Shown: positions 1-64,000, counted from the first letter of the stretch. The stretch: 64,000 bases of DNA from Arthrobacter sp. (GCA_031277795.1 JAITLQ010000018.1:124001-188000), one strand, 5' to 3'. Notes: generated from the letters alone by a model not told the origin. Numbers and translations: made by a program.

Positions 1-426
1 CACCTCCGCGGGGTTCCACGCGGAGACGATGTGGCGGCGGGAATCGGGGTTGGCCTTGATCTGCTCCACGACCTTGGCGATCTGGTCGATGTGCCCGCCC
101 GCCGGCGTGGGCCACGAACGCCACTGCACGCCGTAGACGGGGCCGAGGTCGCCGTTCTCGTCCGCCCACTCGTCCCAGATCGTGACGCCGCGCTCCTGCA
201 ACCAGCGCACATTCGAGTCGCCGCGCAGGAACCAGAGCAACTCCAGCGCGAGCGACTTGAAGTGCACGCGCTTGGTCGTCAGGAGCGGGAACTCGTTCTC
301 GGCCAGGCTGAAGCGCATCTGGCGGCCGAAGACGCTGCGGGTCCCGGTCCCGGTGCGATCGCTCTTGTGCGTTCCGTTCTCGAGGACGTCGCGCAGGAGG
401 TCCTCGTACTGGGTGTTCACGCTCAT
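1..426 (-). CDS. thyA: Thymidylate synthase, partial (C-terminus beyond window)
   Basis: This gene encodes the folate-dependent enzyme that methylates dUMP to dTMP, using methylene-tetrahydrofolate, in the cytoplasm. Read on the minus strand from the ATG at 426, the product starts [18 protein letters not shown] and contains the dUMP-phosphate-binding RTGTGT segment, the [11 protein letters not shown] and [10 protein letters not shown] blocks, [17 protein letters not shown], and [11 protein letters not shown]. All are classic ThyA signatures. The window edge removes the rest, including the PCH segment with the catalytic cysteine. A GNAT gene lies upstream on the same strand. The family assignment is secure; completeness cannot be judged. 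Confidence 0.96.
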
Positions 427-577
427 GGGCACCAGTCTAGGCGTCCGGGAACGCGCGCCGGGGGCCCGGTGCCGCCCCCGGGGGGAAGCGGTGGCACCGG
501 CCCACCGGAGTGCACCGGCCCGCTGAGGGGCGGCCCCAGGGGACGGCCCGCCCGGGGCGGGAGGGTGCCGCCGCCCG

Positions 578-928
578 CTAGGCGGCGTGCCGCCCGTGCG
601 GCGTCGCGTCGTCGTTCTCCTGGCCCGCCACGAGCCACGCGTACTGCGGGAAGCGATCGAGGTACTGGGCCACGTAGGTGCACGTGGGCACGACGCGCAG
701 GTCGAGGGCCCAGACGCGCTCGAGCACGATCGTCACGAGGGCCCGCGCGTAGCCGCGGCGGGAGTACTCCTCCTTGATGATGGTGTGCTGCAGGTCAAGC
801 ACGCCCTGCTCCTGCACGTAGCCGAGGAAGCCGATGTAGTCCTCGCCGTCGTACAGGGAGTAGCGCCCCTGCTCGGCATCCAGGAGCACTCGCAGGTTGT
901 CGTGGGCGATGAGCGGTGTCTGCGGCAT
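578..928 (-). CDS. Small GNAT-fold N-acetyltransferase, YjdJ/NATD1-like
   Basis: The product has 116 residues. The acetyl-CoA-binding stretch [13 protein letters not shown] (around 54-66) is followed by a conserved [20 protein letters not shown] tail, in the style of the compact COG2388 (YjdJ/NATD1) acetyltransferases. These are single minimal GNAT domains of about 90-110 residues with poorly defined substrates. The N-terminal half has the [13 protein letters not shown] strand pattern of the family. The gene sits between the MutT1-like gene and thyA, all on the minus strand, with 64- and 151-bp gaps, so co-transcription is possible. The substrate is unknown. Confidence 0.8.
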
Positions 929-992
929 GGGAGCCTCCTGGCGGATACGAAGCGTGCGGGAGCACGAGCCTAGCGCGGCGTGCGGGTGGGCG

Positions 993-1970
993 TCAGTCGT
1001 CGAAGGGCTCGTGGATCTCGATGGAGACGATCTTCGACGGGGAATCCACCGGGCGGTGCGCCACGATCACCGCGCCGGGGTGCAGGTACGGATCGTGCGT
1101 GGGCAGGGCCACGGCGGCCGCGGCGGTGCAGCGCTCGCGCAGCACGGAGAGCACCACGGGCAGCACGGGGCGATGCGTGCACACGAGGGTCGGCTTGGCC
1201 TTGCCCAGCTGTTTCTCCACGGCCTTGGCCGCCTTGCCAGGGTGCCTCGCCGCCGCGTGCTCCGTCAGCGCAGGCGCGGCGCGCACCTGCAGCTCGCGCA
1301 GGGCGGCGTACGGGCGCACCGTCTGCAGGCAGCGCAGCCAGGGGCTGCTCACGACCCGCTCGGGGCGCCACGCCATCAGCATGGCGGCGAGGGCCGAGGC
1401 CTGCCGCTTGCCCGAGGTGGCCAGCGGGCGCTCGCCCTCGGCACGTGTCCAGCCGGCGCGCGGCTTGGCCTTGGCGTGCCTGGCCACGACCAGCGGGACC
1501 GTGTCGAGGCGCCCGGCGGCGAAGGCCGCCTCGAGCGCATCGAGCGGCAGCCGGTCGACGGCGTTGCTCAGGGCGGCGCGGGCCTCGTCGACGCCGAGCC
1601 AGTGCAGCGTGTCGACCTCGCCGCCGTCGGCGATCGCCTCGGAGGCCACCCTGGCCGCCCAATAGAAGACCACCTTGGTCCCCTTGGGCACCTCGTAGCT
1701 CACGGCGGGAAGCGGGATGCCAAGAGAGATGCGCAGGCCCACCTCCTCGCGCACCTCGCGCACGGCGCACTCGGCCACGGACTCACCCGGCTCGAGCTTG
1801 CCCTTGGGGAAGGAGAAGTCGTCGTACTTGGGGCGGTGGATCACGAGGACCTCGAGCCGTCCCTTGCGCAGGCGCCAGGCCAGGGCGCCGCCTGCCACGA
1901 CGGCAAAGGTCACTTTGGCGAGTTCCGGTTCGTCGCAGGAACGCACCGGGAGTACTGCGTCGGCGCTCAT
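993..1970 (-). CDS. NUDIX hydrolase fused to histidine phosphatase, MutT1-like
   Basis: The product has 325 residues and two domains. The N-terminal NUDIX domain (about 18-150) carries a full NUDIX box, [23 protein letters not shown], which binds metal and attacks nucleoside diphosphate linkages. The C-terminal histidine-phosphatase (phosphoglycerate-mutase-like) domain has the RHAKA motif around residue 163 and a later THRPVLP segment. The same fusion beside ppk is known in mycobacteria as MutT1, which cleanses oxidised guanine nucleotides and hydrolyses diadenosine polyphosphates. The ATG overlaps the ppk stop as ATGA, so translation is coupled. I infer nucleotide-pool sanitation from the domain pair and context. 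Confidence 0.88.
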
Positions 1971-4186
1971 CCGCGGTGCGACCCCGCGGAGCGCTCACGC
2001 GAGCGCAGCAGCGATTCCTGGATGTCGAGCAAGGGCTCGCCGTCCGGGCCGCGGTGGTGCCGCGTCCAGGCGCCGGCCTCGTCGAGGTGCCACGACGAGG
2101 TGCCCTCGTCGAGGTAGCGGTCCATGAGGGCCACGAGCTCGGTCTTCTCCTCCTGATCGCTCAGCGAGACGAGCGCCTCGACGCGGCGGTCGAGGTTGCG
2201 GTGCATCATGTCGGCCGAGCCGATGTAGACGGCCGGATCGCCGCCGTTGCCGAAGCAGAAGACGCGCGAGTGCTCGAGGAAGCGGCCGAGGACGGAGCGG
2301 ACCCGGATGTTCTCGCTCAGCCCGGGGACGCCGGGGCGGATGGCGCAGATGCCGCGCACGATGACGTCGACCTTCACCCCGGCCTGCGAGGCCCGGTAGA
2401 GGGCGTCGATGATCGCCTCATCCACCATGGAGTTCACCTTGATGATGACGCGGCCCTGCAACCCGGCCCGCACGTGGGCGATCTCGCGCTCGATCAGATC
2501 GATGAGGCCGGAGCGCAGGGAGCGCGGGGCCACGAGGAGGCGCTTGAACGTGGTCTTGGGCGCGTAGCCGGAGAGCTGGTTAAAGAGCTTGGAGACGTCC
2601 TCGCCCACCTGCGGATCGCACGTCAACAGGCCCAGGTCCTCGTAGTAGCGCGCCGTGCGCGGGTGGTAATTTCCCGTGCCGATGTGCACGTAGCGGCGCA
2701 GGGTGTCGCCCTCGCGGCGCACCACGAGCGAGAGCTTCGAATGCGTCTTCAGGCCCACGATGCCGTAGACCACGTGCACGCCGGCCTGCTCGAGCTTGCG
2801 CGCCCAGGAGATGTTGGCCTGCTCGTCGAAGCGGGCCTTGATCTCCACGAGCGCCAGGACCTGCTTGCCCGCCTCTGCCGCGTCGATGAGGGCGTCGACG
2901 ATGGGCGAATCGCCCGAGGTGCGGTACAGCGTCTGCTTGATGGCCTGCACCTTGGGGTCGGCCGCCGCCTGCTCGAGGAAGGCCTGCACGCTCGTGGAGA
3001 ACGAGTCGTAGGGGTGGTGAAGCAGGATGTCGCGGCGGCGCACCGCGGCGAAGACGTTGGCCGCCTTGGAGGTCTCCGACTCGTTGAGGTAGCGCGAGGT
3101 GCGGGCCAGGTGCTTGGGGTAGCGCAGCGCCGGACGGTCGATGGAGGCGATGGCCCCCAGACCGCGCAGATCCAGGGGGGAAGGCAGGGAGAAGACCTCG
3201 TCCTCCTCCACGCCGAGCTCGCGCACCAGCAGCTGGTACACAGACGAGGAGATGTCGTCGGCGATCTCGAGGCGCACCGGCGGGCCGAAGCGGCGGCGCA
3301 GCAGCTCCTTCTCCAGGGCCTGCAGGAGGTTCTCCGCGTCGTCCTCCTCGACCTCGAGATCCTCGTTGCGGGTCACGCGGAAGGTGTGGTGCTCCACGAC
3401 CTCCATGCCGGGGAAGAGCAGGTCGAGATGCTCGGCGATGACGTCCTCGAGCGAAATGAAGCGGGCGGGGCTGTCGGCGCTGTGGCCGGCGCGCGGGCCG
3501 TCCACGGAGACGAGGCGCGGCAGCACATCCGGCACCTTGACCCTCGCGAAGAGCTGCTTGCCCGTGAGCGGATTGCGCACCAGGACCGCGAGGTTGAGCG
3601 AGAGGCCGGAGATGTACGGGAAGGGGTGGGCCGGATCCACGGCCAGCGGCGTCAGGATCGGGAAGACCTGGTCCCTGAACCACGTGTGCAGGCGCTCCTG
3701 CGTGGCGCCGTCGAGCTGGTCCCAGCGCAGCAGCGAGATGTTCTCCTCGGCCAGGCGCGGGCGCACGAGCTCGGAGAACGCGGCGGCGTGGCGGACCTGC
3801 AGCTCGTGGGCGCGGCCGAGGATCTGCTCGAGCTGATCCAGCGGGTTGACGCCGGCGGCGCTCGGCACGGCGATCCCCGCGGCGATGCGGCGCTTGAGCC
3901 CCGCCACACGCACCATGAAGAACTCGTCCAGATTGGAGGCAAAGATGGAGAGGAAGTTGACCCGCTCCAGCAGGTACAGATCGGGGTCCTCCGCCAGTTC
4001 CAGCACGCGGGCGTTGAAGTCCAGCCAGCTCATTTCCCGGTCGAGGAAGCGATCGAGGGAGAAGCCGCCCTCCGGCTCGGCGGCCGGCGCGAACTCCGGC
4101 AGCTCGATGCGGTCGACCGTGGCCTTGGACGGGGTGACGTCGCGGTCGCCATAGTCTGGCGACGACGGGGTCTGGTTGGCTTCCAC
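1967..4186 (-). CDS. ppk: Polyphosphate kinase 1
   Basis: This enzyme reversibly polymerises the gamma-phosphate of ATP into inorganic polyphosphate. The 739-residue product has the PPK1 N-terminal block ([21 protein letters not shown], then [17 protein letters not shown]), the middle PPK domain, and the catalytic region with [15 protein letters not shown] (His482 is the likely phospho-histidine) and [12 protein letters not shown] chose the GTG at 4186 because AAGGAG lies just upstream. The reading frame extends 28 codons further back, but those residues do not look like PPK1. The stop overlaps the start of the MutT1-like gene by 4 bp. mshD lies upstream on the same strand, 114 bp away. Confidence 0.96.
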
Positions 4187-4300
4187 GTGGCCTCTCCTTG
4201 GGGGTGTGCGTCTGGCGCGGTGCGGGATGAGAGCATCGCTGACCACGTCGTCGGCTGTGCTGGCTCTCACCTTAGCGACAAAGGGGGCGTGCCCACCTTC

Positions 4301-5281
4301 TTAGCGCTCGACGTCGTGCCGTGCCTTGGCGTACATGACGTCGCCGTCCCAGCGTTCGAAGCCGAGCGAACGGTACAGCCGCACGGCCGGCTCGTTGTCC
4401 GCGTCGACATAGAGCATGACGGAACCCAGGCCGGCGTCGGCCAGGTGACGCAGTCCGGCGAGGGTCAGGGCGCGGCCCAGGCCGCGACCCTGGGCATCGG
4501 GGGAGATCCCGACGACGTACACCTCGCCCACTGCAGGGTGGGCCGCGCCCCGGGAGTCGGTCGTGGCCGGGTGCACCTTGGTCCAGTGGAAGCCAAGCAG
4601 CGTTCCCCCGGCGTCCTCGGCCAGCAGGAAGCCGGCCGGGTCGAACCACTCGGAGCGCTCGCGCTCGAGCAGGTCGGCGAGCGTGAGGGAACCCTGCTCG
4701 GGGTGGTGGGCGAAGGCCGCCGCGTTCAGCGCGAGCCAGGCCTCCTCGTCGGTGCCGGGGACGAAGGGACGCAGGCGTACCCCGTCGTCGAGCTCGGGCG
4801 TGGGCCATGGCGTGCTCTTGGCGCGCATCCGCCACAGCTGGCGGGCGGGGGCGTAGCCGTGGCGGGACGCGAGGCTCGCGGCCGCCTCCGAGTCGCCGTG
4901 CGACCACGCCGTCAGTTCCTCCTCGCCGGCGGCCTCCGCCACGGCGGCGGCGAGCTCCGCGCCCACGCCGTGCCCGCGTTCCTCCGGGCGCACGACGAGT
5001 TCGAGCACCGCCGGCTGGCCGGGGCCGCGCGTGATGATGGCGGCGCCGATGATCTCGTCGTCATCGTGCTCGGGGCCGGCGCTCAGCACGGCGATGTGCC
5101 CGGAGATGGCGGCGGCGTCGTCGCCGCTGCGCAGGGCGCTCCACGTCTGGTCGTTGAACGGCGGGTTGCCGTCCGCCTCCTCGGCTGCCGCTGCGAGCTG
5201 GCCGAGGGCGGCGATGGTGGCGGGCGTGGGACGGCCGGTGAAGCGGCGCAGGTTCCACTCGGGGCGGGACTCGGTGCTCAT
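4301..5281 (-). CDS. mshD: Mycothiol synthase (acetyltransferase)
   Basis: MshD catalyses the last step of mycothiol synthesis, acetylating Cys-GlcN-Ins with acetyl-CoA. The 326-residue product is a tandem of two GNAT domains. The N-terminal one has LVVRPEERGHGVGAELA; the C-terminal one has VGISPDAQGRGLGRALT followed by LYVDADNEPAVRLYRSLGF, the usual MshD ending. The start MSTESRPEWN at 5281 fits family length; an upstream in-frame ATG at 5314 would add eleven residues. The gene follows the GlnR-type regulator, as in Mycobacterium. Mycothiol is restricted to Actinobacteria, so this gene is a strong taxonomic marker. Confidence 0.95.
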   Translation of the reverse strand: MSTESRPEWNLRRFTGRPTPATIAALGQLAAAAEEADGNPPFNDQTWSALRSGDDAAAISGHIAVLSAGPEHDDDEIIGAAIITRGPGQPAVLELVVRPEERGHGVGAELAAAVAEAAGEEELTAWSHGDSEAAASLASRHGYAPARQLWRMRAKSTPWPTPELDDGVRLRPFVPGTDEEAWLALNAAAFAHHPEQGSLTLADLLERERSEWFDPAGFLLAEDAGGTLLGFHWTKVHPATTDSRGAAHPAVGEVYVVGISPDAQGRGLGRALTLAGLRHLADAGLGSVMLYVDADNEPAVRLYRSLGFERWDGDVMYAKARHDVER

Positions 5282-5329
5282 GGCACCACGGTAGACGGGC
5301 GGGGGCCGCCCCACGCAAGGGGGGAGCCG

Positions 5330-6013
5330 CTAGGACGCCTCGGTGCCCTCGCCGTCGGCGCTGAAACGGTAGCCAACGTTACGCACCGTGCCGATGAGCT
5401 GTTCGTGATCGGGGCCGAGCTTGGCGCGCAGTCGGCGCACGTGCACGTCGACCGTGCGGGTGCCGCCGAAGTAGTCGTAGCCCCAGACCTCCTGCAGGAG
5501 GATCTCGCGCGTGAAGACACGGCCGGGGTGCGCTGCGAGGTGCTTGAGCAGCTCGAATTCCTTGAAGGTGAGGTTGAGCGGGCGCCCGGCCACCTTGGCG
5601 GTGTAGGAGTCCTCGTCGATCACGACGCCGTGGACCTTGATCCGGGCCGGGGCGGGTTCCGGGTCGGCGCTGCGGCGGGCCGCGAGGCGCAGCCTGGCCT
5701 CCACCTCGGCGGGACCGGCCGTGGCCAGGATGACGTCGTCTGCACCCCACGCCGGGCCCACCACGGCCATGCCGCCCTCGGTGAGCGCGAGCAACACCGG
5801 CGTGCTCAGGCGCAAGGCGCGGGCCGACTGGCACAGCGCCCGGGCGCCCACCAGGTCGCTGCGGGCGTCGACGAGGAGCACATCGGCCTGGGTTCCGCGC
5901 ACGAGCGAGGCGTTCTCGGCCGGCGCGACGGTGACCTCGTGCCCCAGCAGCTGGAGCGAGGGCAGGACGGAGTCCGCGTCGGGTGAAGCCGTCAACAGCA
6001 GGACCTGGGCCAC
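5330..6013 (-). CDS. OmpR-family orphan response regulator, GlnR-like
   Basis: The product has 227 residues: a degenerate receiver domain (1-115) and a winged-helix DNA-binding domain (about 128-220) with [23 protein letters not shown] and the [10 protein letters not shown] recognition segment. Asp49, in ADVLLVDAR, is at the position of the phospho-acceptor, but the surrounding acidic pocket looks incomplete, as in actinobacterial GlnR, the nitrogen-metabolism regulator. No histidine kinase gene is adjacent. The glnR-mshD neighbourhood matches Mycobacterium Rv0818-Rv0819, which supports the name. A TAGACT -10 box and a 22-bp palindrome lie upstream. Confidence 0.82.
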
Positions 6014-6088
6014 CGGTCGCCTCCTCTTCCCTGGGGGATTTCTCGTGCCTCGGGAGCCGGTGTGTCTGTGGCATCTCGGGCGCTGGTC

Positions 6089-6094
6089 AGTCTA
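6089..6094 (-). promoter_or_regulatory. -10 box of glnR-like gene
   Basis: TAGACT on the minus strand lies about 76 bp before the ATG at 6013. No good -35 hexamer is seen at 16-18 bp; that position is occupied by one arm of the inverted repeat at 6113-6134. Confidence 0.5.
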
Positions 6095-6112
6095 CGCACG
6101 CCCATGTGACGG

Positions 6113-6134
6113 GCATGTTGCGGGCGCAACATGC
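6113..6134. promoter_or_regulatory. 22-bp inverted repeat, operator candidate in divergent promoter region
   Basis: GCATGTTGCG and CGCAACATGC form perfect 10-bp arms separated by GG. The element lies between the divergent glnR-like gene and the membrane-protein gene, over the expected -35 region of the glnR-like promoter. It resembles a repressor dyad. It does not resemble the GlnR box (GTnAC-n6-GaAAC), so autoregulation through that box is not supported. Confidence 0.5.
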
Positions 6135-6188
6135 GTCGGCGCGGAGGGGCATCGGTGGCCGGGGGCGGCCATGCGGCAGGATGAGGGG

Positions 6189-6875
6189 GTGCGTATCCCC
6201 AGCCTGATCCTGACCATGGTGGCCGCGGCGGCCGTCCTGCTCGTGCCGACCCTGGTGGGCATCGACGCCGCCCTCCCGGCGGCCGCCGTCTCGCTCGGAC
6301 TGCTCGTCGGCGCCGTCGCCGGTCTCTGGCCGCGGGTCACGGGCCTGCGCCCCTCGTTGGTGTCGTCTGCCGTGATCGCCCTCAGCGGTGGTGCGGCGCT
6401 GGCCACGTCCCTCGCCCTCCCGCTCGAGTCGGCGCTGTCCTGGTGGCCGGCGTGCCTGGCCGTCGGGCTCCTCCTGGCCTTTGTTGTCCAGCTGCTGCGC
6501 GGCCACGAGGCCGAGGGCAAGGTGGCGGCGCTGGCCGCCAGCGGCAGCGCCCACGTGATCGTGGCGTCGAGCGCTGGCTGGGGGGTCTGGCTGCGCCAGG
6601 CCGGGGCCTGGGACGAGATCCCGGCCGGGAGCTGGTGGGCCGCAGGCGGCAGCGTGCTGGCACTGGGGCTGCTGGCCTGCGTGTTGGTGCTTTCCCTGAG
6701 CAACGGCTGGGGCGCCGGCGGGGTCAGCGAGCCGGCGGTCGGCCGGCACGGCGTGGTGGAGGTGGAGGTTGACGCCGCGGCGACGACCGGCGCCTTGAAC
6801 TGGGTGGTCGGCGGGCTCTGTGCCGTACTGGCCGCCGGACTGCCCGCGGCGTTGCTGGCACAGCTCGCGGCCTGA
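6189..6875 (+). CDS. Uncharacterised polytopic membrane protein
   Basis: The product has 228 residues with about five or six hydrophobic segments: near the N-terminus (LILTMVAAAAVLLVPTL), then LPAAAVSLGLLVGAVAGLW, SSAVIALSGGAALATSLAL, WWPACLAVGLLLAFVVQLL, SVLALGLLACVLVLSL and a C-terminal VGGLCAVLAAGLPAALLAQL. I do not recognise a family. The GTG at 6189 follows a purine-rich AGGATGAGGGG; an ATG at 6171 in frame is an alternative start. It is transcribed divergently from the glnR-like gene, with a palindrome between the two. Confidence 0.7.
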   Translation: MRIPSLILTMVAAAAVLLVPTLVGIDAALPAAAVSLGLLVGAVAGLWPRVTGLRPSLVSSAVIALSGGAALATSLALPLESALSWWPACLAVGLLLAFVVQLLRGHEAEGKVAALAASGSAHVIVASSAGWGVWLRQAGAWDEIPAGSWWAAGGSVLALGLLACVLVLSLSNGWGAGGVSEPAVGRHGVVEVEVDAAATTGALNWVVGGLCAVLAAGLPAALLAQLAA

Positions 6876-7033
6876 GGCCCCGCGGCCCGTGCGTTGCGGC
6901 GGCGTCGCCGGCCCGGTCCCGGGCCGGGCGGCACGGCACGCCGTTGCGCCCGCTGGCGCGCGAAGGCGGTGGCGGCGCGCCCCGGGATGCCTCGCCTCGC
7001 CTCACCCGCGCCGGGGTGCGCCCGCGAGACGCT

Positions 7034-7039
7034 AGTATG
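7034..7039 (+). promoter_or_regulatory. -10 box giving a leaderless mRNA for the 39-aa protein
   Basis: TAGTAT ends seven bases before the ATG at 7046, so transcription should start on or next to the A of that ATG. No Shine-Dalgarno sequence precedes it. Confidence 0.5.
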
Positions 7040-7045
7040 GGCCGC

Positions 7046-7165
7046 ATGCATGGTGAATACATGGGTCTCGAAATCTTCTTCTACTGCCTGCTCGGCGTGG
7101 CCGGCCTGGCGATGGCCGGCTTTGCCGCCCTGGTGATCGGCAAGCTGTTCAAGGGCCAGAAGTAG
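7046..7165 (+). CDS. 39-residue single-pass membrane protein
   Basis: The product reads MHGEYMGLEIFFYCLLGVAG and then continues as one hydrophobic helix ending in a basic IGKLFKGQK tail, which suggests a cytoplasmic C-terminus. Other in-frame ATGs at 7037 and 7061 would give 42 or 34 residues; 7046 is preferred because the TAGTAT box places the transcript start there. The nitrobindin-like gene begins 10 bp after the stop, so the two are almost certainly co-transcribed. No function is recognisable. Confidence 0.6.
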   Translation: MHGEYMGLEIFFYCLLGVAGLAMAGFAALVIGKLFKGQK

Positions 7166-7175
7166 GTTCTGCGCC

Positions 7176-7868
7176 GTGCCGATGGAACTTCCCGTCGACC
7201 TGACGCCTGAACTGGTGCCGCTTTCCTGGCTGCTCGGCAGCTGGGAGGGCTACGGCATGCTCGGCGAGGGTGAGGCCGGGGATCAGCACATCTTCCAGCG
7301 CGCCACCTTCACCGACACCGGCCTGCCGGTCGTGGAGTACCGCGCGGAGACATGGCTCGCGGATCCGGACGGCACGGTGATTCGTCCCCTGAGCGTCGAG
7401 AACGGCTTCTGGCAGTTGCACCGCCCCCTCACCGAGGCGGACGGCGGCCCCGGCCTGATTCCGGCCGACGTGGTGCCGGCCCTGCGCAACGCGGATGCCG
7501 TCGAGGCGCTGCGCAACGAGGCGGATGGCTTCGATCTGCAGGTGAGCATCACGCATCCCCGCGGCGTCTCCGAGCTCTACCTCGGTCACGTCAAGGGACC
7601 GCAGATTTCCCTCTCGACCGACTACGTCATGCGCGGCGAGCACTCACGCGAGTACGCCTCGGCGACGCGCATCTTCGGACTGGTCGGTGGCGACCTGTTC
7701 TGGCGCTGGGACGTCTCCACGGGCGAGGGGCTGAAGGCGCACGCCTCGGCGGCGCTCAAGCGCCTGCCCGAGCGCAAGGGCCGCCACCACGGGGGAGAGG
7801 CCGCATCGCCGTCCGCCGCAGAGGACAGCGGCTCCCCGCAGGAGCCACGTACGGGCGAGCAGGACTAG
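7176..7868 (+). CDS. Nitrobindin-like FABP-family beta-barrel protein
   Basis: The product has 230 residues and carries the family signature GxWxGxG as GSWEGYG (21-27), at the start of a ten-stranded barrel. A conserved C-terminal histidine, His189 in GLKAHASAALKRL, matches the haem-ligating histidine of nitrobindins. Mycobacterial Rv0813c belongs to this family, and relatives bind haem and react with nitric oxide or peroxynitrite. The last 30 residues are a low-complexity G/S/E tail with no counterpart in the fold. The start is GTG at 7176; an ATG lies two codons later. It precedes the ygfZ homologue by 28 bp, as in related actinobacteria. Confidence 0.85.
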   Translation: MPMELPVDLTPELVPLSWLLGSWEGYGMLGEGEAGDQHIFQRATFTDTGLPVVEYRAETWLADPDGTVIRPLSVENGFWQLHRPLTEADGGPGLIPADVVPALRNADAVEALRNEADGFDLQVSITHPRGVSELYLGHVKGPQISLSTDYVMRGEHSREYASATRIFGLVGGDLFWRWDVSTGEGLKAHASAALKRLPERKGRHHGGEAASPSAAEDSGSPQEPRTGEQD

Positions 7869-7896
7869 CGTCCCCGCCTTCGTCAAGGAGCACAAC

Positions 7897-9045
7897 ATGA
7901 CCGAGGGCGTCCAGCCCCACGAGCAAGCCGCCGCGGAAGACCCGCAGGCGGCTTTGCCGTCCCCGGAGCGTTCGCCGCTCCTCAGCCTGCCCGGCGCCGT
8001 CGAGGCGGCCGGCACGGGCGTGGCGGATCACTACGGATCCCCGCTCATCGAGGGGCGCGAGCTGGAGGCGGGCCGCGCCTTCGTTGACCTCTCCCACTGG
8101 GGCGTGGTCACGGTCGGCGGTCCCGACCGCCGCTCCTGGTTGCATTCCCTGACCTCGCAGGCGCTCGACCGCCTCGCGCCCGGGGTGCCCTCGCGCACCC
8201 TGTTCCTCGACCTGCAGGGCCGCATCGAATTCGACGCCCGCGTCATCGACGACGGCGAGAGCACGCACCTGATCGTGGAGCCGGGTTTTGCCCCGCCGCT
8301 CGCGGCCTGGCTCGAGTCGATGCGCTTCATGCTCCGCGTCGAGGTCGAGGACGCGAGCCACGCGTGGGCCGTGCTCGGCTCCAATGCTGACCTCCCGCTC
8401 GATGTGGCGGGCGCCGGGCCGCGCTGGGTCGACCCGTGGCCGGAGGTCCAGGCCGGCGGCTACCCGTACGCCGTGCTCGAGGATCATCCCGGCCGGGAGA
8501 ACGATTGGCGGCTTGACCTCATCCCGCGCGCCGAGCTGGGCCGGGTGGCCCAGGAGCTGCTGGCGGCCGGATGGCGCGCGGCGGGGCTCATGGCCGCGGA
8601 ACAGCTGCGCATCGCGGCCTGGGAGCCGAGCCAGAGCGCCGAGGTTGATTCGCGCAGCATCCCGCACGAGTTGGACCTCCTGCGCACCGCGGTGCACCTG
8701 GCCAAGGGCTGCTACAAGGGTCAGGAGACCGTGGCCCGGACGCACAACCTCGGCCACCCGCCGCGGCGCCTCGTGTTCCTCGACCTGGACGGCATGGAGC
8801 ACACCGTGCCGGCCGCGGGCGCGGAGGTGCAGTTGGACGGCCGCAAGGTCGGCACCATCACCTCGGCCGTGCTGCACCACGAGGCAGGGCCCATCGCCCT
8901 GGCGATCGTGCGCCGCACCACCGACCCGGCGGCCATCCTGACGGTCGTGGACGGCGAGACGCGTTACGCGGCGGCCCAGACCACCATCGTGGCGCCGGAC
9001 GCCGGCAGCGTGGTGGGACGCCCCGAGGGCATCCGCCGACTCTAG
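7897..9045 (+). CDS. ygfZ: Folate-binding YgfZ/IbaG-like Fe-S repair protein
   Basis: The 382-residue product is of the GcvT-like aminomethyltransferase fold. It carries the diagnostic motif KGCYKGQE (270-277, with the conserved Cys272), which separates YgfZ from true GcvT. YgfZ proteins bind tetrahydrofolate and help assemble or repair certain Fe-S enzymes. The N-terminal domain has FVDLSHWGVVTVGGPDRRSWLHSL, the folate-domain start. About 30 extra N-terminal residues are low complexity. The gene ends the small plus-strand cluster and is followed by a long palindromic terminator shared with pfkA. Confidence 0.9.
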   Translation: MTEGVQPHEQAAAEDPQAALPSPERSPLLSLPGAVEAAGTGVADHYGSPLIEGRELEAGRAFVDLSHWGVVTVGGPDRRSWLHSLTSQALDRLAPGVPSRTLFLDLQGRIEFDARVIDDGESTHLIVEPGFAPPLAAWLESMRFMLRVEVEDASHAWAVLGSNADLPLDVAGAGPRWVDPWPEVQAGGYPYAVLEDHPGRENDWRLDLIPRAELGRVAQELLAAGWRAAGLMAAEQLRIAAWEPSQSAEVDSRSIPHELDLLRTAVHLAKGCYKGQETVARTHNLGHPPRRLVFLDLDGMEHTVPAAGAEVQLDGRKVGTITSAVLHHEAGPIALAIVRRTTDPAAILTVVDGETRYAAAQTTIVAPDAGSVVGRPEGIRRL

Positions 9046-9177
9046 GCGCGCCGGCACCCCCGCCGGGTGGCGCAGGCCGCGTGTCCGGTTCGCGCCGCCC
9101 CAGCAGTGGGCGCGCCGGGTGCCTTGCCGGGGGCGGGACAGCCTGCCGCGCCGCCCGCCCTGCTCGCGGCTCCCCAT

Positions 9178-9226
9178 CACGACGCCGGGGTGAGACTTCC
9201 AAAGGAAGTCTCACCCCGGCGTCGTG
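9178..9226. terminator. Bidirectional terminator, perfect 23-bp stem
   Basis: Two perfect 23-bp arms (9178-9200 and 9204-9226) flank an AAA loop between the convergent ygfZ homologue and pfkA. There is no U-tract on either side, which is common for terminators in high-GC actinobacteria. It can serve both strands. Confidence 0.85.
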
Positions 9227-9261
9227 CGTTGGGACCGGCAGCGCGTCGGCGCCCGTAGGGC

Positions 9262-10290
9262 CTAGCCGAAGAGGATGGCCGCCTCGTCGTAGCGGTGCTG
9301 CGGCACCGTCTTGAGCGACTGGAGGGCCGCCTCGAGCGGCACGCGCTCGATGTCGGTGCCCTTGAGCGCCACCATGCGGCCCCACTCGCGGTCGGCGACG
9401 AGGTCGGCGGCGCCCATGCCCATGCGCGTGGCGAGCACGCGGTCGAAGGCGGTGGGCGTGCCGCCGCGCTGGATGTGGCCGAGAGTCGTGGCGCGCGTCT
9501 CGATGCCCGTCATCTCCTCGATGATGGGCGCCAGGCGATCGCCGATGCCGCCCAGGCGCGGACGGCCGTGGCGGTCGAGGCCCAGGGGGGTGTGCACCTC
9601 GTCGGCGTCCTCCGGCACGAAGCCCTCGGCGACCACGACGAGCGGGGCGCGGCCACGGTCCTCGGCGTCGCCGACCCATTCGGCGATCTGCTGCATCGAG
9701 ACCTTCTGCTCAGGGATCAGAACGGCGTGGGCGCCGGCCGCCATGCCCGTGTGCAGGGCGATCCAGCCGGCGTGGCGGCCCATGACTTCGGCGACCATGC
9801 AGCGGTGATGGGACTCGCCGGTGGTGCGCAGGCGATCGATGGCCTCGGTGCCGATCTGCACGGCGGTGTCGAAGCCGAAGGTGTAGTCGGTGCCGCCCAG
9901 GTCGTTGTCGATGGTTTTCGGGACGCCAACGATGGGCAGGCCCTCGTCCGCCAGCCGCTTGGCGCCGGCGAGCGTTCCCTCGCCGCCGATGGCGACGAGC
10001 GCGTCGAGGCCGTGGCGCTCGAGTGCGGCGGCCACGCCGGCGGCGCCGCCGTCCTCGGCGTTGTACGGATGGGTGCGGCTGGTGCCCAGGATGGTGCCAC
10101 CCTGCTTGGAAATGCCGCGGACCATGTGGCGGCTCAGATCCACCGTGAGGCCCTCGAGGACGCCCTTCCAACCATCGAGGAAGCCCACGTACTCCTGCTC
10201 GTGGGACTTGATTCCGTTGAGGACGGCGCCGCGGATGACTGCGTTGAGTCCGGGGCAATCGCCGCCGCTGGTCATGATGCCAACGCGCAT
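9262..10290 (-). CDS. pfkA: 6-phosphofructokinase
   Basis: This enzyme phosphorylates fructose 6-phosphate to the 1,6-bisphosphate in glycolysis. The 342-residue product starts MRVGIMTSGGDCPGLNAVIR. It has the phosphoryl-donor loop IGGEGTLAGA (102-111), the catalytic PKTIDNDLGGTDYTFGFDTA (125-144) and a MGRHAG block. The residue equivalent to E. coli Gly104 is Gly105, which favours ATP, while the residue equivalent to Gly124 is Lys125, as in pyrophosphate enzymes. This is the mixed-substrate (group III) actinobacterial PfkA pattern. The ATG at 10290 was chosen over an upstream in-frame ATG at 10335 because it starts the conserved fold directly. Confidence 0.94.
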   Translation of the reverse strand: MRVGIMTSGGDCPGLNAVIRGAVLNGIKSHEQEYVGFLDGWKGVLEGLTVDLSRHMVRGISKQGGTILGTSRTHPYNAEDGGAAGVAAALERHGLDALVAIGGEGTLAGAKRLADEGLPIVGVPKTIDNDLGGTDYTFGFDTAVQIGTEAIDRLRTTGESHHRCMVAEVMGRHAGWIALHTGMAAGAHAVLIPEQKVSMQQIAEWVGDAEDRGRAPLVVVAEGFVPEDADEVHTPLGLDRHGRPRLGGIGDRLAPIIEEMTGIETRATTLGHIQRGGTPTAFDRVLATRMGMGAADLVADREWGRMVALKGTDIERVPLEAALQSLKTVPQHRYDEAAILFG

Positions 10291-10355
10291 GGCTACTGGC
10301 TCCTGTGTCGTGCGAAAACGTGCAGGGCACGACATTGGGCCCAGGTGATTTGTTC

Positions 10356-10361
10356 AGTGTA
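10356..10361 (-). promoter_or_regulatory. -10 box of pfkA
   Basis: TACACT on the minus strand, 66 bp before the pfkA ATG. No convincing -35 hexamer is visible. Confidence 0.35.
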
Positions 10362-10444
10362 TCTCGGCTCACACGGCGCCAGGTGCACGGTTTCCGCTCT
10401 GTTGCGCCGGGGGCGCGGGGTGCGCGCCGGGCGCGTGCCCAGGG

Positions 10445-10696
10445 CTAGCGCTGCTTGAAGGAACGCACGATGCGCTGCAGCGGGATGCTGCCGTCCGCCC
10501 ACGGGACGATGAGCCACAGGACGAGGTAGAGGCCGATGCCGATGACGGGCAGCAGGAACGAGACGAGCGTGACGAGGCGCACGAGGTTGGCGTCCCAGCC
10601 GAAGCGTTCGGCCAGTCCGGAGCAGACGCCTCCCACCCAGCGGCGCGGGCCGCGGCGGAAGGGGATGGCGCGCAGTGCGCGGTAAACGGTCTCCAC
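10445..10696 (-). CDS. PspC-domain membrane protein
   Basis: The product has 83 residues. PspC domains are small envelope-stress-associated membrane modules. The motif RRWVGGVCSGLAERFGWDANLVRL is followed by one strong hydrophobic segment, FLLPVIGIGLYLVLWLIVPW, the usual PspC order. The GTG at 10696 is preceded by GGAGGAGATCA, a strong ribosome-binding site; an upstream ATG is in another frame. A basic tail (RIVRSFKQR) ends the protein. It lies between aspC and pfkA on the same strand, isolated from aspC by a terminator. Confidence 0.85.
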   Translation of the reverse strand: METVYRALRAIPFRRGPRRWVGGVCSGLAERFGWDANLVRLVTLVSFLLPVIGIGLYLVLWLIVPWADGSIPLQRIVRSFKQR

Positions 10697-10761
10697 TGAT
10701 CTCCTCCATGAATGCTGTGGCGCGGTGGACGGTGACGGGCGCCGCCCTGCTTCAAGCATGC

Positions 10762-10816
10762 ACGAGGGGCGGGTCACGCCCGCGGTGTTTCGCCGCGGGC
10801 GTGACTCGCCCCTCGT
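10762..10816 (-). terminator. Terminator of aspC, 24-bp stem
   Basis: Arms at 10762-10785 and 10793-10816 pair over 24 bp with one G-T wobble, around the loop TGTTTCG. It lies 23 bp beyond the aspC stop on the minus strand. Confidence 0.8.
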
Positions 10817-10838
10817 AGCGGCCGTGCGGCCGCGGAAC

Positions 10839-12026
10839 TCAGGAGAGCAGCTGACGGATGCGCTCGACGCCCTCGGCCAGGTCCTCGTCACCCAGCGCGT
10901 AGGAAAGGCGCAGGTAGCCGGAGGGGCCGAAGGCCTCGCCCGGGACCACGGCCACCTCGGCGCGCTCGAGGATGAAGTCGGCGAGCTCGGCTGAGGTCTG
11001 CGGCGTCACGCTGTCGTACTCCTTGCCCAGCGCGCCGCGCACGTCGACGTAGGCGTAGAAGGCGCCCTTGGGGGTGGGGCAGGAGAAGCCGGGGACGGCG
11101 TTGAGGCCGGCCACCATGGCCTTGCGGCGACGATCGAAGGCCACCTTCATCTCGTCGACGGCGTCGAGCGGGCCGGCGACGGCGGCGAGTGCTGCCATCT
11201 GCGCGACGTTCGACACGTTGCCGGTCGAGTGAGACTGCAGGTTGGAGGCGGCCTTGATGACGTCGCTCGGGGCGATCATCCAGCCCACGCGCCAACCGGT
11301 CATGGCGTAGGTCTTGGCCACGCCGTTCAGGATGACGACCTTCTCAAGCTCGGGCGTGGCGGCGGCGATGGAGGTGAAGACGGCCTCGTCGTAGGTCAGG
11401 TGCTCGTAGATCTCATCGGTGATCACCCAGACGTCGTGCTCGAGGGCCCACGCGCCGATCGCGGCGGTCTCCTCCGGCGTGTAGACGGCGCCCGTCGGGT
11501 TGGAGGGGGAAACGAAGAGCAGCGCCTTCGTCTTCTCGGTCCGCACCGATTCCAGCTGCTCAAGGGTGACCTTGTAGCCCTGCTCGGGACCCGCGAAGAT
11601 CTCCACCGTGGTGCCGCCGGCCAGTGCGATGGCCTCGGGGTAGGTGGTCCAGTAGGGGGCAGGGACGATGACCTCGTCGCCGGCCTGGATGAGCGTCTGG
11701 AAGGCGTTGTACACGGCCTGCTTGCCGCCGTTGGTCACGAGGATCTGATCCACCGACACGTCGATGCCCGAATCACGCTTGGTCTTGGCCACGATGGCCT
11801 CGCGCAGGGCCGGCTGGCCGTTGGTGGGGGAGTAACGGTGGAAGCGGGGATCGCGGGCGGCGGCGACGGCGGCGTCGACCACGTAGTCCGGGGTCGGGAA
11901 GTCGGGTTCGCCGGCGCCGAAGCCGATGACGGGGCGGCCGGCGGCCTTGAGGGCCTTGGCCTTGGAGTCCACGGCGAGCGTCGCCGAAGGGGCGATGGCG
12001 GCGATGCGGGAGGAGATGCGTGACAT
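10839..12026 (-). CDS. aspC: Pyridoxal-phosphate aspartate aminotransferase
   Basis: This class I aminotransferase interconverts aspartate and 2-oxoglutarate with oxaloacetate and glutamate. The 395-residue product has [16 protein letters not shown] and [16 protein letters not shown], the NPTG turn ([12 protein letters not shown]), the cofactor aspartate in [11 protein letters not shown], the Schiff-base lysine Lys238 in [17 protein letters not shown], and a C-terminal LRLSYAL arginine. The ATG at 12026 begins the conserved [19 protein letters not shown]; a longer upstream frame lacks family similarity. Its position next to tRNA-Trp and secE is conserved in Streptomyces and relatives. Confidence 0.94.
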
Positions 12027-12105
12027 GGACGTCTTCAGATCCTTCGTGGTTCTGGTGGGCACTTCGCTTGGGTCGCTTCCCCTCGTGTGTGGGAGGCGCA
12101 CATCA

Positions 12106-12111
12106 ATCCTA
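12106..12111 (-). promoter_or_regulatory. -10 box of aspC
   Basis: TAGGAT on the minus strand, about 80 bp before the aspC ATG. Only a weak -35 (CTGAGC, 17 bp upstream) is visible. Confidence 0.45.
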
Positions 12112-12193
12112 GGCACGCGCGCGCCCGCGCGCTCAGAGCGGGGGCGATTGAGACGCCGAACGGCGGCGGCGCGGGGCGAGGGAAGGCGCCGGT

Positions 12194-12223
12194 TCGACGC
12201 GGGTGCCCTCGAGCATGTAGACT
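12194..12223 (+). promoter_or_regulatory. Promoter of tRNA-Trp/secE/nusG unit
   Basis: TCGACG (12194-12199) and TAGACT (12218-12223) are 18 bp apart. Transcription would start near 12230, about 43 bp before the tRNA. Confidence 0.6.
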
Positions 12224-12272
12224 CTTCACTCGTGTCATCCACTCACCGATTCGGTGGGCGGAAGCACGGTGA

Positions 12273-12345
12273 AGGGTAGTGGCGCAATTGGTAGCGCAGC
12301 GGTCTCCAAAACCGCAGGTTGCAGGTTCGAGTCCTGTCTGCCCTG
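12273..12345 (+). tRNA. tRNA-Trp (anticodon CCA)
   Basis: The 73-nt cloverleaf begins AGGGTAG and ends CTGCCCT plus a G discriminator; the acceptor stem pairs with one G-T wobble. The anticodon loop is CTCCAAA (anticodon CCA) and the T-arm carries GGTTCGAGTCC. The 3' CCA is not encoded. A single tRNA-Trp directly upstream of secE is typical in this phylum. Confidence 0.97.
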
Positions 12346-12447
12346 CTCTCGAGAGCTTCATCTCGAAACGAAGAACGGCGTGGATCACTCAAGCTCGAAG
12401 AGCCAGTGACCGCGCCGCTTCGACATGACGGACATGGAGGGGCGCAG

Positions 12448-12699
12448 GTGACCGACACCACGGTGAAGGGCTCCGGAGCGAGCAAGAAGAAGCGCGGCTT
12501 CTTCAGTTCCATCGGCCTGTTCCTGGCCCAGGTGGTTCAGGAACTCAAGAAGGTCGTCTCGCCGACCCGCCGCGAGCTGGTGAACTACTGGCTCGTCGTG
12601 CTGGCCTTCGTGGTCATCGTCATGATCGTTGTTGGCTTGCTGGACACCCTGTTCGGCCAGCTGGCGATGTGGTCCTTCACCCGGCCTGCAGAGCAGTAG
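12448..12699 (+). CDS. secE: Preprotein translocase subunit SecE
   Basis: SecE clamps SecY in the Sec translocon. The 83-residue product is the short one-helix form. An amphipathic FLAQVVQELKKVVSPTRRELVNYW stretch (around 29-52) precedes a single transmembrane helix (WLVVLAFVVIVMIVVGLL), the standard SecE layout. The GTG at 12448 follows GGAGGGGCGCAG, a good ribosome-binding site; upstream codons in frame run through the tRNA and were discarded. It is followed by nusG with an 83-bp gap, the near-universal secE-nusG order. Confidence 0.95.
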   Translation: MTDTTVKGSGASKKKRGFFSSIGLFLAQVVQELKKVVSPTRRELVNYWLVVLAFVVIVMIVVGLLDTLFGQLAMWSFTRPAEQ

Positions 12700-12782
12700 T
12701 TCTCCTCGCGGGCCCGGGGGATCCCGGAGCCGGCGAGTAGCAACACCCTCTGAAGTACCGATCACGAAAGCAGGAAGTTCGC

Positions 12783-13562
12783 GTGTCCGAGCAGGAACTC
12801 GAAGCCCAGAACATCGAGGCGTCGCTCGAGAGCACCCCCGAGGTGCCCGCGGAGTCCGACGCCGATCTGGCGGCGGACGCTTTTGTGGTGTCCGAGGATG
12901 AGACCGTCGCCGCCGAGGCCGAGAGCGCGGAGGAGTCCGAGGAGGACCCGAACGCCGCCATTCTGGCCGAGTTCCGCACCAAGCTGCGCCGCCTGCCCGG
13001 CGACTGGTACGTCATCCACTCGTACGCCGGTTACGAGAACCGTGTGAAGGTCAACCTGGAGACCCGCATCCAGACCCTGAACATGGAGGATTTCATCTAC
13101 GAAATCCAGGTCCCCATGGAAGACGTCGTGGAGATCAAGAACACGACCCGCAAGACCGTGCGCCGCGTGCGCATCCCCGGCTACGTCCTGGTCCGCATGG
13201 AGCTGACCGACGAGTCGTGGGGCGTCGTGCGCCACACGCCGGGCGTCACCGGCTTCGTCGGCAACGCCCACGATCCGGTGCCGCTGAGCCTCGACGAGGT
13301 GTACTCCATGCTTGAGCACACCATCGTTCCCGCCGCCGAGGCGGAGAAGACCGGCAAGGCCGCCAAGGTGCCGGTCACGGACGTCAAGGTCGACTTCGAG
13401 GTCGGCGAGTCCGTCATCGTCAACGATGGCCCGTTCGAGACGCTGCCCGCCACGATCTCCGAGATCAAGCTCGAGGCCCGCCAGCTCGTCGTGCTCGTGT
13501 CGATCTTCGAGCGCGAGACGCCCGTGACGCTCTCGTTCTCCCAGGTCACCAAGATCCAGTAG
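12783..13562 (+). CDS. nusG: Transcription termination/antitermination factor NusG
   Basis: NusG binds the RNA polymerase clamp and links it to Rho or the ribosome. The product has 259 residues, longer than E. coli NusG (181), because of an acidic disordered N-terminus of about 70 residues rich in E, A and D, common in Actinobacteria. The NGN domain starts at [17 protein letters not shown]; the KOW domain (about 205-259) contains [19 protein letters not shown] and ends [12 protein letters not shown]. The start is GTG at 12783, preceded by GCAGGAAG. Confidence 0.96.
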
Positions 13563-13692
13563 TTTTTTCAGTCTTCGCCCCTCATGACCCGCTTTGTTGT
13601 GGGGGCGCGATTCTGGCCGCCGCGCCACGGCGGCCACACTCCCGGTTCACGCTCCTGTGGGCGGGGAAGAAGCAAGAAGGGAAGGACCATTC
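13563..13692 (+). promoter_or_regulatory. Structured leader of rplK-rplA, possible L1 target
   Basis: The gap between nusG and rplK contains a 9-bp hairpin (arms 13614-13622 and 13628-13636, loop CGCCA), and upstream of it a looser pairing of CGCCCC with GGGGCG. L1 regulates the L11-L1 operon by binding such leaders in several bacteria; that this one does so is inference. Confidence 0.3.
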
Positions 13693-14124
13693 ATGGCCCC
13701 CAAGAAGAAGGTCTCCGGCCTCATCAAGCTGCAGATCCAGGCAGGCGCCGCCAACCCGGCCCCGCCGATCGGCCCCGCGCTCGGCCAGCACGGCGTCAAC
13801 ATCATGGAGTTCTGCAAGGCCTACAACGCGGCGACCGAGTCGCAGCGCGGCAACGTCATCCCGGTGGAGATCACCGTGTACGAGGATCGCTCGTTCACGT
13901 TCATCACCAAGACGCCGCCGGCCGCCGAGCTCATCAAGAAGGCCGCCGGTGTGCCCAAGGGCTCCGGTGTCCCGCACACGCAGAAGGTCGGCTCGCTGAC
14001 CCAGGCGCAGGTGGAGGAGATCGCCACCACCAAGATGGAAGATCTCAACGCCAACGATCTGGCCGCCGCCTCCAAGATCATCGCCGGTACCGCCCGTTCC
14101 ATGGGCATCACCGTCCAGGGCTGA
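13693..14124 (+). CDS. rplK: 50S ribosomal protein L11
   Basis: L11 forms the GTPase-associated centre with 23S rRNA and is needed for stringent-response sensing. The 143-residue product has the proline-rich N-terminal switch [24 protein letters not shown] and the rRNA-binding C-terminal domain with [26 protein letters not shown]. Length and both domains are standard. The ATG at 13693 begins [18 protein letters not shown]; the frame extends upstream without similarity. rplA follows after 121 bp. Confidence 0.97.
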
Positions 14125-14245
14125 AACCCTGAAACCGGTTTCCCCACGCCGTGGGGGAGCCACAACTCGTCGGGTGCACAGGCGCCAGACGGTGGAAGGG
14201 TCGCGCGACCCGCATGACCACGACTGCATAAGGAGACAAACGCAG

Positions 14246-14950
14246 ATGGCAAAGCGCAGCAAAGCATACGAGGCAGCCGCCGCCAAGATCGAGGCCGGCA
14301 AGCTGTACGCCCCGGTCGAGGCGATCGCCCTGGCCCGCGAGACCGGTTCGGCCAAGACCGACTCGACCATCGAGGTGGCCTTCCGCCTCGGCGTCGATCC
14401 CCGTAAGGCCGACCAGATGGTCCGCGGCACGGTGAACCTGCCCAACGGCACCGGCAAGACCGCCCGCGTGGTCGTCTTCGCCAACGGTGACAAGGCCGAG
14501 GCCGCCCGCGAGGCCGGCGCCGACTTCGTCGGTTCGGACGAGCTCATCGAGAAGATCCAGGGTGGCTGGACCGACTTCGACGCCGCCGTGGCGACGCCGG
14601 ACCTCATGGGCAAGGTCGGCCGCCTGGGCAAGATCCTCGGCCCCCGCAACCTGATGCCGAACCCGAAGACCGGCACGGTGACCATGGACGTCGCCAAGGC
14701 CGTCAACGACATCAAGGGTGGCAAGATCGACTTCCGCGTCGACAAGCACTCGAACCTGAACTTCATCATCGGCAAGGCTTCCTTCTCGACCGAGGCTCTG
14801 GCTCAGAACTACGCCGCCGCCCTGGAAGAGGTCCTGCGCCTGAAGCCGTCGGCTTCCAAGGGCCGTTACATCCAGAAGGCCACCATGGCCACCACCTTCG
14901 GCCCGGGCATCGCCCTGGACCCGAACGTGACCCGCGTGGTGTCCGCCTGA
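14246..14950 (+). CDS. rplA: 50S ribosomal protein L1
   Basis: L1 builds the mobile L1 stalk that releases deacylated tRNA, and represses its own operon in many bacteria. The 234-residue product contains the typical [21 protein letters not shown] segment in the second domain and [17 protein letters not shown] near the C-terminus. The ATG at 14246 is preceded by AAGGAGAC. A 13-bp terminator follows, ending the secE-nusG-rplK-rplA stretch. Confidence 0.97.
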
Positions 14951-14976
14951 GACCCCAGCTCCTCGTGAGCAACGCG

Positions 14977-15006
14977 AAGGCCCCGGTGCTCTGCACCGGG
15001 GCCTTT
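14977..15006 (+). terminator. Terminator after rplA
   Basis: Perfect 13-bp arms (14977-14989 and 14993-15005) around TCT, followed by TTTCCC. Confidence 0.88.
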
Positions 15007-15170
15007 CCCGTGCCCGCCGGATGCTCGAGCAGCGCGTCGGCTCCATCCCAACGGAATCCGGAAGAGGGACGAAGTGCTGTCGAGGCGACGGCAACTCGCC
15101 CGTCGAGATTTCGGAAATCGATGGGCCAAAGAATCCCTATCTAGGGAGTTCCTCTCCCGTCATTGCCTGC

Positions 15171-15335
15171 TATGCTGATCTCGAACGTGGTGCCAGGTTG
15201 CATGACAGGGCGACCGGCGCCACGCGGTTTCACCGGTTGCCCCCAAGACCCGGTGAGACCACCGCCGTCGGTCGGTCCCCCCAAGGACCGGCGGCCAGAG
15301 GCCCCCTTCCACCCCCCAATGGGAAGGGGGCCTCT
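15171..15335 (+). ncRNA. Candidate small RNA between rplA and rplJ
   Basis: TATGCT (15171-15176) could serve as a -10 box with a start near 15182. The transcript would end at a perfect 14-bp hairpin (arms 15297-15310 and 15322-15335), giving about 155 nt. Internal pairing such as GGTCC with GGACC is present around 15275-15292. The -35 is poor, and no known RNA family was recognised. The hairpin could instead protect against read-through into rplJ. Confidence 0.3.
15297..15335 (+). terminator. Hairpin with perfect 14-bp stem upstream of rplJ promoter
   Basis: Arms 15297-15310 and 15322-15335 pair perfectly around an 11-nt loop, followed by CCCTGTCTT. It lies 290 bp beyond the rplA terminator, so it ends some other transcript or insulates the rplJ promoter. 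Confidence 0.65.
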
Positions 15336-15378
15336 CCCTGTCTTCGGCCCCCTATGGCGCGGCTCACGCCCGCCCGAT

Positions 15379-15407
15379 TTGGCCAGCCCCTCGTCCGCCT
15401 GTAGTCT
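15379..15407 (+). promoter_or_regulatory. Promoter of rplJ-rplL
   Basis: TTGGCC (15379-15384) and TAGTCT (15402-15407), spaced 17 bp. The start near 15414 gives a leader of about 180 nt. Confidence 0.6.
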
Positions 15408-15412
15408 TGAGC

Positions 15413-15593
15413 GGTACCAAAGACCGTCGGTTGCATCACGCCTGTGATGCTGAAGGTTCCCGCTAGCGGGACGGCCCACGCAGGTAACGAACTTTTCTCG
15501 CCGTTCTCGTAACGGCCGTGACGAGCCCCGTGCCCTGCGCCCGGGGCTCGTTTCGTTTCAGGGGCCAGCCGACCACACCCCGGAAGGAGGGTT
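15413..15593 (+). promoter_or_regulatory. L10-type mRNA leader with attenuator hairpin
   Basis: The leader begins with AAGACCGTCGGTTGC, includes a small GCATCAC/GTGATGC hairpin and the CTAGCGGG stretch, and ends in a 10-bp hairpin (arms 15521-15530 and 15542-15551) followed by TTCGTTT. L10 or the L10-L12 complex binds such leaders and represses rplJL. The assignment rests on position and layout, not on a covariance search. Confidence 0.5.
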
Positions 15594-16166
15594 ATGGCTA
15601 CGTCGCAGAAGGAGGTCTCCGTCGAGGAGATCACCGCCGACTTCAAGGAGTCGTCCGCCGCTGTCCTGACCGAATACCGTGGGCTCACCGTTGCACAGCT
15701 CAAGACTCTCCGTCGTTCGCTTGGTGCTGACACCAAGTACGCGGTTGTCAAGAACACCCTGACGGGTATTGCGGCCAAGGCTGCCGGCATCGACGCGTTC
15801 GATGGCCAGCTCGCCGGCCCCACCGCCATCGCCTTCATCAAGGGCGACGCTGTCGCCGCTGCCAAGGGCCTGACGGACTTCGCCAAGGACAACGACAAGC
15901 TCATCATCAAGGCTGGCTTCTTCGAGGGCAAGGCCATGGATGCAGCGGAGATCGCTGCTCTGGCCGCTCTTGAGTCCCGCGAGTTCCAGCTGGCCCGCGT
16001 GGCCGGCGTGCTGCAGGCTCCGGCTTCCGCCGCCGCCCGCATCATCGATGCGCTGCGTCTGAAGCTCGAGGAGGGTGCCCCGGCCGTCGCCGAGGCCCCC
16101 GCCGCGGAAGCCCCCGCTGCCGAGGAGGCCCCCGCGGCCGCCGAGGAAGCGACCCCCGAGGCCTGA
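15594..16166 (+). CDS. rplJ: 50S ribosomal protein L10
   Basis: L10 anchors L7/L12 dimers to the ribosome as the stalk base. The product has 190 residues; the L10 core (about 5-160) includes YRGLTVAQLKTLRRSL and YAVVKNTL. The final 32 residues are an A/P/E-rich tail (from EEGAPAVAEAP onward) beyond the usual length. The ATG at 15594 follows GGAAGGAGGGTT. rplL follows after 72 bp in the same operon. Confidence 0.96.
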   Translation: MATSQKEVSVEEITADFKESSAAVLTEYRGLTVAQLKTLRRSLGADTKYAVVKNTLTGIAAKAAGIDAFDGQLAGPTAIAFIKGDAVAAAKGLTDFAKDNDKLIIKAGFFEGKAMDAAEIAALAALESREFQLARVAGVLQAPASAAARIIDALRLKLEEGAPAVAEAPAAEAPAAEEAPAAAEEATPEA

Positions 16167-16238
16167 GCCTCGAACCCCACCACACTTTTCGCTGCGCCCT
16201 CTTCTTGAGGCGCGCGGCACATGAGAAAGGACGCCACC

Positions 16239-16613
16239 ATGGCGAAGCTCAGCACCGAAGAGCTCCTTGAGTCCTTCAAGGAGATGACCATTATCGAGCT
16301 CTCCGAGTTCGTGAAGCAGTTCGAGGAGACCTTCGAGGTCACCGCCGCCGCCGTCGCCGTTGCCGGCCCGGCCGCCGGTGCCGCCGCTGCCGAGGAAGAG
16401 AAGGACGAGTTCGACGTCATTCTCGAGTCGGCTGGCGACAAGAAGATCGGCGTCATCAAGGAGGTGCGCGCCCTCACCTCCCTCGGCCTGAAGGAGGCCA
16501 AGGAGCTCGTCGACGGCGCGCCGAAGGCCGTCCTCGAGGGCGCCAACAAGGAGACCGCGGAGAAGGCCAAGGAGGTCCTCGAGGCCGCCGGCGCCACCGT
16601 CACCCTCAAGTGA
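16239..16613 (+). CDS. rplL: 50S ribosomal protein L7/L12
   Basis: This is the multicopy stalk protein that recruits translational GTPases. The 124-residue product has an N-terminal dimerisation domain ([18 protein letters not shown]), an alanine-rich hinge ([20 protein letters not shown]) and the C-terminal factor-binding domain with [28 protein letters not shown]. The ATG at 16239 follows GAGAAAGGACG. A 16-bp terminator lies 37 bp downstream. Confidence 0.97.
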
Positions 16614-16649
16614 TCTCGTCCGGGGTCTGCCCCGGATGACTCACGCGTT

Positions 16650-16686
16650 CGAGCCCCGTTCCGCCCCTGTGGCGGGACGGGGCTCG
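16650..16686 (+). terminator. Terminator of rplJ-rplL
   Basis: Arms 16650-16665 and 16671-16686 form a 16-bp stem with one T-G wobble and the loop CCTGT. Confidence 0.8.
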
Positions 16687-16874
16687 TCCCGTTAACGCGT
16701 GGGTGCCAGCCGGGTGAGAAGAGCGGCGACAAGAGCACGACGGCGCGCGTCCGGCTGGGGGAGCGGCACGCGGCGGTGCGGGGTCGGGGTGGGCCCGACG
16801 GCGCGTGACCGGGGGAGCAGCGAGGGGCGGTCAGCCGCGCGCTCAGGCGGGCGAACGCCGTCGGGCACGAGAAA

Positions 16875-16912
16875 GGGCCGGTGCGGCCGCCTGGTGGCGG
16901 CCGCACCGGCCC
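16875..16912 (-). terminator. Terminator of the thiolase gene
   Basis: Perfect 17-bp arms (16875-16891 and 16896-16912) with a 4-nt loop. On the minus strand the stem is followed by TTTCTCG, and it lies just past the thiolase stop. Confidence 0.85.
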
Positions 16913-16926
16913 ACGTGGTGTGGGGC

Positions 16927-18111
16927 TCAGGCCTCGAAGAGGAGCGCCTCGCCCTGCCCGCCGCCGCCGCACAGGCTGACGGCCGCCTTGCCGCCGCCGC
17001 GGCGCTGCAACTCCATCACCGCCGTGAGCGCGAGGCGCGCGCCGGAGGCCCCGATGGGGTGTCCGAGGGCGATGGCGCCGCCGTGGAGGTTGGTGCGATC
17101 CCAGGAGTAGTCGAGGTCCTTGAGCGACTGCACGCCAACGGCCGCGAAGGCCTCGTTGATCTCGATGAAGTCCAGCTCCTCCACGCCCCAGCCGGCGCGC
17201 TTGGTCGCCGCCAGGATGGCGCCGGAGGGCTGGGACTGCAGCGAGTTGTCCGGGCCGGCCACCTGGCCGGCGGCGCCGATCGTCGCCAGGATCTCGCGGC
17301 CGTTGGCCTCGGCCCACTCGCGCGAGGCCACCACCAGGGCTGCGGCGCCGTCGGAGAGCGGCGAGGAGTTCCCGGCCGTGATGGTCCCGTCCTTGGCGAA
17401 GGCCGGGCGCAGGGCCGCGAGGGTGGCGGCCGTGGTCTCGGGGCGGACGCCCTCGTCGGCGGACACCACGGTCTCGCCCTTGCGCGTGGAGATCGTCACG
17501 GGGGCGATCTCCTCCGCGAGCAGCGCAGCTGAGGCGGCCGCGCGCTGGTGCGAGTCGGCGGCGAGTGCGTCCTGCTCCTCGCGGGTGAGCCCCAGGGGGG
17601 TGTTGTGGTTCTCGGTCGAGATGCCCATGGAGATCTTCTCGAAGGCGTCGGTGAGGCCGTCGTTGGCCACCGAGTCGACGGCGGTGAAGTCGCCGTAGTT
17701 CCACCCCATGCGTGAGCCGGGGAGGAGGTGCGGGGCGTTGGTCATGGACTCCATGCCGCCGGCGACCACCACGTCCGCCTCGCCGAGGCGGATCATGCGC
17801 GCGGCCTGCGTGACCGAGAGCAGCCCGGAGAGGCACACCTTGTTCAGCGTCTCGGCCGGGACGTCCCAGCCGATGCCGGCGCCGATGGCCGCCTGCTTGG
17901 CGGGGTTCTGGCCGCAGCCGGCCTGGACGACCTGGCCCATGAAGACGTACTCGACGGCGCCGGCCGGCACGCCGGAGCGCTCCAGCGCGTGGGAGATCGC
18001 GTGGGACCCCAAGGCCGTCGCGCTCAGGGTTGCCTGGGCTCCCTTGAGCTTGGTGAACGGGGTGCGAGCGCCGCCGAGGACAACGGCGTCCCGGGGATGC
18101 TGTGCGGACAT
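16927..18111 (-). CDS. Acetyl-CoA C-acetyltransferase (thiolase)
   Basis: This thiolase II family member condenses or cleaves acetoacetyl-CoA. The 394-residue product has nucleophile Cys93 in LNKVCLSGL, the GGMESMTNAPHLL block, INEAFAA, the catalytic GHPIGASGARL histidine and the second active cysteine in SLCGGGGQGEALLFEA. These support a biosynthetic-type acetyl-CoA acetyltransferase rather than a long-chain beta-oxidation enzyme; the sequence alone cannot separate atoB, phbA or fadA roles. The ATG at 18111 follows GGAGGAAATC. It lies on the minus strand between rplL and rpoB, interrupting the ribosomal/RNA-polymerase cluster. Confidence 0.92.
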   Translation of the reverse strand: MSAQHPRDAVVLGGARTPFTKLKGAQATLSATALGSHAISHALERSGVPAGAVEYVFMGQVVQAGCGQNPAKQAAIGAGIGWDVPAETLNKVCLSGLLSVTQAARMIRLGEADVVVAGGMESMTNAPHLLPGSRMGWNYGDFTAVDSVANDGLTDAFEKISMGISTENHNTPLGLTREEQDALAADSHQRAAASAALLAEEIAPVTISTRKGETVVSADEGVRPETTAATLAALRPAFAKDGTITAGNSSPLSDGAAALVVASREWAEANGREILATIGAAGQVAGPDNSLQSQPSGAILAATKRAGWGVEELDFIEINEAFAAVGVQSLKDLDYSWDRTNLHGGAIALGHPIGASGARLALTAVMELQRRGGGKAAVSLCGGGGQGEALLFEA

Positions 18112-18184
18112 GATTTCCTCCTGCTGCGCGCCGGCGCGGGGGCGGGCGCTGTGCCAGACGGGCCGGGTGTGCCCTTCCCGGGTA

Positions 18185-18213
18185 ACCCTACCGGCGCGCA
18201 TGAGGTGCGTCAC
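18185..18213 (-). promoter_or_regulatory. Promoter of the thiolase gene with small dyad
   Basis: On the minus strand GTGACG (18213-18208) and TAGGGT (18190-18185) are 17 bp apart. A short inverted repeat, AGGTG-n5-CACCT (18203-18217), overlaps the -35 and could be an operator. Confidence 0.45.
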
Positions 18214-18361
18214 ACCTGGCGGGTAGGGGGAGGGTGCGCGGGGTGGGCGAGGGGTGGTCGCGCGGGCCGTTCACCCGGGGCGTGAGCGCCGGGGCAAGCC
18301 GCCACGCTGGGTGGCGCGGGGCAGAGTAGCGCAGATCACGCACTTGACGCGCCCAGGGGTA

Positions 18362-18390
18362 TCGACATGCTTGCCATCCTGTCCTAGGAT
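18362..18390 (+). promoter_or_regulatory. Promoter of rpoB-rpoC
   Basis: TCGACA (18362-18367) and TAGGAT (18385-18390), exactly 17 bp apart, are the best consensus match in the window. The start near 18397 leaves a 130-nt leader containing CGCGCTCAGCGCG-type pairing and the string TCATATAGCGG, which recurs before rpoA. Confidence 0.7.
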
Positions 18391-18527
18391 GGACCTTTGC
18401 GGCTTCCCAGTCCTCAGTCTGACCTTCATATAGCGGTGGGTCGGCTCCCGTTGCGGTGCCCGCGCTCAGCGCGGACAGAGGGGGAGTCGCCAACCGGAAA
18501 CAATGACGGTCTGTGGAAGGATCCCTC

Positions 18528-22034
<3,507 letters not shown>

Positions 22035-22041
22035 GTAGCGC

Positions 22042-22073
22042 GGCGGTGACCGGGCACCCGCCCGGTCGCCGCC
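22042..22073 (+). terminator. rpoB-rpoC intergenic hairpin (attenuator or processing site)
   Basis: Arms 22042-22055 and 22060-22073 pair over 14 bp with one wobble; no U-tract follows. It may tune rpoC relative to rpoB, since no separate rpoC promoter was seen. Confidence 0.5.
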
Positions 22074-22170
22074 CCCTCAGCCCTCCACTCCGTCGTCGTG
22101 CGTTCATGAACAAGCCAACGCCAGCGACGACGACGACTTCCGAACTTCACTGAAAGAGAGCAAGGACCAC

Positions 22171-26058
<3,888 letters not shown>

Positions 26059-26074
26059 TCCGTCGAACGGCTGA

Positions 26075-26112
26075 AAGGGCCCGTCCTCCCCACCAGGGGA
26101 GGGCGGGCCCTT
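26075..26112 (+). terminator. Terminator of rpoBC
   Basis: Arms 26075-26091 and 26096-26112 form a 17-bp stem with one wobble and the loop ACCA, followed by CCGCTT. Confidence 0.85.
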
Positions 26113-26166
26113 CCGCTTGCCTGGGGTCCGTGCCGGGCCTGGACCCGAGGCCGGGTGGAGGCCGTG

Positions 26167-26250
26167 GTGACCGGGACGCTCGGGTGACTGGACGGCTCGG
26201 GTGACTGGGGCGACCGGGCTGACCAGGCGACCGGGACGCCCGGGCGACCG
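26167..26250 (+). repeat. 17-bp degenerate tandem repeat, about 5 copies
   Basis: Units begin at 26167, 26184, 26201, 26218 and 26235, for example GTGACCGGGACGCTCGG and GTGACTGGACGGCTCGG. The last unit is short by one base. The shared core is GTGACYGG...CGG. Confidence 0.65.
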
Positions 26251-26273
26251 CACGCCGTCGGACACCTTCTGGG

Positions 26274-26340
26274 TTTGCCCACCCTTTTTGCGCTGTGCCC
26301 CGGGGAATACCCGGGGCACAGCGCAAAAACCATGGGCAAA
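26274..26340. repeat. Large intergenic palindrome, 31-nt arms
   Basis: Arms 26274-26304 and 26310-26340 surround GAATA. Twenty inner base pairs are perfect, then three mismatches, then eight outer pairs. It lies about 160 bp beyond the rpoC terminator and resembles a REP-type element or a second, bidirectional terminator. Confidence 0.75.
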
Positions 26341-26410
26341 GCCGGAGGGCGCTGCGAGGCGTGCGGTGCGACGGCCATGGGTGGACGGTCGCCGGTAGAG
26401 CGGGGGGAGC

Positions 26411-26504
26411 GCCCGACGGCGGGTGGTCACCGGGGTGCCGGGGGAGCGCCGCCGGGGCGTGAGGGGCGGTAGATGGGGTGTGGCGAGTGCCCGACGGCGG
26501 GTGG
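26411..26504. repeat. Two copies of GCCCGACGGCGGGTGG intergenic repeat
   Basis: Copies at 26411-26426 and 26489-26504 are identical over 16 bp and both continue with a variant of TCRCCGG. The same motif recurs near 44513, 48206 and 48233. Confidence 0.6.
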
Positions 26505-26527
26505 TCGCCGGTGTGGGGAGGCCCACC

Positions 26528-26556
26528 TTGGGACTTGCCTGATCTCCTGCTAGAGT
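26528..26556 (+). promoter_or_regulatory. Promoter of rpsL-rpsG-fusA
   Basis: TTGGGA (26528-26533) and TAGAGT (26551-26556), 17 bp apart. The start near 26563 gives a leader of roughly 190 nt. Confidence 0.6.
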
Positions 26557-26752
26557 GTTAACGAGAGTTTTTTGTTGTGGCGAAGTGGACCCAGTCCGTG
26601 CCGCGCGCAGGTTGCGCGGCGTACGCCACACTTTCGCACGCCTACGGTCGTTTTGTCCGGTCCGCGCGAGGAAAACGACCGCGTCGAGTGCGCCGGCGGT
26701 GCAAACAGCCAAGGCGAATTCGGCATCCACTTCAACATTGGAGGACACGAAA

Positions 26753-27127
26753 GTGCCTACTATTCAGCAGCTGGTCCGTAAGGGCCGGACGCCGAAGGTC
26801 TCCAAGACCAAGGCGCCCGCGCTCAAGGGCAACCCCATGCGTCGTGGCGTGTGCACCCGTGTGTACACCACCACCCCGAAGAAGCCGAACTCCGCCCTGC
26901 GTAAGGTCGCCCGCGTGCGCCTCGCCGGTGGCGTCGAGGTCACCGCTTACATCCCGGGTGTGGGCCACAACCTGCAGGAGCACTCCATCGTGCTGGTGCG
27001 CGGCGGTCGCGTGAAGGACCTTCCGGGTGTCCGTTACAAGATCGTCCGCGGCGCCCTCGACACCCAGGGTGTCAAGGATCGCGGCCAGGCTCGTTCCCGC
27101 TACGGCGCCAAGAAGGAGAAGAAGTAA
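26753..27127 (+). CDS. rpsL: 30S ribosomal protein S12
   Basis: S12 shapes the decoding centre. The 124-residue product has the [19 protein letters not shown] loop and [17 protein letters not shown]. Lys43 and Lys88, the classical streptomycin-resistance positions, are wild type. The start is GTG at 26753 after TTGGAGGACACGAAA. The stop overlaps the rpsG start in TAATG. Confidence 0.98.
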
Positions 27128-27597
27128 TGCCTCGCAAGGGTCCCGCGCCGAAGCGCCCCATCGTTCTCGATCCGGTCTACGGCTCCCAGCTGGTCACCCA
27201 GCTGATCAACAAGGTGCTGCAGGACGGCAAGAAGTCCACCGCCGAGCGCATCGTCTACGGTGCTCTTGAGGGCGCCCAGGCCAAGACCGGTTCCGACCCG
27301 GTGGCCACGCTCAAGAAGGCCATGGACAACATCAAGCCGGCCCTCGAGGTCCGCTCCCGCCGCGTCGGTGGCGCCACCTACCAGGTGCCCGTCGAGGTCA
27401 AGCCGGGCCGCTCCACGGCCCTGGCCCTGCGCTGGCTGGTCGGCTTCTCGAAGGCTCGCCGCGAGAAGACCATGACCGAGCGTCTCATGAACGAGATCCT
27501 GGACGCCTCGAACGGCCTGGGTGCCGCGGTCAAGCGCCGCGAGGACACCCACAAGATGGCCGAGTCGAACAAGGCCTTCGCTCACTACCGCTGGTAA
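27127..27597 (+). CDS. rpsG: 30S ribosomal protein S7
   Basis: S7 nucleates assembly of the 30S head and contacts E-site tRNA. The 156-residue product starts [20 protein letters not shown] and has [15 protein letters not shown] and [38 protein letters not shown]. Its ATG shares a base with the rpsL stop, so the two are translationally coupled. A hairpin separates it from fusA. Confidence 0.98.
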
Positions 27598-27608
27598 GAA
27601 CGCCCCGT

Positions 27609-27634
27609 CGGGGCCCGGGGTAACCCGGGCCCCG
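27609..27634 (+). terminator. rpsG-fusA intergenic hairpin
   Basis: An 11-bp GC stem (27609-27619 with 27624-27634) with loop GTAA and no U-tract. It is probably an attenuator or mRNA-stability element inside the operon. Confidence 0.45.
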
Positions 27635-27659
27635 GCGGTCCTCATCCAAAGGAGACACC

Positions 27660-29774
27660 GTGGCACTCGACGTGCTCACCGACCTGAACAAGGTCCGCAA
27701 CATCGGCATCATGGCGCACATCGATGCCGGCAAGACCACCACCACGGAGCGCATCCTCTTTTACACGGGTGTGAACCACAAGCTGGGCGAGACGCACGAC
27801 GGTGCCTCGACGACCGACTGGATGGAGCAGGAGAAGGAGCGCGGCATCACCATCACGTCCGCGGCCGTCTCTGCTTACTGGAACGGTAACCAGATCAACA
27901 TTATCGACACCCCCGGTCACGTTGACTTCACGGTCGAGGTCGAGCGCTCCCTGCGCGTGCTCGACGGCGCCGTTGCCGTCTTCGATGGCAAGGAGGGCGT
28001 GGAGCCCCAGTCCGAGACGGTGTGGCGCCAGGCCGATAAGTACGACGTCCCGCGCATCTGCTTCGTCAACAAGATGGACAAGATGGGTGCCGACTTCTAC
28101 TTCACGGTCGACACGATCATCAACCGCCTGGGTGCCACCCCGCTGGTGATGCAGCTGCCGATCGGCTCGGAGTCCGAGTTCACCGGCGTCGTCGACCTGC
28201 TGTCGATGAAGGCCTTCGTCTGGGAGGGCGACGCCAAGGGCGACGTCACCATGGGCGCGAACTACGAGACCCTGGAGATCCCCGCTGACCTCCAGGCCAA
28301 GGCCGAGGAGTACCGCGCCAAGCTCGTTGAGCAGGTCGCCGAGTCCTCCGACGAGCTCATGGAGAAGTACCTGGAGGGCGAGGAGCTCTCCATCGACGAG
28401 CTCAAGGCTGGCATCCGCAAGCTGACGATCACGTCCGCCGCGTACCCCGTGTTCTGTGGCTCCGCCTTCAAGAACCGCGGCGTGCAGCCGATGCTGGACG
28501 CGGTCATCGACTTCCTGCCGTCCCCGCTGGACGTGCCGGACATGGTCGGTCACGACCCGAAGAACGAGGAGATCGAGCTGGTGCGCAAGCCCAGCGAGGA
28601 CGAGCCGTTCTCCGCCCTGGCGTTCAAGATCGCCGCTCACCCGTTCTTCGGTCAGCTGACCTTCGTGCGCGTGTACTCGGGCCACCTCGATTCCGGTGCC
28701 CAGGTGCTCAACTCCACGAAGCAGAAGAAGGAGCGCGTTGGCAAGCTCTTCCAGATGCACGCCAACAAGGAGCAGCCCGTCGAGGAGCTGCACGCCGGCC
28801 ACATCTACGCCGTGATCGGCCTCAAGGACACGACCACGGGCGATACGCTCTGCGATCCGCAGAACCCCATCGTTCTTGAGTCGATGACCTTCCCCGAGCC
28901 GGTCATCTTCGTGGCCATCGAGCCCAAGACCAAGGGTGACCAGGAGAAGCTCTCCACGGCCATCCAGAAGCTTTCGGCTGAGGACCCGACCTTCACGGTC
29001 TCCCTCAACGAGGACACCGGCCAGACCGAAATCGGCGGCATGGGCGAGCTCCACCTGGACATCCTGGTGGACCGCATGCGTCGCGAGTTCCGCGTCGAGG
29101 CCAACGTTGGCAAGCCGCAGGTTGCTTACCGCGAGACCATCAAGAAGAAGGCCGAGAAGGTCGACTTCACGCACAAGAAGCAGACGGGTGGCTCCGGCCA
29201 GTTCGCCAAGGTGCAGGTCACGTTCGAGCCCCTGGACACGGCCGATGGCGAGCTCTACGAGTTCGTCAACGCCGTCACCGGCGGCCGCATCCCGCGCGAG
29301 TACATCCCCTCCGTGGATCAGGGCATCCAGTCCGCCATGCAGCTCGGCGTCCTCGCCGGCTACCCCATGGTGGGCGTCAAGGCCACCCTGCTCGACGGCG
29401 CTTACCACGACGTTGACTCCTCCGAAATGGCGTTCAAGGTCGCCGGCTCGCAGGTGTTCAAGGAGGGTGCCCGCCGCGCGAACCCCGTGCTGCTCGAGCC
29501 CCTCATGAACGTTGAGGTGCGTACCCCCGAGGAGTACATGGGCGACGTCATCGGCGACCTGAACTCCCGCCGCGGCTCCATCCAGTCCATGGAGGATGCC
29601 GCCGGTGTGAAGGTCATCAAGGCAGCCGTGCCGCTCTCCGAGATGTTCGGCTACATCGGCGACCTGCGTTCCAAGACGCAGGGCCGTGCCGTGTACTCGA
29701 TGGAGTTCAGCGCGTACGCCGAGGTCCCGAAGGCTGTTGCCGACGAGATCATCCAGAAGTCCCGCGGCGAGTAA
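27660..29774 (+). CDS. fusA: Elongation factor G
   Basis: This GTPase drives ribosomal translocation and helps recycling. The 704-residue product has the P-loop [19 protein letters not shown], switch regions RGITITSAA and [21 protein letters not shown], the [10 protein letters not shown] guanine-specificity motif, and EF-G domains II-V through IQKSRGE. The GTG at 27660 follows AAAGGAGACACC. It is followed by a hairpin and a separate tuf promoter. Confidence 0.98.
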
Positions 29775-29789
29775 GCCGGGCGGATCCGG

Positions 29790-29820
29790 GACGGGGCCCA
29801 TCGCTTCGATGGGCCCCGTC
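29790..29820 (+). terminator. Terminator between fusA and tuf
   Basis: Perfect 14-bp arms (29790-29803 and 29807-29820) with a CTT triloop. Confidence 0.75.
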
Positions 29821-29887
29821 TCACCGGGCATCGCTGTTATGGCGGTGTCCGGACGAGAACCGGTTCGCCCCCAGCGCACCGGAGATT

Positions 29888-29916
29888 TCAACATCTTACG
29901 TAGCCATCAGTAGACT
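29888..29916 (+). promoter_or_regulatory. Promoter of tuf
   Basis: TCAACA (29888-29893) and TAGACT (29911-29916), spaced 17 bp; the leader is about 64 nt. It fits independent high-level tuf expression. Confidence 0.6.
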
Positions 29917-29986
29917 GGATTCAAGTCTTGCCCGCGTAACCGTGCGGGCAGATATCCACTGCTGAAGAACAGTTCTAGGAGGAACA

Positions 29987-31177
29987 GTGGCGAAGGCAAA
30001 GTTCGAGCGCAGCAAGCCGCACGTCAACGTTGGCACCATCGGTCACGTCGACCACGGCAAGACCACGCTGACTGCCGCCATCTCGAAGGTGCTTGCTGAC
30101 AAGTACCCGGACGTGAACGAGCAGCGCGACTTCTCGGCGATCGACTCCGCCCCGGAGGAGCGCCAGCGCGGCATCACGATCAACATCTCCCACATCGAGT
30201 ACCAGACGGACAAGCGTCACTACGCTCACGTCGATGCTCCGGGTCACGCCGACTACATCAAGAACATGATCACCGGCGCTGCTCAGATGGACGGTGCCAT
30301 CCTCGTGGTCGCCGCCACCGACGGCCCGATGGCTCAGACCCGCGAGCACGTGCTCCTGGCCCGCCAGGTTGGCGTGCCGGCGCTGCTGGTGGCCCTGAAC
30401 AAGTCCGACATGGTCGACGACGAGGAGCTGCTTGACCTCGTCGAGATGGAGGTCCGCGAGCTGCTGTCCTCCCAGGAGTTCGACGGCGACAACGCTCCCG
30501 TCGTGCGCGTCTCGGCCCTCAAGGCCCTCGAGGGTGACCCCCAGTGGGTCAAGTCGGTCGAGGACCTCATGGAGGCCGTTGACTCCTTCATCCCGGATCC
30601 GGTCCGCGACAAGGACAAGCCGTTCCTGATGCCGATCGAGGACGTCTTCACGATCACCGGTCGTGGCACCGTCGTCACGGGCCGCGCCGAGCGTGGCACG
30701 CTGAAGATCAACTCCGAGGTCGAGATCGTGGGTCTGCGCGACCTGCAGAAGACCACGGTCACGGGCATCGAGATGTTCCACAAGCAGCTCGACGAGGCCT
30801 GGGCCGGCGAGAACTGTGGCCTGCTGCTTCGCGGCATCAAGCGCGAGGACGTGGAGCGCGGTCAGGTCGTCGTGGCCCCCGGTTCCGTGACCCCGCACAC
30901 CGAGTTCGAGGGCACCGCCTACATCCTGTCCAAGGATGAGGGTGGCCGCCACAACCCGTTCTACTCGAACTACCGCCCGCAGTTCTACTTCCGCACCACC
31001 GACGTCACCGGCGTCATCACGCTGCCCGAGGGCACCGAGATGGTCATGCCCGGCGACACCACGGAGATGAAGGTTGACCTGATTCAGCCCATCGCCATGG
31101 AAGAGGGCCTCGGCTTCGCCATCCGTGAGGGTGGCCGCACCGTTGGCTCGGGCCGCGTCACCAAGATCATCAAGTGA
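29987..31177 (+). CDS. tuf: Elongation factor Tu
   Basis: EF-Tu delivers aminoacyl-tRNA to the ribosome. The 396-residue product has the P-loop [60 protein letters not shown] and the C-terminal beta-barrel ending [15 protein letters not shown]. The GTG at 29987 follows the very strong site CTAGGAGGAACA. It lies on its own transcription unit between a promoter and a 17-bp terminator. No second copy lies in the window. Confidence 0.98.
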
Positions 31178-31224
31178 CTTTGAGCCACTGATGGTCGCGG
31201 CTCCCTGAGGGAGCTGACGCCAAG

Positions 31225-31263
31225 AAAGGGGCCCACGCACCGCACGGTGCGTGGGCCCCTTTT
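31225..31263 (+). terminator. Terminator of tuf
   Basis: A 17-bp stem (31225-31241 with 31246-31262), loop GCAC, followed by TTTTGC: a canonical intrinsic terminator. Confidence 0.92.
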
Positions 31264-31369
31264 GCTGTAGCGCCCGACGTCGTGCCAGGCCTGAGGTGCC
31301 TCGCGCACCGCAGGGCGGGGAGACGGGGGAGGGGCCGTGCGGGGCACCTCACACGGGCATCGATTGGCG

Positions 31370-31398
31370 TTGCCTAGCAGAACATGACAGACTAGAGG
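31370..31398 (+). promoter_or_regulatory. Promoter of the S10 operon
   Basis: TTGCCT (31370-31375) and TAGAGG (31393-31398), 17 bp apart. The start would lie near 31405. Confidence 0.55.
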
Positions 31399-31679
31399 GG
31401 TTGTCGTGTTCTCACGGCTCGTCGCTGCGGCTCTTTGGGGCCGAACGGGCGAGGCGGAAAGAGCGACACACCGATCCCTGAAGCAAGAGCGTGCTCTTGT
31501 GTGCTCACCGAGTACGCGACACGCCCGAGTGCGGGGGTCGGAGCCTCGGCGGGGCGAGGAACCCTGGGCTTGCCCAGGATTCGGTCCGTCGACCGGCGTG
31601 CTAGGAGCTTGAGAGGTTTTCGGGCTCCCGTTCGGCACCAACACATTCATAGTGCTACCGAAAGAAAGAGGCCCAAGCC
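31399..31679 (+). promoter_or_regulatory. Long leader (about 275 nt) of the S10 operon
   Basis: No gene is supported. The leader contains a CAAGAGC-GT-GCTCTTG hairpin near 31483-31500. Gammaproteobacterial S10 leaders are bound by L4, but nothing here specifically resembles that RNA; regulation by a ribosomal protein is only a possibility. Confidence 0.35.
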
Positions 31680-31988
31680 ATGGCGGGACAGAAGATCCGC
31701 ATCCGGCTGAAGTCGTACGACCACGAGGTCATCGACACGTCCGCCCGCAAGATCGTTGACACGGTCACTCGCGCCGGCGCCACTGTTGTTGGCCCCGTGC
31801 CGCTGCCGACGGAGAAGAACGTGTACTGCGTCATCCGTTCGCCCCACAAGTACAAGGACAGCCGCGAGCACTTCGAGATGCGCACTCACAAGCGCCTCAT
31901 CGACATCGTGGACCCGACTCCGAAGGCCGTGGATTCGCTGATGCGTCTCGACCTGCCGGCGGACGTCAACATCGAAATCAAGCTCTGA
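31680..31988 (+). CDS. rpsJ: 30S ribosomal protein S10
   Basis: S10 (NusE) works in the 30S head and in antitermination with NusB. The 102-residue product starts [19 protein letters not shown] and contains [35 protein letters not shown] with the usual length. The ATG at 31680 follows GAAAGAAAGAGG. It opens the S10 operon, whose genes run to rpsQ with gaps of under 55 bp or overlaps. Confidence 0.98.
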
Positions 31989-32008
31989 GAGGGAGGTGCT
32001 GAGAGACT

Positions 32009-32659
32009 ATGACCGCATCCCGTAATGTGAAGGGCCTGCTGGGCACGAAGCTCGGCATGACCCAGGTCTGGGACAGCAATAACAACCTGATCCCCGTCAC
32101 GGTCGTCAAGGCCGACGCGAACGTCGTCACCCAGCTGCGCACCCAGGAGAAGGACGGCTACGTCGCTCTCCAGATCGCCGCCGGTCAGATCGACCCGCGC
32201 AAGGTCACCCAGCCGGTTGCCGGCCACTTCAAGGCCGCCGGTGTCACGCCGCGCCGCCACGTGGTCGAGCTGCGCACCGCCGACGCCGCCGAGTACAACC
32301 TCGGCCAGGAACTGTCGGTTGAACTGTTCGAGGCCGGCCAGAAGGTCGACGTCGTCGGAACGTCCAAGGGTAAGGGCTTCGCCGGCGTCATGAAGCGTCA
32401 CGGCTTCTCGGGCGTGAGCGCCTCGCACGGTGCCCACAAGAACCACCGCAAGCCGGGTTCGATCGGCGAGGCCTCGACCCCGTCGCGCGTGTTCAAGGGC
32501 CAGCGCATGGCCGGCCGCATGGGTGCCGTCCGCCACACGACCCTGAACCTCACGGTTCACGGTGTCGACGCGGAGAACAACCTCCTGCTCATCAAGGGCG
32601 CCGTCCCCGGCGCTCGTGGCCAGGTCGTCCTGGTCCGCTCTGCCGTGAAGGGAGCCTGA
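32009..32659 (+). CDS. rplC: 50S ribosomal protein L3
   Basis: L3 is an early assembly protein whose finger reaches the peptidyl-transferase centre. The 216-residue product has [14 protein letters not shown] at the N-terminus and [16 protein letters not shown]...[23 protein letters not shown] in the central extension. The ATG at 32009 follows GAGGGAGGTGC. rplD starts 5 bp after its stop. Confidence 0.98.
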
Positions 32660-32664
32660 TCACT

Positions 32665-33270
32665 ATGGCTACGAAGGCAATCAAGGTGGATCTCCCCTCG
32701 GAGATCTTCGACGTTCAGACCAACGTGCCGCTGCTGCACCAGGTCGTCGTGGCTCAGCTTGCCGCCGCCCGCCAGGGTACGCACAAGACCAAGAACCGCG
32801 GCGAGGTGTCCGGCGCCGGTCGCAAGCCGTTCAAGCAGAAGGGCACCGGCCGCGCCCGTCAGGGTTCGATCCGCGCTCCTCACATGACCGGTGGTGGCGT
32901 GGTCCACGGCCCGCAGCCGCGTGACTACTCGCAGCGCACCCCCAAGAAGATGAAGGCCGCCGCCCTGCGCGGCGCCCTCTCGGATCGCGCCCGCAACGGC
33001 CGCATCCACATCGTTGAGGCCCTGGTTTCCGGCGAGAAGCCGTCCACCAAGGAAGCCAAGGCGACCCTGCGTTCGCTCTCCGAGCGCAAGAACCTGCTCG
33101 TGGTTCTCGACCGCGCCAACGACATTGCCGCTCTTTCGGTGCGCAATCTCGATGAAGTGCACGCCCTCTACGTCGACCAGCTGAACACGTACGACGTGCT
33201 CGTTGCTGACGATGTGGTGTTCACCAAGGCTGCGTTCGATGCCCTGGTCAACAAGGAGGACGCCAAGTGA
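32665..33270 (+). CDS. rplD: 50S ribosomal protein L4
   Basis: L4 lines the exit tunnel and in some bacteria represses the S10 operon. The 201-residue product has the basic tunnel loop [43 protein letters not shown] and the Rossmann-like C-terminal half with [11 protein letters not shown]. The stop overlaps the GTG of rplW by 4 bp (GTGA). Confidence 0.97.
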
Positions 33271-33575
33271 GCTCCGCGATCAACAAGTCCCTGCACGACG
33301 TTCTCGTCGCGCCGGTCGTGTCCGAGAAGTCTTACAACTTGATCGACGAGGGCCAGTACACGTTTATCGTGGACAGCCGTTCGAACAAGACGGAGATCAA
33401 GGCCGCCGTGGAGTCCATCTACGGCGTCAAGGTCGCCTCGGTCAACACCATCAATCGCCCGGGCAAGCGCGTTCGCACGCGCTTCGGTTTCGGTGCGCGC
33501 AAGGACACCAAGCGCGCCATCGTCACCCTCAAGGGCGATGCCACCATCGATATCTTCGGCGGTCCGCTCGCCTGA
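33267..33575 (+). CDS. rplW: 50S ribosomal protein L23
   Basis: L23 sits at the tunnel exit and docks trigger factor and SRP. The 102-residue product has [28 protein letters not shown] and [22 protein letters not shown]. The GTG start overlaps the rplD stop, indicating coupled translation. rplB follows after 30 bp. Confidence 0.96.
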
Positions 33576-33605
33576 GCGGAGACCACTTTAACGAGGAACT
33601 AAAAC

Positions 33606-34445
33606 ATGGGTATCCGTAAGTACAAGCCGACAACCCCGGGCCTGCGCGGCTCGTCGGTTGCCGACTTCTCCGAGATCACGCGATCTACCCCGGAGAAGTC
33701 CCTGCTTCGTCCGCTGAGCAAGTCCGGCGGCCGTAACAACACCGGTCGTATCACGACCCGTCACAAGGGTGGTGGCCACAAGCGCCAGTACCGCGTGATC
33801 GACTTCCGTCGTCACGACAAGGACGGCGTGCCGGCCAAGGTCGCTCACATCGAGTACGACCCCAACCGCACCGCGCGCATCGCGCTCCTGCACTACATCG
33901 ACGGCACGAAGCGTTACATCATCGCGCCGAACAAGCTCTCGCAGGGCGATCGCGTTGAGTCGGGCCCCACGGCTGACATCAAGCCGGGCAACAACCTCCC
34001 GCTGCGCAACATCCCCGTGGGCACCGTGATCCACGCTGTGGAGCTGCGTCCGGGCGGCGGCGCCAAGATCGCCCGCTCCGCTGGCGCTTCGATCCAGCTG
34101 GTGGCCCGCGAGGGTCGCTTCGCCCAGCTGCGTCTGCCCTCCGGCGAAATCCGCAACGTTGACGTGCGCTGCCGCGCCACCGTCGGCGAGGTCGGCAACG
34201 CCGAGCAGTCGAACATCAACTGGGGCAAGGCCGGCCGTATGCGCTGGAAGGGCGTCCGCCCGACCGTGCGTGGTGTCGCGATGAACCCGGTCGACCACCC
34301 GCATGGTGGTGGCGAGGGCAAGACCTCCGGTGGCCGTCACCCGGTCAACCCGAACGGCAAGCCCGAGGGTCGCACCCGTCGCCCCAACAAGGAAAGCGAC
34401 AAGCTCATCGTGCGTCGTCGTCGTACCGGCAAGAACAAGCGATAA
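33606..34445 (+). CDS. rplB: 50S ribosomal protein L2
   Basis: L2 is needed for subunit joining and peptidyl transfer. The 279-residue product has [22 protein letters not shown] near the N-terminus and the conserved [26 protein letters not shown] with its functional histidine, plus a basic C-terminus ([11 protein letters not shown]). The start is ATG at 33606, preceded by AACGAGGAACTAAAAC. Confidence 0.98.
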
Positions 34446-34457
34446 GGAGCTCAGAAC

Positions 34458-34739
34458 ATGCCACGCAGCCTGAAGAAGGGCCCCTTCGTTGATCAGCACC
34501 TCTACGTGAAGGTGCTGGCCGAGAACGAGAAGGGCACCAAGAACGTCATCAAGACGTGGTCCCGCCGCTCGATGATCGTGCCCGACATGCTCGGTCACAC
34601 CATCGCGGTGCACGACGGTCGCAAGCACGTCCCGGTGTTCGTCACCGAGTCGATGGTCGGCCACAAGCTCGGTGAGTTCGCCCCCACGCGTACGTTCCGC
34701 AGCCACGTGAAGGACGACAAGAAGGGCAAGCGCCGCTGA
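34458..34739 (+). CDS. rpsS: 30S ribosomal protein S19
   Basis: S19 pairs with S13 in the 30S head and the A-site finger bridge. The 93-residue product starts [19 protein letters not shown] and contains [46 protein letters not shown], the full family signature. It lies 12 bp after rplB, with the RBS AAGGAGC. Confidence 0.98.
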
Positions 34740-34792
34740 CCCCCGGGTTAGCGAGTCGCTTAGCTCCTCTTCAAGACGGAAGAAGGAAAGCA

Positions 34793-35158
34793 ATGGAAGC
34801 CAAGGCTATTGCGCGCCACCTGCGCGTGACGCCGATGAAGGCCCGGCGCGTCGTCAACCTCGTTCGTGGCAAGCAGACGAACGAGGCGCTGGCCATCCTG
34901 AAGTTTGCCCCGCAGGCAGCTTCGGAGCCGGTGTACAAGGTTGTCGCCTCCGCCATCGCCAACGCCCGCGTCGCCGCGGACCGTGCCGGCGAGGCGTTCA
35001 ACGAGGATGACCTGTACATCGCAGAGGCCTTTGTCGATGAGGGTCCGACCATGAAGCGGTTCCAGCCGCGTGCCCAGGGCCGCGCGTTCCGCATCAACAA
35101 GCGCACCAGCCACGTCACCGTGGTCGTCGCGACGCCTGAGAAGGGTGGGGAGAAGTAA
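34793..35158 (+). CDS. rplV: 50S ribosomal protein L22
   Basis: L22 extends a hairpin into the nascent-chain tunnel. The 121-residue product has [21 protein letters not shown] and the loop with [28 protein letters not shown]. No insertion or deletion of the macrolide-linked loop is obvious. Its stop is immediately adjacent to the rpsC ATG. Confidence 0.97.
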
Positions 35159-35962
35159 ATGGGTCAGAAGATCAACCCGAACGGCTTCCGACTCGGTATC
35201 ACCACCGACCACAAGTCGCACTGGTTCGCCGATTCGAACAAGCCGGGTCAGCGTTACGCCGACTTCGTGAAGGAAGACGTCCGCATCCGCGAGCTCATGA
35301 CCAAGGGCATGGATCGCGCGGGCATCGCCAAGGTGGAGATCGAGCGTACGCGTGACCGCGTCCGCGTCGACATCCACACCGCCCGCCCGGGCATCGTCAT
35401 CGGTCGCCGCGGCGCCGAGGCCGATCGCCTGCGCACCGAGCTGGAGAAGCTCACGGGCAAGCAGGTGCAGCTGAACATCCTCGAGGTCAAGAACCCCGAG
35501 ATCGAGGCCGCGCTGGTTGCTCAGGGCATCGCCGAGCAGCTGGCCTCCCGTGTCGCGTTCCGTCGCGCCATGAAGAAGGCCATGCAGTCGGCCATGCGCG
35601 CCGGTGCCAAGGGCATCCGCGTGCAGTGCTCCGGCCGTCTCGGCGGCGCCGAGATGTCCCGCAAGGAGTTCTACCGCGAGGGCCGTGTGCCCCTGCACAC
35701 GCTCCGCGCCAACATCGATTTCGGCACCTTCGAGGCCAAGACGACCTTCGGTCGCATTGGCGTCAAGGTCTGGATCTACAAGGGCGACGTGACCGACAAG
35801 GAGCTCGCTGCCCAGCAGGCGGCCGCTCCCCAGCGTGGTGGCCGTCGTGACGACCGCCGCGGTGGTGGCGAGCGTCGCGGTGGTGGCGAGCGCCGCCGTC
35901 GTAACGACCAGGGCGCCCCGGCCGCTGAGGCCGCTGCGGCTCCGGAAGGGGGACAGGCCTGA
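35159..35962 (+). CDS. rpsC: 30S ribosomal protein S3 with R/G-rich tail
   Basis: S3 forms part of the mRNA entry tunnel and helicase. The product has 267 residues. The KH domain ([36 protein letters not shown]) and the C-terminal S3 domain ([38 protein letters not shown]) are normal. Residues from about 222 on form an R/G-rich, then A/E-rich tail containing two GGGERR units, encoded by an 18-bp tandem repeat at 35861-35896. Its stop shares a base with the rplP ATG (TGATG). Confidence 0.97.
35861..35896 (+). repeat. 18-bp tandem repeat in rpsC
   Basis: Two adjacent units, GGTGGTGGCGAGCGTCGC and GGTGGTGGCGAGCGCCGC, differ at one base. They encode GGGERR twice in the S3 tail. Confidence 0.85.
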
Positions 35963-36378
35963 TGCTGATCCCGCGTCGAGTCAAGTACCGCAAGCAGCAC
36001 CACCCGAAGCGTTCGGGCATGGCCAAGGGCGGCACCACGGTGTCGTTCGGTGAGTGGGGCATCCAGGCCCTGACGCCGGCCTACGTCACGAACCGTCAGA
36101 TCGAGGCCGCGCGTATCGCGATGACCCGTCACATCAAGCGTGGCGGCAAGGTCTGGATCAACATCTACCCGGATCGTCCGCTGACGAAGAAGCCGGCCGA
36201 AACCCGCATGGGTTCCGGTAAGGGCTCGCCGGAGTGGTGGGTTGCCAACGTCAAGCCCGGACGTGTGCTCTTCGAGCTCTCGGGTGTCAATGAGGAAGTT
36301 GCTCGCGAGGCCCTGCGCCTGGCGATCCACAAGCTTCCGCTGAAGGCGCGCGTTGTGCGCCGTGAGGGTGGTGAATGA
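35962..36378 (+). CDS. rplP: 50S ribosomal protein L16
   Basis: L16 positions A-site tRNA in the 50S subunit. The 138-residue product starts [19 protein letters not shown] and has [53 protein letters not shown] and [20 protein letters not shown]. The start overlaps the rpsC stop by one base. Confidence 0.98.
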
Positions 36379-36381
36379 TCC

Positions 36382-36693
36382 ATGGCCATCGGTTCGAAGG
36401 AACTCTCGGTCGAGAACCTCGAGGGGTTCGATAACGCTCGCCTGGGCGAGGAGCTGAAGAACGCCAAGAAGGAGCTCTTCAACCTCCGCTTCCAGTCGGC
36501 CACGGGTCAGCTCGAGCAGCACGGTCGCATCGCGGTCGTCAAGCGCGACATCGCCCGCATCTACACGATCCTGCGTGAGCGCGAGCTCGGCATTCGTGAA
36601 GAGGTCGTTGCCAAGGTCGAGGAGACCAAGAAGGCGACCAAGAAGAAGTCCGCCAAGAAGGCCGAGGAGACTCCGGCCGAGGACGCCGAGTAA
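36382..36693 (+). CDS. rpmC: 50S ribosomal protein L29
   Basis: L29 binds near the tunnel exit beside L23. The product has 103 residues, long for this family (about 65). The two-helix core ([53 protein letters not shown]) is followed by a roughly 30-residue K/E/A tail ([18 protein letters not shown]...). The stop overlaps the rpsQ ATG (TAATG). Confidence 0.96.
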
Positions 36694-36983
36694 TGAGCGA
36701 GAAGGAGAACGCCGTGGCTGAGCAGGCTGAAGCCCGCAACGACCGCAAGACCCTTCGCGGTTACGTGGTGTCCGACAAGATGCAGAAGACCATCGTGGTT
36801 GACGTGGAGTCCCGCGTGAAGCACGCCCTGTACGGCAAGGTCATGCGTCGCAACAAGAAGATCAAGGCTCACGATGAGCTGAACGCTGCCGGCATCGGCG
36901 ACCTCGTTCTGCTCGCCGAGACCCGCCCGCTGTCGTCGCAGAAGCACTGGCGCCTGGTGGAGATCATCGAGAAGGCCAAGTGA
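36693..36983 (+). CDS. rpsQ: 30S ribosomal protein S17
   Basis: S17 is an early-assembly OB-fold protein of the 30S body. The 96-residue product has [40 protein letters not shown] and [21 protein letters not shown]. An N-terminal extension of about 17 residues precedes the core. It is the last gene of the S10 operon; a strong terminator follows. Confidence 0.97.
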
Positions 36984-37017
36984 TCTAGGCCTCCCTTGAG
37001 GCCTGCTTGCTAGGCAA

Positions 37018-37063
37018 GAAGGACCCGAAGTCCCCCGAGAAATCGGAGGATTTCGGGTCCTTC
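37018..37063 (+). terminator. Terminator of the S10 operon
   Basis: A long stem (37018-37038 with 37043-37063) capped by a GAAA loop, with one internal mismatch and one wobble, followed by GTCTTTG. It separates the S10 and spc transcription units. Confidence 0.9.
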
Positions 37064-37075
37064 GTCTTTGTACGA

Positions 37076-37081
37076 TAGACT
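37076..37081 (+). promoter_or_regulatory. -10 box of the spc operon
   Basis: TAGACT, 13 bp beyond the S10 terminator stem. The expected -35 position lies within the terminator arm and has no consensus match. Confidence 0.5.
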
Positions 37082-37339
37082 CAAGGGTCCGTGCGTTTTG
37101 CGCGAGGAGACTATCCACCTCCACACCGCGAAACCCAAGCGTGTGCATCCGGGAAACCGGGACACGTGGGCACGGCCCCCGGCCATACCGCCTCGGCCTT
37201 GATTCCTCCGCGTGAGCGGCGTGAAAACAGCTGTCTTTCACGCGTGGAACCAGGGGTAAGCGAAAAAGTTGGGGGAGTCCATCAACCCGTTCCGCAAGGC
37301 TCCGAGTACGGAGAACCAGCGAGACGACAGGAGATATAA
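37082..37339 (+). promoter_or_regulatory. Structured leader (about 250 nt) of the spc operon
   Basis: No gene is supported. The leader contains CCGGGAAACCGG-like pairing near 37150 and a GCGTGAAA/TTTCACGC hairpin near 37220-37245. The length and secondary structure suggest regulation by a ribosomal protein, which is unproven. Confidence 0.35.
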
Positions 37340-37708
<369 letters not shown>

Positions 37709-37710
37709 TC

Positions 37711-38073
37711 ATGGGTGCAAAGATCAAGAAGGGTGACCTGGTTCAGGTCATCACCGGCGCCTCCGCCAAGCGCGGCGGCGACCTCGGCAAGCAGGGCAAG
37801 GTCCTGGCCGTTTTCCCGGAGCAGAACCGCGTGCTGGTTGAGGGCGTCAACGTCATCACCAAGCACACCAAGGTCGGCCAGACCGAGCGTGGCTCCAAGA
37901 CCGGCGGCATCGAGCACGTTGAGGCCCCGCTTCACGTGTCCAACGTTGCTGTGGTCGATCCCGAGACGAAGAAGCCGACCCGCGTTGGCTTCCGCCTCGA
38001 GACCGTGACCCGTGACGGCGTCGAGAAGACCGTGCGCGTTCGCTACGCCAAGGCTTCCGGAAAGGCCCTGTGA
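37711..38073 (+). CDS. rplX: 50S ribosomal protein L24
   Basis: L24 is an assembly initiator of the 50S subunit with a KOW motif ([44 protein letters not shown]). It has 120 residues and ends [11 protein letters not shown]. The start is 2 bp after the rplN stop and the stop overlaps the rplE ATG (TGATG). Confidence 0.97.
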
Positions 38074-38642
38074 TGACTGAGACCACCGTGAAGATCACGC
38101 CGCGTCTGAAGACGAAGTACAAGGACGAGATCCGCGCCGCGCTGCAGGAGCAGTTCTCCTACGAGAACGTCATGCAGATCCCCGGCCTCGTGAAGGTCGT
38201 CGTCAACATGGGTGTTGGCGAGGCTGCCAAGGACTCCAAGGTCATCGAGGGCGCCGTGCGCGACCTCACCGCCATCACCGGCCAGAAGCCGATGGTGACG
38301 AAGGCCCGCAAGTCCATCGCCCAGTTCAAGCTGCGCGAGGGCATGCCGATCGGCACCCACGCCACGCTGCGCAACGACCGCATGTGGGAGTTCGTTGACC
38401 GCCTGGTCACGCTGGCCCTGCCCCGTATCCGCGACTTCCGCGGCCTGAACGGCAAGCAGTTCGACGGCAACGGCAACTACACCTTCGGTCTGACCGAGCA
38501 GGTCATGTTCCACGAGATCGACCAGGATTCCATCGACCGCACCCGCGGCATGGACATCACGGTCGTCACGACGGCCAAGACCGACGAAGAGGGTCGCGCG
38601 CTGCTGAAGGCGCTCGGCTTCCCCTTCAAGGCTGACAACTAA
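38073..38642 (+). CDS. rplE: 50S ribosomal protein L5
   Basis: L5 binds 5S rRNA in the central protuberance. The 189-residue product has [52 protein letters not shown] and [28 protein letters not shown]. The ATG at 38073 overlaps the rplX stop; a GTG one codon earlier is possible. The next gene is rpsH; the zinc-type or standard rpsN usually found here is absent. Confidence 0.97.
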
Positions 38643-38659
38643 TCCAACTACGTCGTAGG

Positions 38660-38677
38660 TCCCCGCTGAGGCGGGGA
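38660..38677 (+). terminator. Small hairpin at the missing rpsN position
   Basis: TCCCCGC pairs with GCGGGGA around TGAG in the 64-bp gap between rplE and rpsH. It is too small to be a convincing terminator and may be an attenuator. Confidence 0.3.
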
Positions 38678-38706
38678 AACCGCTTCGAGGAAGGGCACTA
38701 GCCCAC

Positions 38707-39105
38707 ATGACAATGACTGATCCCGTTGCAGACATGCTTACGCGCCTGCGCAACGCGAACTCCGCTCACCACGAGGACGTCACCATGCCGTCCTCCAAGC
38801 TGAAGGTCCGCATCGCCGAGATCCTGAAGGCCCAGGGTTACATCCAGGACTTCAAGGAAGAGGCGGCAGAGGTCGGCAAGAAGCTGACCATCGACCTCAA
38901 GTTTGGTCCGAACCGCGAGCGTGCCATCGCCGGCATCCGCCGCATCTCCAAGCCGGGTCTGCGCGTCTACGCGAAGTCGACGCAGCTGCCCCGCGTGCTC
39001 GGCGGCCTTGGCATCGCCATCCTGTCCACGTCTTCCGGTCTGCTGACGGACCGCCAGGCACACTCCAAGGGTGTCGGCGGCGAAGTCGTCGCCTACGTCT
39101 GGTAA
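38707..39105 (+). CDS. rpsH: 30S ribosomal protein S8
   Basis: S8 binds helix 21 of 16S rRNA and represses the spc operon in E. coli. The 132-residue product has [23 protein letters not shown] and the C-terminal [31 protein letters not shown] signature. The ATG at 38707 follows GAGGAAGGGCAC. Confidence 0.98.
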
Positions 39106-39125
39106 GGGAAAGGGAGTAACACACC

Positions 39126-39662
39126 ATGTCCCGTATTGGACGTCTCCCCATCACGGTTCCGGCCGGCGTCGACATCAAGGTCGATGGCCAGGACGTGACC
39201 GTCAAGGGCCCCAAGGGCGAGCTGACCCACGTCGTCGCTCAGCCCATCCAGGTTGGCCTCGAGGACGGCACCCTCACGGTGTCGCGCCCCGATGACCAGC
39301 GCACCTCCCGCTCGCTGCACGGCCTGACGCGCACCCTGATCAGCAACATGATCATCGGTGTCACCGAGGGCTACGCGAAGAAGCTCGAGATCTCCGGCAC
39401 CGGCTACCGCGTGCTGGCGAAGGGCTCCGATCTGGAGTTCTCCCTCGGCTACTCGCACACCATCACGGTGCAGCCGCCGGCCGGCATCACGTTCACCGTC
39501 GAGGGCGCGAACAAGCTGACGGTCTCCGGCATCGACAAGCAGCAGGTGGGCGAGGTCGCCGCCAACATCCGCAAGCTCCGCAAGCCCGATCCGTACAAGG
39601 CCAAGGGCATCAAGTACGAGGGCGAAATCATTCGCCGCAAGGTCGGAAAGGCAGGTAAGTGA
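39126..39662 (+). CDS. rplF: 50S ribosomal protein L6
   Basis: L6 lies near the sarcin-ricin loop. The 178-residue product starts [22 protein letters not shown] and carries two L6 repeats; the second ends with [31 protein letters not shown]. The start follows AAAGGGAGTAAC. rplR follows 2 bp after the stop. Confidence 0.98.
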
Positions 39663-39664
39663 CC

Positions 39665-40036
39665 ATGGCTCTCGCTATCAAGGGAAAGAGCAAGGCCGCC
39701 AAGCGCGGTCGTCGTCACCTGCGTGTTCGCAAGCGCATCACCGGCACCTCGCTGCGTCCGCGCCTGGTTGTCAACCGCTCTGCCCGCCACATGGTGGCGC
39801 AGATCGTGGACGACAGCCGCGGCGTGACCGTTGCGTCGGCCAACACTATGGAGGCCGACCTGCGCGGCTTCGATGGCGACAAGACCGCCAAGGCCAAGCG
39901 CGTGGGCGAGCTCGTCGCCGAGCGCGCCAAGGCTGCCGGCGTTGAGGCCGTGGTCTTCGACCGCGGCGGCAACAAGTACCACGGCCGCGTGGCCGCGGTC
40001 GCCGATGGCGCTCGTGAAGGTGGGCTGGCACTGTGA
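39665..40036 (+). CDS. rplR: 50S ribosomal protein L18
   Basis: L18 binds 5S rRNA. The 123-residue product has [40 protein letters not shown] and [27 protein letters not shown] used the ATG at 39665; a GTG overlapping the rplF stop at 39659 is an alternative. The stop overlaps the rpsE GTG (GTGA). Confidence 0.97.
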
Positions 40037-40749
40037 GCGAAGAGATCAACCAGAAGGACACTCAGGTGAGCGAATCCGCCACGCAGGCCCCCGAGGCCGG
40101 TGCCGAGCAGGCTGCCAACGACCGTCGCGGTCGCGGCGGCAACGATCGCAACCGTGGCGAGGGCCGCGGTCGCGGTGAGGGCCGCGGTCGCGGTCGCGAC
40201 AACAACCGTCGTGGCCAGGACGAGGACAAGGACAAGTTCCTTGAGCGCGTCGTCACGATCAACCGCGTCTCCAAGGTCGTCAAGGGCGGCCGTCGCTTCA
40301 GCTTCACCGCGCTGGTCGTGGTGGGCGATGGCAACGGTCTCGTCGGCGTCGGCTACGGCAAGGCCAAGGAGGTGCCCGCGGCCATCGCCAAGGGTGTCGA
40401 GGAGGCCAAGAAGTCGTTCTTCCGCGTTCCGCGCGTTGGCACGACCATCCCGCACCGCGTGCAGGGCGAGGCCGCTGCCGGTGTCGTGCTGCTCATCCCG
40501 GCGTCTGAGGGTACCGGCGTGATCGCCGGCGGCCCGATCCGCGCCGTGCTCGAGTGCGCCGGCATCCACGACGTGCTCTCCAAGTCCATGGGTTCCACGA
40601 ACCAGATCAACATGGTCCACGGCACCATCGAGGCCCTCAAGGCCCTCGAGGAGCCGCAGGCCGTTGCTGCTCGCCGTGGTCTGGCCCTGGACGAGGTGGC
40701 CCCGGCCGCCATGCTGCGCAAGCTCCAGAACCAGAAGGCAGGTGCATGA
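40033..40749 (+). CDS. rpsE: 30S ribosomal protein S5 with R/G-rich N-terminus
   Basis: S5 acts in the mRNA channel and decoding fidelity. The product has 238 residues against 167 in E. coli. The core starts near [51 protein letters not shown]. Before it lie about 65 extra residues, rich in R, G, D and N, including EGRGRG repeats encoded by a perfect 18-bp tandem duplication at 40159-40194. The GTG overlaps the rplR stop; a second GTG at 40066 is another candidate start. The stop overlaps rpmD. Confidence 0.97.
40159..40194 (+). repeat. Perfect 18-bp tandem repeat in rpsE
   Basis: GAGGGCCGCGGTCGCGGT occurs twice in a row (40159-40176, 40177-40194) and encodes EGRGRG twice in the S5 N-terminal extension. 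Confidence 0.9.
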
Positions 40750-40958
40750 GCATGTCGAAGAACCTGCTCCCCAGCGATGCCAAGATCGTCATCACCCTCA
40801 AGAAGGGTGTTGTCGGCACCAAGCAGAACCAGCGCGACACCGTCCGCTCGCTCGGCCTGAAGCGCATCGGCCACTCGGTCGAGCGCACGGCTGACGCGGT
40901 CACCGTCGGTATGGTCAACACGGTCAAGCACCTGGTGACCGTCGAGGAGGCTAAGTAA
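40746..40958 (+). CDS. rpmD: 50S ribosomal protein L30
   Basis: This short L30 has 70 residues ([20 protein letters not shown] at the N-terminus), with [38 protein letters not shown]. The ATG at 40746 overlaps the rpsE stop (ATGA); an ATG two codons later gives the more usual N-terminus. rplO follows after 2 bp. Confidence 0.95.
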
Positions 40959-40960
40959 GA

Positions 40961-41419
40961 ATGGCTGAGAACAACGAGAGCGCGCTGAAGGTTCACCACC
41001 TGCGTCCTGCTCCCGGCGCCAAGACCGCCAAGACCCGCGTGGGTCGTGGCGAGGCGTCCAAGGGCAAGACCGCCGGCCGCGGCACCAAGGGCACCAAGGC
41101 CCGTTACCAGGTCCGCGCCGGTTTTGCCGGTGGCCAGCTGCCCCTGCAGATGCGCCTGCCGAAGCTTCGCGGCTTCACCAACCCGTTCCGCGTTGAGTTC
41201 CAGGTGGTCAACCTGGATCGCATCTCGGAGCTGTTCCCGGAGGGTGGCGAGGTGACCGTCGAGTCGCTCGTCGCCAAGGGCGCCGTCCGCAAGAACCAGC
41301 CCGTCAAGGTGCTGGGTCAGGGCGAGCTCACCGTCAAGGTGGACGTGAAGGTCAACGCCTTCTCCCAGTCCGCCCTGGACAAGATCGCCGCCGCCGGCGG
41401 GTCCACCGAGACCATCTGA
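40961..41419 (+). CDS. rplO: 50S ribosomal protein L15
   Basis: L15 is a late-assembly protein that reaches into 23S rRNA. The 152-residue product has [68 protein letters not shown], a typical basic glycine-rich N-terminus. It ends the spc transcription unit; a terminator follows, and secY has its own -10 box. Confidence 0.97.
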
Positions 41420-41455
41420 GCGGCACGCGGCCAGTCCGCGTGATCACCTCGAGGC

Positions 41456-41497
41456 AGGCCCCCGGTCCTGAGCCAAGTCGCTCGTGACCGGGGGCCT
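41456..41497 (+). terminator. Terminator after rplO
   Basis: A 12-bp stem (41456-41467 with 41486-41497) with an inner GAGC/GCTC hairpin in its loop, followed by TCCCGCC. Confidence 0.8.
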
Positions 41498-41557
41498 TCC
41501 CGCCTCCGAGACGCCTCACTACGCGGCCCAAATGCAGGTGTTTGGAGTCGCTAAGGC

Positions 41558-41563
41558 TAGACT
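41558..41563 (+). promoter_or_regulatory. -10 box of secY-adk
   Basis: TAGACT, 60 bp before the secY GTG and just past the rplO terminator. No good -35 is seen. Confidence 0.5.
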
Positions 41564-41622
41564 CAATCTGCCCACGGACGTTACTTGGGCCAACCCGTCA
41601 CTTCCCTCCTGAAGGAGACTGC

Positions 41623-42933
41623 GTGTTCAGCGCCATCGCCCGGGTGTTCAAGACCCCGGACCTGCGACGAAAGCTGCTCTTCACCTTGGGCATCATCGTC
41701 ATCTACCGCATCGGTGTGTACATTCCCTCGCCCGGCGTCGACTACACCGCGGTGAAGCAATGCATGGCGATGGGCAATACCAACGGTGGCCTGTACGACT
41801 TCGTCAACATGTTCTCCGGTGGCGCCTTGCTGCAGGTCTCGGTGCTGGCCATGGGCATCATGCCGTACATCACGGCGTCCATCATCATTCAGCTGCTGCG
41901 CGTGGTGGTTCCGCGCTTCGAGGAGCTGCACAAGGACGGCCAGGCCGGCCAGGCCAAGCTGACGCAGTACACGCGTTACCTCACGATCGCGCTCGGCCTG
42001 TTGCAGGCCACGACGCTCGTGACCACGGCCAAGTCCGGCGCGCTGTTCAACAACTGCCAGTACGAGGTCATCCCGGGCGACTCCATCTGGACGATCCTGC
42101 TGCTGATCGTCGTGCTCACGGCCGGCACCATGTTCATCATGTGGCTCGGCGAGCTGATCACGGAGAAGGGCGTCGGCAACGGCATGTCCCTCCTGATCTT
42201 CGTCTCGATCGCCGCCGGCTTCCCCGGTTCCATGATGAACATCCTGCAGGCCAAGGGCTGGTGGACGTTCACGCTCGTCATCCTCATCGGCCTGGTGATC
42301 CTGGCCCTCGTGGTCTTCGTGGAGCAGTCCCAGCGCCGCGTGCCTGTCCAGTACGCCAAGCGCACCATCGGCCGGCGCACCGTGGGCGGCACGTCCACCT
42401 ACATCCCGATCAAGGTCAACATGGCCGGCGTCATCCCGGTCATCTTCGCCTCGTCCCTGCTGGCGCTGCCCATGATGCTCGTGCAGTTCAACCAGCCGGC
42501 CGCCGGCGAGAACTACGCCCCGTGGGTCGAGTGGATCAACAACAATCTCGTCGCCAGCGACGCGCCGCTGCACGTGCTGCTCTACGTGCTCCTGGTCTTC
42601 GGCTTCACCTACTTCTACGTGTCCATCACGTTCAACCCCACCGAGGTGGCGGATGACATGAAGAAGTACGGCGGCTTCGTTCCCGGCATCCGTGCCGGCG
42701 AGCCCACGGCCAAGTACCTCGGCTTCGTCAGCTCCCGCATCACCTTTGCTGGCGCCATCTACCTGGCCGTCGTGGCCATGATCCCGATCGTCGCGCTGTC
42801 CCTCGTCGGCGCGAACCAGAACTTCCCGTTCGGTGGCACCTCGCTCCTCATCATGGTGGGTGTGGGCCTCGAGACGGTGAAGCAGATCAATGCTCAGATG
42901 CAACAGCGACACTATGAAGGACTTCTGCGATGA
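41623..42933 (+). CDS. secY: Preprotein translocase subunit SecY
   Basis: SecY is the channel of the Sec translocon in the cytoplasmic membrane. The 436-residue product has ten hydrophobic segments, the plug-region text GVDYTAVKQC...GGLYDFVNMFSGGALLQVSVLAMGIMPYITASII, the ITEKGVGNGMSLLIF motif and the cytosolic loop RRVPVQYAKRT. The GTG at 41623 follows GAAGGAGACTGC; codons upstream in frame belong to the leader. Its stop overlaps the adk ATG (ATGA), as expected for a secY-adk pair. Confidence 0.97.
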   Translation: MFSAIARVFKTPDLRRKLLFTLGIIVIYRIGVYIPSPGVDYTAVKQCMAMGNTNGGLYDFVNMFSGGALLQVSVLAMGIMPYITASIIIQLLRVVVPRFEELHKDGQAGQAKLTQYTRYLTIALGLLQATTLVTTAKSGALFNNCQYEVIPGDSIWTILLLIVVLTAGTMFIMWLGELITEKGVGNGMSLLIFVSIAAGFPGSMMNILQAKGWWTFTLVILIGLVILALVVFVEQSQRRVPVQYAKRTIGRRTVGGTSTYIPIKVNMAGVIPVIFASSLLALPMMLVQFNQPAAGENYAPWVEWINNNLVASDAPLHVLLYVLLVFGFTYFYVSITFNPTEVADDMKKYGGFVPGIRAGEPTAKYLGFVSSRITFAGAIYLAVVAMIPIVALSLVGANQNFPFGGTSLLIMVGVGLETVKQINAQMQQRHYEGLLR

Positions 42934-43502
42934 CTCGTCTCCTCATCGTCGGCCCCCCCGGGTCCGGCAAGGGTACTCAGGCCGCCCGCATCACCGATTC
43001 GCTCGGCGTTGTGGCGATCTCCACGGGTGACATCTTCCGTGCCAACGTGAAGGAGATGACGCCCCTGGGCGTCGAGGCCAAGCAGTACATGGACGCCGGC
43101 GACTACGTCCCGGATTCCGTCACCAACGCCATGGTCCGTGATCGCCTGGCCCAGGCCGACGTCGCCGAGGGCTTCCTGCTGGACGGCTACCCGCGCACGG
43201 TGGCCCAGGTCGCCGAGCTCGACGACATCCTGGCCAGCAACGATCAGAGCCTCGACGCCGTGGTCCTGCTGACCGCGGACGAGGACGAGCTCGTGGCCCG
43301 CCTGCTCAACCGCGCTCAGATCGAGGGCCGCGCCGATGACACCGAGGACGTCATCCGCCACCGCCTGGCCGTCTACCGCGAGCAGACGCAGGACGTCGTC
43401 GCCGCCTACCGCGATCGCGGCCTGGTCCGCGAGGTCGACGGCCTCGGCGAACTCGACGAGGTCACCTCCCGCATCCTGACCGCGCTCGGTCAGAACGCCT
43501 GA
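42930..43502 (+). CDS. adk: Adenylate kinase
   Basis: The enzyme catalyses ATP + AMP to 2 ADP. The 190-residue product has the P-loop GPPGSGKGTQAARI (8-21), the AMP-site block ISTGDIFRANV, GFLLDGYPRTVAQ and the short LID region (NRAQIEGRADDTEDVIRHRL), so it is the short-form enzyme without a zinc LID. Its start overlaps the secY stop. A hairpin separates it from map. Confidence 0.97.
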   Translation: MTRLLIVGPPGSGKGTQAARITDSLGVVAISTGDIFRANVKEMTPLGVEAKQYMDAGDYVPDSVTNAMVRDRLAQADVAEGFLLDGYPRTVAQVAELDDILASNDQSLDAVVLLTADEDELVARLLNRAQIEGRADDTEDVIRHRLAVYREQTQDVVAAYRDRGLVREVDGLGELDEVTSRILTALGQNA

Positions 43503-43529
43503 AACCCTCCCGCCTGAGTGTTCAGGCCA

Positions 43530-43570
43530 GCATCAGCCCCCGCCAGAGCACTCTGGGCGGGGGCTGATGC
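43530..43570 (+). terminator. Terminator/attenuator between adk and map
   Basis: A stem of about 19 bp with one bulge, built from 43530-43548 and 43551-43570. No U-tract follows. No separate map promoter was identified, so it may be an attenuator. Confidence 0.6.
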
Positions 43571-43622
43571 GTGGGCTGGCAGCACGCCGCCGGCACAACA
43601 CACGCAAGAAAGGGGGCCCGCC

Positions 43623-44444
43623 ATGGGCCTTGAACGCATCGAATACAAGAAACCGGCGGAACTGCAGCGCATGCGGGCCGCCGGCCTGGTCCTGGCCGAG
43701 GCCCTCGACACGACCGTGGCCGCCGCCGCGCCCGGGATGCGCACCAAGGAGCTCGACGAAGTCTTCGCCGCGGTGCTGGCCAAGCACGGCGCCACCTCCA
43801 ACTTCCTTGGCTACTACGACTTCCCGGCCACGATCTGCACCTCGGTCAACGAGGAGGTCGTCCACGGCATCCCTGGCGAGCGCGTGCTGCAGGACGGCGA
43901 CGTCCTGAAGATCGACGGCGGCGCCGTGGTGGAGGGCTGGCACGCCGATTCGGCCCGCACCGTCATCCTCGGCACCGCCGATCCGGAGGATCAGCGCCTC
44001 TCCGACGTGACGGAGGAGGCCATGTGGGCCGGCATCGCCGCCCTGGCCTCGGCCCGCCACATCGGCGAGGTCGGCGACGCCATCGACGATTTCGTCACCG
44101 AGCAGCCCGGCGCACCGCTGGGCATTCTCGAGGACTACGTGGGTCACGGCATCGGCTCGGCCATGCACATGGCCCCCGATGTCCTCAACTACCGCTCGGG
44201 GCACAAGGGCGCGCGCATCAAGCCGGGCATGGCCTTCGCCATCGAGCCCATGCTGGTGCGCGGCGGCATCGAGACCCTCACGCTGGAGGACGACTGGACG
44301 GTCGTCACGACCGACGGTTCCCGCGCGAGCCAGTGGGAGCAGACGGTGCTCGTGCATCAGCGCGGCCTCTGGGTGTCCACCGCGGTGGACGGGGGAGCGG
44401 AGCGCCTCGCGAAGTACGGGGTCACCCCCTCGCCACTGGCCTGA
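43623..44444 (+). CDS. map: Type I methionine aminopeptidase
   Basis: This enzyme removes the initiator methionine from nascent proteins. The 273-residue product has the pita-bread fold and metal ligands: Asp in LKIDGGAVVEGWHADSARTV (two), His in YVGHGIG, Glu in FAIEPM and Glu in WEQTVLV. The substrate-side histidine is in EEVVHGIPG. The ATG at 43623 follows AAGGGGGCCCGCC. The order secY-adk-map-infA is typical of this phylum. Confidence 0.96.
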   Translation: MGLERIEYKKPAELQRMRAAGLVLAEALDTTVAAAAPGMRTKELDEVFAAVLAKHGATSNFLGYYDFPATICTSVNEEVVHGIPGERVLQDGDVLKIDGGAVVEGWHADSARTVILGTADPEDQRLSDVTEEAMWAGIAALASARHIGEVGDAIDDFVTEQPGAPLGILEDYVGHGIGSAMHMAPDVLNYRSGHKGARIKPGMAFAIEPMLVRGGIETLTLEDDWTVVTTDGSRASQWEQTVLVHQRGLWVSTAVDGGAERLAKYGVTPSPLA

Positions 44445-44463
44445 ACCAGAGGCTGAACCCGCA

Positions 44464-44500
44464 CGCGGCGGGGCCGGGCTTCCAGCCCGGCCCCGCCGCG
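44464..44500 (+). terminator. Terminator of map
   Basis: Perfect 17-bp arms (44464-44480 and 44484-44500) with a TCC loop. Confidence 0.85.
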
Positions 44501-44754
44501 TCGTCGTGCAGTGCCCGACGGCGGGTGCCCACCCGAGGCGGGCGGCTCCCGTGTCACGGGGCGCCGTGGCCCCGCAAGCGGAGTGTGAGCAGGTACACGC
44601 GTCGCGGGGATTTCGCAAGCGGCCCGCCATGGACTACTCTTGATCGTTGGTTGTCTGTTGTCGTGCGCGCACCCGCGTGTTTCGGCGCTCAGGCCACCAC
44701 GTCACCAAACAAAACCGGGCGCAGCGGCGTTCCGGACCGACGTTAGCGGAGGAC
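44501..44754 (+). other. Non-coding region before infA: repeat copy, promoter and leader
   Basis: Together with the map terminator this makes a 310-bp gap with no gene. It holds one copy of the intergenic repeat GCCCGACGGCGGGTG (44513-44527), the infA promoter (44612-44640) and a leader of about 110 nt that begins with TGATCGTTG, shared with the rplM leader. Confidence 0.5.
44612..44640 (+). promoter_or_regulatory. Promoter of infA-rpmJ-rpsM-rpsK
   Basis: TTCGCA (44612-44617) and TACTCT (44635-44640), 17 bp apart, directly followed by TGATCGTTG. Confidence 0.5.
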
Positions 44755-44976
44755 ATGGCCAAGAAAGAAGGCGTCATCGAACTGGAGGGTTCCGTCACGG
44801 AGGCCCTGCCGAACGCGATGTTCCGCGTGAAGCTCCAGAACGAGCACGTCGTGCTCGCCACGATCTCCGGGAAGATGCGACAGCACTACATTCGCATCCT
44901 CCCCGAGGACCGGGTCGTCGTCGAATTGACGCCGTACGACCTCAACCGTGGTCGCATCGTCTACCGCTACAAGTGA
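44755..44976 (+). CDS. infA: Translation initiation factor IF-1
   Basis: IF-1 blocks the A site during 30S initiation. The 73-residue product is a single OB fold ([20 protein letters not shown]...) ending [27 protein letters not shown], the universal IF-1 C-terminus. The ATG at 44755 follows GCGGAGGAC. Upstream in-frame codons were rejected because of this site. Confidence 0.98.
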
Positions 44977-45071
44977 TCGGTGGCCCTGCGACGGACGTGC
45001 CGTGAGGCGCGCCCTGAAGGGGGCCACGAGGTGACACTCAACCGACCAGTCCAACACGAAGGAATCGAACC

Positions 45072-45185
45072 GTGAAGGTCAATCCGAGCGTGAAGCCTAT
45101 CTGCGACAAGTGCAAGGTCATTCGTCGCAACGGGCGCGTCATGGTGATTTGCGAGAACCCGCGTCACAAGCAGCGCCAGGGCTGA
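45072..45185 (+). CDS. rpmJ: 50S ribosomal protein L36 (zinc-ribbon form)
   Basis: This is a 37-residue protein starting at GTG 45072: [20 protein letters not shown], then [17 protein letters not shown]. Cys11, Cys14, Cys27 and His32 form the zinc site, so this is the C+ paralogue. It binds 23S rRNA late in assembly. It follows infA by 95 bp and precedes rpsM. Confidence 0.97.
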
Positions 45186-45215
45186 TTCCCTCCTCTTCTT
45201 TGTGAAGAGGGAATC
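45184..45215 (+). terminator. Hairpin after rpmJ
   Basis: GATTCCCTC...TTC pairs with GAAGAGGGAATC around TTTGT with a 3-nt bulge. It starts in the rpmJ stop codon. It is probably an attenuator, since rpsM has no clear promoter. Confidence 0.45.
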
Positions 45216-45364
45216 GGTTCACACGCCACACATGTACTAGGCAGTCCAGCACCGCTCACCGCAGTGAGAACCCCCGGGCCAAGGAGGCTGGGGCCGGATC
45301 CACACCGGATCCGGATGATGAGGCTGCTCCACACCTCCTGATATCGATAGGAAGACAACCAACT

Positions 45365-45739
45365 ATGGCTCGTCTCGCTGGTGTCGACATCCCGCGCGAA
45401 AAGCGCGTGGTCATCGCACTCACTTACATCTACGGCGTGGGTCAGACCCGCTCCGAGGAGACCCTCGCGGCCACGGGTATCGACCCGTCCATCCGCGTGA
45501 AGGACCTCACCGACGATCAGCTGGTCGCCCTGCGCGACTACATCGAGGGCAACTACAAGGTTGAGGGTGACCTCCGCCGCGAGGTCGCCGCCGACATCCG
45601 CCGCAAGGTCGAGATCGGCTCCTACCAGGGCATCCGCCACCGCAAGGGCCTGCCCGTCCACGGCCAGCGCACCAAGACGAACGCTCGCACCCGCAAGGGC
45701 CCGAAGCAGACCGTCGCCGGCAAGAAGAAGGCCCGCTGA
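45365..45739 (+). CDS. rpsM: 30S ribosomal protein S13
   Basis: S13 bridges the 30S head to the 50S subunit. The 124-residue product starts [30 protein letters not shown] and ends with [34 protein letters not shown]. The ATG at 45365 follows AGGAAGACAACCAACT. rpsK follows after 38 bp. Confidence 0.98.
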
Positions 45740-45777
45740 TCCTCAGCGGGACCCACAGGATTTAGGTAGGAGTAGAC

Positions 45778-46179
45778 ATGCCCCCCAAGGCACGCACCGC
45801 GGTCCGCAAGCCGCGTCGCAAGGATAAGAAGAACGTTGCCGCCGGTCAGGCGCACATCAAGAGCACGTTCAACAACACCATCGTTTCGATCACGGATCCC
45901 ACCGGCGCCGTGATCTCCTGGGCCTCCGCCGGCCAGGTTGGTTTCAAGGGCTCGCGTAAGTCCACCCCCTACGCCGCGCAGATGGCCGCCGAGCAGGCCG
46001 CCAAGCGCGCGCAGGAGCACGGCATGCGCAAGGTTGACGTCTTCGTGAAGGGCCCGGGTTCGGGTCGCGAGACGGCCATCCGCTCGCTGCAGGCCGCCGG
46101 CCTCGAGGTTGGCTCCATCCAGGACGTCACCCCGAGCGCCCACAACGGCTGCCGCCCGCCGAAGCGTCGCCGCGTCTGA
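45778..46179 (+). CDS. rpsK: 30S ribosomal protein S11
   Basis: S11 lines the E-site platform. The 133-residue product has [50 protein letters not shown] and the C-terminal [21 protein letters not shown]. The gene usually following in other actinobacteria, rpsD, is missing; rpoA comes next after 168 bp with a GGGACGG/CCGTCCC hairpin. Confidence 0.98.
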
Positions 46180-46347
46180 TCGCGGGTCGCGCGCTGGGAC
46201 GGTGACGGCGTGGGCTTCGCAGCTCGCGCCGCCCGTCCCGTCCAGGGGCTCGTGCCCCGCCGACGGTTCACCATCAAGAGGTGTCGTCGTCCTTAAGTCG
46301 CCATGTGTTGCGTCATATAGCGGACGCTCGCTGAAAGGACATCATCA

Positions 46348-47331
46348 GTGCTCATTGCACAGCGCCCGACCCTGACCGAAGAGGTCGTCGCCGATAACCG
46401 TTCCCGGTTCACCATCGAACCGCTGGAGCCCGGTTTCGGCTACACCATCGGCAACTCCATCCGCCGTACCCTGCTCTCGTCCATCCCGGGCGCCGCTGTC
46501 ACCAGCGTGCGCATCGACGGTGTGCTGCACGAGTTCACCACGGTTCCCGGCGTGAAGGAGGATGTCACCGAGATCATCCTGAACGTTAAGCAGCTCTCCG
46601 TCTCTTCGGAGCACGACGAGCCCGTCGTCGCCTACCTGCGCAAGCAGGGCCCCGGCGTCGTGACGGCCGCGGACATCACCCCGCCGGCCGGCGTGGAGAT
46701 CCATAACCCGGATCTGCACATCGCCACGCTCAACGAGAACGGCAAGTTCGACATGGAGCTGACCATCGAGCGTGGCCGCGGCTACGTCTCGGCGGCGCAG
46801 AACAAGAACGCTGACGCGGAGATCGGTCGGATCCCCGTTGATTCGATCTACTCGCCGGTGATGAAGGTGACCTTCCGCGTCGACGCCACCCGTGTGGAGC
46901 AGCGCACCGACTTCGACAAGCTCGTCCTGGACGTCGAGACCAAGGAGTCCATGCTGCCGCGTGACGCCGTGGCCTCGGCCGGCACCACCCTGGTGGAGCT
47001 GTTCGGTCTGGCCCGCGAGCTCAACGTCGCAGCCGAGGGCATCGAGATCGGCCCGTCGCCGACGGACGCCCAGGTGGCGGCCGACATGGCGCTGCCGATC
47101 GAGGACCTGGAGCTGACGGTTCGTTCGTACAACTGCCTCAAGCGCGAGGGCATCCACTCCGTGGGTGAGCTCGTGGCTCGTTCCGAGGCGGATCTCATGG
47201 ACATCCGTAACTTCGGCGCCAAGTCCATCGATGAGGTGAAGGCCAAGCTCGTCGAGCTGGGTCTCTCCCTCAAGGATTCCCCGGCCGGCTACGACCTCTC
47301 GGCTCACGCCGACGTCGATTACGACGCCTGA
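46348..47331 (+). CDS. rpoA: RNA polymerase alpha subunit
   Basis: The alpha dimer scaffolds RNA polymerase and its C-terminal domain contacts promoters and activators. The 327-residue product has the N-terminal domain with [43 protein letters not shown] and the C-terminal domain (about 250-315) with [45 protein letters not shown]. The start is GTG at 46348 with GAAAGGACATC upstream. The leader contains TCATATAGCGG, also found before rpoB. Confidence 0.98.
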
Positions 47332-47393
47332 TTCGTTTAGCTTTCTGCCTTCTCGGATGGCTTCCGTGAGGGTCTCTTCCAAGGAGAAATCCC

Positions 47394-48107
47394 ATGCCTA
47401 CCCCTACCAAGGGTCCCCGCCTCGGCGGCAGCCCGGCGCACCAGCGCCTCATCCTGGCCAACCTGTCGCTGCAGCTCTTCGAGCACGGCTCCATCACGAC
47501 CACGGTGACCAAGGCCAAGCGCCTGCGTCCCTTCGCCGAGCGCCTGATCACCATCGCCAAGCGCGGTGACCTGGCCTCGCGTCGTCGTGTGCAGTCCGTG
47601 CTGGCCTCGCGCAGCCGCACCAACAAGGGCGTCGTGTACACCCTGATGGAGCAGATCGCCCCGGCCATGGCCGAGCGCGATGGTGGCTACACCCGCATCA
47701 CCAAGATCGGCAACCGCCAGGGCGACAACGCGCCCATGGCCGTGATCGAGCTCGTCATGGAGCCCGTTTCCGCCAAGCAGGCCGTTGTCAAGGAGGCCGC
47801 CAAGGCCACCGAGACGGCCGCCAAGGTCGAGGAGACCGTCGTCGAGGCCCCGGCCGCCGACTTCGATTCCGCCAAGGCCGAGGCCACCGCCGCCAAGTTC
47901 GCCGGCGCCGTCGCCGCGAACGCCGATGCCGTCGCCCCCGAGGGCGCCGACATCAAGGGCAACGCCGATTCCATGAAGTACCACGTGCCGGGCTCGCGCT
48001 GGTACGACCAGACGGTCGCCGAGGTGTGGTTCGCCACCGCCGAGGACGCCAAGGCCGCCGGCTTCGCGCCGGCGGGTGGCGAGGCCGCTCAGCAGCAGGG
48101 CGAGTGA
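47394..48107 (+). CDS. rplQ: 50S ribosomal protein L17 with extra C-terminal domain
   Basis: L17 surrounds the exit tunnel. The product has 237 residues, nearly twice E. coli L17 (127). Residues 1-123 are a standard L17 ([23 protein letters not shown]..., [35 protein letters not shown]). A K/E/A-rich linker (about 127-185) leads to a folded-looking module at 187-227: [20 protein letters not shown], then [21 protein letters not shown]. This pattern matches the small 'sunset'-type domain I recall from other actinobacterial proteins. A short A/Q/E tail follows. The ATG at 47394 has a good RBS (CAAGGAG). Confidence 0.95.
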
Positions 48108-48148
48108 TGCCGGGCGGGCGCGAGCCCGCCGGCCTCCTGGCTTGAGGG

Positions 48149-48193
48149 CCGCCCCTCACGGATCATCCGATCCGTGAGGGGCGGTCCTTTTTT
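48149..48193 (+). terminator. Terminator of rpoA-rplQ
   Basis: A perfect 16-bp stem (48149-48164 with 48169-48184), extendable by four pairs, followed by TCCTTTTTT. It is the most canonical Rho-independent terminator in the window. Confidence 0.95.
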
Positions 48194-48205
48194 GTGCCCT
48201 GCAGC

Positions 48206-48251
48206 GTGCCCGACGCCGGGTGGGCGCCAAGAGTGCCCGACGTCGGGTGGG
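48206..48251. repeat. Two copies of the GTGCCCGACGNCGGGTGG repeat before truA
   Basis: Copies at 48206-48224 (centre GACGCC) and 48233-48251 (centre CGACGTCG, a perfect CCCGACGTCGGG palindrome) are 27 bp apart. A diverged inverted copy (CGGCGTCGGGCGC) lies at about 48303-48315. Confidence 0.65.
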
Positions 48252-48321
48252 TGGGCTGGCTGCCCCGCGCCCACCGGGCGCTGGGACGCCGGGCCAAGCC
48301 CACGGCGTCGGGCGCTGGACC

Positions 48322-48327
48322 TAGGAT
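48322..48327 (+). promoter_or_regulatory. -10 box giving a leaderless truA mRNA
   Basis: TAGGAT ends six bases before the truA GTG at 48334, so the transcript should begin at or next to the start codon. No consensus -35 was found. Confidence 0.5.
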
Positions 48328-48333
48328 GGTGGG

Positions 48334-49212
48334 GTGTCTGAGCCGGTGCCCACCCCCCAACGATTTGCCTTGACCCTTGCCTACGACGGCGGCCCCTTCA
48401 AGGGATGGGCGCGCCAGCCCGGGCTGCCCTCCGTGCAGGAGGCGGTCGAATCCGCGCTCGCTGTGGTGACGAGGCAGGAGCTGCGCGTCGTGGTGGCCGG
48501 TCGGACCGACACCGGGGTGCACGCCTCCGGGCAGGTGCTGCACGTCGACCTCGATGCGGCCGCGGTCGCCAAGGTCGGCGTCCGTGACGGCGGGGAGCCC
48601 GTGGAAACCACGCTCGTGCGGAGGCTCAACGCCGTGTTGGCGCGCTCGACGGGGCGGGCCGTCCTGATCCACGGCGCGCGCCGGGTGCCGCCGGGGTTTG
48701 ACGCCCGCTTCTCGGCGCTGTGGCGCTCATACACCTACACCATCGCGGACTCGGCGGAACGCTGGGATCCCCTGCGCCGCGGGGACACCCTGTTTCACCC
48801 GCGGCCCCTGGACGTCGGGGCGATGCGCTCCGAGCTGCGGCTGCTGCTGGGCCTGAACGACTTCCTCTCCTTCTGCAAACCGAGGGAGGAGGCCACGACG
48901 GTGCGCGAGCTGCAGGCGGGTGACGTGGTGCGGGGGGACGACGGGCTGGTGCGGGTTCACCTCCGGGCCGACGCCTTCTGCCACCACATGGTGCGCACCA
49001 TCGTGGGGGCCCTCGTGGCGGTCGGAGAGGGGCGGCAGGACCCCGGCTGGGTGGGCCAGCGACTGGCGGAACGCACGCGCGACGCGAAGACGGTGATGGT
49101 GCCCGGGCATGCGCTGGTGCTCACTGGCGTGGGGTATCCGCGCGACGATGCGGCCGGCGCACGTGCCGATGCGACGCGGGCCAAGCGCCCAGACATCCTT
49201 CCGGGTGACTAA
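48334..49212 (+). CDS. truA: tRNA pseudouridine(38-40) synthase
   Basis: TruA isomerises uridines in the anticodon arm. The 292-residue product has LTLAYDGGPFKGWARQPGLPSVQEAVESAL, catalytic Asp59 in GRTDTGVHASGQV, and FCHHMVRTIVGALVAVGEGR. The GTG at 48334 lies seven bases after a TAGGAT box and lacks a Shine-Dalgarno sequence, so I infer leaderless translation. In related genomes rplM follows; here the surface locus intervenes. Confidence 0.95.
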   Translation: MSEPVPTPQRFALTLAYDGGPFKGWARQPGLPSVQEAVESALAVVTRQELRVVVAGRTDTGVHASGQVLHVDLDAAAVAKVGVRDGGEPVETTLVRRLNAVLARSTGRAVLIHGARRVPPGFDARFSALWRSYTYTIADSAERWDPLRRGDTLFHPRPLDVGAMRSELRLLLGLNDFLSFCKPREEATTVRELQAGDVVRGDDGLVRVHLRADAFCHHMVRTIVGALVAVGEGRQDPGWVGQRLAERTRDAKTVMVPGHALVLTGVGYPRDDAAGARADATRAKRPDILPGD

Positions 49213-49272
49213 GCCTTTTTCCTGACGGCGTGAGCATGATCCAATGCCCGGTAGAGGAATATTACCCATGCC

Positions 49273-51432
49273 ATGAACGAGGTTCCCCCCATGGTGGAGT
49301 CTGCCCCTCGATCCCATGAGGTGCGCCATCTGTGGCGGAAACACCGTGTGGTGATCGTCGAGGGTCCGAGCGGCAGCGGCCGCTCGAGCACGGCGTTTGC
49401 CGCGGTATCAGCTGAGGTGGCCCAGGGCGGCTGTCGCGGGCTGATCATTGAGGGTGCCCAGGGACCGGACATCGATGACCTGCGGTTGTGGATTGCCACG
49501 CGGGTGGCCGTGGCCCGTGCCTCGGGCGGCGCACCGCGGGTCAACTACGCCGTGGTGGATGACCTGCACCTCTTGGACGACGAGGCCTGGGGGCTCGTTG
49601 AGCGACTCTCGCGCGAGAATGACACCTACTGGGTCATGACCGTGGCCTCCGGCACGGCGGAGCGCCGCGTGGCGGCCCTGCTCGGGGCAGGCGCCGGCCA
49701 CCTCAGAGTCAGCACCGTGAGTACTCAGGCCACGAGGGAGATCCTGCGCGAGGTGTGGGGTCACGAACCCACCCCAGGCATGGTGGACTTGGTGTATCAA
49801 CTGTGCGCAGGTCGCCCGGGCTGGATGCACAAGTGGGCCAAGGCCTCGGCCCATGTCCCCGCCGAGGCGAAGCTGGCCGGACGGGGTGAACTCACCACCT
49901 ACGAGTGGCACGTCTTCCAGCGCGCTGCCACGCTGTTGGGGGAGGGCCTCGGGGTCGGGACGGCCTCCCGCGAGGCCATGTTCCGGGTGAGCACCGGCGC
50001 CGAGACCCCGGGCGACGTGCGGCTGCTGACGGACCGCGGCGAGCTCATGGAGGTGGATTACACCACCCGCAGGCTCGTCGCCGTCCCCCTTCTGCGTCGC
50101 TTGGTGGTGCTCAACGCCGAGACATCGCAAGCCGTGGCTGTCCATCCCGAGGACTCCGTGGTGGCCGCGGGCCGCTGGCTCGAGATGTTCATGCCCGATG
50201 GGGCCAGGCGCCGGCTCGAGGGAGTGGCGGGGGCGTCGGCGAGCCTGCTGCGCCTCGAATCCAACGTCCTGCTCGGCGAGAGCCGCGGAGTCCGCGACGA
50301 GCTGAGGGCCTTGGTACGCTCCGGCTTCGCGTTCTCCGAGACCGAGCTGCAACGGTTGCTGGCGCTGGGTCTTGCCGCCGAGGATCGCCAGAGCCTCGAC
50401 GAGCTGCGTCGGCACGAGCATGTCGGCGAGATCCTCGAGGCGATGGACCTGGCCAGGGAGGGGCGGATCGCCGAGGCCGCGCGCCGCGTCGATGTGGGCG
50501 CCGGGCCGGGGACCGAGGCGGGCGCCGCCGGGCTGGCACCGCTGCGACGTGCGTTGGCCGCCTGGTATGCGGCGCTGGGAGACGACACCTTGAACGCGTA
50601 CCGCTTGATGTTCGGTGCCCCGCCCTCCGCGGCCGCGCCGCAGCAGCTCGTCTCGCCACTGTGGGAGGCGCTGCTCGGCGATCTTCATGCCCTCACGTGC
50701 CTGCTGCTGGGCGAGTGGAACCGCGTGGGCATCCACCCCGAGGCCTTTCCCCGGCGCGCCAACACGTGGCTGCGGCACGACAACGGCGCATGGCCCGCCG
50801 TGGCCGCGACCATGGGCGTTGACCTGAATCGCGGGCGGCTCTCCCGCTCCGTGTTCGTGGAGTCGATCCACGGGCTCTCCTGGCTCACCGCCTTTGCGCG
50901 GGTGGTGGCCGACGACGCCGAGCTCACGTTGCTTGCCACCCTGTCCCGGGTGCGGCGCCCCGTGGAGCCGGGGCTGGCTCGCATTCTGAGTGTGTGGCGC
51001 GCGCGCGCCGAACTGCTGCAACGAGGCGCCGTCGTGCGAGGATCTGATCACGAGGAAAAGGCGGCCACGTCCGCCGGATCCAGCTTGGCGAGGGTGCAGT
51101 TGTCCCTGTGGGGACTCGGCGCCTTGACGCCGGGCGAACGTTCCACGGCGCGGGCCACCTTGGCCCGCTTGGGGGGCGTGTATGGATTTGACAGCTGGCT
51201 GTCACTTCCGGAGGAGGTTGGCCCCGCCGCCACGGGGCTCAGCCGGAGAGAAAGGGAGGTGTGCGTGGAACTCGCGCATGGGTACACGGCGGCGGAGACC
51301 GCCCAGCGACTCGGCATTTCCCCGCGCACCGTGGAAAAGCACGCGGCCAACGCCTACAAGAAGCTCGACATCGCCTCCCGCCAGGAACTGGCGGCGGCGC
51401 TTGGAGTGAGCCTCGCTGGGGGAGTCGCGTGA
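49273..51432 (+). CDS. Large LuxR-family (LAL/MalT-like) regulator with Walker A
   Basis: The product has 719 residues. Near the N-terminus is a P-loop-like GPSGSGRSS (31-39), and NYAVVDDLHLLDDEAW (91-106) fits a Walker B with Asp96 and Asp97; together they suggest a STAND-type ATPase sensor like MalT. The middle is helical and resembles no family I can name. The last 64 residues are a LuxR helix-turn-helix: LSRREREVCVELAHGYTAAETAQRLGISPRTVEKHAANAYKKLDI. It starts 60 bp after truA. Its stop overlaps the second regulator by 4 bp (GTGA). It probably controls the downstream surface genes. Confidence 0.88.
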   Translation: MNEVPPMVESAPRSHEVRHLWRKHRVVIVEGPSGSGRSSTAFAAVSAEVAQGGCRGLIIEGAQGPDIDDLRLWIATRVAVARASGGAPRVNYAVVDDLHLLDDEAWGLVERLSRENDTYWVMTVASGTAERRVAALLGAGAGHLRVSTVSTQATREILREVWGHEPTPGMVDLVYQLCAGRPGWMHKWAKASAHVPAEAKLAGRGELTTYEWHVFQRAATLLGEGLGVGTASREAMFRVSTGAETPGDVRLLTDRGELMEVDYTTRRLVAVPLLRRLVVLNAETSQAVAVHPEDSVVAAGRWLEMFMPDGARRRLEGVAGASASLLRLESNVLLGESRGVRDELRALVRSGFAFSETELQRLLALGLAAEDRQSLDELRRHEHVGEILEAMDLAREGRIAEAARRVDVGAGPGTEAGAAGLAPLRRALAAWYAALGDDTLNAYRLMFGAPPSAAAPQQLVSPLWEALLGDLHALTCLLLGEWNRVGIHPEAFPRRANTWLRHDNGAWPAVAATMGVDLNRGRLSRSVFVESIHGLSWLTAFARVVADDAELTLLATLSRVRRPVEPGLARILSVWRARAELLQRGAVVRGSDHEEKAATSAGSSLARVQLSLWGLGALTPGERSTARATLARLGGVYGFDSWLSLPEEVGPAATGLSRREREVCVELAHGYTAAETAQRLGISPRTVEKHAANAYKKLDIASRQELAAALGVSLAGGVA

Positions 51433-53798
51433 GGGAAGGCGGCCTGCTCGCGGCGTGGTCAAGCAACGTCCGCCTGCCCTCCCCCGCGCTCTCCGCCGGA
51501 TGGTGGGGCGTTGACCCCCTCGGCGTCCTGGAGCGGCATTGGATCGGCCGCCTCGCCCCCAAGGGTGTCGTCGTGGACATCGATCACGCCGAGGCGGAGG
51601 CGGTGCTTGGCATTGCAGGCCCAGAGGCGGAACTCGCCCGCCTCCTGACGGATGCGGCGCGCGCCGGGGCCGGGGCGCGGATCGTCGCGCTGCACGCCCA
51701 GCTGGTGGCCCAGCACGGCTTCGTCACGTACTTCACCCGGCTGCCCTCCCGCCTGCGCGGTGCCGTGCGGGGCTGGCTCGTTGCCGCCGCCAGGGCCGGG
51801 GGCGCGCAGGTGATCGCCATCGTCGGCGGCGAGGACGAGATGCCGGAGGACTGGGCCGGGGGAGAGGAGAGGGCCCTCGAGCCGCTGCCACAGCCCATCA
51901 TCGGGGTCGGGGACCTGCTCTCGCTGGCGCCCCGCGAGCTGCTGGACGGCGTCCCCATCCTCGCCGCCGCGGCCTTCGTGTCCTCCTGCGGCGGGCGCCT
52001 CGACGTAGCGGCCCTCGCGCTCGATGCGTGGTCCACCTGGGAGGACGCGCGCGTGGCCCTCGTGAAGGGAACCGCCGGGCAACGCAGCGTCGGCTCGCCG
52101 CTCGACCTCGCCATGGCACGGCTCTTCGATTCGCTCTCGCCCGGGGAGCGGGATCTGGCCGCCGACCTGGCGCGCGCCGTCGGGGCCCACGCGGTGGCCG
52201 GTGCGCAGGTGGACGCCATGGTCAAGCTGGCCGGGCGTGGGCTGGCGCAACCGCTGGGCGGGCGCGGCCGCCCTCGTGTGCGGGCGGCGAGCGAACTGAT
52301 GCGAACCTCGATCGAGGCCCACCTGCTCGAACCGGCCGAGGTGGAGGCAGCCCGCCCCCCGAGCGCGTCGGTGTGGCAGGAGCAGCTGCAGCGGCTCAAC
52401 CACGCGAACGAGGCCATGGACGCCGTGGCCGGGCGGGCCCCGGCCGGGCACCTGGAGCAGACGCGCAGCGCCTGGGGGAGCTCGGCGTCCGCCGACCTGG
52501 TGGTTGCGCAGATCATGGAGCATCATTTCCTGCGTGCCGGCGCGTCCGAGTGCCTGCGACAGGGCAGGGCGCTCTCCCTCCCCGGGCCGCTCTCGCGGGC
52601 CATGCTGGTCCGGGCCAGCCTCGAAAGCGGTGAGATCTACCGCAGTGTCGCCGAGCTCTGCCGCCAGGAACTGGGCCGAACGCCAGCGCATCGCGACGAC
52701 GACCTCGTCCTGGACCTGGCCCCACCCGGCGATCTGCGGGAGCTGATGCGGGCAGGCCTGCGCGCGGGGGAGCGCGCGGATCTGCGCAAGCAGGCCGTGG
52801 CGCTGGGGCGCCTCGTGCGCCTGGCCCAGCGGCCGCCGCAGACGGAGGGGCAGGATGCGTGGGAAGTCATGCGCGCCGCCTTCGAACGGCGTCTCTTCCG
52901 GGTGGTGGCGGGGCAGGGGATGCTCATCGCCTTGGGCCTTGGGGGCTACCTGCCCATGCTTGAGCGCGTGACGGATTCCCTCGTGCGGGACGTGCGGCCG
53001 TGGCACGGGGCGCTGGCCGGGGTGCACGAGCTGGCGCTCGCGGTGGACGAGGCCGGACGCGGCTGGCACCGGGACCTTGACGACCGCTTCCAGCGCACGA
53101 TCAATCACGCCACCGCCTGGCACCACGGCACCGTCGCACGCGCCGCGCGCGTCGTGGCGACGAGCACGTGGGCCGGCGACGGGCGGCTCGGCGAGGATAC
53201 GGACGGCGCGCTGTTCAGGGGGGCACGAGGTTTCCTCTCCACCTGGGTGCGCGGGCTGAGGGGGGACTTCGGCGCGATCCAAGAATTGGCGGCGACCCCC
53301 GCGCCGGGCGCCGACGCCCGAACGCGCAGCGGCGTCCTGTGGGCCAGGGCCGCGCTCCAGCTGGTGGATCCCGTCGAAGCGGCCGGCCAGCTGGCCGATG
53401 CGCGGGAGGATCTCTTGGTCAGTTGGCTGGCCAACGTGGCGCTCATCCTGGACCCGACGCGCCAGGACCCCACCACGGCCAAACTCCTGACGCAGGCCGG
53501 TCGCGGCCGGGCTGGCGCGGCCCGCAATCTCGACGCACTCCGCGGCCTCGCGGAACCGAGCAGGCTGACGCCGCGCGAGCTGGACGTGGAGCGCGCGCGC
53601 CTGGCCGGCGAAGACATCGCAGCGACGGCAAGCAAGCTCGGGATCAGCGAACGAACCGTTGAAACCCACCGCTCGGCGGTGAAGGCGAAGGCCGAGGTGC
53701 TCGTGAAGGCGGGGTGGCAGCCCGCGGACGCGAGGCGCTGGACCATGGAACTACAGGACCTTTTGAATCCAAACGCCGTTTTAAATCATGATTCGTGA
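51429..53798 (+). CDS. Second large LuxR-family regulator, no Walker A
   Basis: The product has 789 residues starting at GTG 51429, overlapping the first regulator's stop. The C-terminal helix-turn-helix (713 to about 762) reads LTPRELDVERARLAGEDIAATASKLGISERTVETHRSAVKAKAEVLVKAG, a good LuxR domain. The N-terminal half has LARLLTDAARAGAGARIVALHAQL but no GxxGxGK[ST] P-loop, unlike its partner. The rest is Ala/Arg-rich helix, possibly TPR-like repeats. Two coupled regulators, one with and one without an ATP site, suggest a heteromeric switch; that is inference. It ends in an AT-richer tail before the operator region. Confidence 0.85.
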   Translation: MREGGLLAAWSSNVRLPSPALSAGWWGVDPLGVLERHWIGRLAPKGVVVDIDHAEAEAVLGIAGPEAELARLLTDAARAGAGARIVALHAQLVAQHGFVTYFTRLPSRLRGAVRGWLVAAARAGGAQVIAIVGGEDEMPEDWAGGEERALEPLPQPIIGVGDLLSLAPRELLDGVPILAAAAFVSSCGGRLDVAALALDAWSTWEDARVALVKGTAGQRSVGSPLDLAMARLFDSLSPGERDLAADLARAVGAHAVAGAQVDAMVKLAGRGLAQPLGGRGRPRVRAASELMRTSIEAHLLEPAEVEAARPPSASVWQEQLQRLNHANEAMDAVAGRAPAGHLEQTRSAWGSSASADLVVAQIMEHHFLRAGASECLRQGRALSLPGPLSRAMLVRASLESGEIYRSVAELCRQELGRTPAHRDDDLVLDLAPPGDLRELMRAGLRAGERADLRKQAVALGRLVRLAQRPPQTEGQDAWEVMRAAFERRLFRVVAGQGMLIALGLGGYLPMLERVTDSLVRDVRPWHGALAGVHELALAVDEAGRGWHRDLDDRFQRTINHATAWHHGTVARAARVVATSTWAGDGRLGEDTDGALFRGARGFLSTWVRGLRGDFGAIQELAATPAPGADARTRSGVLWARAALQLVDPVEAAGQLADAREDLLVSWLANVALILDPTRQDPTTAKLLTQAGRGRAGAARNLDALRGLAEPSRLTPRELDVERARLAGEDIAATASKLGISERTVETHRSAVKAKAEVLVKAGWQPADARRWTMELQDLLNPNAVLNHDS

Positions 53799-53959
53799 AT
53801 GCCCAATCGAATACGCCTACGTAGTCCACTGAAAAGACCAGTGCTGACTACGTAGTAGTCCGTTCAATCCAGCTCCTAGCGTTATCGACGTCATCGAAGG
53901 AGCTCCCATGCTTCAGCCTTTCGGGGTGCTCCTCAGCGTCATTTGCGAAGGAGCCACTC
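53799..53959 (+). promoter_or_regulatory. Regulatory region of surface genes with two CTACGTAGT boxes
   Basis: This 161-bp gap is visibly AT-richer than its surroundings. CTACGTAGT occurs at 53817-53825 and 53848-53856, 31 bp apart (about three helical turns). The second is part of the dyad GACTAC-GTA-GTAGTC (53846-53860). The two together can fold as a hairpin (outer 10 bp, 2-nt bulge, inner CACTG/CAGTG). A TAGCGT box (53877-53882) could be the -10, which would place the second box near -37, where LuxR activators often bind. Confidence 0.5.
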
Positions 53960-56887
53960 GTGCGCGTCAGAAGAACTTTGCGACCGGGAACGGCATGGGC
54001 CGCGGCCGCCGCCCTGATCGTGGCGCCGCTCGTGGTGGCCCCGATCGTCTCCGCGGCCGAGCCGGGTACGGACGACGCGCCCGCGGCGGTGGCCGCAGCG
54101 GCGCCCTCCGCCCAGGAGCAGGCCGCACCCGTTGCCGCCGATGAGGCGCAGCCCGCCGCCGCGGCGCCGGCACCCGCAGCCCAGGAGGCCCCGGCCGCCA
54201 ATGAGCCGGCGGAGGCATCGCAGCCGGCCACGCAGGAGGCTCCGGCCACGCGGGAGGCTCCGGCCTCCGACACCGCTGCTGTCGCACCCGCGTCCCCCGC
54301 GAGCGACGAGCCGAGCACCCCCGCCGCCGAATCGAGCAGCTCGTCCGCGGCGGCGCCAGCTTCCGCGAAGGCCGGCGCGCAGCGCGCCGCGGCTCCCGCG
54401 AGCGAAGCCGCCCCGAACGAGGAAGCCGCGAGCGAGCCGGTTGCGGCCGCCGCAGCGATCACCCCGCTCGCCGCCGGGGACCGGGGCGCCGTCACGGTGC
54501 GTGTGCTGCTCGATCGCAACGGGTCGAGCACCGAGGCGGCCACGGGCTACGCGGGGGCCACCGTGGAGCTCGTCGCCAAGACGCGTTCACGTGCATCCAC
54601 CCATTGGTACGACTTCTGGAGCAACTGGAGCGCCTCGAGTGTGCGGGCGACGTGCGTCTCGACGTCGACCGGTCTGTGCTCGCTCGACGTCGCCCCGGTG
54701 ACCGACCTTTTTCAGTACTCAGAGGTGAGCGTCAACCTCGTCTCCACCGGTGCCGGCGTCACGCCGCTGAGCCAGGTGGGCACCGGTTCATCCGGTGGCT
54801 CGCTCACCACCGTCGACGTGATCAACCTCGACGGCGACAAGATGCCGAAGGCCAACAAGACGGCCAAGGCCGAGGACATCACGAGCGACTCGACGAACAA
54901 CCGCCGCGCCGTGTTCAGTGTGGTGCGCAACAACCCGAGCCTGAGCGGCAAATGCGGCCTCAAGCTCGGCCTGCTCATGGACGTCTCGGGCTCCATTGCC
55001 GACTCCACGGACGGTGTGAAGAACCTCAAGAATGCCGCGAAGGCCTTCGTCTCCGCGCTCCAGGGCACCCCCTCACAGGTCCTCGTCCGCAACTTTGCCG
55101 ACGGTTCCCCGGCCGTTGAGAGCGCCGAGGTGGGAACGCTCACCTCCGTCGCGACCCAGGGCGGCGTCACCACGCTCAACAACGCCGTCGACCAGCTCAA
55201 CAACAGCAACGTCACGGGCGCTACCAACTGGGATGCGGGCCTCTACCGCATGCGCAACGCCGGCCTCGACGCCGTGGTCATCGTGACCGACGGCGTGCCG
55301 ACCTACCGCATGAGGGGCAACTCAACGAGCGGTCCGGGCAACTCGGCCACCGCCGACGTGGTCCAGCACGCCAATTGGTCGGCCAACGCCGTCAAGGCCG
55401 GCTCACAGAGCATCATCGCGGTGGGCGTGGGCAGCGACTTTGCCAAACAGGGCGCGGACCTGAACCTCAAGCTGCTGGCCGCGGGCCAGGTCTACAAGGC
55501 CAGCGACCTGGGCGCGCTCAAGAGCACGTTGACCTCCCTGGCCCAGCAGAACTGCAAGGGCACGGTCAACATCGTCAAGCGAGTCACCGCCAGCGGGACC
55601 ACCACGGAAGCCGCTTCCACCCCCGGGGTCGGCTTCACCTTCAAGCAGAACGACGCAGAGGCCAAGGCAACGGACAACAACGGCGCGGTGAGCTTCGACG
55701 TGACGAGCAGCGCGGCCCAGAAGTTCACTGAGGTGGCGCAGCCCGACTACGAGATCGTGCCGCAGAACGGCAAGCCAGCCTCGTGCACGGCGGATGGTGC
55801 CTCCGTCACGGTGAACGCCGTGGCCGGGGATGCAAACTCCTTCACGGTGGCCGGGTCCACCACCAAGACCATCACCTGCGTTGTCTACAACAAGCCCAAG
55901 CCCAAGGACACCTCGCTCACGATCAAGCACGCGTGGGTCGACGAGGACGGGGACCCGCTCAGCGACGCCGAGGTCGGCCAGGTCATTGCCGCCCCCACCG
56001 ACGGGGCGCCGAGCCTGAAGGTCAACGCCGGTTCCACCTGGAACAACGCGCCCGCCTACCTCGCCACGGTGACCACGACGACCTCCGGCGGCTCCACCAA
56101 GCTGCAGGCAGGGGACAGCGTGACGGTGGGCGTGCGGACGGGGCCCGGCGCGGTGAAGAACGGACTCAGCTGCACCGCGTCCCTCGTGTCCGTCAGCCGC
56201 GGTTCCGACACGGCGTCGAGCGCGCTCACGGCCACCTTGGCGGAAACCGCCGCGGGCAATGTGTTCGTGGTGACCCATCGCCTCGCCTGCGAGAGCACGT
56301 TGACGCTCAACAAGCAGGTCAGGGAGATGAGCGGAGACGGGACGTCTCCCACCGCATGGACGTTGCACGCAGATGGCGCGGTCTTCGAGCAGGGAGAGGC
56401 GACGAAGGTCGTGGCCGGCCGGGGCTACGAGCTCACGGAGAGCGGCGGCCCGGCCAAGGTGAAGGGCAAGGCGTGGGAGCAGACCGCACTCACGTGTGAC
56501 AAGGCGGGGGCGCTGAACGGCTCCACGGTGACCGTCTCCCGCGGTCAACGCGTGACCTGCACCTTCGTGAACGCTTCGCTGCAGATCGAGGTCAGCAAGC
56601 GAGCCTGGTTGGGGACCGCGATCCCCGGTGCGCTTACCGGCGAGCTGCCCAGCGGCTCCGCCGTGGCGGACGGCTCCACGATCTCGTGGTTGTTCACGAT
56701 CAAGAACACCGGCTACCTCGACTACCGCGTGAGCTCCGTGAGCGATGACTACATCACCTCGCAGATCTCCTGCGCGCCGAGCGTGACGGGCACGTTCAAG
56801 CCCTTTGGCTCATTGACCCAGGCGGAGCGCACCATCGCCTCCGGTTCGTCGATGTATTGCAAGGCCACCGGGACCCTCGCCTTCTAG
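53960..56887 (+). CDS. Secreted VWA-domain adhesin
   Basis: The product has 975 residues. A basic N-terminus and hydrophobic core (TAWAAAAALIVAPLVVAPIVSAAE) form a Sec signal peptide of about 33 residues. Residues 34-165 are a disordered A/P/E/S stalk. A von Willebrand factor A domain (about 332-525) has the metal site DVSGS (341-345), Thr422 (ATNWD) and Asp444 (VTDG). Next comes a SpaA/transthyretin-like module (NIVKRVTASGTTTE...GVGFTFKQND), then two more Ig-like repeats with VTCTFVN-type endings. No LPXTG or C-terminal membrane helix exists. The start is GTG at 53960 after GAAGGAGCCACTC. Confidence 0.85.
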   Translation: MRVRRTLRPGTAWAAAAALIVAPLVVAPIVSAAEPGTDDAPAAVAAAAPSAQEQAAPVAADEAQPAAAAPAPAAQEAPAANEPAEASQPATQEAPATREAPASDTAAVAPASPASDEPSTPAAESSSSSAAAPASAKAGAQRAAAPASEAAPNEEAASEPVAAAAAITPLAAGDRGAVTVRVLLDRNGSSTEAATGYAGATVELVAKTRSRASTHWYDFWSNWSASSVRATCVSTSTGLCSLDVAPVTDLFQYSEVSVNLVSTGAGVTPLSQVGTGSSGGSLTTVDVINLDGDKMPKANKTAKAEDITSDSTNNRRAVFSVVRNNPSLSGKCGLKLGLLMDVSGSIADSTDGVKNLKNAAKAFVSALQGTPSQVLVRNFADGSPAVESAEVGTLTSVATQGGVTTLNNAVDQLNNSNVTGATNWDAGLYRMRNAGLDAVVIVTDGVPTYRMRGNSTSGPGNSATADVVQHANWSANAVKAGSQSIIAVGVGSDFAKQGADLNLKLLAAGQVYKASDLGALKSTLTSLAQQNCKGTVNIVKRVTASGTTTEAASTPGVGFTFKQNDAEAKATDNNGAVSFDVTSSAAQKFTEVAQPDYEIVPQNGKPASCTADGASVTVNAVAGDANSFTVAGSTTKTITCVVYNKPKPKDTSLTIKHAWVDEDGDPLSDAEVGQVIAAPTDGAPSLKVNAGSTWNNAPAYLATVTTTTSGGSTKLQAGDSVTVGVRTGPGAVKNGLSCTASLVSVSRGSDTASSALTATLAETAAGNVFVVTHRLACESTLTLNKQVREMSGDGTSPTAWTLHADGAVFEQGEATKVVAGRGYELTESGGPAKVKGKAWEQTALTCDKAGALNGSTVTVSRGQRVTCTFVNASLQIEVSKRAWLGTAIPGALTGELPSGSAVADGSTISWLFTIKNTGYLDYRVSSVSDDYITSQISCAPSVTGTFKPFGSLTQAERTIASGSSMYCKATGTLAF

Positions 56888-56999
56888 CGAGGTCCCGGAG
56901 GCGGCGACGGCACTCGCCGCGCCGCACCGACTCCCACCCCCCGGGCACTAGCCCATCCCTACCCGTGGCAGCGCCCGGATTCCCACTGAGGAGAACACC

Positions 57000-57539
57000 A
57001 TGAAGAAGAACACCAAGGTTGTTGTGGCGGGAGCCCTCGTCCTGGGCCTCGCGGCCGGCGGCGGCACCTTTGCCCTCTGGTCGAGCGATGCCACCGTCAA
57101 CGGCGGCGGCATCAACACCGGCGAACTCAACGTCAAGGCCGTGGAAGGCTCGCTCGCCTACGACGACCTGAACACCGCTGCAGCCAACGACTGGAATGCG
57201 GCGACGGACAAGATGGTCCCGAGCGACAAGGTGGGTGCCAAGCAGCAGTTCACCCTCACGCTTGTGGGCAAGAACCTCAAGGCCAAGGTCAACCTGACCG
57301 ACGGCACGGCCAGCCCCTCCGGTACCGAGGTGGCCACCGGCGTGAGCGGCACTATCACCAAGGTCGGCGGTACGGCGGAGGCGCTCACCGCCGACTTCCC
57401 GGTCGACCCGAGCTACGACGGCGCGACGATCGAGGTGACCACGACCTTCGACTTCCCCGAGGTCGCCACCTCCACCATGAACTCCGCCGTGTCCGTCACC
57501 GGCGGCGGCGTGGCCCTCGAGCAGTACACCACCCCGTGA
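57000..57539 (+). CDS. Exported protein with SipW-type signal peptide (TasA/CalY-like logic), 179 aa
   Basis: The N-terminus MKKNTKVVVAGALVLGLAAG then GGTFALWSSDATVNGGGINTGELNV is the alternate, SipW-dependent signal type (GGTFALW-S/T-D followed by a beta-rich mature part). The rest (residues 45-179) is a beta-rich, low-cysteine domain of T/V/G/K character, like the actinobacterial alternate-signal exported families. The start follows GAGGAGAACACC. It is probably the abundant structural component, because strong hairpins follow it. The fibre role is inferred from the TasA analogy. Confidence 0.82.
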   Translation: MKKNTKVVVAGALVLGLAAGGGTFALWSSDATVNGGGINTGELNVKAVEGSLAYDDLNTAAANDWNAATDKMVPSDKVGAKQQFTLTLVGKNLKAKVNLTDGTASPSGTEVATGVSGTITKVGGTAEALTADFPVDPSYDGATIEVTTTFDFPEVATSTMNSAVSVTGGGVALEQYTTP

Positions 57540-57540
57540 T

Positions 57541-57619
57541 GCGGTGGCGCCGGCCCCTCGAGGACCGGCGCCACCGCCCCTCCCTTCGTCGGCGCCCGCG
57601 TTCTGCGGCGCGGGCGCCG
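57541..57619 (+). terminator. Tandem hairpins between the two SipW-signal genes
   Basis: First hairpin: perfect 13-bp arms 57541-57553 and 57565-57577. Second: 11-bp arms 57590-57600 and 57609-57619. Neither has a U-tract. They could attenuate the downstream genes or protect the upstream mRNA, setting the ratio of the exported proteins. Confidence 0.6.
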
Positions 57620-57652
57620 AAACCACCAGCATCACCCCCCAAAGGAGTCACC

Positions 57653-58402
57653 GTGAAGACGTCACGAGTCGTGAGGACCACCGCCATCTTGGCGGGCGCG
57701 ACGGCGCTCGGCATCGGCGTGGGCAGCGCCGCCTTCGCGCTCTGGAACGACTCGGAGTCATTCGCCTCCGAGGTGAACACCGGCTCCCTCAGCCTGAGCA
57801 TCAGCGATGCGGACGGGGTGGGGGGCAAAGCCGCCTGGGCCGCGCCCAACGGCGGGCCCATCTCCTACTCGCTGCCGAACGGCGGGCAGGGCAGGGCGGT
57901 CAACCCGCTCTCCCTCCTGAGCTCCACCACGCCGGTGGCCGTCCCCTTCACCGTGCAGAGCAAGGCCTACGGGCGGTGGGGCGTCGACTACTCCCTCAGT
58001 GCCCTGCACGTCTCCGGTGATCGAACGCTGATCGACCTGGCGACCCTCAAGGTCTTCGAGGGCGTGTCGGCCGCAGAGTGCAAGCCAACCCTGAGCGGCA
58101 CCGCCGCCTATTCGGGGTCGGTGGCTGGGTTCACCGGCCTGAGCGATCGCACCGGGGTGAAGGGCATCAAGTCCGCCGAGCGCACGGACACCGACGAGTA
58201 CTGCCTGCTCTTGTCCTTGCCGTCCGCGCAGGGCGAACACGAGAACACCGTCACCGTCGAGGGCGGTTCCACCTCGGGAAAGACGGACCTGGACTCCTCC
58301 GCCTCGTGGAGCGCGGTCGAGGGCGAGGTCCCGAGCGACGCACCCGGGCGTTCTGCCACGCTCTCCCTGACCTTGACCGCCACCCGCACGGGCGGGGCCT
58401 GA
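57653..58402 (+). CDS. Second exported protein with SipW-type signal peptide, 249 aa
   Basis: The N-terminus MKTSRVVRTTAILAGATALG then IGVGSAAFALWNDSESFASEVNTGSLSLSIS has the same FALW-N-D-S signature as its neighbour. The mature part is beta-rich with two cysteines (about positions 141 and 184) that could form a disulfide, and a T/S-rich C-terminus without an anchor. The start is GTG at 57653 after AAAGGAGTCACC. It lies 5 bp before sipW. A minor fibre or assembly subunit is a guess. Confidence 0.8.
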   Translation: MKTSRVVRTTAILAGATALGIGVGSAAFALWNDSESFASEVNTGSLSLSISDADGVGGKAAWAAPNGGPISYSLPNGGQGRAVNPLSLLSSTTPVAVPFTVQSKAYGRWGVDYSLSALHVSGDRTLIDLATLKVFEGVSAAECKPTLSGTAAYSGSVAGFTGLSDRTGVKGIKSAERTDTDEYCLLLSLPSAQGEHENTVTVEGGSTSGKTDLDSSASWSAVEGEVPSDAPGRSATLSLTLTATRTGGA

Positions 58403-58407
58403 GCGGC

Positions 58408-59022
58408 ATGCGTGTCTTGTTGCGCTGGCTGGGGCGGTTGCTGACCGCGCTGCTCCTCGCCGTCTTCGGGCTCGTGGTGCTGGTCCCCGCCGTGACGGGC
58501 TCGACCACGCTCACGGTACTCACCGGCTCGATGGAGCCCACCATCAAGCCGGGCGCACTCATCATGGTCAAGCCGGTTCAGAGCAACGAGATCGAGGTCG
58601 GCTCGATCATCACCTATCGCCCCGCCTCGGACGAGGACATCCTCATCACCCACCGCGTGGTGCGCCAAGAAAGCGGGGCGAACGGCACTCAGTGGGTCAC
58701 CCGCGGCGACGCCAACGGGGCCGACGACGCGCCCATCGTCTACGCACAGGTGCGCGGCAAGGTGATCTATTCCCTTCCCTACCTCGGCTACGTGCGGCAG
58801 GCACTCACGAGCCAGGGCCCGTGGCTCCTGGTGGGCGTCGCCCTGATCATGGTGCTGGCTCTGCTCTGGCCGCTGCTCACCAAGCGGCGCCGGACCGGAA
58901 CCCGCGGCGCCCACGCGCCGGACCCCGGGCCCTCGAACGAGACCCAGCCGCCCGCCGTCGTCGGCGTGGCCCCGCAGCGAAACGACCCCGTCACAGCAAC
59001 CCCGAGAGGTGCATCATCATGA
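58408..59022 (+). CDS. sipW: SipW-like (ER-type) signal peptidase I
   Basis: The product has 204 residues. An N-terminal helix (LLTALLLAVFGLVVLVPAV) leads to catalytic Ser41 in LTGSMEPTIKPGALIMVKP. His82 in ITHRVV replaces the lysine general base of usual bacterial signal peptidases, and Asp101 and Asp107 lie in RGDANGADD: this is the S26B (ER/SipW) type. A second hydrophobic segment (PWLLVGVALIMVLALLWPLL) and a basic tail end the protein. It should mature its two upstream neighbours. The stop overlaps the next gene (ATGA). Confidence 0.92.
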   Translation: MRVLLRWLGRLLTALLLAVFGLVVLVPAVTGSTTLTVLTGSMEPTIKPGALIMVKPVQSNEIEVGSIITYRPASDEDILITHRVVRQESGANGTQWVTRGDANGADDAPIVYAQVRGKVIYSLPYLGYVRQALTSQGPWLLVGVALIMVLALLWPLLTKRRRTGTRGAHAPDPGPSNETQPPAVVGVAPQRNDPVTATPRGASS

Positions 59023-59957
59023 AGCGATCGTTGATCAAGGCGCTGGCCGGCACGGCCCTCGCCGGCTTGATCGGCGTCGCCGCGGCCGCGCCGGCCACGG
59101 CCGACACGACCCAGGTGTGGGAAGCGCCCCTCGTGAGCTGGGACGGAACGGATGGCACGTGGGAGCAGCATCCCCTCGAGCCGATGTTCTCCACCGACGC
59201 CATGGTCCCGGGCGACAGCGTCCAGGCCGGCGTCTACATCAAGAACGCCGGCGCGCGCACCGCGCACCTGAAGGTGGTGCTGCGCGACGTCAGGATCCCG
59301 GCGGAGAAACAGGCCGTCCTCGACGAGGTCGCCGCCCTGCCCTCCGGCGTCGAGCCCAGCGATGCCCAGCTGGCGGTCACGCAGCTCTACGACGAGGTGC
59401 ACCTGCGGACCCAGCTCGGCGGCACCTCCGTGGACGACACGATCCCCGCGCTCGCCGCGCGGACCTCGGACATCGTGCTCTTCGACGCCGACGTGATCGT
59501 GGGGGAGACGGTGAAGGTCTCCGCCTGGTACGACTGGATCTACGCCAACGCCCTCAGCGGCTTCAGCCATGCTGGCAACGGAGTGCCGGGACCGTGGATG
59601 GACTTCACCATCGTGGCGAACATGTCCTATGTGGACGAGCCGGTGACCACCTCCGCGGCGCCCTCCACGACCGCGCTGCCGACCCAGAGCACGGCGACGA
59701 CACCCCCCAGCGGCACCGTCGCGCCGCCGACCTCGACGAGCGTCGAGCCCGTCAGGACGACGGCAGCCCCGACGCAGGTGACGGCTGGAGCAGCTGGTCC
59801 GGCGGATCCGGCCGGCCCTGCGGCGCCCGGCGGAAGCTTGCCGTCCACCGGCCTCGGAACCCCGGTCGTTGCCATGGGCCTCGGCGCCCTCGTGCTGCTC
59901 GCCCTCGGCCTGCCGCTCGTGATGCGCCGTCGCAAGGACAAGCGCACCCACGCCTGA
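59019..59957 (+). CDS. LPXTG cell-wall protein of the SipW locus
   Basis: The product has 312 residues. A standard signal peptide (KRSLIKALAGTALAGLIGVAAAAPATA) is followed by an about 180-residue beta-rich domain (DTTQVWEAPLVSWDG...VPGDSVQAGVYIKNAGARTAHLKVV), a T/S/P stalk (about 210-272), then LPSTG at 274-278, a hydrophobic helix and a RRRKDKR tail. These are a complete sortase signal. It may anchor the secreted fibre or adhesin to the wall. It is translationally coupled to sipW. No sortase gene is in the window. Confidence 0.88.
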   Translation: MKRSLIKALAGTALAGLIGVAAAAPATADTTQVWEAPLVSWDGTDGTWEQHPLEPMFSTDAMVPGDSVQAGVYIKNAGARTAHLKVVLRDVRIPAEKQAVLDEVAALPSGVEPSDAQLAVTQLYDEVHLRTQLGGTSVDDTIPALAARTSDIVLFDADVIVGETVKVSAWYDWIYANALSGFSHAGNGVPGPWMDFTIVANMSYVDEPVTTSAAPSTTALPTQSTATTPPSGTVAPPTSTSVEPVRTTAAPTQVTAGAAGPADPAGPAAPGGSLPSTGLGTPVVAMGLGALVLLALGLPLVMRRRKDKRTHA

Positions 59958-60059
59958 CCCACCACCCGGCCCACACGCCGTCGTGCACTCTCAGCAGTGA
60001 ACGACGGCGCCGGCCCGGACCCAGCGTGACCGCCCGCCAGGGCGGGCACCCCGTGAACT

Positions 60060-60099
60060 CGCGGGCCATACCTCGAATGGGAGCGAGGTATGGCCCGCG
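60060..60099 (+). terminator. Terminator of the surface locus
   Basis: Perfect 16-bp arms (60060-60075 and 60084-60099) with an 8-nt loop, followed by TCTCGTC. It lies about 100 bp after the LPXTG gene. Confidence 0.82.
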
Positions 60100-60109
60100 T
60101 CTCGTCGCC

Positions 60110-60139
60110 TTGGAACCGACAGGGTTCTTCGGCTATCAT
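60110..60139 (+). promoter_or_regulatory. Promoter of rplM-rpsI
   Basis: TTGGAA (60110-60115) and TATCAT (60134-60139) are 18 bp apart, directly followed by TGATCGTTG, the same string as after the infA -10 box. The leader is about 225 nt with no evident gene. Confidence 0.5.
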
Positions 60140-60371
60140 TGATCGTTGTTGTGCGCGTGTGCTTTCGACACCACCCGCTTTGCGTGACGGCCCGGTTGCA
60201 GGGCCACTGGTCTGCGAGCGGAGCGAAAGCCTCAGCCGTTGAGCGGAAAAGTCCTCACCTGGACCGCTCCTCCTGTGCACAGCACTACCACGGCGCCAGC
60301 TGCCGGGCGGTTCTCACGCCTTGTCCGGTGCCAGACGTCTGACCAGTCAAGTAAACGAAGGCATACATACA

Positions 60372-60815
60372 GTGCGTACGTACACCCCGAAGGCCGACGA
60401 CGCCGATCGTCAGTGGCACGTCATCGACGCCACCGACGTCGTCCTCGGTCGCCTCGCCACCCAGACCGCAACCCTGCTGCGTGGCAAGCACAAGCCGACT
60501 TTCGCCCCCCACGTGGACATGGGCGACTTCGTCATCATCATCAACGCCGAGAAGGTTGCCCTCACCGGCGCCAAGCTCGAGAACAAGCGCGCGTACCGCC
60601 ACACCGGCTTCCCGGGTGGCCTGCGCTCCGTGAACTACGCCGAGCTGCTCGAGAAGAACCCCGTTCTTGCCGTGCAGAAGGCCGTTCGCGGCATGCTCCC
60701 GAAGAATTCGCTCGCCGCGAAGCAGCTGACCAAGCTCAAGGTGTTCCGCGGTGCTGAGCACCCGCACGCCGCTCAGCAGCCGAAGACCTACGAGATCTCG
60801 CAGGTCTCCCAGTAA
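60372..60815 (+). CDS. rplM: 50S ribosomal protein L13
   Basis: L13 is an early 50S assembly protein. The 147-residue product has [62 protein letters not shown] and [34 protein letters not shown]. The start is GTG at 60372 with GAAGGCATACATACA upstream, a somewhat long spacing. rpsI follows after 40 bp. Confidence 0.97.
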
Positions 60816-60855
60816 TTCTGGGCCAGACGAGTAGAAACTTCTAAAGGAGAAATCA

Positions 60856-61350
60856 ATGGCTCAGAACGAAGAGCTTCTGGAGGCCGAGGCCCCCTCGACC
60901 TACACCACCGAGTCGTCCTCGTCGGTTGAGGGCGGTGCCCCCGCCGTGGAGCGCAACCTCACCGTCGGCGGCAACGCCACCGGCCGCCGCAAGGAGGCCA
61001 TCGCTCGCGTGCGCCTCGTGCCGGGCAAGGGTGAGTGGACCATCAACGGTCGCGCCCTGGCCGAGTACTTCCCGAACAAGCTGCACCAGCAGGAGGTCAA
61101 CGACCCCTTCAAGCTGCTTGAGCTCGAGGGCGCCTACGACGTCGTGGCCCGCATCAACGGCGGTGGCCCCTCCGGCCAGGCCGGCGCCCTGCGCCTCGGC
61201 ATCGCCCGCGCGCTGAACGAGATCGACCGCGAGAACAACCGCCCGGCCCTGAAGAAGGCCGGCTTCCTGACTCGCGACGCCCGCGTCATCGAGCGCAAGA
61301 AGGCCGGTCTCAAGAAGGCCCGCAAGGCCCCGCAGTACTCCAAGCGCTGA
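60856..61350 (+). CDS. rpsI: 30S ribosomal protein S9
   Basis: S9 touches P-site tRNA through its C-terminal tail. The 164-residue product has an acidic N-terminal extension of about 38 residues, then [51 protein letters not shown] and the basic terminus [18 protein letters not shown] with the invariant final Lys-Arg. In many actinobacteria glmM follows; here a terminator and the sialic-acid genes follow instead. Confidence 0.97.
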
Positions 61351-61366
61351 TCCTCAGCTCTTGTTC

Positions 61367-61402
61367 GGAAGGCCCCGCACCTCTTTGGGTGCGGGGCCTT
61401 CC
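61367..61402 (+). terminator. Terminator of rplM-rpsI
   Basis: Perfect 15-bp arms (61367-61381 and 61388-61402) with loop TCTTTG, just after rpsI. Confidence 0.88.
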
Positions 61403-61441
61403 CGCGTCCCAGGGTGCTTGCGCAGCGCCTGGGGGAACGCG

Positions 61442-61507
61442 CAACACCCCGCTGCTTGCACAAAACCCCGGCGACTGCACGGGGTTGTGTGCATCACCGG
61501 GGTGTTG
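61442..61507. repeat. Nested inverted repeats downstream of the sialidase gene
   Basis: Outer arms CAACACCCC (61442-61450) and GGGGTGTTG (61499-61507) enclose an inner 14-bp pair, 61457-61470 with 61480-61493, with one mismatch. It can act as a terminator for the minus-strand sialidase gene. Confidence 0.6.
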
Positions 61508-61512
61508 GCTTC

Positions 61513-61558
61513 GCTCGGGGCTCGGGGCTCGGGGCTCGGGGCTCGGGCACCGCTCGGG
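61513..61558. repeat. Heptamer GCTCGGG tandem repeat, 5 copies plus one
   Basis: Five perfect units of GCTCGGG run from 61513 to 61547, with a sixth at 61552-61558 after CACC. They lie between rpsI and the 3' end of the sialidase gene. Confidence 0.9.
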
Positions 61559-61565
61559 GTGGAGC

Positions 61566-63338
61566 TCAGGCGGGAGCGACGTCCCACGCCAGGCCCAGCT
61601 CGCCGTCGCCCAGGGCGCGGGAGAGATGAAGCCACGGCACGGTGGCGCCGGGCCGGGCCAGGAGCGCCTCGCCGGCCGGGCGGCCGTCGGCCACCCACCG
61701 GGGTGAGAGCACGACGGCGTGCGGCCCGTCCCAGCGCGCCGTCGCCGAGACGGTGATGAGGTCCAGCGGCCCGGCCGTGGCGCTGGCCGGCGCCAGGTTC
61801 GCCGCGAGGTCCTCGCGCGAGGCGACGATCTGCGCGGCGGTGGCCCCCTTCTCCTTGCCCTCGCTGGCCGGCGCCGTGATGGCCTCGCCGCTCAGGAAGA
61901 GGTGCTCCCCGCGCAGCTCCCACTTCTCCGGCGGAGCGGGCGTGATGGAGCGCGGCACCACGCGGGTGTGAAGGGTTCCCGCCGCGGTGCCGGTGCCCGA
62001 GGTGCCGCCGGGCGGGGGTACGACCTCGGCGGTGCGCTCGGCGGCCCACGTGGTGGACGAGAGCGCCGAAGTGGCGGTGCCGGAGCCGGCGTCGCCGCCG
62101 GCCACGGGCCTCACCTCGGCGGAGCGCTCGGCGGCCCACGCGTCGGACGCGAGCGGGCCCAGGGCAGCGATCGCCGAAGCAGCCGAGCCGGCCACGGGCT
62201 GGGAACCGGCCGGGCGTCCGGCCGCTGCCTCCAGCTCGTCGCTTCCCACGCGCGCGAACACCATCTCCTCGTAGGCGCCGCGCTCCATGAACACCCCCAC
62301 GCCGCCGTCCGGCAGCGCCACGAGCGTCGAGTAGCCGGAGGCACCCGGGCACAGCCGCACGGCGCCGCCCCAGGTCACCTCGCCGCCGCGCCCGGCCCGG
62401 CCCACGGTCAGCGCGGTGTCGCAGCGCAGCTGCGGGTGGCGGTTGTGCGAGACCACCACGAGGCCCTCGGGCAGCGCCAGCACGCCGCCGTTGTCGGAGG
62501 GATCGGGCAGCTCGCGCACAGGCGCCGGCGCAGCAAAGCTCTCGCCGCCGTCCGCCGAGACAGCCCAGAGCCGATGGGGCGTGGCCCGCGAACAGGACAC
62601 CACGCTCCCGTCCGGCAGCTCGGCGAGCGAATGCTCGTTGCTGTGCACGCCGTCGGCGGTGGGGGAGAAGACCTCGCCCAGCCGCCACGTGGCGCCGTGG
62701 TCGTCGCTCATGGCCACGGCCGAGGCGATGACGCCGGGGGAGCCGTCCGCTGGATCCGTCATGACCACGAAGGGCTGCAGGAGCCGGCCGGCCCTGGGCC
62801 CGTTGCGCAGCACCAGCCCGGAGCCGGAGGCGGGAAAGAGCGAGCGGATGCCCGGGCGATTGAGCTGCGACGTCAGCCGCCGGTGTTCCCACGTGCCGCC
62901 CTCGTCGAGGGAGACGCTCAGCTCGCAGTGCTGCGTCCGCTCCAGCCCGGCCTCCGATTCGAAGAAGCCCCAGCGCGTGGTGCTCACGTGCCAGCAGAGG
63001 ATCGCCCCCGTGGCCGGGTCCTGCAGGAGCGAGGCGTCGCCGAAGCCCTCCAGGCCGGTGCCGGTGCGCAGCACCTCCCAGTCCTCCCACGTGGCCCCCT
63101 CGTCGGTGCTGCGTCGCACCACGAGGTCGATGGGGGAGGGCAGATCGTCCAACAACGGCCGGGCGTCGCACACGGCCACGAGCGTTCCGGCCTGCGTGCG
63201 CAGCAGCGCCGGGATCCTGAACTGGCGGTAGCCGAGCTCCCCGCGGCGGGCGAGGACGCGGGCCATCCGGCCGCCGGCCTCGGAGCGCCCGGGGCTCGCC
63301 GCGGCGGGGGAATCCGCGGGCGAAGACACCGCGCTCAT
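61566..63338 (-). CDS. Exo-alpha-sialidase (GH33)
   Basis: The enzyme releases terminal sialic acids. The 590-residue product has the FRIP motif (YRQFRIPALLRTQAG, about 36-50), four Asp-box-like turns (RSTDEGATW, SLDEGGTW, SDDHGATW, SADGGESF), the nucleophile-type tyrosine in GASGYSTLVALPDG and the nearby glutamate in MERGAYEEMVFAR. No signal peptide is visible, so it is probably cytoplasmic unless a nonclassical route exists. Between about 375 and 440 an insert contains two similar WAAER[ST]AEV units. The ATG at 63338 overlaps the nanE stop (ATGA); a longer upstream frame is spurious. Confidence 0.88.
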   Translation of the reverse strand: MSAVSSPADSPAAASPGRSEAGGRMARVLARRGELGYRQFRIPALLRTQAGTLVAVCDARPLLDDLPSPIDLVVRRSTDEGATWEDWEVLRTGTGLEGFGDASLLQDPATGAILCWHVSTTRWGFFESEAGLERTQHCELSVSLDEGGTWEHRRLTSQLNRPGIRSLFPASGSGLVLRNGPRAGRLLQPFVVMTDPADGSPGVIASAVAMSDDHGATWRLGEVFSPTADGVHSNEHSLAELPDGSVVSCSRATPHRLWAVSADGGESFAAPAPVRELPDPSDNGGVLALPEGLVVVSHNRHPQLRCDTALTVGRAGRGGEVTWGGAVRLCPGASGYSTLVALPDGGVGVFMERGAYEEMVFARVGSDELEAAAGRPAGSQPVAGSAASAIAALGPLASDAWAAERSAEVRPVAGGDAGSGTATSALSSTTWAAERTAEVVPPPGGTSGTGTAAGTLHTRVVPRSITPAPPEKWELRGEHLFLSGEAITAPASEGKEKGATAAQIVASREDLAANLAPASATAGPLDLITVSATARWDGPHAVVLSPRWVADGRPAGEALLARPGATVPWLHLSRALGDGELGLAWDVAPA

Positions 63339-64000
63339 CGGCGCAGCTCGGCGTTGAACCACGAGGTGATGGAGGACGGGTGCGTGATCGCTGTGCCGAC
63401 GACCACGGCGAAGGCCCCGGCCTCGCGCGCGGCGCGCGCCTGCGCGGGGGTGTGGATGCGGCCCTCGGCGATGAGCGGCTTGCCCGTGTCGGCGGCGGCG
63501 ATCGCGGCGAGGAGCTCCAGGTCGGGGCCCTGGGTCTTCTCGCGCTCGCCCGTGTACCCGGCCAGGGTGGTGCCGATGAGGTCGGCCCCAGCGTCGACCG
63601 CGGCGAGGGCATCGTCGAGCGAACCGCAATCGGCCATGACGAGCGCGCCGCTGCCGGAGTGCACCCCGGCGATGGTCTGGGCCAGGCTCAGGCCGTCCGG
63701 GCGCTCGCGGCGCGTGCCGTCCAGCGCCACGATGTGGGCGCCCGCCTGGGCCACGGCGAGGGCGTGGTGCAAGGTGGGGGTGATGAACACGCCGTCGTGC
63801 CCGTCCTTGAACAGGCCGATCACCGGCACCTCGACGGCGCTGCGCGTGAACTGCACGTCAGCGAGGCCCTGCACGCGCACGGCCACGGCGCCGCCGACCA
63901 CGGCGGCGGCGGCGACCTGCGCCATGGTGCGTGGATCGCGCATGGACTCGCCCGGGTAGGCCTGGGCCGAAACGATGAGGCCGCCCTCCAGGGCGGCGAG
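63335..64000 (-). CDS. nanE: N-acetylmannosamine-6-phosphate 2-epimerase, partial (N-terminus beyond window)
   Basis: NanE converts ManNAc-6-P to GlcNAc-6-P in sialic-acid catabolism. The visible 221 residues begin LAALEGGLIVSAQAYPGES and continue through VPVIGLFKDGHDGVFITPTL (catalytic Lys region), IVALDGTRRERPDG, MADCGSLDDALAAVDAGADLIGTTLAGYT and IAEGRIHTPAQARAAREAGAFAVVVGTAITHP. This is the TIM-barrel NanE pattern. The true start is outside the window. Its stop overlaps the sialidase ATG, so both are translated together. Confidence 0.94.
   Translation of the reverse strand, partial: LAALEGGLIVSAQAYPGESMRDPRTMAQVAAAAVVGGAVAVRVQGLADVQFTRSAVEVPVIGLFKDGHDGVFITPTLHHALAVAQAGAHIVALDGTRRERPDGLSLAQTIAGVHSGSGALVMADCGSLDDALAAVDAGADLIGTTLAGYTGEREKTQGPDLELLAAIAAADTGKPLIAEGRIHTPAQARAAREAGAFAVVVGTAITHPSSITSWFNAELRR

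Follow-up and report, generated by a model that had tools for sequence, protein, structure and literature searches.

What does the run of genes between truA and rplM encode in the window, a stretch of 64,000 nucleotides analysed as a whole, and could it build a surface fibre under its own control? A preliminary description had proposed seven consecutive plus-strand genes here, forming a SipW-type surface or matrix locus with two coupled LuxR regulators. The seven genes at positions 49273 to 59957 are present as proposed: all seven ORFs were called, have coding statistics typical of genuine genes and are conserved in further species. The gene order is truA, LuxA, LuxB, VWA, SigW1, SigW2, S26B peptidase, LPXTG protein and rplM, and the features of the locus are as follows.

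49273-51432, plus strand: LuxA, 719-aa regulator with a C-terminal GerE HTH
51429-53798, plus strand: LuxB, 789-aa regulator with a C-terminal GerE HTH
53817-53855, no strand: CTACGTAG palindrome pair, candidate LuxA/LuxB operator
53960-56887, plus strand: VWA protein, 975 aa, recognized by its MIDAS motif and its orthologues
53950-55949, plus strand: exchanged VWA head block, delimited by DNA identity to G. valiniphilus
57000-57539, plus strand: SigW1, SipW-signal exported protein (TIGR04089), proposed main fibre subunit
57653-58402, plus strand: SigW2, second SipW-signal protein (AAFALW), from family alignment A2
58408-59022, plus strand: S26B (SipW/archaeal-type) signal peptidase, from TIGR02228 and alignment A4
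59019-59957, plus strand: LPSTG wall-anchored protein, from TIGR01167, alignment A3, structure model and fold search
60060-60099, plus strand: perfect 16-bp hairpin 3' of the LPXTG gene, from MFE, shuffles and conservation

Do these genes form one programme, as had been concluded from their tight packing? The overlaps behind that claim are real: LuxA and LuxB share GTGA at 51429-51432, and the peptidase and LPXTG genes share ATGA at 59019-59022. The packing is, however, uneven, as a gap of 161 bp with a conserved palindrome pair inside it separates LuxB from VWA. Because of this gap, the LuxR genes and the genes from VWA to LPXTG are more likely to be two transcription units than one. A sigma-70 promoter scan gave no match in the LuxB-VWA gap, and an Rfam search found no RNA family in the locus. 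The VWA leader (53890-53970) is strongly conserved, and AAGGAGC occurs in it twice: one copy precedes the GTG of VWA, the other an ATG at 53908 from which no conserved frame runs. Two candidate elements were rejected here: the leader as a structured RNA (z-score of -0.5) and a small upstream ORF from 53908, which is interrupted by a stop in one carrier. The hairpin at 60060-60099 (MFE z-score of -4.0; 0 occurrences in 100 shuffles) has the same sequence in the three genomes that carry the locus and is missing in a fourth genome of the genus, G001. It probably ends the transcription unit after the LPXTG gene and shields rplM. The hairpin has no clear U-run.

We then asked where the locus is found. 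The window's genome (G000) is placed in Galactobacter, a genus of the family Micrococcaceae. The sole match of the VWA protein in the genome collection was Galactobacter valiniphilus (G003; contig NZ_QQXK01000003.1, L012), in which the gene order between truA and rplM is identical. In G002, the genes from truA through VWA are present up to the contig end, and the contig with rplM has the same post-LPXTG hairpin. The carriers are these three Galactobacter genomes (the window's own, G002 and G003); G001 lacks the locus, and its truA and rplM are 335 bp apart with no gene between them, which amounts to an empty site. Comparison of the interval across relatives had been suggested as a check; it bears out an insertion between truA and rplM, and it supports the gain or retention of the SipW-type surface locus as a unit at this place. 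Other genera have other contents here: the interval is short in G019 and G016, is filled by Tad/Flp-type pilus genes in G020 (L054) and G022 (L056), and holds a two-component-like gene set in G011. The truA-rplM interval is therefore a recurrent place for cargo. A 993-aa LuxR-type gene lies immediately before rplM in G022 (L056). The whole locus as a mobile element was tried and rejected: no tRNA genes and no GC shift were found at the locus, and the VWA protein was absent from the phage and plasmid records searched. On the minus strand beyond rplM-rpsI (window 61566-64000; L012 17412-22872), a sialidase-like gene is followed by apparent sialic-acid catabolism genes and ABC transporter ATPases.

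Are the proteins of the locus what they had been taken for? The assignments of the two LuxR regulators, the S26B peptidase and the LPXTG protein stand, each with a family match over its curated cut-off. The peptidase scored 89.9 bits against TIGR02228 (cut-off, 51.85) and 73.8 bits, below the cut-off of 190, against the Bacillus SipW equivalog NF046067. Its Ser41 and His82 are invariant in 11 sequences (alignment A4), and we take them to be the Ser-His catalytic pair (instead of Ser-Lys), assigning the roles from what is known of S26B. The C terminus of the LPXTG protein reads LPSTG...RRRKDKRTHA and scored 16.5 bits against TIGR01167 (cut-off, 15.9) and 16.8 bits against PF00746, which is under the cut-off of 20. 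The genome encodes sortases at other places (three matches in G000), and all carriers have them; a look based on motifs only revealed no sortase gene either in the locus or among those orthologous operons that were examined. Of the two proteins described as having SipW-type signals, SigW1 (GGGTFALW) is a family member by both TIGR04089 (84.5 bits versus a cut-off of 60, over model positions 1 to 178 of 179) and TIGR04088 (19.7 bits versus 19). For SigW2 the signal holds, but no family was matched over its cut-off (TIGR04089, 12.6 bits versus 60). A29-L30-W31 and G44 are invariant in the SigW2 family (alignment A2), and its signal and N terminus match the SigW1 profile with 94% probability; beyond the signal, SigW2 has no detectable kinship and no relatives of known fold.

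Is SigW1 related to TasA, the fibre subunit of Bacillus subtilis? The identity of the TasA query sequence was confirmed through its PDB matches. The match of the SigW1 profile to TasA (92% probability; E value of 7e-7) covers the signal as well as the N-terminal strand and the PGD motif. Once the signal peptide was removed, the score was 22.3, and the highest of 50 shuffles reached 19.6; this is suggestive at best, and the profile signal therefore comes mostly from the signal peptide. SigW1 itself scored 12.1 bits against PF12389 (camelysin/TasA), below the cut-off of 22.5, and this family had no match anywhere in the genome. Among the 25 members of the SigW1 family, 6 matched PF12389 (best E value, 1.7e-5) and 2 matched the TasA family NF046066. 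Across the same 25 sequences (alignment A1), Trp27 never varies and Pro74 hardly does; in the register of the profile alignment they fall on F29 and P62 of TasA. F29 is part of the TasA donor strand (PMC9674648), and P62 belongs to a proline box that is conserved at the interface between protomers (PMC10151520). Part of this pattern is also found in the LPXTG protein, whose motif PGD(x)9NxG has P-G-D and N-x-G at the TasA spacing (alignment A3).

Modelling for a TasA-like jelly roll, the second check suggested, gave a weak result. The SigW1 model, built from a two-row alignment, failed, with a mean pLDDT of 37. The ectodomain of the LPXTG protein was modelled with a pLDDT of 71 and matched TasA (5of2) with a Z of 7.3 and an rmsd of 4.0 over 142 of 177 residues, and no other listed match had so long an alignment; unrelated beta-sandwiches, however, matched it with a Z of up to 7.6 (SIDT2 ectodomains, 115 residues). 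PDB sequence searches with SigW1, the LPXTG protein and the VWA protein returned no meaningful match. Taken together, the motif register and the weak profile and fold matches are suggestive of kinship to TasA.

The VWA protein consists of a signal sequence, an Ala/Pro-rich stretch, the VWA domain, Spa-like repeats and a C-terminal beta domain. Its description as a VWA adhesin agrees with a MIDAS motif DxSxS (D341-S343-S345), with distal T422 and TDG at positions 443 to 445, and D341, S343 and T422 are invariant in the eight orthologues aligned; the domain itself falls below the Pfam cut-off (PF13519, 19.2 versus 27 bits). Neither this protein nor any of the eight linked orthologues aligned has an LPXTG sorting signal.

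What was least expected in this locus is its exchanged adhesin head. Over positions 53960 to 55949, the VWA DNA is identical to that of G. valiniphilus at 1963 of 1984 sites (98.9%), a block that spans about the first 660 codons. Its flanks are 53 to 75% identical; upstream, the identity is 66 to 74% as far as the conserved leader, and downstream it is 50 to 70%. The remaining genes of the window are mostly at 72 to 93%, and apart from the head, segments at 98% or more fall within ribosomal, elongation-factor and RNA-polymerase genes. Against both the window and G. valiniphilus, the G002 head is only 57 to 71% identical. Could such likeness reflect constraint? The 658 aligned head codons differ by 16 amino-acid changes and 3 synonymous changes, and the likeness thus points to recent recombination and not to constraint. 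The dS of the whole VWA gene is 0.21 compared to about 0.9 next door. These data indicate that the VWA head was recently exchanged between species by recombination; the count of amino-acid changes is too small for a claim of positive selection. Both borders of the exchange lie in short stretches conserved in the three genomes, the signal-peptide region and an LTIKHAW linker. No other carrier of this head allele was found among the family genomes sampled.

What controls the locus? LuxA and LuxB both match the GerE family PF00196 (51.5 and 31.2 bits, respectively; cut-off, 23.5), and beyond GerE neither has an over-cut-off match among Pfam and NCBIfam profiles. The N terminus of LuxA contains a P-loop-like GPSGSGRSS and a sub-threshold nSTAND match; in LuxB, a Pfam search found no N-terminal nucleotide-binding domain of the STAND type. 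Of 59 relatives, only G002 and G003 had full-length LuxB, and of 297 genomes of the order only the window's own did; in those 297, full-length LuxA was confined to Galactobacter, with two short weak matches elsewhere. Both genes are under purifying selection, as measured against G. valiniphilus (dN/dS of 0.19 for LuxA, at 75% identity, and 0.29 for LuxB). Between LuxB and VWA, the CTACGTAG sites start at 53817 and 53848, 31 bp or about three helical turns apart. The expected number of single sites in the window is 0.05, and two were observed. The sites and their spacing are identical in the three carrier species while the surrounding gap is variable; each carrier genome has a single such pair, and G001 has none. 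We infer that the CTACGTAG pair is a candidate operator, to which LuxA or LuxB may bind.

Is this set of genes peculiar to Galactobacter? The preliminary description knew of no actinobacterial system with exactly this set; that the set is a one-off is not supported. TIGR04089 was matched in 78 of 197 family genomes and in 57 of 297 order genomes, and cassettes without a VWA gene are common in Micrococcaceae: those inspected lack VWA and large LuxR genes and combine SigW1 and the peptidase, often with a second SipW-signal protein and often with an LPXTG-like one. In the order, 39 of the 297 genomes have relatives of VWA; most of these relatives are unlinked adhesins, and many carry LPXTG. The VWA gene adjoins a TIGR04089 gene in eight of these genomes (our own included; four genera in three families), and the VWA-first operon with the same parts is found in seven further genomes of other families. 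In L120, L122, L134 and L136 the order is VWA, SigW1, peptidase, SigW1-like, SigW2-like and LPXTG-type (in L120, up to the end of the stretch); L121 follows L122 up to SigW2-like among the rows listed, and no LPXTG gene was seen in the stretch read of L133. The structural genes thus form an operon that recurs, and since it does so elsewhere without LuxA and LuxB, these regulators are a Galactobacter addition. What remains of the claim that the exact set is undescribed in actinobacteria is that the LuxR genes, the exact seven-gene combination and the CTACGTAG pair are Galactobacter-specific as far as sampled; a literature search covering mainly open-access papers found no actinobacterial description of such a SipW system. 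A second, different SipW cassette is present in the window's genome (L087, G000:C13:48000-67500, 11405-15627), consisting of a SigW1-type protein, two further proteins, an LPXTG-like protein and an S26B peptidase, and a cassette of this kind is also present in G001 (L070). Directly upstream of the VWA-SipW operon, L120 (5227-11157) and L121 (11185-16686) encode a second VWA protein of 1800 to 2000 aa with LPXTG.

The reading to which we give somewhat better than an even chance is that the locus is a regulated, wall-anchored surface-fibre island bearing a VWA adhesin. The original proposal of a wall-linked fibre or matrix under its own control is favoured by the SipW-type locus, the adjacent regulators, the anchored member and the genomic sortases, but its TasA jelly roll is weakly supported. 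How might such an island work? LuxA and LuxB, translationally coupled, would bind the twin CTACGTAG palindromes and activate the VWA-LPXTG operon. SigW1 and SigW2 would be exported via Sec and cut by the S26B peptidase after an FA|LW-type site, placed by the TasA register, and this cleavage would free an N-terminal strand starting with Leu-Trp. The freed strand could fill in the beta-sandwich of the following subunit, so that SigW1, alone or together with SigW2, would form a donor-strand fibre of the TasA type. The LPSTG protein, with its proline-box register, conventional signal sequence and sorting signal, may be a base that sortase anchors and that receives the first strand, and the VWA protein, which has no anchor of its own, may be carried on the fibre as an adhesin. 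Exchange of its head between species is what one would expect of a part that meets a variable target. More tentatively, and with the chances rather against it, the locus could represent an undescribed actinobacterial class of wall-anchored, SipW-processed donor-strand fibres with a VWA adhesin whose head is a cassette swapped via its signal-peptide and LTIKHAW anchors.

Can the same data be explained without a SipW-dependent fibre? The SipW-signal proteins could be soluble or cell-bound secreted proteins (a camelysin-like protease, matrix-binding or competition proteins), with the VWA and LPXTG proteins as separate, co-controlled adhesins. The SigW1 model yielded no fibre fold, SigW2 lacks relatives of known fold, and camelysin, the name-giver of the PF12389 family that some SigW1 relatives match, is described as a metallopeptidase. 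We nevertheless consider this unlikely, given the donor-strand Trp and proline-box Pro in TasA register across 25 sequences and the TasA proline-box spacing that recurs in the LPXTG partner; furthermore, SipW substrates in Bacillus and Clostridium polymerise (PMC9674648, PMC7395162). A sortase-type pilus or wall layer, in which the VWA and LPXTG proteins are sortase-linked and the SipW-signal proteins are accessory, would fit the tip-pilin-like combination of VWA and Spa-like repeats, the LPSTG signal and the several sortases of the genome. It appears very unlikely to us, as the locus has a single protein with a sorting signal, the VWA protein has none in any of the eight linked orthologues aligned, and the motif-based look saw no sortase gene in the locus or its examined counterparts.

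Do LuxA and LuxB control the genes downstream of them at all? They may be unrelated passengers of a hypervariable truA-rplM interval, as would suit the quite different cargo in other genera and the orthologous VWA-SipW operons that do without them. Against this, the three carriers all have both genes together with the operon and the fourth genome lacks genes and operon alike, both genes are under purifying selection, and the sole palindrome pair of each carrier genome lies between LuxB and VWA. We therefore regard mere passengers as quite unlikely.

Work on SipW-dependent fibres has so far concerned Bacillus and Clostridium, and archaea have related fibres. In the present locus, SipW export logic is combined with a VWA adhesin and anchoring by sortase, and no description was found for this group. 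The roles of fibre, anchor and adhesin are testable in natural strains, given G001 without the locus, the second SipW cassette and the recent head exchange. How does the locus compare with known systems? Like tapA-sipW-tasA of B. subtilis, it unites a dedicated S26B peptidase and its substrates in one operon, with SipW-type signals, Trp27 and Pro74 at the positions of TasA F29 and P62, and a partner, itself not a subunit, for which a role in initiating or anchoring the fibre is proposed. In contrast to that operon, it adds a VWA protein, replaces TapA with a sortase-anchored partner and has large LuxR regulators instead of SinR, and SigW1 stays below the PF12389 cut-off. The sipW-bsaABCRSD operon of C. 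perfringens, which yields SipW-dependent extracellular filaments, likewise has its own regulators, in that case a two-component system; in the available portion of the source, no VWA adhesin or LPXTG protein is seen, and its authors judged a sortase requirement unlikely (PMC7395162). An operon-borne regulator is thus not new in kind. With the actinobacterial TIGR04089 cassettes (alternate-type signal peptide proteins), the locus shares SigW1 membership by curated cut-off and the usual neighbours, namely a second SipW-signal protein, an S26B peptidase and often an LPXTG-like protein, whereas the Micrococcaceae ones are usually without VWA and LuxR and lie at other genome places. Closest in content are the VWA-SigW-SipW-SigW-SigW2-LPXTG operons (L120, L122, L133, L134 and L136), which have homologues of the five structural genes with an anchorless VWA first but differ in lacking LuxA and LuxB and in having three SipW-signal proteins with the peptidase after the first. 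The fibre-and-adhesin set thus recurs in other actinobacterial families without a described function, while the control genes and the swapped head are, as far as sampled, peculiar to Galactobacter.
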